Of a stretch of 64,000 bases of DNA, positions 1 to 64,000 are shown in pieces. The stretch lies in the NCBI GenBank assembly GCA_007844125.1, contig CM017563.1, positions 24,800,394 through 24,864,393 on the forward strand, in the 5' to 3' direction. A model generated the notes under the pieces. That model saw only the letters and a program-made list of their open reading frames with translations, did not search any database and had not been told where the DNA came from. Source of the stretch: Sinonovacula constricta (lineage: Eukaryota; Mollusca; Bivalvia; Cardiida; Solecurtidae). A program made the translations under genes and the position numbers. Every line of letters begins with the position of its first letter. Within the stretch, counting starts at the first letter, position 1.

Positions 1-80
1 AACACTTATTTTAATATTTGATTATCTTTCGTTATGTTATATGCGAACCATGTGTGAATAAAAGGCTTTCGATATCATAG

Positions 81-295
81 TTACACAACGGACCAATGTA
101 TTGACGGGTTCCAGCGTATTTTTGGCGGCTCCCAGGTGATCGACAACTGTGCAGAGACCAACCGGTTCTACGGCGGCCTGGATCTACCCGTGTCCAACGT
201 GGTGTTTGTCGTTGGACAGGCTGACCCATGGAGATCAGTCGGCATCACAACACCACCACGACATAAACCGGGTGTGGAATTGGTGCAGATCGAAG
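81..295 (+). CDS. S28 peptidase penultimate exon
   Basis: Acceptor ...atcatag at 80; the reading frame starts with the last base of a codon and is open to the donor at 296 (gtttgt, a weak donor). It encodes YTTDQCIDGF through PGVELVQIE. The Asp of GQADPW is the family catalytic Asp. The acceptor has little pyrimidine tract, so the exact start is less certain than the end. Confidence 0.82.
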
Positions 296-1550
296 GTTTG
301 TTTAACGGCAAAAATAAAATACAAAAATAAAATACTGGCAGTTGTACAAAAATAGGACAGTTATAGCTTATTTCCTGTTCCCTTCGTTACTACGTTCCTT
401 CGCCTGTGGTTTTCTCATGGTGGAGAGTACTCAGCCTCCAAGTATTAACGTGTCGAAACCAATGGTATACATTCTTTTCAGAGTGTACCTGGACCGATTT
501 AGATCATATGCACCATGGTCTTAGGTGAAAATCTGGAGGGCATTTAAAGGCGGTAACCGACAGTTTGCAATTATTATACAAATTCATATAAAAATATTTT
601 TCGACTTTTTTTTATTTTTATTTTTTTATGTTATGTGTGTCTGTGTTTTCTTGTTGTTGTTTTGTGTTTTTGTTGTTGTTTTTGTTACTGGGTTGTCTTG
701 TTTGTCTTTTATTTGTGTGTGTGTGGGGGGGTGTTCTTGGGCGGTGATGTCGTAGGGAATTAAGGCATAATTTTTGCAAAAAAATCCTGCTTAAGTCTAA
801 GTAAAGACGATTTTAACACTACTTATATTGTAAGACAGAACATATTGCGTCAAAAATCAATCAAAATGTTCATTCTTTTCAAATCTATGATGGTAAGGTT
901 AGGTAATTATGACTTATTTATTTGAGAAAAAAATTGGTCCAAATTGTCGGATACCACAATTAAGACCAAAACTCTCTTTAAAAATAATAATTAAATAATA
1001 ACAAAGGTTGCAAACAATCTGATTAAAATCATATCCTGAAAATTGTGTATGATCTGACTCTCTATATACATATAGTGCTTACTGCGATAAAGCTGAATCG
1101 ATCTTGATCCATACACCCTCCAAACCTCCACCAACATTTTCTGGTTCCGCCCCAGTTTCTTCTGGATTTCACTATTGAAATGATTTTGATTTTAACAGAG
1201 ATTCTGTTGAAAACGTAGTACTAAAAGTCTATTTGCTTATTTTACAATATATAACGATTAACTAAATTTATGTAAATGATCACTCTCTTTCAGAGTTTGT
1301 GTTTTTGTGAATGTACAATTTAAAGAATGTTGATGCAAGTGTGGTCATTTAGTTCTTTATTCGAACTATAGGTATCATTTAAAGAGACAATTTGTTACCC
1401 TGGTGTCAGTGATTCCCACTATCTATACTTTCAGGAGGCTCTTTCTGTTCAGACATCTACCCTCCAACTCCTCAGGATCCCAAACCCCTGGTACATGCTA
1501 GGGAGAAAATATCCGATATCATCAAAACATGGATCCGGGACGACTACTAA
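81..1550 (+). CDS. S28 serine carboxypeptidase, C-terminal end (two last exons, partial gene)
   Basis: Joined exons 81-295 and 1435-1550 encode about 110 residues matching the C-terminus of peptidase family S28 (thymus-specific serine protease PRSS16, prolylcarboxypeptidase and invertebrate relatives), lysosomal or secreted enzymes that cleave after proline or similar residues. Seen in order: DQCIDGF, TNRFYGG, VVFVVGQADPW (the family's NGxxDPW block holding the catalytic Asp), then IEGGSFCSDIYPP and an amphipathic tail ending WIRDDY-stop. The intron starts gtttgt, ends tttcag, and splits a Gly codon (G|GA), restoring IEGG exactly where the family has IEGTAHC. The family's catalytic His falls on Phe here. 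The N-terminal part with the Ser nucleophile lies left of the window. Family assignment is firm; substrate and activity are not. Confidence 0.88.
541..963 (+). mobile_element. MITE family M, copy 0, inside the peptidase intron
   Basis: Starts with an AAAGGCGGTAACCGACAGTTTG-like terminus and ends with TTGTCGGATACCACAATT, the inverted repeat that defines family M (consensus termini TTAAAGGTGGTATC / GATACCACCTTTAA). The interior holds a T/TG-rich low-complexity stretch (about 600-740) not seen in other copies. The whole element lies in the 296-1434 intron. Confidence 0.7.
1060..1185 (-). pseudogene. Degenerate copy of the 2452-2600 exon-like module
   Basis: On the - strand it can be read as MDQDRFSFIAVSTIC followed by a stop, parallel to MDQDPFNFIAVNTGC at 2452-2560. 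The Gly-rich stretch upstream matches at the DNA level with one indel. The product family is not recognised. It lies in the peptidase intron, antisense to it. Confidence 0.4.
1435..1550 (+). CDS. S28 peptidase terminal exon with stop
   Basis: Acceptor tactttcag at 1426-1434, stop TAA at 1548-1550. Two bases complete the split Gly codon, then 37 codons: GSFCSDIYPP, TPQDPKPLVHAREK, ISDIIKTWIRDDY. The Cys and the YPP after it match the family pattern HCxxMYPP, but the His codon is TTC (Phe). Confidence 0.86.
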
Positions 1551-1665
1551 AATATTTCCCTTCTGAGCAGCGACAACCTCCCATTCACAACAAATGTTTT
1601 AGTTTAATTTTTGCTTTTGAGAAAATACGTGTCTTGTTTTTACCAATAAAATATAATGAATATAA
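1551..1665 (+). terminator. S28 peptidase 3' UTR and poly(A) signal
   Basis: About 95 bases after the TAA there is a canonical AATAAA at 1645-1650, the first after the stop. This places the cleavage site near 1665. Confidence 0.55.
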
Positions 1666-2320
1666 AATGACGTATCGTGTGATAAAAACATAGTGTGAAG
1701 CAAATAAAAAAAAAGTATCCAGTTCAAATGTTCACGCTGGCTTTAAACTATTTAGAACGAAAATACAATGCTCGTATAATTTAATAAGATGCATTCAATG
1801 TTTTTTTCAGTTTCTGTACATCTCTTTAAACGTTCACTATTATAACTAATAAATTTGTTATGCAAATCTGTTGTTACATAAACAGTTTCAACTTAAAGCA
1901 TTGTGATGAATGTCAAAAAAAAGAAAAAAGAAAAAATAATAGTAATAATAATAAATGAGTAATAAGTTTAAATTAAGTCTAGAACAAATATGTTTGTTTA
2001 AGGAAAGCCGACCATACCTATCTCTGTGTTTCCTAGCCTATGTTGTTGTTTGTGTTACTTAATTCAGACATTGTAATTTATATCATAATGAAAATAAAGA
2101 AAATAAATTGCGTTTCAATATTAGGCATTGTTTATCGATTAGACAATTGTGTCAATTGACTTTTTAAATGCCTTATAACACTACTGAAAAAGTCAAAATA
2201 ATGGTTAGCTGGATGCCATTGGTCCGCAAGTATTCCTTAAAAAAGTAATCCCACTTTCACTTCAGTCTCCAGCTGTATTCACGTGTTTAGTTCCTTTAAA
2301 TAAGCAGTGGGGTATCGCAT
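1661..2320. other. Gene-free AT-rich stretch
   Basis: A/T-rich spacer with an A-rich tract at about 1914-1955 (AAAAAG and AATAAT runs). No exon, RNA gene or clear repeat family was recognised. Confidence 0.5.
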
Positions 2321-2324
2321 GCCA

Positions 2325-2400
2325 TGCAGGGATGGGCCCGGGGTTGGGCATGGGTGAAGCACCCGCCACCCCCACCAGCAAGGTAAAAGTGAAGAGTTGT
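2325..2400. repeat. Half copy of repeat family F
   Basis: GCAGGGATGGGCCC followed by a C/G-rich stretch and CAAGGTAAAAGTGAAGAGTTG. It matches 3850-3912 and the reverse complement of the right end of the fuller copy at 33841-34089. Confidence 0.5.
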
Positions 2401-2451
2401 ACAATATATACATGAAAGCTTACAAATACTAAGCTTTAAGAGTAAATATTT

Positions 2452-2728
2452 CTATTGACTGCTTAGGTCGAAGTCAGGGTCCATAACTGTGTATGTACAT
2501 CCAGTATTTACTGCGATAAAGTTGAATGGATCTTGATCCATACCATCCCGGCCGCCACCAAAATTGTCGGAAGCCCCTGAAGCCTTGTATACCATTTTAT
2601 ACCCTTTCCAAATTTCGTTTATTAAAACGAATGACAGCGGACAAAGAAATGACAGCGGACAAGAAAATGACAGCGGACAAAGTAATGACAGCGGACAAGG
2701 AAATGAGGCGAAAAAGTGGACAGGTCTT
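2452..2728 (-). CDS. Unrecognised exon-like reading frame
   Basis: A frame on the - strand runs to a TAG at 2452-2454 and contains GYKMVYKASGASDNFGG and MDQDPFNFIAVNTGC, ending DPDFDLSSQ. A possible acceptor (ctcag) precedes 2728, and a good donor (AAAAG|GTAAGG) lies further upstream with its exon end at 2784. The first third is made of the 17-18 bp tandem repeat (CPLSFxx in this frame). I do not recognise the family. A related decayed copy at 1060-1185 shows the module was duplicated. It may be a terminal exon of an undetected gene, a pseudogene or a repeat fragment. Confidence 0.3.
2629..2705. repeat. Short minisatellite, 17-18 bp unit, about 4 copies
   Basis: Unit ATGACAGCGGACAAAGA, repeated four times with small changes. 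Confidence 0.85.
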
Positions 2729-3239
2729 CTGAGTATCAGTGAAACTGATGATGGATAAGCCATGAATGCAAGAAAGTCCTTACCTTTTAGCACGAACAAT
2801 TATGTTACAGTGTGATTAGGAATTGCTTGAAGATGTGACCTAGACCTTGAATGGAGCCACTGATCTGTTTGCATTCTACATATTTTAAAACAACAAAGTA
2901 AAAAAAAATAAAAAAAAAAACACAAAGATAAACGGGTAAAAACCACAGCTGACTGTGACTTTGACTATCCGTGTAGTGGTCCAAATTTTGCACGCGTCGC
3001 GTCGTCTTGGTGTGATTATAATTTGTTCAACATTATTTTAACAAATATATCGATAAAAAATAACGCAATTATCAGCCTGACGCAGATTATTTTGCTCTAA
3101 TGCTTCACTGAGACATTGGCTTTCAAGTTAAGAACAAAATACTTACACGCATCAGGGATCTGAATGTGGCAAGCAAACACGTTTTCTATATGTGCTGATC
3201 AGTTGTGCCAAATAATTTTAAAATATAAACAACAAAACT

Positions 3240-3750
3240 ATAGGCCGAAACCCGAATTTGCATAACAACCACATTGTGACCTTTACTTTCAAGGTAGCAA
3301 CGGCTTCATGTTGCATATCTTGTCTTTCTATGTGAAAATCACTTGAGCCACGTAGGCCTATTTAAACAATCCATAACTAGACAACAATGTTATGGGTCGA
3401 ACAGATGACAAACACGGATTTGCTTCAATGTTGCCTGTGACCTTAATATTCAAGGTAGTGAATGTTCGTCGCATCTCCTCATTTGTATGTGATGATACAT
3501 ACTGCAAAATTATTTTTAAATCCGCCTACACACAACAACGGTATGGTCCAAACACAGATTTACTCAAATGCTGCAGTTTGACCTCGGCCTTCAAGGCAAC
3601 GACCGGAAGTGTGCACGCACGTGACATTCGTACTGATGTTAGGTTGAGGCAATTTATATTAAAACCTGTCTTTAAACGACAAAGGTATGCAAGAACAAGA
3701 AGACTGTGTTGATGGACAGATGGGTGGACAACATGGCAACTATACATGTA
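3240..3750. repeat. Interspersed repeat with three ~150 bp monomers
   Basis: Three diverged monomers share the order 'TATGGnCCGAACACgGATTT ... TGACCTT..nTTCAAGGtAgcaacG' starting near 3240, 3389 and 3540. The right end runs into GATGGACAGATGGGTGGAC and ACATGGCAACTATAC, a typical end for long repeats of this style in bivalves. The 106-codon + frame at 3392-3712 falls entirely in this repeat and is not treated as a gene. Confidence 0.55.
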
Positions 3751-3849
3751 TGCTCACCCCTTATCCAATTTGGGAGCGGACAATCTTGTTACCTTCAACA
3801 GGTATTTTAGACATATATTTGTTTGACCTTAGCATAATACTGAATAATC

Positions 3850-3912
3850 AGGGATGGATACAGCGGAGGGGATGTATCCCCTCACCAACCAGAGTAAAAG
3901 AGTAAAGTTGGC
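3850..3912. repeat. Half copy of repeat family F
   Basis: TCAGGGATGGATACAGCGG ... CCAGAGTAAAAGAGTAAAG, the same order as 2325-2400 and the reverse complement of 34010-34089. Confidence 0.5.
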
Positions 3913-3963
3913 AAAACATACATGTAAGTTTAAAAAATACAAAGCTTTTATAGTTAGTTTCTC

Positions 3964-4044
3964 TAACAGTCAAACTTGTCTTAAGCAGCCACCCAAGGGA
4001 CAGTCTAAAATTGGCCGCTGAAGACAAGTTGGCTGCTTAACACA
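3964..4044. repeat. Repeat family G (CAAACTTGT/GGCCGCT)
   Basis: GTCAAACTTGTCTTAAG, CAGCCACCCAAG and GGCCGCTGAAGACAAG. Related text occurs at 5085-5262 and 40560-40660, so this is a dispersed repeat rather than unique sequence. Confidence 0.4.
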
Positions 4045-5084
4045 AAATATGATATTATTGATTGTTAACCTATTTATATAAGCATGTTTCTTTATAAAAA
4101 GTATTGCTTACATAGTAGGTCAACTACAAAATACTGTTCGAATAGATATGTAAAACAACAACGTAGATGCTTTTGGAATGTCAACAAATGACTCAGAATA
4201 TCAGAAGTGCCTTACTAAATAAAAGAAAATATTGCTCCAGTATAAGTAGTTTGGTCACTTACAGTAAAAACATACAATTTTAAATGTTTCACATAAAATG
4301 TATACTGAGGGTACCAAAATCTTCGTCAAATTGAAGTGTCACAAATCTACGAAAAGTGTACATATGTTCAGACAATTCAAGTTCCGGATGGTGCATGTTT
4401 TAAACTATTTTTAACTAAAACAGCACGTAGTGTGTCATTTGAAAAATTAAATTATATTTACTATCGTTTAAACAGGGTTTGTATAAGCAATAACAAAAAC
4501 TGCTACTACTGTATGAACATCTAGTCAAGTAAATTCGGTGCGTGAAGTTGATCTATGCATAAATTAACTCTCTCATAAATTAACGCTTCTGCTGCCCGTT
4601 TCACTACGATATATGCTGAATAGATATTGACTGAGACACTTTATTGTGCTCTTACTTATTTGGACTTATTTACCCTCGCCGTTAATTATAAATTATTTGG
4701 CGAGCATTAGTTTCAAGTTGGTTAAAATTTTAATATCACAGATGGTTACTAATGGCGTGAGGGTTGCTCTTAGCTGTGGTGTTTAAAATTGTAAATAGAG
4801 TTAAAAATTCATGATATTGTTGTTAAAAATGTTGCTTAGCTTCGAGCAAATTAAATTTTAAAATGAGGTTTGATTATGCATTGTTTGATGATGATGAGCA
4901 TGAGGTATGATATCATGAGTTATTGTGCTCCGATCACAAGCTGGATGATATCTACGAATCTATCTTGATTGGGAGATCGGGACAGATAGTGTGATAATAT
5001 TGACAAGTGGGTGGGGAGCAGGCGGATTAACGTTCACACATTCATTATGTGATCACAATTGACAATTGACACATGCTGACTGAC
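4045..5084. other. Gene-free stretch
   Basis: AT-rich unique-looking sequence without splice-supported exons, RNA genes or recognised repeats. Confidence 0.45.
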
Positions 5085-6453
<1,369 letters not shown>

Positions 6454-6537
6454 GTTTTTCAAATTAAAGTATTCTCTGCCACCAAAAAAAAAAGGAAATT
6501 GTCAATGGGCTTGACAAGCATGAATTCGGCAAGTTTA

Positions 6538-6829
6538 TTTATGGTGGTATCTTACAGTTTGCCCATAATAAATACACATACCACCTGGATGACAATATAA
6601 AATTATGTGGTCATGTGGTTTTCTCAGTTTAAAAATAGCAGTCTCTACAGCATGGCTAGGATAGGAAACACCTGTTTGCACTGTCGACTGGGGATTTTAT
6701 CCTGGAATGTTAACATAGATCATTGGCATCAATGAACAGCATTATGCAAGACTTATTCAGGTACTAATGATGTATTTGGTTATTTGAGAAAAAACTTTTT
6801 GGACCAAACTGTCGGATATCACCTTTTAA
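6538..6829 (+). mobile_element. MITE family M, copy 1
   Basis: Left terminus ATGGTGGTATCTTACAGTTTG, right terminus GGACCAAACTGTCGGATATCACCTTTTAA. The interior GTTTAAAAATAGC...GGATAGGAAACACCTGTTTGC is shared with the other copies. Shorter than the ~460-base form. Confidence 0.75.
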
Positions 6830-8160
6830 CTAAGGTATATTTTTCAAAAACAATTATACCGTTTCAGATTTATCCTAATGAGTAAGTCTAAGGAATATGT
6901 AGATTTAAAACAGCATCCAGTTCTAAGCTTGTTGGCTTCCTGAACGAGATTAGTTTCTTAATAAGTTAAAATTTTTAAACTGTTTATTATGCTTAAATTA
7001 TTAATTTTTTAACTGTTTAATATGTTAACCTGTTTACAATTATATTTCACATTATTTTAGCCTAATAGATTTTAATATTTCTACTTACATATTTAGATTT
7101 TAACCCGACTATATTCTGTTCAGGGTAAACTTAACTGTATTTGGCACCATATGACCTATAAAGTGTTGGTGTGCCAAAAACCCAAGATACAAAAAAATAT
7201 AACGTACCCATGTATGATCTCCACTATATTCATGTGTTTTTTAAGGCAATAGTGGTTACTGTAACACAGTGTAACATAACTCATGTGAGAAATGTGTAAG
7301 ACCGGATGTTGCTGTGTATTCTAACCAGGACATTAAAAAAAAAAAAGCTTTAAATATATTTTTCACATTTTATTAAACAAATACATACAGCAAAATACAA
7401 GAAGATGACATACAAGATTGAACATATTTTAAAATAGTTATTTACTGTTTTGGTTATATATGTATATATAGTGATATAGGAATAGACTACGATATTTACT
7501 ACAAAACACTAAATATGGTAATATCACAAATAACTGGATCAGTTGCCTTCAATCATTCTCAAGAAAGCTCATGTAATCAATATATGTTCTGTTAGAATTT
7601 TGGCATCTTGCTTCTTCAAAAAAAAAAGAAAGGCACTATTCCACTTTTCTTTCGATATGGAGTTGTATTTATCACTGACTCGTGGGATGTACTTGTAAAT
7701 ACATTACAACACTCTCAGATGTAAGAAGATTAAAATCAAGACCGATTGTAACAACCAATGTCTCAGATTTATTTACTATGTAAAGACTGAAAAATTAGAG
7801 ATTATTCACAAAAAAGAATAAAACTAAATATTGACAATGATTTTTTATGTGTGTTTTTTCCTCAAAAATACCAGGCCAGGATAATCTTGACTCTTTGATA
7901 ACATCAACAGTATGATGTCTCTAAATAAAATCTAAGGTTGTATTGTAGTCTGTTTTAGCAGAGCTTAGCAGTTTAAATTTTTAAATTCATTTTTTGATCT
8001 AAGAATGTTTCGATAGAAAAAGCCGAGAAGTTGCAATTTGTGTTTAAATCATATGGTTACTCTACATTTGTTTCATATCCCCAGGGATTCAAATCACAGA
8101 CCTACTCAAGATAAGCAGGTTGCTCTACCAACTGAACTCCAGAGGCTCTGTGAATGAACT
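6830..8160. other. Gene-free AT-rich stretch
   Basis: No splice-supported exon or recognised repeat. A short A-run (about 7330-7342) and a TATATA run at 7456-7470 are the only low-complexity features. Confidence 0.45.
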
Positions 8161-8165
8161 TCCAG

Positions 8166-8275
8166 TGAAACTGCTACACTTGAAACTGCTACACTTGAAA
8201 CACTTGAAATTGCTACACTTGAAACTGCTATACTTGAAACTGCTACACTTGAAACTGCTACACTTGCAGATTGCT
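8166..8275. repeat. 15-bp tandem repeat, about 7 copies
   Basis: Unit GAAACTGCTACACTT, with one shortened unit (GAAACACTT). It gives an LHLKL-type open frame on + that is not regarded as a gene. Confidence 0.9.
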
Positions 8276-9290
8276 ATTCTATGTCACGGTGACAAGTTTA
8301 ACAAGATGTTGAATCTTAAGAATGATTGCAGAGGACTGACCCAGGTGGCATTGATTGGAGGCTTGCTATAAATGAGCAAAGACTAAGTTTCTGAGTGAAA
8401 CATGAAACAAGCTAGAGATACAAAACCTATTAAACAGCCAAAGTATCGTTTAATATAGCAGCCATGCATAAAAAAATGGGGAAAAAAATGATAAACAGCG
8501 AGTGAAAGTGAGATAAACAACACGCATGCAGTAAATATGGAAAAAAATGAATAAAAATTGATGTCATCACAAAACTAAAAATTGGTTTTATAATTTGCTT
8601 CAAAATTAATGTTGATGCTAAAATATGTATTTTAAAAACAAACTATAATAATATATAATAGCTAACATAAAATGCAAATAAATAACAATGCTAACCAATG
8701 ATTTTAAAACAAAACAATAAATGCAAAAACACCGCAAAACAGTGGATACTCAACTAAGTGATTCAAATAAAACCTTATTGAGTTTCTTAAAGAAGTAACA
8801 AGTCAAGATAATGCTTCATACTAACAACAATAAGTAATTATGGCAATGTCTATGGCATAGACATTCAGAATACCAAATAGAAGCAAATAGGAAGAGTGTA
8901 TTTTAACATCATTTGATTAAAAAAACATACCCAAAACAAACAAACTAAAACTATAAATTTATACAGGCATTTAAACAGTCTTCTATTACTACTTAATCAA
9001 ACATGATTTCCTCCTGAGACTAATGACTGCAACAGCATCGTATACATGTAGGAAAGATCCATTGGACTTCTAGTATATTGTGAATGTCCATCAAGCTGCC
9101 ATAATGCAACAGAGTTTTGAGAAGTTTTGATCTTATAAAAATAAATCAAATATAACAGTTGGATCCATTTCAAAATTAATGCTGGTATGACTTCTGGTTA
9201 AAATAGTGCAAATATTGCTTATTCTGCAGTATTTGGTAATTGAAACACCATACAAGTATATAGCTTTGAAGATACATGTAGCAGTCTCTG
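8276..9290. other. Gene-free AT-rich stretch
   Basis: Nothing recognisable beyond A-rich composition. Confidence 0.45.
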
Positions 9291-9291
9291 A

Positions 9292-9682
9292 CAAAACCCG
9301 GTAGACCGTGACCCAAGTCCACCAAAATCTCAGGTGGTCCAGTAAATTTTAAAAGTTAAATGGACCGACAGTCCACCAGAATTGTCAGCTCCATTTTTTT
9401 AAAAATTTTGAATTATTACAAAAACATATATAATAAACGAAATGTAACAACTTTTACATCCTTTTATTAAACCCAACCACTCATAACACCTAAATTATCT
9501 TACTAACCTTTTAGATTTCTGATATGTTCAGATGTCTAAGCTGGCTTCGCATTATAAATAAAAGAATAAAAGCATGATTTGCAAAACTAGTTCTTTTTTG
9601 TGTCAAAATGCAAAAATCATACAGGTCCAGTCAAATTTGGTATGGACCAGTAGGTATTGGTGGACCCAAGGTCTGGTTTTTG
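9292..9682. mobile_element. Small terminal-inverted-repeat element (family H)
   Basis: The left end CAAAACCCGGTAGACCGTGA followed by CCCAAGTCCACC is matched, inverted and imperfectly, by the right end GGTGGACCCAAGGTCTGG/TTTTTG. Total about 390 bases with an AT-rich interior and no reading frame, which fits a non-autonomous DNA element. Only one copy in the window. Confidence 0.5.
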
Positions 9683-10297
9683 TAAATTTCTTTTCTAAAG
9701 ACTGATGAAGTATTGACATGTGAAAAGAAACTACATTTTTTCAAAGTGGGAGCTTGATTATACCCATGATTAAATTGTGCTGAGATCAAGATCTAAAACA
9801 CAAAGGTGGAGTATTGACTTTTTACACCCTATATACCTGTAACACTTGCTATGGACAAAAGATCCCTGGGATGCCAAATAATCCCTTTTAACAATTGCAG
9901 GTGACTCTTGTTTTATAGAATGGCTGGTCTTGAGGGGCAATTATCTTAAGAAGCAATCATTGTAAAAGGCAATCATCGTAATGCTGGTATCCAACAGGTT
10001 TCCTATGTCAAATACATGTGACAATATCTTACCATTGTTTGGGGGACTTAGGGCATAATTTTTAGAAAGCTGGTATCCAACAGGTTTCCTATGTCAAATA
10101 CATGTGACAATATCTTACCATTGTTTGGGGGACTTTGGGCATACTTTCTAGAAAAACCAAAATTTTACTCTAAGACTGTACAAATTGAGAAAAAGATCAC
10201 TCTTAATTGGTCATTCTTTTCAAATCTAAAAATATGCATGATAGGAATTTCTGTTAAAAATAGATATCAACATGAGATTAGATTACCTTGTTTTGTG

Positions 10298-10352
10298 TTT
10301 GTTTTTGAGATACATTGCAGCGACCAATAATGATTATTATAGTGACGTCCAG
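10298..10352 (-). mobile_element. SINE B fragment within MITE copy 2
   Basis: TTTTTGAGATACATTGCAGC, GACCAATAATGATTATTATA and GTGACGTCCAG match the tail end of SINE B copies (for example 21360-21410) in the same orientation. Confidence 0.5.
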
Positions 10353-10426
10353 ACGAAGTAAGTGGATGAATGGTTTTCTTAGTTTAAAAATAGTTATCTG
10401 TGTACTGTGGCTCAGATAGGAAATAC

Positions 10427-11728
10427 ATGTTTGTAATGATTAGTGGAGTGTTATGTTTGTAATGATTAGTGGAGTGTTATGTTTGTAATGACAAGTGGAG
10501 TGTTGTGTTTGTAATGATGAGTGAAGTGTTATGTTTGTAATGATTAGTGGAGTGTTATGTTTGTAATGATGAGTGGAGTGTTATGTTTGTAATGATTAGT
10601 GGAGTGTTATGTTTGTAATGATTAGTGGAGTGTTATGTTTGTAATAATTAGTGGAGTGTTATGTTTGTAATGATTAGTGGAGTGTTATGTTTGTAATGAT
10701 TAGTGGAGTGTTATGTTTGTAATGATGAGTGAAGTGTTATGTTTGTAATGATGAGTGGAGTGTTATGTTTGTAATGATTAGTGGAGTATTATGTTTGTAA
10801 TGATTAGTGGAGTGTTATGTTTGTAATGATTAGTGGAGTGTTATGTTTGTAATAATTAGTGGAGTGTTATGTTTGTAATGATTAGTGGAGTGTTATGTTT
10901 GTAATGATTAGTGGAGTGTTATGTTTGTAATGATGAGTGAAGTGTTATGTTTGTAATGGTTAGTGGAGTGTTATGTTTGTAATGATGAGTGGAGTGTTAT
11001 GTTTGTAATGATTAGTGGAGTGTTATGTTTGTAATGACAAGTGGAGTGTTGTGTTTGTAATAACAAGTGCAGTGTTATGTTTATAATGATGAGAGGAGTG
11101 TTATGTTTGTAATGACGAGTGGAGTGTTATGTTTGTAATGACCAGTGAAGTGTTATGTTTGTAATGACAAGTGAAGTGTTAGGTTTGTAATGACAAGTGA
11201 AGTGTTAGGTTTGTAATGACAAGTGAAGTGTTATGTTTGTAATGACAAGTGAAGTGTTAGGTTTGTAATGACAAGTGGAGTGTTAGGTTTGTAATGACGG
11301 GTGGAGTGTTATGTTTGTAATGACAAGTGGAGTGTTATGTTTGTAATGACAAGTGGAGTGTTATGTTTGTAATGACGAGTGGAGTGTTAGGTTTGTAATG
11401 ACAAGTGAAGTGTTATGTTTGTAATGACAAGTGCAGTGTTATGTTTGTAATGACGGGTGGAGTGTTAGGTTTGTAGTGACGAGTGGAGTGTTATGTTTGT
11501 AATGACGAGTGGAGTGTTATGTTTGTAATGACGAGTGGAGTGAAATGTTTGTAATGACGAGTGGAGAGTTATGTTTGTAATGATGAGTTGAGTGTTAGGT
11601 TTGTAGTGACGAGTGGAGTGTTAGGTTTGTAATGACGAGTGGAGTGTTATGTTTGTAATGACGAGTTGTGTGTTATGTTTGTAATGACAAGTGCAGTGTA
11701 ATGTTTGTAATGACGAGAGGAGTGTTAG
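10427..11728. repeat. 26-bp minisatellite, about 50 copies
   Basis: Unit ATGTTTGTAATGATTAGTGG + AGTGTT. The left two thirds are dominated by GATTAGTGG/GATGAGTGG units and the right third by GACAAGTG/GACGAGTGG units, so two expansion episodes can be separated at about 11030. Confidence 0.95.
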
Positions 11729-11862
11729 GCTGTACTTTTCACATTGACAAAGGGCATAAATAAACAGCATTTTACATATCTTTTCATGTTCAATAATTTG
11801 TTGTTTGAAAGACAAATAAAAGGTCGAAACTGTCAAATTCAACCTTTCAGGAGAAATTATCT

Positions 11863-12261
11863 TAAAGGTGGTATTCTGACAGTTTGGTCCAAAAAGTTGT
11901 TTCTCAATTAACCAAATAAGTCATCAGTACCTGAACAGGTCTTGCAAAATGCTGTTCATTTATGCCAAAGATCTGTGTGAACAGTCCAGGATAAATCTCC
12001 AATTGACATTGCAAAGAGGTGTATTCTATCTGAGCCACGCTGCTGAGACAGCTATTTTTAAACTTAGAAAACCATGTGACAACTTACTTTTATATAGTCA
12101 TCCGGATAATCTGCTCTGACGTCGATATGAATTTTTTAGCAGAGACCACTATCAACTAAAGTATGGCTTTATGCAAAAAGTATGACCAAATTCCCCAAAG
12201 TGGTGGTTAGGTATTGGTCCATGTATTTAATATAGACAAACTGTCAGATAGCACCTTTAAG
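11863..12261 (-). mobile_element. MITE family M, copy 3
   Basis: TTAAAGGTGGTATTCTGACA ... CTGTCAGATAGCACCTTTAA. Opposite orientation to copy 2, only about 15 bases away from it. The interior contains TGAGCCACGCTGC and TATTTTTAAAC, shared across the family. Confidence 0.8.
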
Positions 12262-12573
12262 GAACAATCATTATAAGGGGCAATGACCCTATACACAACT
12301 AGTGCTTGCTTGTTCAAATACCATGTTCTAATGAACAACATGTTCTCTTTAACAGTTATTGATTGCAAGTGATTAAACTACCTTCTCCAGAATATCTGAG
12401 TGGGCTTGAAGATTGGAGAGGTAAAATAGATGGGACTTAAGACAAAAAGCTACAATTCCTCGACACGAACATGCTCGGTTCAGGCAACAAACAAGTTAAT
12501 TATTCACCAAACAAAAGGAATGGCATTGATTAATTAACACTCAGCAAAAATGTTGGTTGTTCTTTTCAGACAT

Positions 12574-12935
12574 TGAGGTGATATCAGACAGTTTGGTCCG
12601 AACATATTTTCTTAAACATTAAAATGAACCATTGTTTCCTGAACAGATCTGCAATATGCTGTTTATTGATGTCCTACACCTGTTAAATAAAAAGTGAACC
12701 AAAAAGCCACAATCATCATTACAAACGTGTATTTCCTATCTGAGCCACGCTGCACAGTTAGCTATTTTTAAACCAAGAAAACCATGTGACCATTATGTTT
12801 TATTTCATCCACGTCATCCGCTGTGACGTCTAAGTCTATTTTTAGCAAGAATTCCAATCGTTCTTATTTACATATATTGTTACCTATAGAAGATGTAGGC
12901 AAACTCTAAGGCTAGAGGTATAATCGGTTTTGTTT
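12574..12935 (-). mobile_element. MITE family M, copy 4
   Basis: Left end GAGGTGATATCAGACAGTTTGG; shared interior (TGTTTATTGATGTCC, TATCTGAGCCACGCTGCAC). The right terminus has decayed (GGCAAACTCTAAGG...). Confidence 0.7.
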
Positions 12936-15140
12936 TGGAGTTAAACATTGTCTATGCTAGTGCAGTATAAACAGAACAAATGAAACAACATTGATAATTG
13001 TTTCAAACAAATAACATACTGACCTGGTAAGGGTTTTGTGTAATCTTGGTATTTACATTTATTTTTGTATGGTAATAATATGCTGCTTAGAGATTACCTT
13101 ATTCATACAACATGTACAGACTGTGAGACAAAAAATTATTTAATGTCTCATAAGTTAAATCCTAGCACAAAATGTGCATTTCACAAAGTTCCATCATCAT
13201 TATTTACTATTATTCCAAAATGTAATAAAAATCATCAAACAACTAAAACAAGCAATCATTGATTTTTGTATTGTATTGATGTAATATATTTATTATATTA
13301 AAGGTTTTACTAAACAAGTCATTTATTAGTGTTTTCAATTATACATCAAGATTTCCTCTGAATTCATGATAACACTAATTGGGTCAAAACAATGTTTGTG
13401 CTGTCAAAAGCTAACAATCTAAAACTTGTGTGAGTGCAACATTTGGGTCCCTAAATCTGGTTAATGTGTTTTGTTGACAGACCATTCCAACATGGAAGTG
13501 TCAATCTTCCTTGATCAAGTCTTGTCTCAGTCATCCTTTGTTAATTTTAACAATAAACACTATTTATCCTAAAACTTTGTTCACACTTTAGTCTTTAAGA
13601 CAATTAAGAAAATAGTGTTATCTACTGTAGTAATAGGTGAGGCCCTTGAAATTGTTAACAGACAATAAAAAAACTTTGATCAAGTATTGATTAATATCTA
13701 AGTACCCAGAATGGATTCTTAGAGTGAAGTGTGAAGTGGTATTTATCGAAAACATCATTTTGGAAGTATCATATTCCAAAATATGGCACAGACAAGAAAA
13801 AATTGATATTTAATTATGACAAATCAAAAAGTAAGATTAACATAGCACGTAGACACATGCCAAACTATCAAATGTGCCATGTCTGATGGCTGTTTATATG
13901 TCAAAAACAGCAAAAAATGTCTTCAATATAAGATTTACTTTTAAATATATAAAATTGAAAATCACTGAACAGTTCTTTAATGTGTACCTGTAATAGGAAA
14001 TGCCTTTATCTGTTAAAAAAGTAGATTCATACTGTTAATTGCATACTTTTACCACTGTTCACATGAAAAGAGAGGAAGGGCATGAAGTGCGTGGTAAAAA
14101 TGTATGATATGATGAAATTGGTCATCAAATATTAACAACACCTTAGACATACAGAAATACAATCGTCAACACAGCAAAACAAATAAAACTGGAAACATAA
14201 TGTGTTTATCACATAGTGAATTGCTACTACAAACTTGTAATAAGCGCTTTCTTCATGATGTGTTCACACTAGACAAGAAACGACAGACACAAATGGACAA
14301 GAATTTTTTAGCTATCCCGACCATATAAAACTTGCAGTAACTGTTTGAATATCAGACATGTAATGGTCAATAAAAAGGATGTGTAACCAACATTGCTAGA
14401 TAATTATCCATTGAAAAGTATTCTTGACGATTAACATTCAGATAATGGTAATCAAGGGACACAATAAAATATCTGCATTCAGAGCAATTTTTATATTTTT
14501 TGTAAATATATGCACAAGAGTAATGTTATACAACTAAGGGTACCAAAACACAATAAAAGTAATATTCTGCCCTAACGACATCACATTCAACAATTAAGAC
14601 CTAAATAAATTGGAATTAAAAGATGAGAAATAGCTATGAAACATCAAAAGGATACAGTACAATTGGATTTCTGTTTATTTGTCATCCATTTGTGCTTTCC
14701 AGAGTAGTGTGACTTATTCATTAATGGTCTAATGTTAAAAAAAGTTAACTATACTTCAGGTATAATCATTTGGTTAAAGATTGGATAAAAAATTAAGGAT
14801 TTTTTTTTATTTTGTTTCACTTACTAGAATGTAATTTTCATCTAGACAAAGAGGAAATTCTTTTTCTGTTATGATGGACCAGAAATCTGTATGCTGTTAC
14901 ATTTAGAGTCGAAAACTTTATTGTGTTACATTTAAAGCAGAAAATATGAGGTTTGACATAAACTGTGCAAAAGAAGCTTTTATGATATATTATAACATTT
15001 ACTTATTAACAAAGGTTGCTAAGAATGTTATTTTTGCTTAAAATAGGACCCTTATTCAGAGATTTCTGATGTACACATAAAATCTAAATGAAATTGTTAA
15101 GTCAAAAGTTTGCTTTGTTCTGTGGATTCTCAACCTGCCT
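12936..15140. other. Gene-free AT-rich stretch
   Basis: No splice-supported exon, RNA gene or recognised repeat. A short frame at 13065-13262 has no family resemblance. Confidence 0.4.
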
Positions 15141-15153
15141 GGTATCATTGTTT

Positions 15154-15465
15154 TTGTTAATTGGGTTTATGGTCCAACCATCAGTATTTCAGTTATCTGA
15201 AGACGGTGTCCACTTGAAGCAGATATAGTGCTGCATTCACTGTATATAGCATGCCGGAAACACCTGGCATGATACCACACCCAGTCACATTATCCTGATA
15301 CCAGACCAACCAGCCGTGGAACTACCCTTATATTTGCTTCAGCGTTAGCAAGGGAGCTATACCACTACCATTTTTTACGACTTTGGTATGTCAAGGCCTG
15401 GGATCGAACCAGGGGCCTCCCGTAACTGCAGCTGACGCTTTACCCTTTGAAATACCAGGTCCGGT
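15154..15465 (-). mobile_element. SINE A, copy 1, with target-site duplication
   Basis: Read on the - strand it begins with a tRNA-like head (GACCTGGTATTTCAAAGGG... box A region; TGGTTCGATCCCAGG box B) and ends ...ATAAACCCAATTAAC. The body contains CTTGAAGCAGATATAGTGCT on +. A 13-base duplication GGTATCATTGTTT at 15141-15153 and 15466-15478 flanks it, showing retroposition. Confidence 0.88.
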
Positions 15466-15478
15466 GGTATCATTGTTT

Positions 15479-16507
15479 CATCATGAATGTATATGAGAAG
15501 ATTCAAACAGAACACAGACTAAGGGAATGTGTATACAAACAACAAGCTAATATAACAACATAAATGACACATATAGTACAATATAGTAAAGAATTTAAAC
15601 AAACCCAGGCATTGGGAAAAAAAATAGCACAGAGAATTTGTTAAACAACATCAATAACCTAATAATAAAGACAGTTAACTGATTTTAAAAAGCAATACCT
15701 TTAAATAACACAACCAACCACCTGCACACAATGCCATAATAGCATAAATGTTACTGGCTGTTTTAAAACAATGGGTTTTCTATAACCTTTCTTGCTGCAT
15801 TTGTTTTTAAAACTAAATGAATTATTACTCAGATAAAATTATTTACCAACATCTAGCTGCAATGATAATTAGACTGATTGTTACTAGCAAATAGAGCCAG
15901 TCTGGATCAGACAGCTCTCAGTTACCCAATACTTGACTAACTTGAAATGGAATAACCCTTGCCAGTGGGGTGCATAAGACAATGAGCTATAAGAGGACCA
16001 TGTCAATGATCACAATACCTGCACCAATCACAACCATACAAAATGCATGTTGAATTGTATATAACAATTTATAAAATAATAAATTCTCTGACAAAAGCTA
16101 CCCTGTATAACAAGATAAAGTTTTTGATCATGGAATATGTGAATTATATTTTTAAAATAATGATGTTAACATAAATATTAAAGTTCTGTAACATTATTAT
16201 AAATATCTGTACCTTAAAAGTTTACTATAACCATGTATATAATAATAATAAAAACACAATATGCAATGGTTTAACAATAAAATTTTGATATTTGGAAATA
16301 AACAGCCAACTTACCTGATAACAACTGAAAAACCATCAATTAATATTCATACCTAAAATAACCTAAGAATTGGTCAACTTAACATAAATATCAAAAAGGA
16401 CTATCTTTAAACAATCAGTTCTGCTCTTCTATTTACAATGTGACAGGTTTGACAACACAACCAAGGCACTTCTGATGTTTATACAGCTTTAATATGAAAA
16501 CTTAAGA
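15479..16507. other. Gene-free AT-rich stretch
   Basis: No feature recognised. Confidence 0.4.
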
Positions 16508-16625
16508 TATATGAGGGATATCAGTGAATAGTCTCCCTTTAATACTCTTTAAATGCAAGTATGTTCTTTTATTTGGATTACTTTGTTGTTATGCTTGTGG
16601 GGTCATTGGAGTCTATGTGGTTTGA
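16508..16625 (+). repeat. Repeat family D, diverged left-end fragment
   Basis: GTGAATAGTCTCCCTTTAAT, CTTTAAATGCAAGTATGTTC and TGCTTGTGGGGTCATTGGAG follow the order of family D (for example 46250-46345). Confidence 0.5.
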
Positions 16626-17611
16626 TATATCTGATTTAATTCTTTAATGGAGTCCAAGGATTTGAAGAAAAAGGTCATACTTCCTATGTTGACAACATCA
16701 GATATTTCATCGGACAAGAGGGACAATTTTCATTAAATTTCCCCGATTGTACATGTATCTAGAAGCTCCTCACACCAGATAAAAAAGATGATTTCTATAA
16801 TATATATTTCTGACCTTAACAAAAATCATTTATGGCACATTCTTTATTTCATTTTTTAAACACTGTCAAATGCTACTTGTGTTATTTTAATAACTGCTGG
16901 TAAATAAGTGGTTTGCTGTGGTAGCACAGAAAGAGTCCTAGGATTGGTACATAACATGACTTCTCTAACAAAATAAAAATATATATAACAATTTAAACTT
17001 CATGCATTGCTGTTTTTAGGTTTAACAATACTTTGTGCCTATCTCCATGGTCATAAAACTAAATCAAAGTACAATGGTTGCACCATTTTCTTGCTTTGAA
17101 ACTTAACACATCTCACACATGGTAATGTTAAATTACAAAAACTTTTCTTAAGTAAAATGCTTAAAACTCTTCCTAAACTTGTATTTAACAAAGCTTTAAC
17201 AATTTAGCAAACAGTAGAGTAACAAACAGTAACTAGTAAAACAGATTTTGTACTCTTCCACATAACTTAACATTTAGTAAACAAATAAATAATAAAAAAT
17301 ATATATAACATAATTACTTCAAACATGCTAGGACAATGTTTTTATTTATTTTATAGTACTTAATAAAGCTTTCACAATGTAGACAAATGCTATTTTATTA
17401 AATAATTGTAAGTTAAAGCTTGTGTGATTTTGCAGCTCCTTGTTACACAGTTTAAAAACTCTATAAATATCATAAAAATATATTTCTCAGTAAAATTATA
17501 AATACTAACAAAACATTTCTATGGCACCTGAGCTGTCGCAACCAAATATATCCTCCGATTTCATAGTAATTTCAGCTTTCATGGTGTATATGGTGCTAAC
17601 ACTGTTTACAT
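16626..17611. other. Gene-free AT-rich stretch
   Basis: No feature recognised; long A/T runs only. Confidence 0.4.
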
Positions 17612-18082
17612 GTAAGCATTTACTGAAACTGTTGATGCATTTACTTAAACTGTACATGCATTTCCTGGAACTGCTTAAGCATTTACTTAAACTTTAGAAG
17701 CATTTCCTGAACCTGCATAAACATTTACTTAAACTTTAGAAGCATTTCCTGGAGTTGCTTAAGCAATTACTTAAACTTTAGAAGCATTTCCTGAACCTGC
17801 TTAAGCATTTACTTAAACTTTAAAAGCATTTCCTGAACCTGCATAAACATTTACTTAAACTTTAGAAGCATTTCCTGAACCTGCTTAAGCATTTACTTAA
17901 ACTTTAGAAGCATTTCCTGAACCTGCTTAAGCATTTACTTAAACTTTAGAGGCATTTCCTGAACCTGCTTAAGCATTTACTTAAACTTTAGAGGCATTTC
18001 CTGAAATTGCTTAAGCATCTACTTAAAAGCATTTCCTAAACTGTTGATACATTTCCTGAAACTGAAGAAGCATTTCCTGAAA
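17612..18082. repeat. 42-bp minisatellite, about 11 copies
   Basis: Unit built of two related halves, GAAGCATTTCCTGAACCTGC and TTAAGCATTTACTTAAACTT+TA, so an older ~21-bp repeat doubled before expanding. The ends are more diverged than the centre. Confidence 0.92.
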
Positions 18083-18303
18083 CAACATTCTGTAACATGT
18101 AGGTAAGTGGAATGTCAAAATGTGTTTACAAAGATGAATGTCATAACTGTGATCATTTTTTAGGACACCTCACTGGGTTTCCATGATGGCAATTATCATT
18201 ATCATGTGTTTTGTTTGGGAGTCAAACTCTTTCATTTTTTAAAATCACCCATTGATTGAAATTTGCTTTAGCTGATCAAATCTCCCACGGGTAATTCAAC
18301 ATC

Positions 18304-18309
18304 TTTATT
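18304..18309 (-). terminator. ACER3: Candidate poly(A) signal of the ceramidase gene
   Basis: AATAAA on the - strand, the first I see downstream of the stop at 19162. It would give a 3' UTR of about 850 bases. Confidence 0.35.
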
Positions 18310-19161
18310 AATCAATCAGTAATCTGTAATTGTCTTGGAAATAACAGTAAAGTTTAGTTACCCATTTTTGCTTGTTATTAGAATGTCGTACCAAAAGATT
18401 TATATTGTTGTTAAAAAATATTTTTTTCTAATTATTTGAAAATAAACATGAAAAATTGAGATTTAGATATGCATTTCATTATGGGAGCACTCTGAAGAAG
18501 TAAAAAGTACTTTTTCCTAGTTACTATGAATATTATAAGTATCACAAAGCCCATATTTGTATATCTGTCATAGACATCTGTATATTTCTAATTACTAAAT
18601 ATGGCACCTAGTGAGTTCATACCTACTAGAAATGTGACCCAGGCAAAATAATCAATTTCTCATTTTTGTAATTGTTACACTGTTCAACTTCTTAACAGAT
18701 TTTTAAGAAATTGTTCAGTTTCTAGCTCTGTAAATGTCACATTGAGAGATTTTTAACAAAAATCTGTGAGAAAATGTATATCTGATAGTGTCTTAAAAGG
18801 CCACATGTACAGAGAAATAAATAAAGTGTGACTACTGGTCCCCGGAACTATCACACTGACTCCCAATCTGGCTGATGTGTCAAATATCTTGGCATATTTT
18901 CACAATGAGAGATTTATGGATGTGTACAAAATGTCTTTTCTTTCAACTTGTATTGTCCCATGGACTGCTTAGGTCGTATCTTTTGGGGGTGTGACATATC
19001 CATCGGTTTTGTCAGTTTCTTAGAAGGTCTGTTATGTCACATAGAGAAAGTCAGTATTACAGTGTATTAAAGTCAGAGGCCACTGGGTGTGCACAGCAAC
19101 TGGAAGTCTATGCCAAGCGGACATTTTTCCACTTAGGCGACTGACTTCCATTCTCCTGGCG
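18310..19161 (-). other. ACER3: Probable 3' UTR of the ceramidase gene
   Basis: Lies directly after the TGA stop. No recognised repeat in it, unlike the surroundings, which fits transcribed sequence. Boundaries are inferred. Confidence 0.4.
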
Positions 19162-19212
19162 TCATAAGAACTTGGACTCCAAAGCCAGATAAGGCCAGAA
19201 ATTCAACCAATA
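19162..19212 (-). CDS. ACER3: Ceramidase exon 11 (last coding exon)
   Basis: Acceptor ccgtttcag; reads YWLNFWPYLALESKFL then TGA at 19162-19164. It corresponds to the FLFGIWPVILFEP end of ACER3. The alternative frame (VEFLALSGFG...) is longer but does not fit the phase-0 donor of exon 10. Confidence 0.82.
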   Translation of the reverse strand, partial: YWLNFWPYLALESKFL

Positions 19213-22200
19213 CTGAAACGGTAATGAAAAATGATTGTGTTAAATGTGATGTGGTGTTAAAACAAAGTAGAAAATAAGTTGTTAAACAACAACGAAACTT
19301 ATAATAAGATAGTTTATTTAGAAACAAAAACAAAAGAAACACTGTTTTTCAAACAACAATAAATACAAGTTGTTATACAAGAACAATAGAAACCACATGT
19401 AAAGCAAGATGGCCATGTTGGCACTTTATTGATTCTCTGAAGGCATTACATGTAAAGTAACTGAGAGCAAACATATCAGCAAGTTTTTGATTTTGTTTTG
19501 AGACCACAGCAACCAATCACGATCATTATAGTGACGTCCAGCTGTTTTGGTTAGGTAAACCCCAGACAAATGTCTGGGTAGAACCACTGGCACACCACAG
19601 GTCAGGTGAAAGACTTTCCCACATTAAGTCTTTCGTCGATCGAGACTCAAACCCATGCGGCGGGTGGCTAAGCAGTCAGAGGAGTAATAAATCAATGAAT
19701 CTACCACTATGCAATTGACGCCCCAGCAATTTTTCAAAAGACCAGAAAAATTGGTTTACCATTTGATTTAAGAGTTACGGTCTTGACAAAAACGTTTTTT
19801 TCAATATGGCCATATGAGGAGAATAGCTATGTTTTTGTTGCATCCGTTTCTTTTACAATCTTGAAGGAAGGCCATCAAACAACTATACTAAAAACAAGAC
19901 TCTAGCTCTTTAGGTCTCAGGAAAGAAGTTTTTCAAAGTTTTACTTTAAAAAAATGTCCACACCTAGGCAGCACATGTCTTTTGAGGTACACTTGTTTTA
20001 AAATCTTGATAGGGGGCCACCCAAAGAACATGTATATCAAATATCATGGCTTGTAGTTTATGCAAAGATGATTTCCATAGTTTCTCTTGATGGCCATATG
20101 TGGAAAATGGCCATGTTTTTGTTGCATCAGTTTCTTTATGAAAGATCATCAAACAAATTTACTAAAAATCAAGACTATTTAGGTCTCAGGAAAGAAGATT
20201 TTCAAAGTTTTACTTTGAATTGAAAATGTCCACACCTGGAAAGACATGTCTTTTGAGGTATACTTGTTTTAAATTCTTGACAGGGGGCCACCCAAAGAAC
20301 ATGTATATCAAATATCATGGCTCGTGGTTTATGCAAAGAAGATTTCCATAGTTTCTCTTGATGGCCATAATGTGGAAAATTGCCATGCTCCTGGTGGGTG
20401 GTAAATGTTTTTTGGGACATAAAAATTCTTTGAGTAACTATTCCTTCCCTTCCAAACTGAAAATTCTGAAGAAGTTGGGTTGACTTTGGTCAAGATATTT
20501 CAGAGGAGATTTTAAAAAAAATGGTTATAGATGCTGGGTTGCAGGCGGGGGGTGATCACAGCAGCTCACCTTAAGGATATGCTCAAGCAAGCATTAGAGA
20601 AACAACAGAAAAACAACAGCAAAAAGTTCAGTTAAAACAATCAGAGAAACAACAGTATGTTACAATATGTTACATCAAATATACCAACAAAAACCTTGAG
20701 TCAAATACAACTTTTAAAACATGGTGACAAACAACAAAAACAAAACATATTGCAAAAGCATGCGCTTAAACAATATAAAAAACATTTCTTAAGCTAAACA
20801 AAGTGCATTTAGGTCATTACTATGTACACTACAATACTATAAAATATTATATAAAAAATTAACTTAAGAAAAGTGTTACTAACACCATACAGCAATAATC
20901 TGTATACTTTAATGAAATTTACTGAAATGATTTACCTTAATTCTTGACTTTTGTTCCAATACAACACATCGTGTATGGGCACTGAAAAAAAGGACAATTT
21001 AACTGTATAAAACAAAACATAGCAATCTTTCTTTACTATTTTCAGTGTTCAATGCAAGTAATAAGATTGCTTCTTTGCAATGCTGTCCAAAATTCACGGG
21101 TTTAGAAAAGACTTGCATTTTCCAACAAAAATCTGTTATGATGTCATTGTAGGGATGCTATTGTGAAATTGCTTTTTATATTTAAATATACGCTCACTTT
21201 ATAATAAAAGCTTTATGCAATATTGTCCACTTTAAATGTTGAACCAGTGAACTGAACATATATTTCCTATGAAAAATTATTAGTATATTGAAGCAGTATA
21301 TAGAACCTTTAAGACAGTGCTTGTACAGCCAAACTTGAATGTAATAATGTTTTGTATTTTGTTTTTGAAATACACCACAGCGACCAATTATCATCATTAT
21401 ATATTAGCTATTTTTGGTAGAGGAAGGCCCCAAAACAAATGTCTGAGTAGAACCACCAGCTCACCTCAGGTCAGCTGGAAAACCTTCCCACAATTAGTCC
21501 TTCGCCCCAAACAGGACTTGAACACGGTGAGAGACTAAGTGGTCAAAGGTGTTACTAATCGCAACTACCACTATGCCACGGGTGCTCCTTTGAATGTAAT
21601 AAGCCATGGTTATCAGATATGATTAAAATGTTCACATATCCTGTACTACTTGTGGGTACATGTACAGACTAGGCTGTTAAATGCATGACCCCAACAACCC
21701 TGTAACAGGTACAAATTTATAAAGCTGGGTGGTCTGGAACCCATAATGCGAAAGGAAACTGGGATCTAAATAAAATCAACCATAAAGGCAATGACAAGTC
21801 TTTCATCAGTTGATGATTCCCCTTCTTAAACATGCATGTTTATGTAAGTTTATATGGTTTATTATTCCACCAACAGTATTTCAGTTATTCAGAGACAATA
21901 TCCACTTGAAGCAGATATAGTGCTGCCTTCACTGTGTAGAGCATGGCGTGAACACCTGGCATGATACCACACGCAGTCACATTATCCTGGCACTGTGCCA
22001 GCTAGTCGTGGAACTACCCTTATATTTGCTTGAGCGTTAGCAAGGGGGCTATACCAATATCATTTTAACAACTTTGGTATGTCGTGGCCCGGGATTGAAC
22101 CTGGGGCCTCTCGTACCTGAAGCCAACGCTCCACCAATTGCTCTACCAGGTCCAGTAAAATATGCATTTATACACACAAGAAAATAAGACTGAACCACGA

Positions 22201-25200
22201 TGCAGTCTTTCATCAGTTGATGAACCCACTTTTTAAAAATGCATGTATACTCACATGAAAATAAGACTGAGGTAGGTACCCAGTCCAGCTAGGATATGCC
22301 ACCAGGCGTGAAGTTCAAGGACGGGAGACAACACACCCGCTATTCGGCGTACAATCCTGCAACCATGAACACGTGGGTTTATTTACAGTAGCATTAAATA
22401 TGTAGGCAAAATAAGTCAATCTGATCAGAGTTTATGAAACAAAACAGTTGACCATTTTCACACCATGAACCATCTTCAGAAAACTGGAATTATGGTATAT
22501 TTTGCAACATTTACTTTAACACAGAAATTTGTGTTCACTTGAACTTATAAGTCTAAGTGAGATATTGTTTGAAATTAACACAAAATGAACTTGGTGTAGT
22601 TTCAAATGTCAACAGCAGAATAAGATAGTCACAAGAAAGTATGAACTTCAGGACAAAGGTATTGACATACAAGCCAAATGTAACAGTAAGAACAAATATG
22701 TGATGCGTCATTAAATGAAAAGAGCAAACCCAACAGATGCTGACTTGGAACGGTCGGTCGGCAAAAGGGACCGACTGGGGTGCTTAATCCTGTTTTACAG
22801 AGCTCTAACCTAACATTTTTGTTATTCTATATATAGCAGAAATCAACAAACAAAATTGTGAATAGTTATAAAGACACGGCTAAGACAAAGCTACTGTAAT
22901 AAATAAAAATTTAACAAAAAGTCACAACTAAGTTAACATTAAGCCAGTCATGATATGCCAACGACATACACACGAAGCTTAGTACACCATATCAGTCCTG
23001 TAATGTTATATTAAAATCCAACTGTCGCCAAGAAATAGTGCAAACAAATCTTGTCTATAGATGGGCATGTCTCTAATATCCCCTATATAATTCATACCTG
23101 GGGTATAATAACATGAAGTGCTTCAAGAATACCATTGTCAAACCATCAACAAACTGATTCAATATACACTGTAAATATCATTCCGATAGGGAATTTTCTC
23201 AATAAAACTTTCTCTTTAAACTCATTTTTGATGTTTCAGCCGGTTAGTCTTTTTTTTTAAATTATAACACAGCGATTAACAACTCTAAATTTTGTTGCTT
23301 TTTTTGTACAAAAGAATAAGGTGACTTAAAATGGAATTGTTTATGATTCTCCAGACATGTACTCAATTAAATATGCTATATTGCTCTAGACATATACTCA
23401 ATTAAATATGCTATATTGCTCTAGACATATATTCAATTTAATATGATATATATCTCCAGACATGTACTCAATTAAATATGCTATATTGCTCTAGACATAT
23501 ATTCAATTTAATATGATATATATCTCCAGACATGAATTCAATTAAATATGCTATATTGCTCTAGACATATATTCAATTTAATATGATATATCTCCAGACA
23601 TGAATTCAATTAAATATGATATATTTCTCCAGACATGTATTCAATTTAATATAATGTTCTAGGCATATATTCAATTAAATATGATATATATCTCCAGACA
23701 TGTATTCAATTTAATATAATGTTCTAGGCATATATTCAATTAAATATGATATATTTCTTCAGACATGTATTCGATTAAATATATTGTTCTAGGCATATAT
23801 TCAATTAAATATGATATATTTCTCCAGACATGTATTCAATTAAAGAAAAGTAAAATACACAATGCACAAGAGTTACTTAGTTAGTCTTTTTGAAGAAAAT
23901 CTATTGGTGTCATACATACTTACCCAACCTTATATGTATTAGATAATTTTGTACTGTTTGACAATCAAAAACAACCTCACTTTTAATTCATCTTGTTGGT
24001 TTGTAAAAAAGATGTACATGGCCAGAAATCTTCCACAAGCAACCACAAAGAGGTGCTATCAATTATCATTATAAATTAAGTTTTATCAGCAAACTGTTGA
24101 ATACCACCTTTAAAGAAACAGTAATTTTTACAAAGCCTACTTACTGCAAGGATTGACAGTACTCATATTTCTATAAAGCCTACTTACTGCAGGGATTGAC
24201 AGTACTCATATTTCTATAAAGCCTACTTACTGCAGGGATTGACAGTACTCATATTTCTATAAAGCCTACTTACTGCAAGGATTGACAGTACTCATATTTC
24301 TATAAAGCCTACTTACTGCAGGGATTGACAGTACACATATTTCTATAAAGCCTACTTACTGCAAGGATTGACAGTACTCATATTTCTATAAAGCCTACTT
24401 ACTGCAAGGATTGACAGTACTCATATTTCCATAAAGCCTACTTACTGCAGGGATTGACAGATAAAGCCTACTTACTGCAGGGATTGACAGTACTCATATT
24501 TCTATAAAGCCTACTTACTGCAAGGATTGACAGATAAAGCCTACTTACTGCAGGGATTGACAGTACTCATATTTCTATAAAGCCTACTTACTGCAGGGAT
24601 TGACAGATAAAGCCTACTTACTGCAGGGATTGACAGTACTCATATTTCTATAAAGCCTACTTACTGCAGGGATTGACAGTACTCATATTTCTATAAAGCC
24701 TACTTACTGCAGGGATTGACAGTACTCATATTTCTATAAAGCCTACTTACTGCAAGGATTGACAGTACTCATATTTCTATAAAGCATACTTACTGCAAGG
24801 ATTGACAGATAAAGCCTACTTACTGCAGGGATTGACAGTACTCATATTTCTATAAAGCCTACTTACTGCAGGGATTGACAGATAAAGCCTACTTACTGCA
24901 GGGATTGACAGTACTCATATTTCTATAAAGCCTACTTACTGCAGGGATTGACAGTACTCATATTTCTATAAAGCCTACTTACTGGAAGGATTGACAGTAC
25001 TCATATTTCTATAAAGCCTACTTACTGCAGGGATTGACAGTACTCATATTTCTATAAAGCCTACTTACTGCAAGGATTGACAGTACTCATATTTCTATAA
25101 AGCCTACTTACTGCAAGGATTGACAGTACTCATATTTCTATAAAGCCTACTTACTGCAGGGATTGACAGATAAAGCCTACTTACTGCAGGAATTGACAGT

Positions 25201-28200
25201 ACTCATATTTCTATAAAGCCTACTTACTGCAAGGATTGACAGATAAAGCCTACTTACTGCAGGGATTGACAGTACTCATATTTCTATAAAGCCTACTTAC
25301 TGCAGGGATTGACAGATAAAGCCTACTTACTGCAGGGATTGACAGTACTCATATTTCTATAAAGCCTACTTACTGCAGGGATTGACAGTACTCATATTTC
25401 TATAAAGCCTACTTACTGCAGGGATTGACAGTACTCATATTTCTATAAAGCCTACTTACTGCAGGGATTGACAGATAAAGCCTACTTACTGCAGGGATTG
25501 ACAGTACTCATATTTCTATAAAGCCTACTTACTGCAGGGATTGACAGTACTCATATTTCTATAAAGCCTACTTACTGCAGGGATTGACAGTACTCATATT
25601 TCTATAAAGCCTACTTACTGCAAGGATTGACAGTACTCATATTTCTATAAAGCCTACTTACTGCAGGGATTGACAGTACTCATATTTCTATAAAGCCTAC
25701 TTACTGCAAGGATTGACAGTACTCATATTTCTATAAAGCCTACTTACTGCAAGGATTGACAGTACTCATATTTCTATAAAGCCTACTTACTGCAGGGATT
25801 GACAGATAAAGCCTACTTACTGCAGGGATTGACAGTTCTCATATTTCTATAAAGCCTACTTACTGCAGGGATTGACAGATAAAGCCTACTTACTGCAAGG
25901 ATTGACAGTACTCATATTTCTATAAAGCCTACTTACTGCAGGGATTGACAGATAAAGCCTACTTACTGCAAGGATTGACAGTACTCATATTTCTATAAAG
26001 CCTACTTACTGCAGGGATTGACAGATAAAGCCTACTTACTGCAAGGATTGACAGTACTCATATTTCTATAAAGCCTACTTACTGCAAGGATTGACAGTAC
26101 TCATATTTCTATAAAGCCTACTTACTGCAGGGATTGACAGTACTCATATTTCTATAAAGCCTACTTACTGCAAGGATTGACAGTACTCATATTCCTATAA
26201 AGCCTACTTACTGCAAGGATTGACAGTACTCATATTTCTATAAAGCCTGCTTACTGCAAGGATTGACAGTACTCATATTCCTATAAAGCCTACTTACTGC
26301 AGGGATTGAAAGTACTCATATTTCTATAAAGCCTACTTACTGCAAGGATTGACAGTACTCATATTCCTATAAAGCCTACTTACTGCAAGGATTGACAGTA
26401 CTCATATTTCTATAAAACCTACTTACTGCAAGGATTGACAGTAGTCATATTCCTATAAAGCCTGCTTACTGCAAGGATTGACGGTACTCATATTCTTATA
26501 AAGCCTACTTACTGCAGGGATTGACAGTACTCATATTTCTATAAAGCCTACTTACTGCAAGGATTGACAGTACTCATATTCCTATAAAGCCTACTTACTG
26601 CAAGGATTGACAGTACTCATATTTCTATAAAACCTACTTACTGCAAGGATTGACAGTACTCATATTTCTATAAAACCTACTTACTGCAGGGATTGACAGT
26701 ACTCATATTCCTATAAAGCCTACTTACTGCAAGGATTGACAGTACTCATATTTCTATAAAGCCTACTTACTGCAAGGATTGACAGTACTCATATTTCTAT
26801 AAAGCCTACTTACTGCAAGGATTGACAGTACTCATATTTCTATAAAGCCTACTTACTGCAGGGATTGACAGTACTCATATTTCTATAAAGCCTACTTACT
26901 GCAAGGATTGACAGTACTCATCTATAAAGCCTACTTACTGCAAGGATTGACAGTACTCATATTTCTATAAAACCTACTTACTGCAGGGATTGACAGTACT
27001 CATATTCCTATAAAGCCTACTTACTGCAGGGATTGACAGTACTCATATTTCTATAAAGCCTACTTGCTGCAAGGATTGACAGTACTCATATTTCTATAAA
27101 GCCTACTTACTGCAAGGATTGACAGTACTCATATTTCTATAAAGCCTGCTTACTGCAGGGATTGACAGTACTCATATTTCTATAAAGCCTACTTACTGCA
27201 AGGATTGACAGTACTCATATTTCTATAAAGCCTACTTACTGCAGGGATTGACAGTACTCATATTTCTATAAAGCCTACTTACTGCAAGGATTGACAGTAC
27301 TCATATTTCTATAAAACCTACTTACTGCAGGGATTGACAGTACTCATATTTCTATAAAGCCTACTTACTGCAAGGATTGACAGTACTCATATTCCTATAA
27401 AGCCTACTTACTGCAGGGATTGACAGTACTCATATTTCTATAAAGCCTACTTACTGCAAGGATTGACAGTACTCATCTATAAAGCCTACTTACTGCAAGG
27501 ATTGACAGTACTCATATTTCTATAAAGCCTACTTACTGCAGGGATTGACAAGTACTCATATTTCTATAAAGCCTACTTACTGCAAGGATTGACAGTACTC
27601 ATATTTCTATAAAGCCTACTTACTGCAGGGATTGACAGTACTCATATTTCTATAAAGCCTACTTACTGCAAGGATTGACAGTACTCATATTTCTATAAAG
27701 CCTACTTACTGCAAGGATTGACAGTACTCATCTATAAAGCCTACTTACTGCAGGGATTGACAGTACTCATATTTCTATAAAGCCTACTTACTGCAAGGAT
27801 TGACAGTACTCATATTTCTATAAAACCTACTTACTGCAGGGATTGACAGTACTCATATTTCTTTAAAGCCTACTTACTGCAGGGATTGACAGTTCTCATA
27901 TTTCTATAAAGCCTACTTACTGCAAGGATTGACAGTACTCATCTATAAAGCCTACTTACTGCAAGGATTGACAGTACTCATATTTCTATAAAACCTACTT
28001 ACTGCAGGGATTGACAGTACTCATATTTCTTTAAAGCCTACTTACTGCAGGGATTGACAGTACTCATATTTCTATAAAGCCTACTTACTGCAAGGATTGA
28101 CAGTACTCATATTTCTATAAAGCCTACTTACTGCAAGGATTGACAGTACTCATATTTCTATAAAGCCTACTTACTGCAAGGATTGACAGTACTCATATTT

Positions 28201-31200
28201 CTATAAAGCCTGCTTACTGCAAGGATTGACAGTACTCATATTTCTATAAAGCCTACTTACTGCAAGGATTGACAGTACTCATATTTCTATAAAGCCTGCT
28301 TACTGCAAGGATTGACAGTACTCATATTTCTATAAAGCCTACTTACTGCAGGGATTGACAGTACTCATCTATGAAGCCTACTTACTGCAAGGATTGACAG
28401 ATAAAGCCTACTTACTGCAAGGATTGACAGTACTCATCTATAAAGCCTACTTACTGCAGGGATTGACAGATAAAGCCTACTTACTGCAGGGATTGACAGT
28501 ACTCATTGTCTATATTCCAGAGAATAAACCCTGTGCCGTATGTCACGGTGGCTGCAACCAGTAATGCCTTGTTGGTTCTCTCAAGCTGCCTGTAATATCC
28601 ATAGACCACAGTTACTTATATCTCAATCCACCATTTCTTACATCATGGTAGAACAATTTTAATTATTAACAACCTATTAATCACTTTTTGAATAATATAT
28701 ATATCTCCAGACATGTATTCAATTAAAGTAAGATATTCAATGCATAAGAGATAAACTTCAATTAGTGTTTTTGAAGAAAATCTATTGGTGCCGTACATAC
28801 TTTCCAAACCTTATATATTTTAGATAATGTTGTACTGTTTGACAATAACAAGTATCATAACAACAACCATAATAACAACACTAATTGCCTTTTACCTGAC
28901 TGTATTGACTGCTATTGTCACCAAGGATACAACCATAATTCCATAGGAAATCTACAAAACCATAAAAAATCTATAAAACATTACAAAAAAGTATATTATA
29001 ACACACATATTATATAACACAGAGTAAACCATTAAACAGTATTACATATTATTATTAATGACAACATTAAGATCTTATCTAATGGCTAAGCATTTCATGT
29101 ATAGGTTAATATGTCTATTGATAAACAAAAGAAATATATTTCAAAAAGGACATTTTTGCATTATGGTATATTGAAGAAAGGACCATACTTACTTGGAAGA
29201 AAACAGAGTTCTTGTTATAGATATAAACCTGCAAGAGAAGGAAAAGAGAAACCTAAGAAACAGATTATAACCAAACAATAGATAAGACATCACTTCTTCA
29301 TGTTAAAGGTACTGTCTGTTAGCTGGAGTCCAAAGTAAACAGTTTTCTAACATTTGCCAATCTTGAAAGATTACCATACACAGGTAACACTTATATACGA
29401 ATGATAAGAGAGTCTTAATGGTCCTAACAGATATTTTTCTAATTACACTATTTGATATTTTAAAAATCTGATTTGCTTGTGTCTTGTGAACACTTAAATT
29501 CAAGTGCATATATTGTATTTTTTAATTCCTTACAGCAGAAGTCTTAACTCAACTCATACACAAAACACAAAATAAGTGTTGTACTACAATATATTCTGAC
29601 AGTTCAACAAAGGCACGGCTCAGCAATGTGACAAAAGCAAGCATTAACTTTTTATATGACCATAATATTTCTGACTCATATGTCCCCATACATAACCAAC
29701 ATTTTTCAATATTATAATCTCTGTGTTTTTTTAATACATCGGAGCGATCTATTATGATCATCATAGCGATGTCCAGCTATACGGTGGAGGAAGACCCCAG
29801 ACAAATGTCTGGGTAGAACCACCGGCACACCGCAAATTAGCTGGAAGACCTTCGCACATTATGCTCTTCACCCTAACAGGGACTCAAATCCACGCAGTGA
29901 GAGGCTTAGCGGACAGAGGAGTTACAAATCGACGACTGTACCACTACGCCATGGGCCCCCATATATTATAATGTGATATGCATTATTAATGAAATAGGCT
30001 GCATAGTAAAGACAATGTTTCCCTTAAAATGAATCATTTTTAGACCAGAGTAAAAACCAGAACTGCCCAATTATACTTTTCTACTTTGTTCTGCAAAATT
30101 GTACCCCAGGACCATTCCAGGAAACACGTGTCTCTACTATACAGATATATATACCTTAAATAACACCAAAGTGCATTATCAGTACAACGCTATCCTGTAA
30201 TAAAATGGCGAAATAACGAAAAATGGGACATACTAGAAAATTGCTTAAAAATGTGATAGCTCAAAGGTGAACTGCAGCGAACAAAGTCTAACAAAGAACT
30301 GACCAACCAAACCCCTCCCTGTGTACATTCCCGCTTCTATATGCCTGACTGAACCTGTGTCACATGGCCTACTACATACTGAACCTACCAAACCGGTTTT
30401 GTTAAAATACCATCATTTATCAGTACAAAGTCAACATTTCTGATAATATTTTTAAAATAACCAGTTGTAACGTGTAGATTTACAAATAACAGAAAAATTG
30501 ATATGTAATAACCTGTTTTTCTTGTTATTTATTGACAGATTCTTCCTAATATCCACATACCCTAATTCCTAGGAGTTAATGCTCAGATATTCAGCTGATA
30601 AGCCTAGGCCCATATATTATATATAACACTACAAGGGTTAAGGCATTTGTTCATACTGTTTAATGCAGACAACTTTAAATTAAATTTCTACAAAATAATA
30701 AAAAAATATATGGCACAAGAACTAGACCAATAAAAAGTTGATAGACCACTCGTGGTGCCTACTTTAATCCAAAAGAACTGATAGGTGCCAATTGAATCAT
30801 AACATAGGTTTTATTTAATTTTAATGTAACCACTGTAGTGATCCCAATGTTTAATAAAACTACACAAAACAACCATTTAACAAGAATCCCTGGCTCAGTC
30901 AGTAGAGCCAAAAGCAGGCAAAATGCAAAATTGATCAGTTTTCTTTTTACAACCACTTCTAGAAAACATTTTAAAAGTTTATGAATGTAGTATTATGTAT
31001 CATGTTATAAGATACTTAAAAAGTAACTTTAAAAATGATTATGATAATGAATAAAAAATTTATTGTTTTAGTGTCTCAGATGTTGTTGTTTTTTTGAAAA
31101 TTGCATTTTAGAATCAAAGGATATGTTAAACAAATTATTCATTTTTCAATTATTTTAAAGTGAAACCTTTTAATAATTTACAGATAAGATTCTAATTTGA

Positions 31201-34200
31201 TGTACTAGAGGTCAGTTAATTGTCTTTTTCTGATTTCTGACTGGTGCCCTATTACGACAGGCTAAACTTTAAATAAGGTTTTAATGAAATAAATGATAAA
31301 CAACAGCAAATAAAAATGAGCAAGAGCTATACTTACTACTGTTACAATAAAGCAATAACTGAACAACACAACTTGCAATGGAAGGTTGTGTTTGTTTGGT
31401 GGTGTTTTAACTTCACAACTGAAAAAAACAAACACTATTGCTATCACATTCATTTATTAAATATTTAAACAGAGAGTAGAGAACCAAGTATTTTTATAGT
31501 CAATTAGGAAATTTTCCACTAATGTTAATCTCTCTCAACCGACCACCTTACCAAACATCATAAATTTTTTCTAAAAATGCTCTCACTTAAATCTTTGGCA
31601 AATTGCCTTTTATTAAGAGTTAAACATAAATCATTTCTGTGGTTTTCTACATGTAATATGGCAGCGCTTATAAATGTTTGCAAATATGTGGAGAAAGAAA
31701 TTGTTTATGAATAACTCTTGAGGCAATTTCCCGAAGACTTGAGTGAGAGCATTTTTTGAAAAAAATATAAGTAATACAGTTCCCTCTAGAAAAAATGTAT
31801 AACATCATATAGTTAGCTTGAGGTTCCAACCTGTAACCCTCTCTTCCACTAGATTACATAATCAAGATGACTAATTAATCAAAATTACTATTTTATAGTG
31901 TGGTTTTCTATGTCCTATGCTTTAAATCTGCTTGAATGATTATTGGGTTTATCTTCCAACCAACAGTTTTTCAGTTATCAGGAGACAGTGTCCACTTGAA
32001 GCAGATATAGTGCTGCCTTCACTGTGTATAGCATGCCTGGCACAATACCACACCCAGTCACATTATCCTGACACCGGGCCAACCAGTCGTGGAACTACCC
32101 TTATATTTGCCTGAGCATTAGCAAGGAAACTATACAACTACCATTTTTTAACAACTTTGGTATGTTGCGGCCTGGGTTCGAAGTTGGGGCGTACCTGAAG
32201 CCTCTGCTTGAATGAACTGAGAGCCACTGGCCCTTGTGGCATAGCAAATAAATCATCCACACATGTGCTAAAAGTTGAGGTTTTGAACTTACCACATTCT
32301 ATTTAATTATATTTGTTCTAAACCCAGAAAGATAACATGTTTTGACAGCTAATAGTGCATACTCTGATGAGACCTGAGAGGCAGCAAATTAATCTAAACC
32401 AAAACTAATTGCAAAGGCCAGATAAATGTGTGTTTAGATGTTGAAGTTTTGATAATAATTTATGTATGAGAGAAAAAAACAGGAGCTAGGTGTACATATG
32501 AAAATTAAGGTCAATTAATTATGCAGTATAAACAGTTAAGCTAAAGTCATGATATATTCATTAATGGTAAAAGATAGGACCATGCCCAAAGCCAGAGTAC
32601 TGAAGATAATGTCAAGAGAAACTGGGGCAATCAGATAAAAATTCCCCTATACTTTTTTTAAGGCAATTTAAAATAGGTCTATTCATACATTTACAGCCTA
32701 GTGAAAGTTTTACAGTCTAGTGGAAAGTTTTACAGTCTAGTTGAACAAAGATTTCCATTTCTTTCTCTTCAACAATAAAAAAAAGTTAAACTCGGGAATT
32801 TAACTTATTCGTTCTTAATAATTTCTGTAAATTTGAAATAAATTTGATGTTTTTATGCTAAAGGTTTTCGGCACATCTTTGTGACAATGTATCTTTAGCA
32901 TTACATAAAATCTCAAGCCTTACTGAGATATAATCTTATAATATTATCACATGGACTCAACTGGGATAAACAACTAATTCATGTTATGTCTAAATTGATC
33001 TGGCTAAGACAAATTGTGTAGATTCACATCAGTCAGATCAGGATCTGCACCATTTGTTTCAATAAAAAAATCAATAAAGTTACAACGTTTCTTACTTGTA
33101 CCAATCTTTACCCTGCAGCTTTTGTAAATAGCCCATATAAAATTATCACTTACATACTTACAATTTTACCCATGGTTAACAAGACACTATGCTTGAGACT
33201 TAGAAACAAATAGTGTTAACCCCAAATAGATAACTGACAGTGCCAACTGTCAAAATTAATCAATATATGCTTCAATGGCCAAAAGTTGATTAACTAGACT
33301 AATCAGCACATACTGACTAAAAGTAAAATAGTGTAGACCCAAATCAGCCACGATAGGAGCTACCAGATCACATTATACTGTATTTGTCACTATCTCTTTA
33401 AGAAAGCATCTTAATTAACTTACTTCATGAAATTGTGAAGAAGAAACTAAAATGTTAAAATTAATAATGTTACCTTATAAGGGTAAACAAAACCAGGTTT
33501 GTTATAATCAATTGTACTGAAGGCAGACCATGCTTCAATAAGCTTACACCAGGACATTTACAATGTAAATAACTATCATGCAGCATTGACCATGAACTTG
33601 AATGGGATAAATGCATGTGTTTACACCAGTTGAAGCATGTATTGCTTGACAACATCAAACTGCGAGTATTATCTGTCAATGTACTCTTCTCCAAGTATGA
33701 GAAAAAATATTTGTTATGCTATTTAAACTAGACTATTGACTAAAATAGCTCATAGGTATTACAGTTAGTAGCAATATAGATTGGGTACAGTGGTAAAGTG
33801 TGCACATTTAATGTAAAAGGAGAAACCCCGGGTTTGAATCAGGGGCAGATTCAGAAAATTTTGGTGGGGGTATGAGGATATGAATGAAGATCATATAAAC
33901 TTTATTGCAGTAAATACAAGATATATATATATACACTGTAAAGGACCCTAACCTCAACCAAAGCAGTCAACAGACACAATTTCCTTTAAAAGCATAGTAT
34001 TTTTTAACCTTATGTGCTTTCACAACTCTACTCTTTTACCAGGTTGGTGGAAGGGATGCAACCCTCCCCCCCACCTGGATCCATCCCTGTTTAGAATGTT
34101 GTTATTGCTTTTATGTTATTTCAAAACCTTGATGAATTTTGAGATTTTGGGAAGATTTTACCCTCTAGTTCTTCCATTTCTTTCCACAATTATTCCTAAG

Positions 34201-37200
34201 GTAGACACCATCTGGAGCAACTCCAGTGTATAGTTTAAAGGAAAGCATAATATTTACTGATAGTTGTATATCGTTTGGTCCCACTTTCCATTAAGGCTAA
34301 ACCTGTGCATAGATTTCGCTGAATCAGTACTGATTTGTTTGTCACATTAGAGGAGTTCTAGTTGTAACTGTAAACATTTTCTCCTGGGCTATATTGCTTA
34401 GTTTGCAAAATATGCAAAAAACTTTCTTGCAGGCAATATTTATGTACAGCTGTTTAGCATAAGACCTCATGATACTCTAATAATAGTTTGCTAAAAATTG
34501 TGCTAAGTTAGCAAATTTGGAATCTTAATTAATCTGCATTTTATGGTCCAACTTAAAGGGAAATATGTTGTTTGTCTGTCTGTGCATAGTTTTGGTACAA
34601 ACTTGAATCAGTTATCAACAACTAAGTTATGTTGTTCAAGGTTTATGTCTTTGCCTTTTTTCAGAGTTGTAGGGTAGGGTCAGTGTAGTAAACCAATTAA
34701 AACGATTTCTCTTTTGTCCAGATACATTTTTGAATGCATTTCCTACATTTTAGAAACAGGGGGTGGTGGTGGTCTCTCTCTGTCTCTGTCTCTGTCTTTC
34801 TCTCTCTCTCTATCTCTCAGTGACTCACTTAAATCATTAGAAACCAGATTAATATGCTAAATTTTCACTCTTTCTCTTGCTTCATATACTTAAAATTTGA
34901 TAAAAATGCAGATGCCGATCATGTAGCATTATAATGTAAGGCCAGGATCGTAAGTATGTCATGTTTACCCATATAATTATCCGAAATAAAGTGCCAATAT
35001 TACAGTACACTTTAAATATTCATATTTTTTATCAGTCCAAAGAATTGATCCCAGAAAACTAATCCATCAGTAGCTTTTATTTATTTTGTCCATCAAATGT
35101 GAAAAAGAATTGTTCGCATGAGCCACAAAAATACATCTTTCCCTATATAAACTATGGAACACTGAGGCCGCCATTATTTGCATTTGCCCGACCCTATCAC
35201 ACAGTGACCAGGGAAAGGAACTTCAGACTTCCTAGGAAGCCACTAGTTTGAAGACCCAAATCATATCTACTTATGACACTATGCCATCTGATACTTACAA
35301 TGCATAGACCAGGAATGCCGAGCCCCAAATCATTGGCAACTCATCTAGCAACTGAAATAAAATAATGCCATGGATTTTAATTAGCAAATACAGTGTTAAA
35401 TTGTTATTTTGTTACTAAAAGTATAATTTTAATCCATTATTAACAATGATTCATAAAAAAAAATGAGTTTGTGAACAAAAACAAACACTGCCAATGGCCA
35501 CTATGTTGCTGATCCTGATTAAGATAGCTCCAAGCTGGAGTTGTTTTTATGGTGGTACACTTTCTGTGAGGAATAAGTAACTATTAATAAGCATTATAAA
35601 GCTAAATATCAGACTTTCTTAAATTTTTGGTCAATAGGCCTTTATCTAGAGAAATGAACACTGGCACACATCCAATAAAAATAACAAATAATAACATTGT
35701 TATTGCATGATAAAAAGTACTGGAATATGAAAAGCCAGCAAAGGCTGTGTAAACTGCTCTTAATTATGGCCAAAAGGCCAAAGGTTTGAGAAAGAATAGG
35801 TAAATAAGAAAAGGTCCTATGAAAATTTCCACAGATATTTAAATTTAATCTACCTCTAGACAAAGGAAAACAGGGTAAATGTAAATGTGCCAAAAACACA
35901 GAGATGAGATATAACATACAAAAAGAAAAACTATCATTTACCGCCTTGGAGAGTCATATTAATTTTAAATGTTTGTCATTTTCTTTAGGGACATTAATTT
36001 GTCTGTTATGAATAATTACATGTATATATGCATGCTTTGTTGTTAAGATAAAATTATTGGCAAGATAAAATATGTTAAACAGCTTTAATAAATAAATTTA
36101 AGACACTGATTGTCCTTCAGACTGTTATATGGCTAATAAACAGACAAGCAGGCTATAGTGTATCATATCATATGAGCAGCTAGTGTTCATTACATTTGTT
36201 CAATATGGGTAAGGCAGAAAAACTATCTAACTAATTTATCATATCATAGCATAACACTGTAAATAAATCAAAACCTTGCTTAAGGCAGTGCCTTGGCCAA
36301 ATAGACAAAGGTGTGGGGACTTAAACGTGATATCCTACAGTTTGCCTAATTCTAATACATATAACAATATCAAACCACTGCTTTGGAGAATAAGGGCTTA
36401 ATTTTTGTAAAAGCACATTCTGTAGTCTTAAAAAATATGATTTTGAACACTAACTGATTTGTTAGATAGAACTAATCACGAAAAAAATTTACTCCAAACA
36501 TGTATTCTTTCCAAGAGTATAAACAGCTGGAAAGTGGTCTCTGCTAAAAATAGATTTTGATGTCAGAGCAGTTAAACAGATGACTTTATAATGTGATCCC
36601 AAAGAAAATGGTTAGCTAAGTTTAAAAATAGCCATCTCTGCAACGTGGCTTGGATAGGAACTACCTGTTTGGAATGTTGAGTGGTGATTTATGCTTGAAT
36701 GCACACACAGATCTAGGACATCAATGTACAGCCTTTTACAGGACCTTTTGAGTAACGATGACTTATTTGGTTATTTGAGAAAATAAATTTTGGTCCACAC
36801 TGCCGGATACCACCTTTAAAGAATCAACAGCCACTAGCACTAATTTGAACAGCGCAGAGTATTCTTCTTTATAATTAATGTTCACTTAAAAAAATTAATC
36901 TCAGCTTAAACTCTATTTTATTGTAAATTGATTTTTATTGTACAGTGTAAAATGCATTATTTTGTTAAAGATATTCAATTATATAACAAAGTCTTATGAG
37001 CATTGCAACATATATAAAATGTGAAAAGGCACAGGACCAAGGTATTCACATGCAAGCCAAATGTAAAAGTAAGAACAAATCTGTGATAAGTCATTTAACA
37101 AAAAGAGCAAACCTGACAGCTACCGCCTTGGAACAGCCAGTCGGCAATGTTATGTATATTGCCCTCAAGAAATGTAAATCCATTTCGGGAATTCTCCAAT

Positions 37201-40200
37201 ATAATAATTAACCCAGAACTAAATTGATGTCACACATTTTATATATATTCGACCAATGATATTTTGTTATGCAGATACATGGTTAAAATTAGAAAATACA
37301 TCACCAATATGTGTTCTGTGTTGAAAGTTCACAGCGAGGGTGGTGGCATTTTCCATGCACAATTTTTGTTATCTCCAAAATGGCATGAATGGTAGTTCAA
37401 TAAAATAGATATGAGTTAATTTGAGTAGCGGACAAAAAGAACAATAAAAATTTGTCCAGAAAACGTAAAATACGCTCGACAGAAGACGTTCTTTGTATGT
37501 CATATAATGATTCATCAGATGGTATACTTGGAGAGGGACGGTTCCTGGCAATAAGGGTACATATAGGAAATTGAATGCCTGGCAGTGTAAGGGTTAAAGT
37601 TGGTATCTGATGGATCAAAAATACTTTTATTAAACATAATAAACCATCATTATATGAACAGATTGCGCATTATGCTGTTTATTGATGTCCCTTACCAGTC
37701 TGAAAAGTGAACTATAATGCTACAATCATCATTTCAAATATGTATTTCCTATCTCAGCCACGCTGCACAGTTAGCTGTTTTTTAACTAAGAAAACCCCAC
37801 GTTTTATTGCCCCAAAATTGAGATACTGTTGAAAATTGTAAAAGCTAAGACTAAAGTTTGAACTTTTTCTTCAGAAATTATGTACAAACAGAGGTCATAT
37901 ATTGTTACACATATTAGATAAAAGCAAACTGTAGGATACCACCTTTAAAGTAAAATCAGGTTTTATGAGTTGTAATCTTTACTGTTTTATCCAATCAGTG
38001 TTCACTCGGCAAGGAAGAGTTAATTTGCTACGGTTAAATAATCTACTTTTACCTAAAAAAACCCAACTCATCTCTACCATGCATGGCTGACCATATCGCC
38101 CAAGGGTTTTCTAAATCTCATTGACAGTATTCACTGACAGTGAACGAGGTATTTATAATTAAACAGCTATAAAACATGCATAAATAATGCTTCAAGATCA
38201 CAATGAATATCGATTTACATATAGATGTATTTTTTAATGATTTTTATTCTCTTATAAAACATGCAGAATCAATCCAATCTTAAGCAGACTTAACAATTAA
38301 TTTCAATTAAGAAATATTTGATTAGGAATACTTTAAAAAAGTATAAGAGACAGAAAACACTGATTGTATCAACTTGATACATTTTTAATCTTCCTCCGCT
38401 ACTGCCTTTTACTAGTTTATTTCTTTGGTGGATTCAATCAATACAAGAGAGCAGTAAAACTAGTGACATTCGAAATAGTATAAAATTATAATGAATACTG
38501 GTACAGTGGTTTATGTTCAAAGGAGTCCTAGTTGTAAAAAAACAGGTGGTTTAATTATATCAACAATGATTAATGGAATAAAAAAATAATCTCTGATCAT
38601 GAGATTATATCTTAATATTCTCTCTTTTAAAGGTGGTATTCGACAGTTTGGACCAAATTTTTTTCTTTCAAAGAACAAAAAAAATTATTGTTGCCTGAAA
38701 AGATCTCGCAAAATGCTAATAATTAATGTCATTTATCTATTTGAAAAGCATAACACATCATTCGTCATTACAAATAGGTATTTCCTATTTAAGCCATGTT
38801 GCACAGTTAGCTATTTTTAAACTTAAAAAACTACATGACCCCTAACTTTATACAATCATTTGGCTATGACGTCAATGTCTATTTTTAGCAGAAATCACAA
38901 TCATGCTTATGTATAGTTTTAGAAAGAATGGGCATGACAAGTGATTTATTTCACAATTTCTATTGTCTTACAATTTAAACAATATTCAAAATCATCTTTT
39001 GTGAGACTTAGGTTTAAATTTTTGCAGAAATTATGTTCCAGGTTAACGTGTATTTGATAAAGACAAACTGTTGGATACCACCTTTAAGAGATTGGAAGAA
39101 TTTAATTTTAGTTGTCTTAAAAAGAAAAACATTGTATATCTAAGTACTGTTCATACAGTAATATATGCCAGGTGTGTACACCATTCACACAACAAATACT
39201 GGTTGGTTCAATAGTCATGCAATAATGAGCGACATTAATGAGTAGTCTTCCCTGAATAATCCCTAAATGCAAGTAGGTCTTTTCATTTGTTTTACTCAGT
39301 TTTTATGCTTGTGCTCTATGGATTGTATACTGACTTTTCTGTCTTTCTTGTGATACCCAGGTTAACCGTCATCAACAAACACTTCCATATATTTTTTTAA
39401 AAAACATATCTTTATGAGCATTTAAATTAATTTTAAGCTTATATTTATGCAAAAGTAAAAAAATTTACTTTTGTAATTGCAATTTCTACAAAAGAACTGG
39501 CAATAAAGTCCAAGAATTCCACTTAAAAGGACCTCCCTACTGTTTGGAATACATTGGATATTAACTAACAAGGGAGACAATTTCCATTTCACCCATGTAC
39601 CCCATTGTTTAGTAATACATAGTAAGTGCCAACCAAATAGTTCTTCCTCATGCACCTATGCAATACAATGCCCAAGTTTTAACCTGCTGAGCAAGTATTT
39701 TATATACCCAGCTCCAAGCTGTCTAATCAAGATCTGCCTCAGTCACTGCTGCTGAATACTTTGAAATATGTCCAGTTTAGTTTCCATAAAGTTGTAAGTT
39801 AAAAAAGAGCTTACAATGATTTTTTAAAAACAGTAGCAAGCTTGCGATAAAGAAAACATTCTTAACATGTTTATTGGGTTTATCGTCCCACCAACAGTAT
39901 TTCAGTTATTCAGAGACTGTGTCCACTTAAAGCAGATATAGTGCTGCCTTCACTGTATATAAAATGCTGTGAACACCAGGCATGATACCACACCCATTCA
40001 CATTATCCTGACACCGGGCCAATTAGACATAGAACTACCATTATATTTGCCTGAACGTTAGCAAGGGAGCCATACCACTACCATTTTTTTAATGACTTTG
40101 GTATGTGGCGGCCTGGGATCGAACCCTGGGCCTCCCGTACTGACGCTCTACCAACTGCGCTACCAGGTCTGTAAATTCCATATGACAATCAATATTTACC

Positions 40201-43200
40201 TGCATACTATATAACAGAGTCATATGGAAGCACCAGGAACCAATGCCCACACCTGAAAGTAACAAAAGTGACATTATAATTTTCTCAAATAAAAGAAAAG
40301 GTAACAAAAAAACATTCATTTCTTTAAAGGTCCCTCATTGAGATCTAAAATTACATTTCTCTCTATATATATATGCATGTTTTAAATATGGCCAAAAGTG
40401 AATGTGGTCATTTACCTTCAAGCCTATTAAAACCTGTCAGATATGAGCTCTTCAAAGCTGCCCCTGCAAAATTGTTGTTTACTTGACATCTCATAAGCAA
40501 CCACCTGTTATCTGCACCTACAGACCTAAGCATTATGATGGGCATATTTTAAGAGGGTTGCTAACATTCAACATAACTTGTTTTAAGAGACCTCTTGTCT
40601 TAAGAGACCATTAAAACAAGTCCCTTGCATGGCCTTTTAATACAAGTTTGACTATATTTACAAATACTCAAAAGATAACCATGCAAAAGCAAGGATTTTT
40701 TGATGATGTGCTGATGTTTAATTGCTTTGTTATGATTGTTTTGTTCTGAAATTAACATCACATTATCAATATAATTACAATAGTCATTATGTTGATATCC
40801 AGCAAATAGCATACACAGAGACATAATTCCCTATGGGAGCATTCTGAGGAAGCAACATCATATCCTTCGATATATATACATGTATAATTAATATGAAAGA
40901 TTTGAGGTGGCTGCTGCGGTGTAGTGGTAGTGCACTTGACCGTTAACCAAGAGGCCCGCAGTTCGATTGCCGGCTGCGGCGGTCAATTTTTCATGCTGAT
41001 TTTCGGTGTTATAAATAGCAAACAGACAATTGCATCTGTAAAGTCATCTGGCACTGTTTCTTCAGTAGGGACTGGATCTCTATATAAGAGGTAGAGGCTA
41101 ACATAAATGTCTTGTTAGCGCGCCTCACACCATAGTTAACCGTTTCGGTCAGCTGAGTCGGTAGTTACAAGAACTGCCTGCTAATGTTAGCTAGATAAGT
41201 CTAATCTCTGCAAGATAATACACAGCTACATGTAGCAAGAGATCCATTCTGCTGCCTCTACCAAAGGTCAAGGGATGAGTTTTGCCAATATTTTTGCCGA
41301 TATAGTGCATCAACATTTCTATCATTATAGCATGGGGGAACTTATGAGGTGCCCAGGGTCCACTGAACCCGGCCTGTCCATTATACTGACACCGACGAGT
41401 TAGGCATAATGCTGTCCCCTTAGCCCCGAATGTTAGGAGGGAAGCCACTACAACCACCTTTAAAGTCTTTGGTTTGACCCGACCGGGAATCAAACCTGCG
41501 ACCTCATGATCCGCAAGCCGACGTTCTACCACCTGAGCCATTGCGGTAAAGGACTTTTAATTTAAAATAGTGAATCTTTTTGTTTTAGTCGGGGTATTTT
41601 AAACAGCAGTGTAAACTAGCCTGATCTAGATCCAGACTTGTTAAACCCAGAATTGGATACATTCTTTGTTGAAGGAGATACATTGTATGAAAGTCAAACT
41701 TGGTTCACATTCATTATCCTCTGTAACATAGGGGTTTACAATAGTTACTATAAGTTTCCCTCCTACGTCAGCTAGTTGTAAAACTAGGCAATGCTACAAG
41801 GTGAATCATAATTGAAAGGGTCCCTGCGTAAAATAAAGCTTGAGGATGTATATATTATCTTCAATCATATCCTTATATGCCAACATACATTCCTAGTGTT
41901 ATACTAGATCTGAACTATTCACCTAGTTGAAATATTGCAAGCTTTGATGCATTTAGTATTTATTTTAGACACCCTTTTCACAGTTATATGAGCAATGTTT
42001 TGATCCAGTAAACTGGCAATGAACCAGTTATTGGACACAATAATATGTTTTACTCCAATCCGTAAAGTTAGCTTGTGTCTATTTATAGAAATTAGTCAAG
42101 CATAGAACTATTGACCAAACTTCATTCATTAAACACTGGGGTATATTCGTATGACTTTTTTCAAGGTATGTTTAAGTTACAAGTGTATAGTAGCCCGACA
42201 TGCTATAGGAATGTTGTTGACATTTAAAGTACCTGATGTATTATGCCCGTTCTTTGTATAAATGCAGCACCGGTTTTATCGTGTTTATAATTATGTACAC
42301 AGTAACCAAACAAACAGCTGGTAGAACTGCGAAGAAGACTTAATATCTTTTTTAACTGAAGGAGACTTAAGCCTTTACCTTTTTGTTCTGAATGCATAAA
42401 AGGTGTAAACTTAACATGTAATAGTTTAGTCGAAGTTCTAGTTCCTGGACACGATACATGACTGAAAATATTTCCTTTGAAATAAAATCATTTTTGTTCA
42501 AATAAAATAAAGCATACAAAACTATCTTTGTTAAAAAGAAATAAAATTAAAATGTTTATATTTATATAATCTTTTTAATATTTTAAGACAAACTTTATAG
42601 TACTATACACAGAGGCAGTTCATGTCCATTCCAAATACATTAAAAATTGTTCTAATGAAAGTAAATATTTACAAGTATTTTCATAAATGGGTTAAATCTT
42701 CTGCAACGATTACAAAACAATTTTAGAGATCTCTTCAATTGAAAATATTGACTACACTTTTCTCACAAATATTCAACTCACAAGCAGATTCCAATATATT
42801 TGTGTATACATACATTGATTGATTAGCTTCAATAACATTCTATTATTTTGGGGGCACTGTAGATATATTAAACCAGCATAATTATTGTTACACAATCAAA
42901 ATTTAGCTTTCATCCATGAAGGACAACCCCAGACAAATGTCTTGAAAGAACCACTGAGCACAACATTAGTCAGCTTTAAAGCCGCCCTACATAAAAGTTC
43001 ATGCACGATCAGAACTTGAACAAATGCTGTGAGGGTTACAGACGCAGTCTGCAGCTTTATCCAAAGGGTCACTGATGCACGTAATAACCCTTATTCAAAA
43101 TACCCTGGAAATCTGTGCAGCGTTACCCAAAGGGCCACTGGTGCATGTAATAACACTTATTCAAAATACCCTGGAAATCTGAGCAGCTTTATCCAAAGGG

Positions 43201-44721
43201 CCACTAGTGCATGTAATAACCCCTATTCAAAATACCTTGGAAATCTGTGCAGCTTTATCCAAAGGGCCACTGGTGCATGTAATAACCCCTATTCAAAATA
43301 CCCTGGAAATCTGTGCAGCTTTATCCAAAGGGCCACTGGTGCATGTAATAACCCCTATTCAAAATATCCTTGAAATCTGAGCAGCTTTATCCAAAGGGTC
43401 ACTGGTGCACGTAATAACCCTTATTCAAAATACCCTGGAAATCTGTGCAGCTTTATCCAAAGGGTCACTGGTGCATGTAATAATCCCTATTCAAAATACC
43501 CTGGAAATCTGAGCAGCTTTATCCAAAGGGTCACTGGTGCATGTAATAACCCCTATTCAAAATATCCTGGAAATCTGAGCAGCTTTATCCAAAGGGTCAC
43601 TGGTGCATGTAATAACCCCTATTCAAAATACCCTGGAAATCTGTGCAGCTTTATCCAAAGGGCCACTGGTGCATGTAATAACCCCTATTCAAAATACCCT
43701 GGAAATCTGTGCAGCTTTATCCAAAGGGCCACTGGTGCATGTAATAACACCTATTCAAAATACCCTGGAAATCTGTGCAGCTTTATCCAAAGGGTCACTG
43801 GTGCATGTAATAACCCCTATTCAAAATACCCTGGAAATCTGAGCAGCTTTATCCAAAGGGTCACTGGTGCACTTAATAACCCCTATTCAAAATACCCTGG
43901 AAATCTGTGCAGCTTTACCCAAAGGGTCACTGGTGCATGTAATAACCCCTATTCAAAATACCCTGGAAATCTGTGCAGCTTTATCCAAAGGGTCACTGGT
44001 GCACGTAATAACACTTATTCAAAATACCCTGGAAATCTGACCAGCTTTATCCAAAGGGCCACTGGTGCACATAATAACACCTATTCAAAATACCCTGGAA
44101 ATCTGTGCAGCTTTATCCAAAGGGTCACTGGTGCATGTAATAACCCCTATTCAAAATACCCTGGAAATCTGAGCAGCTTTATCCAAAGGGCCACTGGTGC
44201 ATGTAATAACCCATATTCAAAATACCCTGGAAATCTGTGCAGCTTTATCCAAAGGACCACTGGTGCATGTAATAACACCTATTCAAAATACCCTGGAAAT
44301 CTGAGCAGCTTTATCCAAAGGGCCACTGGTGCATGTAATAACCCCTATACAAAATACCATGGAAATTTGTGCAGCTTTATCCAAAGGGCCACTGGAGCAG
44401 GTAATAACACTTATTCACAATAACCTGGAGATCTGTTTAGGTTTACAAGTTATGGAACAATTCTTCACAAGATGGTAAGTTATCTTACACAGCTACATTT
44501 TTTTAAAAACTTTTGGTACAATTTAGCAAGCGGCTGGCTTTGTGACTGATTGCACCTGAAGCCAGCTTCCATACTTGATAATCAAATAATTATAATTAAA
44601 GTATACTTACACAGAAGACTAAAGTGGCAGGCAACAAAGCGCTTCTCAAACCCCTGTTTCAGCAGCAGGAAGATTGTAATCAAGGGTGGAATGATCATCA
44701 GCACATTGCTTACTGTGTTCC
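19162..44721 (-). CDS. ACER3: Alkaline ceramidase, ACER3-like (exons 2-11 of about 11)
   Basis: Ten exons (44611-44721, 40200-40252, 35299-35351, 31337-31418, 29193-29228, 28896-28951, 28485-28589, 22255-22356, 20936-20981, 19162-19212) join with matching phases into 231 residues plus stop, the length expected for human ACER3 after its N-terminal ~35. ACER3 is a seven-helix ER/Golgi membrane hydrolase that cleaves ceramide, preferring unsaturated long acyl chains, to sphingosine and fatty acid. Visible landmarks: NTVSNVLMIIPP, GSWCFHMTL (Ser and first zinc His), LLDELP (catalytic Asp), FILWNIDNEYC, HAWWHILAGLGTYL (second and third zinc His). Thus Ser77, His81, Asp92, His217 and His221 of the human enzyme all have counterparts. 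The calcium-site residues (D-W-x-E-x-N) belong to exon 1, not found here. ACER2/ACER1 are less likely, judging by LLDELP context and FHMTL. Introns are GT-AG. Confidence 0.93.
19498..19727 (-). mobile_element. SINE B, copy 1
   Basis: On the - strand a tRNA-like head (GCATAGTGGTAGATTC box A; GGGTTTGAGTCTCG box B), then the body with CAGACATTTGTCTGGGGTTT and the TGGACGTCACTATAATGATC motif near its 3' end. Confidence 0.8.
19805..20395. repeat. Direct duplication, ~270-base unit, two copies plus a partial third
   Basis: Matching landmarks are 269-271 bases apart: AGGTCTCAGGAAAGAAG (19912/20181), GGGGGCCACCCAAAGAACAT (20012/20283), TTTCTCTTGATGGCCATA (20081/20352). A third GATGGCCAT...GTGGAAAA start follows at 20360. 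Located in ceramidase intron 10. Confidence 0.88.
20936..20981 (-). CDS. ACER3: Ceramidase exon 10
   Basis: 46 bases, ttttttcag acceptor, AAG|GTAAAT donor. AT of exon 9 plus T gives Ile, then AHTRCVVLEQKSRIK, aligned with the SLYTRTLYLRYRPKVK segment at the cytosolic end of the last helix. Confidence 0.88.
21348..21589 (-). mobile_element. SINE B, copy 2, with target-site duplication
   Basis: Same body as copy 1; TTGAATGTAATAA is duplicated at 21335-21347 and 21590-21602, so this copy is a clear retroposition event. Confidence 0.88.
21797..22272 (-). repeat. Duplicated exon 9 end / donor junction, one copy split by SINE A
   Basis: AGTCTTTCATCAGTTGATGA ... ATGCAT at 21797-21840, continued after the SINE by ATGCATTTATACACACAAGA/AAATAAGACTGA (22162-22192), repeats 22204-22272, which contains the true exon 9 end and its GTGAGT donor. 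In the degraded copy the donor reads GTGTGT. Confidence 0.75.
21853..22158 (-). mobile_element. SINE A, copy 2
   Basis: Full body and tRNA-like head (GACCTGGTAGAGCAATTGGT box A; GGTTCAATCCCGGG box B). It splits the duplicate of the exon 9 donor region: 21797-21845 continues at 22162. Confidence 0.85.
22255..22356 (-). CDS. ACER3: Ceramidase exon 9 (HxxxH zinc motif)
   Basis: 102 bases, acceptor ggttgcag, donor GTGAGT. Encodes IVRRIAGVLSPVLEL, then HAWWHILAGLGTYLSLIF. HAWWH carries the two zinc-binding histidines of the CREST superfamily site. Its 3' end and donor are duplicated at 22162-22200. Confidence 0.95.
22640..22810. repeat. Repeat family E, copy 1
   Basis: AAGGTATTGACATACAAGCC, AAGAGCAAACCCAAC, GACCGACTGGGGTGCTTAAT, TTTACAGAGCTCTAACCT. 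Shared with 37025-37150 and 54535-54665. Confidence 0.6.
22811..23348. other. Intron 8, unique-looking part
   Basis: AT-rich intronic sequence with no recognised repeat. Confidence 0.4.
23349..23844. repeat. ~35-bp AT-rich minisatellite, about 14 copies
   Basis: Unit CTAGACATATACTCAATTAA+ATATGCTATATTGCT with TCTCCAGACATGTATTCAAT variants. A single unit of the second type stands at 28703-28727 at the edge of the duplicated block there. Confidence 0.9.
23820..23969. repeat. Duplicated intronic block, left copy
   Basis: GAAGAAAATCTATTGGTGTC and GTACTGTTTGACAATCAAAA match 28701-28852 in the same order and orientation. The two copies flank the 4.4 kb junction array. Confidence 0.85.
24088..24114. 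mobile_element. MITE family M terminal fragment
   Basis: GCAAACTGTTGAATACCACC/TTTAAAG, a right terminus of family M, 17 bases before the junction array. Confidence 0.5.
24131..28506 (-). repeat. Exon 8/5' splice-site minisatellite, about 105 units
   Basis: Units of 43 bases (most), 30 bases (about 15) and 39 bases (about 6). On the - strand each unit is: the last 22 bases of ceramidase exon 8, then GTAAGTAGGCTTTAT and a short linker AGAAAT. The 30-base form lacks the 13-base linker side. The unit at 28485-28506 is the true exon end; all others lie in intron 8 and fill about 71% of it. The main point variant (gcaggg/gcaagg on +) corresponds to CTG/TTG, both Leu. Donor hexamers are almost never mutated. 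The 30-base units cluster at 24.4-26.05 kb and at the exon edge. Confidence 0.97.
28485..28589 (-). CDS. ACER3: Ceramidase exon 8, source of the giant junction minisatellite
   Basis: 105 bases, acceptor attacag, donor CTGCA|GTAAGT at 28479-28484. Reads QLERTNKALLVAATVTYGTG then FILWNIDNEYCQSL plus two bases. The first base completes Arg with exon 7 and the last two are completed by exon 9 (CA|G, Gln). The final 22 exonic bases (28485-28506) are the first unit of the array that fills the intron downstream. Confidence 0.95.
28701..28852. repeat. Duplicated intronic block, right copy (in intron 7)
   Basis: Counterpart of 23820-23969. Intron 7 is only 306 bases, so half of it is this block. Confidence 0.85.
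28896..28951 (-). CDS. ACER3: Ceramidase exon 7
   Basis: 56 bases, acceptor ttttgtag, donor AG|GTAAAA. Reads ISYGIMVVSLVTIAVNTV plus AG, a membrane helix aligned with VMYGMLVFTLVLRSIYIV of ACER3. Confidence 0.9.
29193..29228 (-). CDS. ACER3: Ceramidase exon 6 (36-base micro-exon)
   Basis: Acceptor ctcttgcag, donor CCAA|GTAAGT; phase 0 on both sides. Reads VYIYNKNSVFFQ, the loop aligned with VYLKVKEPIFHQ. Being 12 whole codons it could be skipped without shifting the frame. Confidence 0.88.
29719..29962 (-). mobile_element. SINE B, copy 3, with target-site duplication
   Basis: Body and tRNA-like head as in copy 1; ATATTATAAT at 29709-29718 and 29963-29972 flanks it. Confidence 0.85.
29973..31336. 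other. Intron 5, remaining part
   Basis: AT-rich sequence. No repeat family recognised; a - strand frame at 30759-30956 faintly resembles the VTTVYLK segment but has no splice sites in the right phase. Confidence 0.4.
31337..31418 (-). CDS. ACER3: Ceramidase exon 5
   Basis: 82 bases, acceptor tttttttcag, donor GTA|GTAAGT. T completes Phe with exon 4, then CEVKTPPNKHNLPLQ and VVLFSYCFIVTV, a charged loop followed by a membrane helix as in ACER3 (LFTLVLFSLIVTTV). Confidence 0.9.
31940..32203 (-). mobile_element. SINE A, copy 3, 5'-truncated, with target-site duplication
   Basis: Box B region present (CCAACTTCGAACCCAGGCCG on -), but the box A part of the head is missing. CTGCTTGAATGA at 31928-31939 and 32204-32215 flanks it exactly, so the truncation happened at insertion. 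Confidence 0.85.
32216..33837. other. Intron 4, gene-free part
   Basis: AT-rich sequence with no recognised feature apart from a short TTTTACAGTCTAGT tandem at 32695-32745. Confidence 0.4.
33841..34089. mobile_element. Repeat family F, copy with both ends
   Basis: AGGGGCAGATTCAG...TGGTGGGGG at the left and, inverted, CAGGGATGGATCCAGGTGGG at the right; AT-rich interior. Compatible with a short non-autonomous DNA element. Confidence 0.5.
34090..35298. other. Intron 4, remaining part
   Basis: No exon or family recognised apart from the TC-rich tract listed separately. Confidence 0.4.
34772..34820. repeat. TC-rich microsatellite
   Basis: TCTCTG/TCTCTC units ending TATCTCTCAG. Confidence 0.8.
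35299..35351 (-). CDS. ACER3: Ceramidase exon 4 (catalytic Asp)
   Basis: 53 bases, acceptor ttatttcag, donor GTAAGT. Reads LLDELPMIWGSAFLVYA plus TT. The Asp of LLDELP matches Asp92 of human ACER3. Confidence 0.94.
36328..36818 (+). mobile_element. MITE family M, copy 5
   Basis: CGTGATATCCTACAGTTTGCC ... CTGCCGGATACCACCTTTAA; near full length, about 490 bases. Inner landmarks TTTAAAAATAGC and GGATAGGAACTACCTGTTTG. Confidence 0.82.
37025..37150. repeat. Repeat family E, copy 2
   Basis: AGGACCAAGGTATTCACATG, AAAAAGAGCAAACCTGACAG, CTTGGAACAGCCAGTCGGCA. Confidence 0.6.
37603..37946 (-). mobile_element. MITE family M, copy 6
   Basis: TTAAAGTTGGTATCTGATGG ... GCAAACTGTAGGATACCACC/TTTAA; interior GCTGTTTATTGATGTCCC and TCTCAGCCACGCTGCAC. 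Confidence 0.78.
38630..39089 (-). mobile_element. MITE family M, copy 7
   Basis: TTAAAGGTGGTATTCGACAG ... CTGTTGGATACCACCTTTAA; the best-preserved pair of termini in the window, with TTAA at both edges. Confidence 0.88.
39222..39608 (+). repeat. Repeat family D, copy 1 (~385 bases)
   Basis: ATTAATGAGTAGTCTTCCCT ... GGGAGACAATTTCCATTTCA. The two ends are imperfect inverted repeats (AGTAGGTCCTTTT motif on both), so the family is MITE-like. Confidence 0.75.
39869..40170 (-). mobile_element. SINE A, copy 4
   Basis: Complete tRNA-like head on -: ACCTGGTAGCGCAGTTGGTA (box A) and GGGTTCGATCCCAGGC (box B), the least diverged head in the window. It ends about 30 bases from exon 3. Confidence 0.9.
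40200..40252 (-). CDS. ACER3: Ceramidase exon 3 (Ser and first zinc His)
   Basis: 53 bases, acceptor actttcag, donor ATGCAG|GTAAAT. T of exon 2 plus GT gives Cys, then VGIGSWCFHMTLLYSMQ. Contains Ser (GSW) and His (FHM) of the active site. A SINE A copy ends only about 30 bases into its downstream intron. Confidence 0.95.
40560..40660. repeat. Repeat family G, copy
   Basis: CTTGTTTTAAGAGACC, CTTGTCTTAAGAGACC, ATACAAGTTTGACTATA. Confidence 0.4.
40905..41200 (+). mobile_element. tRNA-headed SINE-like element, family S
   Basis: Starts GGCTGCTGCGGTGTAGTGGT/AGTGC (box A) and GCAGTTCGATTGCCGGC (box B) about 30 bases apart, followed by a ~200-base unrelated body. The pair of boxes is RNA polymerase III promoter-like. 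Single copy in the window; right end uncertain. Confidence 0.55.
41275..41548 (-). mobile_element. SINE C, copy 1
   Basis: On -: TGGCTCAGGTGGTAGAACGT (box A) and GCAGGTTTGATTCCCGGTC (box B), then a body ending in CTATAATGATAGAAATGTTG. The open - frame over this region is a SINE by-product. Confidence 0.8.
41549..42899. other. Intron 2, gene-free part
   Basis: AT-rich; no feature recognised. Confidence 0.4.
42900..43046 (-). mobile_element. SINE B, copy 4, fragment joined to the 66-bp array
   Basis: ACCCCAGACAAATGTCTTGA ... GATCAGAACTTGAACAAATG; body plus box B region, then the array takes over where the tRNA-like head should finish. Confidence 0.65.
43047..44438. repeat. 66-bp minisatellite, about 21 copies
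   Basis: Unit GGGTCACTGGTGCATGTAAT / AACCCCTATTCAAAATACCC / TGGAAATCTGTGCAGCTTTA / TCCAAA. 66 bases is 22 codons, so long + frames are open without being genes. Located in intron 2, ending about 170 bases from the exon 2 donor. Confidence 0.96.
44611..44721 (-). CDS. ACER3: Ceramidase exon 2
   Basis: 111 bases, acceptor tatgtttcag, donor CTGT|GTAAGT. Two bases (GG) complete a Trp codon presumably begun in exon 1, then NTVSNVLMIIPPLITIFLLL, KQGFEKRFVACHFSLL. Aligned with the WNTVSNLIMIIPP region of ACER3. Confidence 0.94.
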
Positions 44722-44781
44722 CTGAAACATACAATTAAGAGGTTGTCATCACATTGCCTAGAAATATATACAAAACTATAA

Positions 44782-45052
44782 TATAAGGAGACATTAATGA
44801 GTAATCTCCCCTGAAAAGTCCCTAAATGCATGGAGGTGCTTTCATTTGTTCTACCCGGTTTTTATCCTTGTGCTCTATAAAGTGTATGTTAACTTTCCTG
44901 CCTTTTATGTGATACCCAGGTTAACCATCATCAACAAACACTTCCATTTTCTTTTTTAAAAAAACAACAAATATCAATAAGTGTTTAAATTGATTTTAAG
45001 CTTATATTTATGAGAAAGTAAGAAAATTCACTGTTGGTAACTGCAATATCTT
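44782..45052 (+). repeat. Repeat family D, copy 2, right-truncated
   Basis: GACATTAATGAGTAATCTCC ... TAAGCTTATATTTATGAGAA then diverges. Confidence 0.7.
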
Positions 45053-45502
45053 CCCAGCCTCAATTCTGGGGTCTTCCTCAATCAATAATAAGCTTGATAC
45101 TGCCAGTATGAACATAACTGTGTGGGTGTGATGTAACTAAAAACAACAAAAGAAAAAAAACAAAGCAAAAACATGTATATTCATGTTTTCTAAATGTTCC
45201 CCCCCCTTTATTCTGGACATATTCTGTCCACACTACATGGCTTGCTTTTATAATAACTGCTAAAGTATTTCTGAAGGTCTGAATGACCCTATTGTTGGTT
45301 TTAATTTAAAACAAGATCCATAACTCTGTCAATTTTAAGTACATATTGACCAAATATGAGTTATATGAATGATGTCCTTTAAAAATATTTGACTGAAACA
45401 TAAAATTTCTATTAGAATACAACAAAAAAGAACAATAATTTCTAATATTGAGAGGACTCTAATTAAGCAAATTCTTCCTGTATATTGATATAATTTGTTT
45501 TG

Positions 45503-45798
45503 TTATTTAGGTTTATCGTCCCACCAACAGTATTTCTGTTATCTGGAGATGGTGTCCACTTGAAGCAGATATAGTGCTGTCTTCACTGTGTATAGCATGC
45601 CATGAACACATGGCATGATACCACACCCAGTCAAATTATAATGACACTGGGCCTACCAGTCATGGAACTACACTTATTTTTGGTTAGGGAGCTATACCAC
45701 TACCATTTTTTACGACTTTGTTAAGTCCCAGCCTGGGATTGTATCCATGGCCTCCCTCACCTGGAGCCAATGCTCTACCGATGGAGCTACTAGGTCCT
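45503..45798 (-). mobile_element. SINE A, copy 5
   Basis: Full body; diverged head. ATATTGATAT at 45482-45491 and 45801-45810 is the probable target-site duplication. Confidence 0.8.
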
Positions 45799-46243
45799 GG
45801 ATATTGATATTATATAATCATTTACATAATATGTATTACTTATGTCGAATACATCAAAATTTATTTATGAGAAACAGAATGTCCATAGAAGCATAAATGG
45901 ACAGACAGGAGAAACTGTTAACGTCTCCCTTACCATTAATTGAATAACGGAGACATATAGAACAAAACAATGTCTATTTGGGGAATGTTTATCACAAAAT
46001 AATGTTACCAAATACAACTGTAACTTCAAAATAATATGGGTTATTAACAACCAATGCTAATCATGGCAGGATAATAAGTATGTTTGATTGAGGTTGTCAA
46101 TATGTAGCTGGCTTCAATTGTTGCAAACAGTTGCCAGACAATACATATTGATCACATTATGCAGAACATGTAGTAATGGTTTGAGATTCAATGCTTCAGT
46201 GTTTTGCTAGCTCATAAAATATCTCCTCATCTTAAGTCTTTAA

Positions 46244-46625
46244 TGACACACATTAATGAATAGTCTCCCCTCAATAATCCCTAAATGCAAGTAGGTCCTT
46301 TCTTTTGTTTTACTCAGTTTTTATGCTTGTGCTCTATGGAGTGTATGTTGACTTTTCTGCCTTTCTTGTGATACCCAGGTTAACCATCATCAACAAATAC
46401 TTCCATTTTCTTTTTTAAATAACAAATCTCTATAGGTATTTAAATGGATTTTAAGCTTATATTTAAGCAAAAATAAAAAAAAATCACTGTTTGTAATTGC
46501 AATATCTACAAAAGAACAGATGATAAAGTCAAAGAATTCCAACTAAAAGAACTTACCTACTATTGGGAATACCTCGGATATTAATTAACAATGGAGACAA
46601 TTTCCATTTCACCAATGTACCCAAT
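46244..46625 (+). repeat. Repeat family D, copy 3
   Basis: ATTAATGAATAGTCTCCCCT ... GGAGACAATTTCCATTTCAC; full length. Confidence 0.78.
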
Positions 46626-47096
46626 TACTTTCAGCTAATTCATGTACATGTATTGACGTAACTGCCAACATACAGTAAAATCTTTCATATCATTACAATA
46701 AAAAAGATACCAAATCATTGTGTGGTCAAACTATCATACACAACAATAACTGTGTCACTGCATATCCTGTTAAACATTCTGCATGATGACCATGCAGCAA
46801 TAAATGAAAGATGGCCACCATGGGTGTTGAGGTGCCAACCATGAGCTCCCCAAGTTGCGAGACATTTTATTGTGGTTCTTGTGTGTGTGACTTTAACTCC
46901 TTTGTTGTTGAAACTTACAGAACAGAAACTCATAAACAGATGCACCCATGTAAACAAGACAGATTACAGGTTCCAATATGGAACAATGACAGAGTTGACA
47001 AAAAATGTAAAATACACTGTACGTGAAATGCTAGAATACACATCGCCATACAGCATGAGGTTTTGAATCATCAGGTTAACTTTAACAAGTAGAAAT

Positions 47097-47386
47097 GTTT
47101 ATGTTTATTAGGTTTATTGTCCCACCAACAGCATTTCAGTTATCTGGAAATGGTGTCCACATGAAGCAGATATAGTGCTGCCTTCACTGTGTACAGCATG
47201 CTGTGAACACTCAGTCACATTATCCTGATACCAGGCTAATCAGTCATAGAACTACCCTTATATTTGCTTGAGCCTTAGCAAGGAAGCTATACCACTACCA
47301 TTTTTAACAACTTTGGTATGTCAAGGCCCAGGATCAAACCCATACCTAGAGCCAACACTCCACTGATTGCACTACCAGGTGCGGTT
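47097..47386 (-). mobile_element. SINE A, copy 6, with target-site duplication
   Basis: ACAAGTAGAAAT at 47085-47096 and 47387-47398 flanks it exactly. Internal deletion near the middle (ACACTCAGTCACATT). Confidence 0.85.
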
Positions 47387-48502
47387 ACAAGTAGAAATCT
47401 GTGGTATCAACATCAAATAAGTTTGTACAGACTATATATGCATAACAATATGCAAAAGACTATAAACGTATTACAATTTGCAATATGTCTAGACGGATAA
47501 TAGCGATATACTGTTCTGGGAAGATCACCAGTGTACAATAGCATAATTTTCCCTTGATCTGCTGCAGTTGCAAATAACTCCCTGACACCATTCTTTAATA
47601 TCTATTGAGCAAGAAGTGAAGATCCTGATCAGACAGCTGAAGGGAGAGGGAGCTAGCTGATCAAATTGGGATCTTTACTTTTTGTGTAACCTAAATCAAA
47701 AAAAAGTTTAGCAATGTAAGATTGGGTCTTTGTCCTGAAATATGCCCTGCAGTGCAGGTACGTCCACCCTTAAACACTAAATTGATATAGCTGCATTCAT
47801 GTTTGTTGCAGCACAAAGCACTAACTGAGACTATGACAGGAAAATAACATGAAAACGTCTGAAGGTCAGGGTCACCATTTGCATGACAGAAAACCAGTAC
47901 ATTTTGGTTCTTCAATAATGACGCATTCTTTTTATTCATGAGCAGAGCTGTGGAAAAAACGGCTCTGGGTCACCAGTTTCCAGGTGGGGGAAGTTTCCAC
48001 ACACGGGTGAAAATTATCCATATACGTAACATTAGGAGTCATAACCACACAAGGCTGAGTTTAAGTTGTAGAAAATATGTCCTATATTAGAGAATAAAGA
48101 CTGATGTTGTTTTTTGTTTCTATGTCTTAAATTAATTATCATAACTAATAATTTGTACACAGTTTGCATTCAGACATTCAGTAAAAGTATTTACATTCCC
48201 TAGAGGATATTCTTAGATAAGTTGACTTAAAAAATACTTTCAAAAATTAAAAATTAAATAAAACCAATCATAATTAACCTTATAATAGCCAGCAGATTAA
48301 AAAAGCCATCAATCTTTTCATTGATAAATAGCTTTAAAAAAGTAATGTCATGTTTACGGGAGCAGCCAATGGCAAAATCTGCACATATTATTTATTCCAA
48401 TATAATTGAGTCAATTCTTGAGCCTATGAAAAAACTGTTTATCACTGATGTTTTCACATTACATACACTGCAGCATGCATGTAAGTTCAAATCTGTACTA
48501 TA

Positions 48503-48775
48503 GGTTGGATTTGGATTTGGACTTGCCGGCATTTTTTGCCGGTACTGTGCAGCGACATTTCTATCATTATAGCACAGGGGCACTTATGAGGTGCCCAGGG
48601 ACTGAACCTGGCCGCTCCATTATACTGACACCGACGAGTCAGGCGTAATGCTGTCCCCTTAGCCCCGAGCGTTAGCCACTACTTCCAATTTTAAAGTCTT
48701 TGGTTTGACCCGGTCGGTGTTTGAACCCACGACCTCCCGATCTGCAAGCTGACGCTAAGCAATTGCGGCCGGTCC
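48503..48775 (-). mobile_element. SINE C, copy 2
   Basis: TGCAGCGACATTTCTATCAT ... GGTTTGACCCGGTCGGTGTT ... GCAATTGCGGCCGG; box B region GGTTCAAACACC is diverged. Confidence 0.75.
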
Positions 48776-48814
48776 TAGGTTGTTGGACTTAAAAATATAG
48801 CTGGTAATATTATT

Positions 48815-48992
48815 TGTTTTTGTTTGTACATCGCAGCAACCAATTATGTTACTACAGCGACGTCCAGCAGTTTTGGTGGAGGACAAATGTCTGGGTAGAC
48901 ACTGGCGCACTGCATGTCAGCTGGAAGACCTTCTCACATTAAGTCCTTTACCCCAAATGGGACTCAAACCCATGAGGTGGGGGGCTCAGAAG
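48815..48992 (-). mobile_element. SINE B, copy 5, truncated
   Basis: TCGCAGCAACCAATTATG, GACGTCCAGCAG, GGACAAATGTCTGGGTAG, GGGACTCAAACCCATGAGG; box A end missing. Confidence 0.7.
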
Positions 48993-48999
48993 TTTGACA

Positions 49000-50129
49000 A
49001 TTTTGATAATCCCAACCAGTGATAAGTCTGTTTAGAAGTAGTCTTTTAAATTTATTATAAATTGTGGTTAAAGAAAGTGCTGCTTTATCAATTTTTAATA
49101 AAATTTTAAAATAAAATGCAAATAGGACCAACTACATGTATGACAGAGGTGCTTAATTCTTGAGTTTCTTTCTAACCAATAAAAATCAATGCTAAATAAT
49201 GGATTGAATTAAGCTGCTCTGCAAGTCTGACAGATATTTGATTATGGGACTCGTACATGTAAATCCATATGTAATTGTCAGTCTCATAGCAATGAACAAA
49301 CAAATAAATGTTGAAATAGACTCTACTCCACAACACTCTTAGAACTATCAATCATTGCTTGAAACATAGGTTAAGAAATGCCACACTAGGGGATTAAGTT
49401 TTGACAGTCTAGAAATGTTTGAAGTGACAATGTCAAGAAGTATTTATAGCGGTTAAAGGTTGTAAAGATTTAGCTTGCAAAGCATGGCATTTTTTCTGTC
49501 TTACATCAACAGTGTAGTACCTGATCAACCAGCTCCAAGCAGAGGCCATATCAGTGTATGTACTATTTGCTGCAAGAGTTTTTATTAATATCTCTGGGTA
49601 CCTTTAGGAACATGACTGAAATTTTTTATTCATTGTTTACAAAATGTAGCATGTTAAGTCTATTGCTAAGGACAATATTTTTGCTGACCTTGGATCTTGG
49701 GTTATATTGTTGTATTCATATTGGTATTTTAGAGGTTTGGGTTTTGCTTATTTCAGCCACTAGAAAGACGGTGCTGGGATTGAAATATGCTACACTACAA
49801 GCATGTTGATACAATTCATCACCTGAAACATGTTATGGCATGTTACACTAGTGACAGTGAAGACAGCAGTATCTGCCCCAAGAGGACGGTACCTCAGAAA
49901 AGCTGGATAATCTTTGGTGATAAAGCCAACAAGCACTTAGTGACTGAAGATCTTTGGGCAAGAGACTGTAAACTTTTTGCCCATAATCTATCTTGGTTAG
50001 AATTGTTATTTGGATCATTAACCCAACAAACACTAGCAATTGTTTGAACAATCTGTAATGCATGATGCCATGTATTTAAAGAACAAGGAACTGGTAGAAG
50101 GTGGTTATACTCTCAGAATTGTTTATTGA
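49000..50129. other. Probable intron 1, with two unassigned + frames
   Basis: Two neighbouring + frames (49558-49809, 86% hydrophobic-looking start YYLLQEFLLISL; 49787-50047 with SICPKRTVPQKSWIIFGDKA) stand out slightly from background. They show no family resemblance and no convincing splice sites, so no gene is called. Confidence 0.3.
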
Positions 50130-50418
50130 ATAGTTGGGTTCATTGTTTCACTAACGTTTTTTCTGTTATTTAGAGAAGTTATCCACTTGAAGCTGATATA
50201 GCACCACATTCACTATGTATAGCATGCCATAAACACCTAGCATGATACCACACCTAGTCATACCATCCTGACATCAGTCTGATTTGTCTTGAAGAATCCT
50301 TATATTTAATTGAGCATAAATAAGGAAGCTAAAAAAACTTCCATTTTTTACTATTTTGCTGTGTTGCAGTTGTCAAACTTTCAAGTTTAAGGCTGCATAC
50401 CTGTTATCAATAGAGTGC
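50130..50418 (-). mobile_element. SINE A, copy 7, old and diverged
   Basis: CCACTTGAAGCTGATATAGC, GTATAGCATGCCATAAACAC, CATGATACCACACC; the head is barely recognisable. Confidence 0.65.
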
Positions 50419-52203
50419 GAGATTGGGCTGAAAGGAGAAGATAATGGCTTCTCTGCATCATGCATAAAGTGACTGGTAAAAAACAATTGGATGATAAGGT
50501 GGTCCGTGTCTATACCGTCTTTTCTTTTTTCCAAAAAAAAAGAGAACTCTAACGGTTAATCGTTTATCTTTTCACAAAACAAAAACGAGTGGCGCTGCAA
50601 ATGTTTGGCCGAGCAAGGGAAGTAACTAGCATGACAAGATAAACAAGTTTTAATGGCGGACAGAAACAGTAGCAAATATTATCAACGCCAGTAAAGATGA
50701 ATTGCGCACACTTATTTCTGACCAAGTCTCGACAAAATTGTGGCCTGTATGGTATTCACAAGGTTGATTTTTTTTTCCATAATTTAGCCTGGCAGCATTG
50801 TTATTTTTCTTTGAATAGACAAAGGCACCCATTCCCAAGTGTCAACGGACCAGTTCCTCATCTTGACTTGACTCTTTAAAATAACAAAAATGTAAACGTT
50901 TAACCAAATTTTTAAATGAGTCTGTTCTTTTTAATGTTACCATTTCCATCTTCCCATACCAGTGTAGAGCAATTGTAAAGTGACACAATTGTCCATTTAG
51001 TCAAATTTAAGCATACAAAATAGCTCCCAATGGCCTCCTGAAGTTTCCCATTGTTATAAAATGAAATGATGTGAACAGATAAGCAGTATACAGGGGTAAT
51101 GGAAATGCTTAAGGGTTAGTCCTACACTTTCTAAACATGAGCAAAGCAGTATTTATTATTAGTAAAATGATAAAATCAATCTACAGTTGGTAATGGAATT
51201 TCACAATTTGAATGGTGTCTCCACCTCCTTTTTTTACTGTTTACAGGATTTCACTACACAAAAATTCACAATTTGCATTCTTTCAGCTTTATAAAGAAAT
51301 ATAATACCTTTTGTTTGTAAGGTAATCATGCAAAACAAGGCAACAATAATGTGGTTATGAGATAAAATGGTAGCCTTCTAAACATGTGCACACATTGGGA
51401 AACAAGTGCACATCATGCATGAAGTGAACACACTTTGAAATGGAGAACAGGAAGATCATATGACAGTTTTCAGCACAAATTTTCCATTATCTCACATAAT
51501 ATGACCTTTAAAAGCAATAAAATACTTTCATATTTTCCTTCAGGAATTAAAGTCAATCTCCACATCAGATGTCACGTGCCTTAGACACTGTGTAGCCAAA
51601 ACAGGACACAGGATCGAATAAATAAACTGGATAATAAAATTCTGTTTGTTTTTAAATGTTTGTGCATTCATGATCATTTCCTTTCAATCATACAGTCCAA
51701 GGAATGATTTTAAATTTATTCTTTAAAAAAATGACTTTTTCTTCACTTTATTGCATTCAAATTGTGTACAAGAGGTGTGTATCAGACAATTTTTTAGGTA
51801 AATAGGGGGCCGATTTCAGTCGTTAGTGAACCTGTCCCTTTAAAGTTTAGTTTATAAGTTTATAAAAAAAATGAAGTGCAACTAGGTTGAAGTAATTCAT
51901 TTTTAAACAATAGAGCAACTGGTTAAACTAGTCATGGCCTGAGCTGTGTGGCATTACAAGATATGCTTCGATAAACAATCTGATCACCTTAAGAGAATGG
52001 AAAACTTTATTGGGGGGGTCAATATTTAGCTCATGTTGCACAGAGATATTCATGAAGTCATGCCAGCATGTTAAACAGGGTACCTGAACATAATTCTTGT
52101 GTTACAACTTGAATTTAATACTTTCCTGGTTGAAAACTATCCAGTGAAAAGAGAGGCATTATTTATGGACAAGACATATGGATATGTCTTTCTGATTTAT
52201 TTT
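50419..52203. other. Probable intron 1, gene-free part
   Basis: No exon or repeat family recognised. Confidence 0.4.
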
Positions 52204-52667
52204 TAAATGACAGTTTGGACCAAAAATATTGTCATTAAACATCTTATTAAACTATTGTTAACTGAAGAGATTTCGCAAAATGCTGTTTACTGATGTCCTA
52301 CACCTGTCTAAAAAGTAAACCATAAAGCCACAATCGTAATTACCAACATGTTTTTCCTTTCTGAGCCAGGCTGCACAGTTATCTATTTTATACTAAGAAA
52401 ACCATGTGACCACTTATGTTTTAACTCAACAACATCATCCGCTGTGATGTTGATGTCTATTTTTAGCATGAATCCCAATCGTTCTTATTTATAGATTTGA
52501 AATAAATTTGAATTTTACTGCCCTAAAATTGGGATACAGTTGAAAATAGTCAAAGTTTAGACTAGAGTATGATTGTTTCTGCAGAAATTATGCACAAAAA
52601 CTATAAAACAGAGGTCAGGTATTGTTACATATATTATATATAGGCAAACTGTCCGATACCACCTTAA
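52204..52667 (-). mobile_element. MITE family M, copy 8
   Basis: ATGACAGTTTGGACCAAAAA ... GCAAACTGTCCGATACCACC/TTAA; interior CTGTTTACTGATGTCC and TGAGCCAGGCTGCACAG. Confidence 0.8.
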
Positions 52668-53233
52668 AACTGTCAGATACCACCTTAAGATACCTTCTTA
52701 CAACTGCCAGATACCACCTTAAGATACCTCCTTATAACTGTCAGATACCACCTTAAGATACCTCCTCACAACTGTCAGATACCACCTTAACACTATCAGA
52801 TACCACCTTAAGATACCTCCTTACAACTGTCAGATATCACCTTAAGATACCTCCTTACAACTGTCAGATACCACCTTAAAACTGTCAGATACCACCTTAA
52901 GATACCTCCTCACAACTGTCAGATACCACCTTAAAACTGTCAGATACCACCTTAAAACTGTCAGATACCACCTTAAGATACCTCCTTACAAATGTCAGAT
53001 ACCATGTTAAGATACCTCCTTACAACTGTCTGATACCACCTTAAAACTGTCAGATACCACCTTAAAACCTTCAGATACCACCTTAAGATACCGCCTTACA
53101 ACTGTCAGATACCACCTTAAGATACCTCCTTATAACTGTCAGATACCTCCCTAAAACTGTTAGATACCACCTTAAGGTACCACCTTAAAACTGTCAGATA
53201 CCACCTTAAAACTGTCAGATACCACCTTAAGGT
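52643..53233. repeat. Minisatellite made of MITE M terminal repeats
   Basis: Alternating AACTGTCAGATACCACCTTA (about 20 bases, the right terminus of family M) and AGATACCTCCTTAC (about 14 bases), roughly 20 copies of the first. Flanked by MITE copy 8 on the left and copy 9 on the right. Confidence 0.93.
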
Positions 53234-53517
53234 GGTATCTGAGAGTTTGTACCACATTTTTCTTTCTCAAACAACTATACTTATAAATGGTTGTTTCCAG
53301 AATTGTTGTTTGTTGCTGTGTTACATCTATGAGAAAGGTTGAGCCTAAAACACTACTCATTATTTAAATGTATCTCCTATCTGAGCCACACTGCACACTT
53401 AGCAATTTTTAACCATGTGACCACTTACTGTTGAGAACACATTATACCATCATCCAGGCAATCTGCTCTCATGTCAGTAGCTATTTTTGAGCAGAAGTCC
53501 CTATTATTTAGAGATCT
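53229..53517 (-). mobile_element. MITE family M, copy 9, cut by SINE C
   Basis: TTAAGGTGGTATCTGAGAGT at the left, interior TCTGAGCCACACTGCACAC, then SINE C copy 3 begins and the right terminus is missing. Confidence 0.75.
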
Positions 53518-53797
53518 GGAATGGGATATGGATTTGCCGACATTTTGTCGATACTGTGCAGCAACATTTCTATCATTATAGCACAGGGGTACTTATGAGG
53601 TGCCCAGGGAAGGAACCAGGCAGGTCAATTACACTGACACTGAAAAGTCAGGGGTAATGCTGTCCCCTTAGCCCCGAGCGTTAGGAGGGAAGCCACTACT
53701 ACCAACTTTAAAGTCTTTGGTTTGACCCAGCCTGGGTTTGAACCCGCGACCTCCCAATCTGCAAGCCGACACTCTACCAGTTGAACTATGATGGCTA
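53518..53797 (-). mobile_element. SINE C, copy 3
   Basis: On -: CATAGTTCAACTGGTAGAGT (box A), GCGGGTTTGAACCCAGGC (box B), and the shared body. Confidence 0.8.
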
Positions 53798-54534
53798 GTT
53801 ACAGTTAGAATGATTTGTACTATTTCACTCTTGAGGTAGTGTTTAAAGTCGACTTTATTGAAACAAAAGCATGAATTTATACAGAAAAAAGTTATGTCCA
53901 AAGGCCCCAAAATAGGGATATGGTTTTGTTTAATGTATTTGATACAGGTAATGGGTTGGATTATCCAACTTGGATATCACCTTTGAAAATGGTTTCTGAT
54001 GATAAGCCTATATAAAATACATATTTTTATATGTAAGAAACAAGTGCAAACCATTGTCTTTGTGAAAGTTTGGGCAATTGGAAATGACAACAGGTCATAG
54101 TTCTGGTCTAGCTTTTAGTTAAGACAATTCTATCATAACTTAAATGGCAAGATAGTGTGAGTGTTAACATAATCAATCTCACGTTTGATCATATTCTAAT
54201 CTTTTTTCAACTCAGTCAGGATTTCAGCTAAAAATTAACTTTGAATTCGACAAAAGAAATAAATATTTCTTAAAGCAGATGTTTGGGCCTGAATTATTAT
54301 TATTCAAAACTATTTACTTATAATTAGACAAACTAGAACAATATTGAAACTTAATCCATGTGTGTTGTGAAAATAGGGTTAAGTCGCTGGTTCTAAAAAT
54401 AGCTTTATAATGTATACTGCAACTGCAGAGATAGAATTCACCCTGCTGAAAACATGTTTATGGTATTTTATGGAAACTTCCACAGAAATCTGGGACATCA
54501 ACAAATCATATTAGAAGCATTTTACAAAACCAAT

Positions 54535-54665
54535 TTAGTAAACTACTCATTGTTTGCGAGTCATTTAACTAAAAGAGCAAACAGTTACCACCTTGGAACG
54601 ATCAGTCTGCAATATGGGCCGACTGGGGTGCTTAAACCGGTTTTACAGAGCTCTAACCTCGCACT
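54535..54665. repeat. Repeat family E, copy 3
   Basis: AGTCATTTAACTAAAAGAGC, GGGCCGACTGGGGTGCTTAA, TTTTACAGAGCTCTAACCTC. Confidence 0.6.
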
Positions 54666-55162
54666 TCCTGAAGGGTTTCTCAAATGCAAGTAAAAACTTT
54701 GTCAAAATGTTTGAGTTTATGAAATATTGCATAGCCTTGAAACTTGATCATGCATGTGGGGGTTAAACATACGGTCACTGGGTCAAAATATGGAGAAACA
54801 AGAAATGTCTTTAAAAAGACAAACGGCGTCGGATTAAAAAAAAACGAAAAACAAGAAATTTCTTTTAAAAGGCTATGCGGCGTTTGTGAAGCATTAACTT
54901 ACACATTTTTATCGTGTTTATGTTTCTATTGAATATAAATTTGTGAGAAGAATGGCATGAAAATGGTGTACATTTTTAAACTAGTCGCCCGCTCCATCTG
55001 CGCCTCATAATTCTCACGTAATAGGCACTTAAAGTTACGAAGTAGTTAGATCGTGCCGGAAGTGAACGGTCTGCTTTGCGGCATATGACAGAAATGATGT
55101 TTAAACAAATGTAGGATCAAGTGACATTTTATACACTATATACAATAATACTGTAGGAAATG
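54666..55162. other. Probable intron 1, gene-free part
   Basis: A slightly less AT-rich patch at 54985-55085 with several CpG steps; no exon recognised. Confidence 0.35.
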
Positions 55163-55524
55163 GGGTACATTGGTAAACTGGAAATTATCTCCTTTGTTTG
55201 TTAATATCCGAGGTATTCCAAAGAGGAGGTAGGTCCTTTACAGTCGGAATTCTTGGACTTTATCGCCCGTTCTTTTGTAGATTATGCAGTTACAAACGGT
55301 GAAATTTCTTTTGCACCAATATAAGCTTAAAATCCATTTAAATACTTATAGAGATTTGTTATTTAAAAAAGAAAATGGAAGTGTTTGTTGATGATGGTTA
55401 ACTTGAAGTCAAAGAAGTCAACATACACTCCAAAAAGAACAAGCATAAAAACCGAGTAAAACAAATATAAGGACCTACTTGCATTTAGGGGTTATTCAGG
55501 GGAGACTATTCATTAATGTCACTC
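55163..55524 (-). repeat. Repeat family D, copy 4 (reverse orientation)
   Basis: GGGTACATTGGTAAACTGGA ... GGGGAGACTATTCATTAATG. Confidence 0.75.
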
Positions 55525-56521
55525 ATTGATATAGACTTGTTTATGACTTAAATACCTGTATAAATAACTATATATCGCCACCCCGAGGACGTTTATTAGA
55601 AACACTACGGTATATGATGCTATTAGGAATTTCTACTAATGGGAATCGCTCTGATATTCATTCAGGCTAGCCTTGAGTCAGCATTTGTAAGTAGGTCAAA
55701 AGTGAGGTTAGACAGCTACGCCGAAAAAACATTGTGAACAGATCTTTACAAATCTTGGTCAGAATGTTTGGGTTTATGAAACAAAATGTTATTTCTGGCT
55801 TAAAGTGCTGGATACCGCCTATAACTGATTGCCCCAAATCTTGTTGCAAATAAAAGGGGCTCTTATCAGTAAATGTAACTGCTCTTGTAGCTGCATAGTC
55901 TCCCCCTATAGGTCTGATACAAACTGTAAACACAGAAACATGAACAAAGCACCATTTAAGCAATAACATCATTTAAAAGCACAGATGAGTTGATATCCGT
56001 GGTTTTATTTCTCCACTGCAAGTAAACTCAGTGTTTGATCTGGGTTCTATCTGTTTGCATAAGTGTCAATACATTTTTAATACCTAGTGATAACAATGTA
56101 ATGTGTACCAGTCAAACATAAGAGAGCAGATACAATTATCTTCAATCACACAGATGGCTCGCTAAGATCTTAGACAGTTTATAGTCTGTTGTTTACATTG
56201 ACCACTTTAAGACGATAAGGATGTACACTTTGTTGCCTTTATTGTCCAATCGATGGATCCCTATAGCTTGCTAATTGTTCTCTGTAGGTAAACTAAGTGG
56301 GTGGCGACTTTACAACATACAATTTCAAAGTACTTTAAACTTGCTGCTAAAAACACTACAAATCGTACTCAGAGGTATTCTGAGGCGACTAAATTGAACT
56401 TCAGAAAAGGTCCTGTTATGTTAGTATAAGCAATTGTCAGAGAAGCACATAGTTATGTCTGTGCTATTGTTACTGTACTTGGTAAGAGTGCTAACACTTA
56501 GCTGGGTAAGTACAAATTTAC
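55525..56521. other. Probable intron 1, gene-free part
   Basis: Contains only a possible MITE M end fragment near 55800 (GTGCTGGATACCGCCTA). Confidence 0.35.
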
Positions 56522-56772
56522 CAGCAGGCGTGCCAGTGGCATAATGGTAGAGTCGCCAATTTGTAACTCCTCTGACAGTTTTGCCTCTCCCAGTGGGTTC
56601 GAGTCCCGTTTGAGGCAAAGGACTTAATATGAGATGGTAATCCAGCTGACTTTGGGTGTGCCAGTGGTTCTACCCAGACATTTGTCTGAGGTCTTCCTCC
56701 ATCAGAAAGCTGGATGTTGCTATAATGATCATAGTTGGTCAATAAATCTACTTCAAAAAAAAACAAAACACA
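56522..56772 (+). mobile_element. SINE B, copy 6, the only one on the + strand
   Basis: CAGTGGCATAATGGTAGAGT (box A), GTGGGTTCGAGTCCCG (box B), then body with ACATTTGTCTGAGGTC, GCTATAATGATCATAGTTGG, and an A-rich tail AAAAAAAAACAAAACAC. Confidence 0.88.
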
Positions 56773-56854
56773 AACAGATTTACCAGATTTAAACAAAAGT
56801 GGGGCAGACCCAGATCAGCCAGTTCATGTTGAGAACTCTCTGCTCACAATCTAC

Positions 56855-57286
56855 ACATTTTGCTTATAAGTATCTAGCAATACATGTACATTTTGCTTAT
56901 AAGTATCTAGCAATACATGTACATTTTGCTTATAAGTATCTAGCAATACATGTACATTTTGCTTTTAAGTATCTAGCAATACATGGACATTTTGCTTATA
57001 AGTATCTAGCAATACATGTACATTTTGCTTATAAGTATCTAGCAATACATGGACATTTTGCTTATAAGTATCTAGCAATACATGTACATTTTGCTTATAA
57101 GTATCTAGCAATACATGTACATTTTGCTTATAAGTATCTAGCAATACATGTACATTTTGCTTATAAGTATCTAGCAATACATGTACATTTTGCTTATAAG
57201 TATCTAGCAATACATGTACATTTTGCTTATAAGTATCTAGCAATACATGTACATTTTGCTTATAAGTATCTAGCAATACATGTACA
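56855..57286. repeat. 33-bp minisatellite, 13 copies
   Basis: Unit ACATTTTGCTTATAAGTATC+TAGCAATACATGT. Highly uniform (only TTTTAAG and ATGGAC variants), hence young. The 11-codon period opens frames on both strands (HFAYKYLAIHV on +). Confidence 0.97.
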
Positions 57287-57765
57287 TCTTATTACCCGTG
57301 TATGATGTTGTAATGAAATAGCTAAGAATAATGGGATTATCAAGTTTTACTACAAATGTTCATTCAAATTAAATTCTGATTCAGATGTTGTAGAAAATGA
57401 TTGAACATGTTGTCGTAAAACATAAAATTTACAAAACAATGCCCGACTGAACCTCTTTTTGTAAACAACAGTACTGGCCCAAAATTAGAAAAACATGATC
57501 ATTGCTTTTTTCAGTGAGTTTGACTGATCTTTATCAAACATTTTACAGCATTTATCTCTACATATTTATTATCTGATATCCAATAATATTGCCGATATTT
57601 CTACTTTTGGTACAATACAAAACAAGTTAAAATTAAAAGTTTTTTTTTTTACAGGAAAGTTGTTTTAGACAAAAAAGCAAAGGGCCACATTAATGTAGCA
57701 TGAAAGGGACTTTGTTCAAACTCTGCATGGTAAGTGCACCTCACTTGATACAATTATTGGGGTTT

Positions 57766-58239
57766 AAATGTGGTATCCAACAGTTTGCCTATCTCTATAT
57801 ATGTAACACTATCTCACCTCTGTTTGGGATACTCGCACATAATTTCTGCAGAAAAAAAACATACTTTAACCTAAGCTTTAACAATTATCAACAGTATCTC
57901 CATTGTAGGGTAGTAAAACTCGATAATTTACACTTAAAATGTACATTCTTTTTAAATCTGTAAATAAGAACGTTTGGGATTCCTGCTAAAAATAGACATC
58001 GTTGTCACAGCCGATGATGTGGATGAACTATAACATATGCAGACACATGGTTTTCTTAGTTTACATCGAGGCTCAGATAGGAAATGCATTTTGTAATGAA
58101 GATTGTGGCATGATGGTTCAATTTTCAGACAGGTGTAGGGCATCAATCAACAGTATTTTACAAGATCTGTTCAGGTAACAATGGTTTAAGATGTTTAATG
58201 AAAATATTTTTGGTCCCCACTGTTGGGTACCACCTTTAA
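57766..58239 (+). mobile_element. MITE family M, copy 10
   Basis: TTTAAATGTGGTATCCAACA ... CACTGTTGGGTACCACCTTT; about 470 bases. Confidence 0.8.
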
Positions 58240-58379
58240 ACCAAGTTAGAATTGTTGTTTTGAACTTTGTAGATTAATCGAGTCTTTTCAAGCATTCCTT
58301 TTTGAAAACTAATGTTGTAATAATATTTGTAGTGGTTGTGGTGGTAGGTGTAAGGACAATGGAGAAATTCTGAAGAAAT

Positions 58380-58830
58380 TGTGATAATCCAGACTGAGAT
58401 GACTATAGAGGTGGTGAAAGTTACATTAATAGTGACTGCAGCGGTGATGATATTAATGTTAATGATGATGAAACTGATAACAGGGATGATGATATTGGTT
58501 ACAAGTGATGAGGATGATGACATCATGATGATGACAGTGTCATTAGATACCAAATGATGAACAAGAGATTTTTTATTTTAATGATAATGATGGTGATGAA
58601 GATAATGATGAGGGCAATACCATTGAATACAATTGATATTGATGAAAAATTTGTATTTTTATTTCGATGATGATTATAATGATGATGATAAAAATCATGC
58701 ACAGGCAATGGTGATAATATTAGATACCAGTGTGTTATGAACAACTTAATTTTTATCATAATGATAGTACCAATGATGATCATAAAAGTGCATGATGAGA
58801 ACAATGGTGATAAAGTATAGATAATAAAGA
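58380..58830. repeat. Imperfect GAT-rich triplet region
   Basis: Many GATGAT and AATGATGATG runs separated by unrelated bases, including a repeated pattern CAATGGTGATAA. Opens long - frames rich in Ile/Ser/Thr (IIIxI), not considered genes. Confidence 0.7.
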
Positions 58831-60090
58831 TTAACAAGACTTATGAATAGTGACGAGAAGAAGTACCCAGAATGAAGAATAATTAAGTCAATGACAACAC
58901 TGAAGGCTGGTGAGCCTAACAGTAAACTGCTTAGACAGCTTGTCGATTTAAAACATAAAGCACACAATTTATGTCACATGTTATTCAATAGTTGTGACCT
59001 TGAGCACATTATGTCTCTATACAGCCAAACAAGTAGGCTGTCATGCACAATGCAGTTTAAGACAACAGTCTCGTATGTATTGAATTTTACCGGACCAATC
59101 CGGACTCGCCTGCCATAGTTTTATGTCGTAACAGCATGATTCAGGTAGCAGGCGGGGTCTGATATAAGACGTCACTATGGCAGAAAGGAAACACACCGCC
59201 AGGTGGAAGACATGATTGGTAAAAACAAGGGGAAAATTCCACTGTGATAATCTTTTAACATTGAGCATGCTTTGTAGCTTTTATTGCTTAAAGCAGAGAA
59301 TAAAAAAAAATTGCATTAAGTACATGAATGCACTGGACGGCCACTAGAATATATAACATTATTTTAAAAACATTTCTTTGTTAATCCTGAAAAAGACTTA
59401 TGAATCAGCAAAGAAAGAGACAGGTACGGTCAGGGTTTCCAAAATAAATGTTTTTCCTAGAGGCCTAATAGACTAAACTAAATATATCTGATGCAGTCTG
59501 TAAAATATTCAGTGGTAAAAGAGTAAATCTACACAATACACAGAGCAACTAATTATTTATCAATTAATCATTTTGTTTTAAAAGACACAATAAAATTTAC
59601 TTAACCTAAATTTTACAACCTTAAATTGTTTTTATAAAGAAAACTTGGTTCCTATTGCAAATTTTGGCAATAATCTATGCAATACTGTTCTTATAGTGCT
59701 TAAGTGCTGAGCAGGCACGTTTCAGCTATTACGCACTTTATGCATGTGCGTAACCTCTGTTCGAAAAATCTAAAAAGTTTCAAAAAACACAAAGAAAGTC
59801 GATGCCCAACCCGGGTTAGGAATGATATATTTTATTTTCGTAGTTTCATATATAAAATCCTATTACCACACCAATCAAGTTGAAAAGGTTTAAAATGATT
59901 AAACTTACTCCAGGATTTTAGTCGTTCATATTTAGCGTTAAGTTCCTCGCATGTCCGCATTTTACCTGTTATTCATTAGAAAAGAACCGAATATATTCAA
60001 AAATATTACTACAAAGGTTATTTCTCTTGTAATTGTGCGTAACTTCAAAAACGGCCCAGATACGCGCCTGGTGCTGAGGTCTTTATTAAT
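58831..60090. other. Probable intron 1, gene-free part
   Basis: No exon or repeat family recognised. Confidence 0.35.
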
Positions 60091-60512
60091 GAGGTTAATT
60101 GTTTGTTTATTGGGTTTATCGTCCCACCAACAGTATTTAAGTTATCTGGAGACGGTGAGGTTAATTGGTGAAATGGAAATCGTCTCCTGTGTTAGATAAT
60201 ATCCAAGGCAGTCCAAATAGTAGGTAGGTCCTTTTAGTTGGAATTCTCAAACTTGATCGTTTGTTCTTTTGCAGATGGTGCCATTACAGTGAAATCTCTT
60301 ACGTTTGCATAAATTTAAGCTTTAGATCCATTGAAATACTTTTATGGATATGTTATTTAAACAAGAAAATAGATGTGTCTGTTGATGATGGTTTATCTTG
60401 GTATCGCAAGAACAGTATTCAAGACAACATACATGCCAAAGGGTATAAGGATAAAAACCAAGTAATCCAAATTAAAGGACCAACTTGCATTAATGGGTTA
60501 TTCAGTTGAGAT
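60091..60512 (-). repeat. Repeat family D, copy 5, carrying a SINE A stub
   Basis: GGTGAAATGGAAATCGTCTC ... TTAATGGGTTATTCAGTTGA in reverse orientation. Confidence 0.7.
60102..60156 (-). mobile_element. SINE A, copy 8, 55-base 5'-truncated stub
   Basis: TTTATTGGGTTTATCGTCCC, ACCAACAGTATTTAAG, TTATCTGGAGACGGT: only the 3' end of SINE A. GAGGTTAATTG at 60091-60101 and 60157-60167 is a perfect duplication. Confidence 0.9.
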
Positions 60513-60618
60513 TACAAACTGAGTTCCCTCATTGGGGTGTAGCAAATGATTCTCATAGTACATTTTACTTTTTATTTATACTTTTTCCTTTAAATGCTAT
60601 GTTGAGAAACCTCATGTA

Positions 60619-61103
60619 AAGGTGGTATCTGACATTTTGCCTAAATCAAATTCATGTAACAATACCTTACCACTGCTTTGGAGAATTAGAGCATAAACTC
60701 ATTCTTCAATTTCAGTAAAGATGGTTTTGAACACTGTCTACATTGTTAGACAGTAAAAATCGCAATAAAAATACTCTAAAAGTTCAATCATTCCAGATCT
60801 AAAAATAAACAATAGTGGTCACTGCTAAAAATAGATACTGACATTAGAGCTGATTACATGGATGACGACATAACCAAATCTCAAAGTGAGTTGTCACATG
60901 ATTTTCATAGTTAAAAATAGCCATCCCTGCAGTGTGGCTAAGATAGGAAATACGTGTTTGCAATGCGGAATGGGGATTTGTTTTATTGTTTACACTGATC
61001 TTGGGCATCAATGAGCAGCTTTTTGCAAGATCTTTTCATGTAACTTATTTAGTTATTTGAGAAAAAAAAATGTTGGGGTCCAAACTGTCGGATACCACAT
61101 TTA
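60619..61103 (+). mobile_element. MITE family M, copy 11
   Basis: GTAAAGGTGGTATCTGACAT ... CTGTCGGATACCACATTTAA; full length. Confidence 0.82.
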
Positions 61104-61950
61104 AAGTGGTAACTGACAGTTTGGACAAAAGGTTTTTTCTCAAGAAACTATATTAATTAGTGTAAGTGGGAAAAGGTCCTGCAAAAAGCTATTTACTGGT
61201 GCTACATCCATGTCAAAAGTTAAGCAAGACACCACATTTATCACATCAAAATATATTTCCTATCACAGCCACACTGCACAGTTAGCTAGTTTTAAACCGA
61301 GAAAACCACTTTGCCACTTACTTTAGAAACAACATTGCAATTATCCAGGTTATTAGACGTTGATATCTATTTTTCAGTAAAAATTCCCTTCATACTTTTT
61401 TTATTCGAAATAATGGACATTTAAAGTGATATTTCCCAATTTATAATGTTTAACAATGAGAGACATTAATGGATAGTCTCCCCTGAATAATCTCTAAATG
61501 CATGTAGGTCCTTTCATTTGTTTTACTCGGCCTTTTTGCTTGTGCTCTTTGGGATTTATGTTGACTTACCTGGCTTTCTTGTGATACCCAGGTTAACTAT
61601 CATTAACAAACACTTCCATTTTCTGTTTCAAATAACAAATCTCTATAAGTATTAAAATGGATTTAAAACTTATATTTATGCAACAGTAAGAAATTTTACT
61701 GTTTTAATTGCAACATCTACAAAAGAACAGGCAATGAAGTCCAAGTATTTCAACTATAAGGACCTATTTACTGTTTCGAATACCCCGGACATTATCTAAC
61801 AAGGGAGACAATTTCCATTTCACCGATGTACCAAATTGTAGTTATATTACTAACAGCCTATATTTATAGTTAAGTGTAATTATGCATAAATTCCCCAGGT
61901 GTAAGATGTTTCATGTTCTTGACATTGGTGAACAGTCAGATACCACCTTT
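61100..61950 (-). mobile_element. MITE family M, copy 12, interrupted by repeat D
   Basis: TTTAAAGTGGTAACTGACAG at the left, shared interior to about 61440, then repeat D copy 6, then a right terminus AACAGTCAGATACCACCTTT at 61931-61950. Confidence 0.7.
61449..61840 (+). repeat. Repeat family D, copy 6, nested in MITE copy 12
   Basis: GACATTAATGGATAGTCTCC ... GGGAGACAATTTCCATTTCA. Confidence 0.78.
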
Positions 61951-62004
61951 AAAAGTGTAACATATATACTATGTCTGCTTTCCTGTTAGGATAAAGGTTA
62001 ATTG

Positions 62005-62312
62005 TTTGTTTATTGGGTTCCAATGTTTATCACATCAATAACAACACTATTTCAGCTATCTGGACATGGTGTCCACTTGAAGCAGATATAATGCTGCCTT
62101 CACTGTGTATAGCATGCCATGAACACCTGGCATGATACAACATCAAGTCATATTACCCCGACACTGGGCCAAACAGTCATGGAACTACCCTGATATCTGC
62201 TTGAGCATTACCTAGAGAGCTATACCACAATTATTTTAACAACTTTTGTTATTGCAGCCTGGAATTGAAATCCTGAGGCTCTTGTATCTATTGCCAATGT
62301 GTTACCAGGTAT
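62005..62312 (-). mobile_element. SINE A, copy 9
   Basis: TTATTGGGTTCCAATG..., CCACTTGAAGCAGATATAAT, GAACACCTGGCATGATACAA; head diverged (TACCTGGTAACACATTGG on -). A small insertion near the 3' end (CACATCAATAACAACAC). Confidence 0.75.
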
Positions 62313-64000
62313 GGTAATAAGCTTAGTGGTCACTTCCAGTTATATGTATTATTGGTACAGAAGACCTAATGCGAATATTTAACATAGCTAGCTAGATAAT
62401 CATTTCTCATAATTAATTTCCCACCAAATGGGACATCCATTTACTGGGGTGCATCTGTTGCTGTGTTGATACGACAATGGACTCTGGGACCTGTGTTTGA
62501 AACTCAGGTTAACCGTGAGATGTTAGACCCTTGTCAGGTCTATTTAATACATAGTGCCTCAAATATTTACTACATCAATACTGGTTGTATCACAAACGTG
62601 GGTCTCAATACAGATTAATAAAATTTGCAAGAATTCTAATTTAAATTGGGCTCTCAATAAGGTTAATAACAGTCAATATCTCGTACTACTTCTTAATAAT
62701 CACCTAACATAAACATGTAAATCCTGTTGGACTGCTAGGGAATGGGTGGTTAATGGTGCTGATCTATAACAGACAGCTCCCTGTAGGATTTGGCCAATGA
62801 TGATCGGCCTTATTTTTCCAAAGCCAGCACAAATCTTGCTTAGCATGCTAAGTGTTAATTAGCACCAGCTTGACTGACATGTGTTTACAGTACGGTATGG
62901 TCTTGCAATGTAATCTCATGCCCCTTATCCCCTGGGTTTGATGATTATGATGTTGATTCTGATGATGATGCAACCAAGTGGCAATAATAACAGTTAAATG
63001 TCAAACCATTTCCTCCTGTCGATGTAAGTGTATGTAATGAGCTATTTCTACACTAGTATACTGACCACTTGTCAAACATGCATCCCCACCCCGCTCCACC
63101 ATACAGCTGTCAGCCTTTCAATGCCCTTCAGTCAACTCATAGTTGTGCTAAAATGTCACTATTAATCTGTCTTTTTTCTTTTATTTCTATCCCTTAAACA
63201 ACTAATTTGTAAAAAAAGAAATATCTTTATTTTGATTATAAAATCTCTCTTTCAATTCATATATTATGTTGTTTCCATCTCAATCTGTTTACTTTTTGCA
63301 TACACTAGAGGAGGACCTCTTTACCCCAGCCCATCCCTTCTCAACTCCTACTTCTTTGCTTGAAATACCTTTTACAGCAAAATACTTTCTTCCATTTATA
63401 TATAAGCTGACAGAGTTAAACTGGTGGGATAGAACTTGCTCCAACTTTTAGCTTATTAACATTACTTGATCTATCTTTATTCTTTCTTTTTCCATCTTTC
63501 TTTTCTTCATTATTTCCACCATGTACCAAAATATATTGGCCAGTTATTTTTAGTTCAATTTGGCTGTACATACAACTGGGCACTTGTTCGAATTTTAAGA
63601 TCTTACATGAAAAGAGTGTGTTTCTTATCAAGATAGTTACTGTTCTCCATGTTTTAACACTATGTTAAATGTAGACCGAGTATATCTATCTATATAACAT
63701 ATATCTATATCTATAAACTGTATATCACATCACTGAATGCCTCGTACTCGAACTATGTATTATCGACGCATCTCTATTACCGACGTATTCTGGTTATTTC
63801 AACATGCAAATAAACATAGAATGGCGTTGACATAGATTTCTAAAAATTAGTTGATTTTATGGTAAATTTTTGGTTTAGAGGTTGGTTGTCCTTTACGAAT
63901 TCAAAGTTTATAAGTTGATATTGTAAAGCATACAGATCATAGATAAGTCAAACTAGAACGACGATAATACAGTGGTCCATGCTATTTGTTTGCACGCTCT
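62313..64000. other. Probable intron 1 or upstream sequence, gene-free
   Basis: No exon or repeat family recognised. Ceramidase exon 1 was looked for here through its expected D-W-C-E-E-N motif on the - strand and not found. Confidence 0.4.

Follow-up and report, generated by a model that had tools for sequence, protein, structure and literature searches.

A minisatellite matching the exon 8/intron 8 splice-donor junction in an ACER3-type alkaline ceramidase gene of Sinonovacula constricta

The window analyzed here, a 64,000-nucleotide stretch of a Sinonovacula constricta contig (C9), carries on its minus strand a gene that, judged from its sequence, is an ACER3-type alkaline ceramidase. Exons 2-11 span 19162..44721 and comprise exon 2 (44721-44611), exon 3 (40252-40200), exon 4 (35351-35299), exon 5 (31418-31337), exon 6 (29228-29193), exon 7 (28951-28896), exon 8 (28589-28485; 105 nt), exon 9 (22356-22255), exon 10 (20981-20936), and exon 11 (19212-19162), all on the minus strand, whereas exon 1 is located a short way beyond the edge of the window, at C9:24864734-24864832, which bears out the numbering of the initial annotation, with the repeat-bearing intron as intron 8. 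The boundaries were set by picking the GT-AG pairs that best fit P0001, a protein of 260 amino acids, and all introns are GT-AG. The joined exons equal residues 30-260 of P0001 at 231/231 positions, in agreement with the previously proposed end of exon 8 at 28485; P0001 has R242 like the C9 locus, whereas a second copy of the gene, on contig C7, has K there. Because the contigs that encode P0001 do not exceed 1030 bases, whereas the gene spans ~45 kb, we infer that the protein derives from spliced RNA. P0001 is related to human ACER3 (6g7o; E = 2.9e-64), and exon 9, which carries the HAWWH motif, when taken alone matches the Pfam Ceramidase family (PF05875; E = 2.9e-7) with 30.6 bits, just below the curated cut-off of 32.5.

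Exon 8, the terminus of which reads CCTGCA|GTAAGTAGG, is followed by intron 8 (28484-22357, minus strand; 6128 bp; boundaries by fit to P0001), with the genuine donor GTAAGT at 28479..28484. About 71% of the intron consists of a donor-junction minisatellite (24124..28484, minus strand; 4.35 kb), with 106 copies located 3' of the genuine donor, so that, with the latter included, 107 donor cores are found from the exon 8 end to about 24124. The cores are spaced mostly by 43 bp (84 intervals), 30 bp (15), and 39 bp (6), with one spacing of 44 bp, and the second core lies only 30 bp past the genuine donor; that is, the array adjoins the exon end. The initial annotation had described the unit as the last 22 bases of exon 8 with the donor and ~10 intronic bases; the exonic part and the donor are as described, whereas the intronic part amounts to 21 bases, yielding a 43-bp unit. 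Similarly, the ~100 following donors are present, with GTAAGT in 100 of the 106 downstream copies (GTAAGC in 5 and GCAAGT in 1), but their exonic context is not identical as claimed: all 22 exonic bases are retained in just 35 copies, 21 of the 22 in 52, and fewer in 19. With tandem units in the ~10-100-bp range and many copies, 106 and 46 downstream at the C9 and C7 loci, respectively, the array qualifies as a minisatellite.

The origin of the unit can be traced to the junction itself. The unit matches the last 22 exonic bases followed by the distal flank of the array at 41/43 positions in C9 and at 43/43 in C7, which retains the founder exactly, the last 22 nt of exon 8 plus 21 nt of the C7 distal flank being the unit consensus. 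Thus, the reported ~100-fold amplification of the exon 8/donor junction within its own intron holds. A founder of 29 exonic and 13 intronic bases was also considered and set aside, since it needs extra changes whereas the 22 + 21 division fits the C7 flank at every position. The exonic part of the unit encodes residues conserved among animal ceramidases, with D187 and C191 invariant in 14 aligned sequences, indicating that the direction was from exon to array. One could argue that a minisatellite merely happens to resemble the exon end, given that the window is rich in such repeats, with eight arrays of at least 400 bp filling 15.7% of its length. However, beyond the array, neither strand of the window contains a match of more than 9 nt to the exon 8 terminus, which excludes chance resemblance, and comparison of the seven other arrays with nine other exons and their near flanks gave shared stretches of 11 nt at most. 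On the sequence comparison, this reading is already refuted by the exact founder, and we give it practically no credence.

P0001, being identical to the joined exons, is a product, presumably of spliced RNA, in which the first donor is used and the full enzyme is made; it contains no extra segment relative to the joined exons, and the first donor is the only one seen in use in P0001 and in the protein matches listed. As noted previously, reading past this donor gives CAG TAA, an in-frame stop, and use of any later donor would end the protein before the HAWWH motif. No truncated form of P0001 was found among the best 120 of 433 matches to a query ending at SLQ. P0001 shows the first donor in use, and the others may be used as well. 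In vitro, two equal donors often favor the intron-proximal one, so the choice of the first among ~100 is not self-evident and may require exon definition or kinetic help. Sequestration of the donors by RNA structure was rejected because a 401-nt stretch spanning the junction folds no more stably than its shuffled versions, 87 of 100 of which were at least as stable (z = +1.06). Recursive splicing within the array was dismissed as well, since joining at CTGCA|GTAAGT recreates no donor as the bases read. A role of the array AGs as acceptors is without support, although the 11 of 18 pyrimidines upstream of the unit AG, compared to 9-17 upstream of the ten real acceptors of the gene, may be compatible with it.

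The second copy of the gene on C7 has intact exons 2-11, an intron 8 of 5529 bp, and its own array of 46 downstream copies, with dominant unit types different from those in C9. Matching pieces of ~95% identity connect C9:24.770-24.899 Mb with C7:46.989-47.123 Mb, and pieces of 94% link C9:24.30 Mb to C7:46.82 Mb. Searches with 4-kb probes taken at C9:5.0 Mb and 25.3 Mb listed no full-length C7 copy among the 40 candidates scored in each, out of thousands, and the 25.3-Mb probe had no match of at least 600 bases within the 80 kb of C7 compared. The C7 copy may be either a haplotype placed wrongly in the assembly or a local segmental duplicate. Assembly errors are common in tandem arrays, and the ceramidase array could, in principle, be an artefact or a wrongly sized repeat; however, the ordered occurrence of the 43-, 39-, and 30-bp unit variants and the presence of a differently sized array of the same 43-bp unit at a second locus make this highly improbable.

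The initial annotation proposed that the array functions as a donor decoy, a splicing buffer, or a telescripting signal. We found no support for these functions in the pattern of variation, the donor positions of the two arrays being as variable as the remaining unit positions: the donor 9-mer deviates at 8/1350 positions versus 38/4549 elsewhere in the unit (Fisher p = 0.48), with 7/945 versus 29/3260 in the C9 array alone (p = 0.84) and 1/405 versus 9/1289 in the C7 array alone (p = 0.47), in comparisons where homogenisation within an array makes the copies non-independent. Relative to the other positions of the unit, the donor bases thus show neither preferential retention nor preferential loss, and the donor sequence does not appear to be kept by selection. 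Pairing with U1 is equally ordinary for this gene and lends no weight to a special role of U1: the duplex at the genuine donor has an energy of -7.2 kcal/mol, compared to -6.8 to -8.3 kcal/mol for six other donors. The shuffle-like folding of the junction region and the more than twofold difference in array length between the two gene copies likewise do not favor the functional proposals.

Under a decoy or buffering role, U1 snRNPs bound to the array would lower or tune intron 8 splicing, diverting transcripts to stop-containing forms that decay. Retention of GTAAGT in nearly all copies gives them a U1-pairing potential equal to that of the gene's real donors, the read-through does reach a TAA, and decoy 5' sites favoring intron retention are described in PMC8706089. 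Against this role stand the lack of special conservation of the donor columns, the unequal array lengths, and the product seen, which is correctly spliced only, with no truncated cluster among the matches listed; we consider it unlikely. In the case of telescripting, dense U1 binding would shield the long intron 8 from premature cleavage and polyadenylation, and the array indeed contains no AATAAA/ATTAAA hexamers, versus 7 in the other 1.8 kb of the intron. However, intron 3 of the same gene contains 18 such hexamers and no internal GTAAGT, so the array does not meet a general need, and no selection on the donors is seen, rendering this role very unlikely. Folding, U1 pairing, and base rates all look ordinary. 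Given the length difference between the copies and the absence of special conservation of the donor bases, the array is most likely close to neutral, whereas weak selection acting on the entire array, for instance, on copy number, may be compatible with equal per-column variation.

The best explanation, to which we assign a probability of roughly 0.8, is a minisatellite that arose across the exon-intron junction and is tolerated because splicing uses the donor nearest the exon. In this scenario, the 43-bp segment over the junction (22 + 21), for which the founder is at hand, would have been duplicated in tandem and expanded through repeated slippage or unequal exchange, the copies ending up within the intron because the donor next to the exon stayed the one in use. 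Splicing of the first donor to exon 9, as in P0001, yields the full enzyme, whereas a later donor, if used, would add between 30 and about 4340 nt starting with the in-frame TAA, and such transcripts would be expected to undergo nonsense-mediated decay.

Some intronic VNTRs, such as those in hTERT, affect splicing, and the ceramidase array resembles them as a length-variable intronic repeat near exons; the units of hTERT-type VNTRs are not known to replicate the donor junction of their host exon. Tandem donors supplied by a minisatellite have, to judge by a title, a human precedent in IFI6 (G1P3, 6-16), the splice-donor minisatellite of which was reportedly described by Turri, Cuin and Porter in 1995 (NAR 23:1854). 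According to PMC4526556, downstream repeat units of IFI6 serve as donors, giving different isoforms. The ceramidase array is similar in that units each carry a 5' splice site and in that it adjoins the exon end, an origin from the host's own exon being claimed here for ceramidase only; it differs in that read-through stops at once and in the unit being a 43-bp exon-intron junction, with 106 extra copies making up ~71% of the intron. Tandem duplication across exon-intron boundaries is also known from intron gain, including the Rogers model, the potato RdRp, and fission yeast 24-bp repeats (PMC4974935). Here too, a short tandem duplication crosses a splice signal and extra copies land in the intron, but no further intron with a GT and an AG of its own was gained: intron 8 still runs from its own donor to the acceptor of exon 9, the existing donor being multiplied ~100-fold as the intron grew. 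Decoy 5' sites, in turn, include the Drosophila P-element exonic decoy, decoy exons, and sites linked to intron retention; like these, the ceramidase gene has extra donor-like sites near the true donor that could bind U1, but in contrast to the single or few regulated decoys named in PMC8706089, they are ~100 near-identical copies with no evidence of regulation.

The ceramidase array shows a simple route for intron growth from exon ends. Work on how one of several equally strong donors is chosen has largely relied on minigenes carrying two or three sites. Removal of surplus U1 is said to have been addressed by Hodson et al. in 2012. A native gene with ~100 near-equal donors, present in two copies of unlike length and with a product that uses the first, makes the roles of donor order, exon definition, and surplus-U1 removal testable in their natural setting, and further genes in this genome may repeat the natural experiment.

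Given that the genome is rich in minisatellites and that other genes have junction-derived arrays, such arrays probably arise repeatedly as a by-product of minisatellite birth rather than as a ceramidase-specific device. Six of the seven other donor-bearing arrays taken from the genome run into exon-like donors, and two of the adjoining exons were confirmed by homology, in a WIPI3-like (E = 3.8e-11) and an ASCC3-like (E = 1.1e-32) gene. None of four exon pieces adjoining other arrays, these two included, had a Pfam match; the exon at L042, which may be PIKFYVE, had no match in Pfam or in a further search, and that at L047 matched only designed, repeat-like proteins. Array matches to AG|GTRAGT numbered 2309 versus 1781 for the reversed-pattern control and those to AA|GTAAGT 1659 versus 1901, not clearly above the control. 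The base rate of 0.029 donor-spanning founders per such window would amount to some hundreds over 1.22 Gb at gene and array densities like those of the window. That donor-junction minisatellites form a recurrent class in this bivalve lineage, with tens to ~100 copies in many genes and splicing still picking the first copy, is a tentative idea with the odds somewhat against it. If true, donor choice in vivo would follow a robust first-come or exon-definition rule, and the arrays would be a source of intron growth, possibly of exon lengthening (the WIPI3-like gene has an open reading frame across its first 39-bp unit), and perhaps of U1-related effects on transcription. Choice of the first copy is shown for ceramidase only. 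Intron 8 of the ceramidase gene also harbors a second minisatellite, with 35/65-bp units (23347..23841, strand unassigned), which is unrelated to the exons tested and extends over about 2.6 kb in C7.

The minisatellite occupies window positions 24124-28484 in intron 8 of a gene for an ACER3-type alkaline ceramidase, exons 2-11 of which lie on the minus strand of the window; exon 1 was found just past the window edge, bearing out the exon numbering of the initial annotation. Boundaries were selected among GT-AG candidates by the best fit to P0001, a database protein of 260 residues, which placed exon 8 at 28589-28485 and exon 9, carrying the HAWWH motif, at 22356-22255, with a 6,128-bp intron between them. 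The exon 9 product alone matched the Pfam Ceramidase family below the cut-off of 32.5 bits (E = 2.9e-7, 30.6 bits), and P0001 matched the structure of human ACER3 (6g7o; E = 2.9e-64). Among the matches listed, the closest named relatives are bivalves, led by Mactra antiquata (66% over a 195-residue query) and followed by Sinanodonta, Dreissena and Mya, which points to a bivalve host.

The proposal that the array is an exon 8/donor junction amplified about 100-fold was confirmed and strengthened. Downstream of the genuine donor there are 106 junction copies (100 with GTAAGT, five with GTAAGC and one with GCAAGT), spaced by 43 (84 cases), 30 (15), 39 (6) or 44 bp (1). Compared with the last 22 exonic plus the first 21 intronic bases, the unit consensus agrees at 41 of 43 positions with the distal flank of the window locus and at 43 of 43 with the flank of a second ceramidase locus, located on contig C7. 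The exonic part of the unit encodes residues that are conserved in an alignment of 14 animal ceramidases (D187 and C191 without exception), and the array therefore arose from the exon. The exonic context of the donors, previously described as identical, is near-identical: all 22 exonic bases are matched by 35 of the 106 copies, 21 by another 52, and fewer by 19. The most frequent departure is a C/T change at column 7, synonymous (CTG/TTG) if read in the exon 8 frame. On the antisense strand, most units also contain the TATA-like motif TATAAA, which thus recurs along the array (87 occurrences of TTTATA in the sense orientation). Two same-orientation copies, 84% identical, flank exon 8 and the array (28688-28846 and 23805-23965), and both are present at the C7 locus as well.

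Read-through of the first donor immediately encounters an in-frame TAA, as had been noted. P0001 derives from contigs of at most 1,030 bases, probably assembled read archives, whereas the gene spans ~45 kb, and the protein sequence therefore stems from RNA that had been spliced. Joining window exons 2-11 reproduces it at 231 of 231 residues, including R242 of the window locus; thus, at least some mRNA has the exon 8 end at 28485, as assigned, a different end in mRNA having been named as a refutation of the proposal. No truncated form was seen among the best 120 of 433 matches to a query ending in SLQ, a set in which members hidden within clusters are invisible.

The suggested roles of the array as a donor decoy, splicing buffer or telescripting signal were not supported by the tests performed. 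Functional donors should vary less than the remaining bases of the unit, yet no such reduction was found in either the window array (7/945 versus 29/3260 deviations; p = 0.84), the C7 array (1/405 versus 9/1289; p = 0.47) or both pooled (8/1350 versus 38/4549; p = 0.48). These counts omit column 7 and gap cells and, among the units of each array, the one at the genuine junction and the final one, part of which is flanking sequence. U1 pairing of the intron 8 donor (-7.2 kcal/mol) is ordinary compared with six other donors of the gene (-6.8 to -8.3 kcal/mol), and the predicted folding of the junction region is no stronger than that of its shuffles. Telescripting is a possible role, and the distribution of polyadenylation hexamers, none in the array versus seven in the rest of the intron, is compatible with it but provides no argument for it. 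The best explanation, to which we assign a probability of about 0.8, is a neutral minisatellite derived from the junction, with the first donor being used.

Across the 1.22-Gb genome, the array core occurs 134 times, with 91 exact cores in the window array and 43 on C7. The C7 locus (47037000-47069300), a second copy of the gene, retains exons 2-11 intact and carries a shorter donor array of 46 downstream copies (45 with GTAAGT; dominant spacing 39 bp, 22 of 46). Its exons differ from those of the window by three synonymous changes and one amino-acid change (R242K) in 232 codons, and its non-array DNA by 700 of 25,196 aligned bases (2.8%). The 11 protein matches in the genome are confined to these two loci (26 of 26 candidates scored). 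Similarity between C7 and C9, the contig bearing the window, extends in pieces over ~130 kb around the gene, plus a block 0.5 Mb away, and no full-length C7 copy of probes from 5.0 and 25.3 Mb of C9 was present among the matches listed (40 candidates scored per probe). Either local segmental duplication or misplacement of an allele accounts for the C7 locus. A 35/65-bp minisatellite, also in intron 8 (23347-23841), measures 0.5 kb in the window and ~2.6 kb at the C7 locus. Blocks recurring at steps of roughly 80-110 kb (five copies at C9:24204041-24590788, two at C7:46735730-46822936) form a large tandem segmental duplication towards lower coordinates from the window.

Eight minisatellites of at least 400 bp cover 15.7% of the window, and random founders of their unit sizes are expected to span one of nine donors 0.029 times per window, which at equal density would amount to some hundreds per genome. 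The window further contains a perfect 45-copy TA run adjoining a 1-kb array of 21-bp units (5264-6452), a dispersed repeat of ~385 bp in both orientations (39221-39606, 46241-46626, 55151-55527, 61452-61837 and 60156-60514) and a second family of ~300 bp (at 15155, 21848, 31940, 39868, 45486, 47096, 50131 and 62042). Genome searches, counting matches rather than arrays, returned 2,309 for three tandem AG/GTRAGT versus 1,781 for the reversed pattern, and 1,659 versus 1,901 for AA/GTAAGT; donor-bearing arrays are thus common, but not clearly in excess. The first-placed AG/GTRAGT matches comprise at least nine arrays by our count, seven of which were taken, omitting two G-rich 13-mer arrays.

By reading of the sequence, six of these seven run into an exon-like donor of another gene. 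The first junction matches the array on both exonic and intronic sides in L042 (C1:5427000-5430500; 51/53 identities), L043 (C1:64919500-64923000; 60/61), L044 (C2:10783500-10789000; 27/31, over 13 exonic and 18 intronic bases), L045 (C2:3031500-3035500; 44/46) and L046 (C1:68870000-68873000; 44/50), and on the intronic side only in L047 (C1:78751500-78754000; 23/25); no exon was seen at L048. Since these arrays had been chosen by their donor motifs, and any array matches its own first unit, the evidence that counts is homology of the first unit to a known protein. Such homology was detected for the L043 exon (WIPI3-like, E = 3.8e-11) and the L044 exon (ASCC3-like, E = 1.1e-32); homology searches with the L042 and L047 exons gave no informative match, and none of the four exon pieces compared with Pfam, those of L043 and L044 included, gave a match. 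In L043, the reading frame stays open through the first 39-bp unit, and a later copy has a stop.

The statement that no described system of this form was known requires qualification: the IFI6/G1P3 minisatellite, according to the title of the report, "provides multiple splice donor sites" (Turri et al. 1995, via PMC3618361 and PMC4526556). Tandem duplication spanning splice junctions (PMC4974935) and decoy donors with intron retention (PMC8706089) are likewise treated in the literature, and a search limited in collection and terms found no closer case. Compared with these cases, the ceramidase array is unusual in its copy number, junction-exact unit, presence at two loci and likely recurrence across genes.
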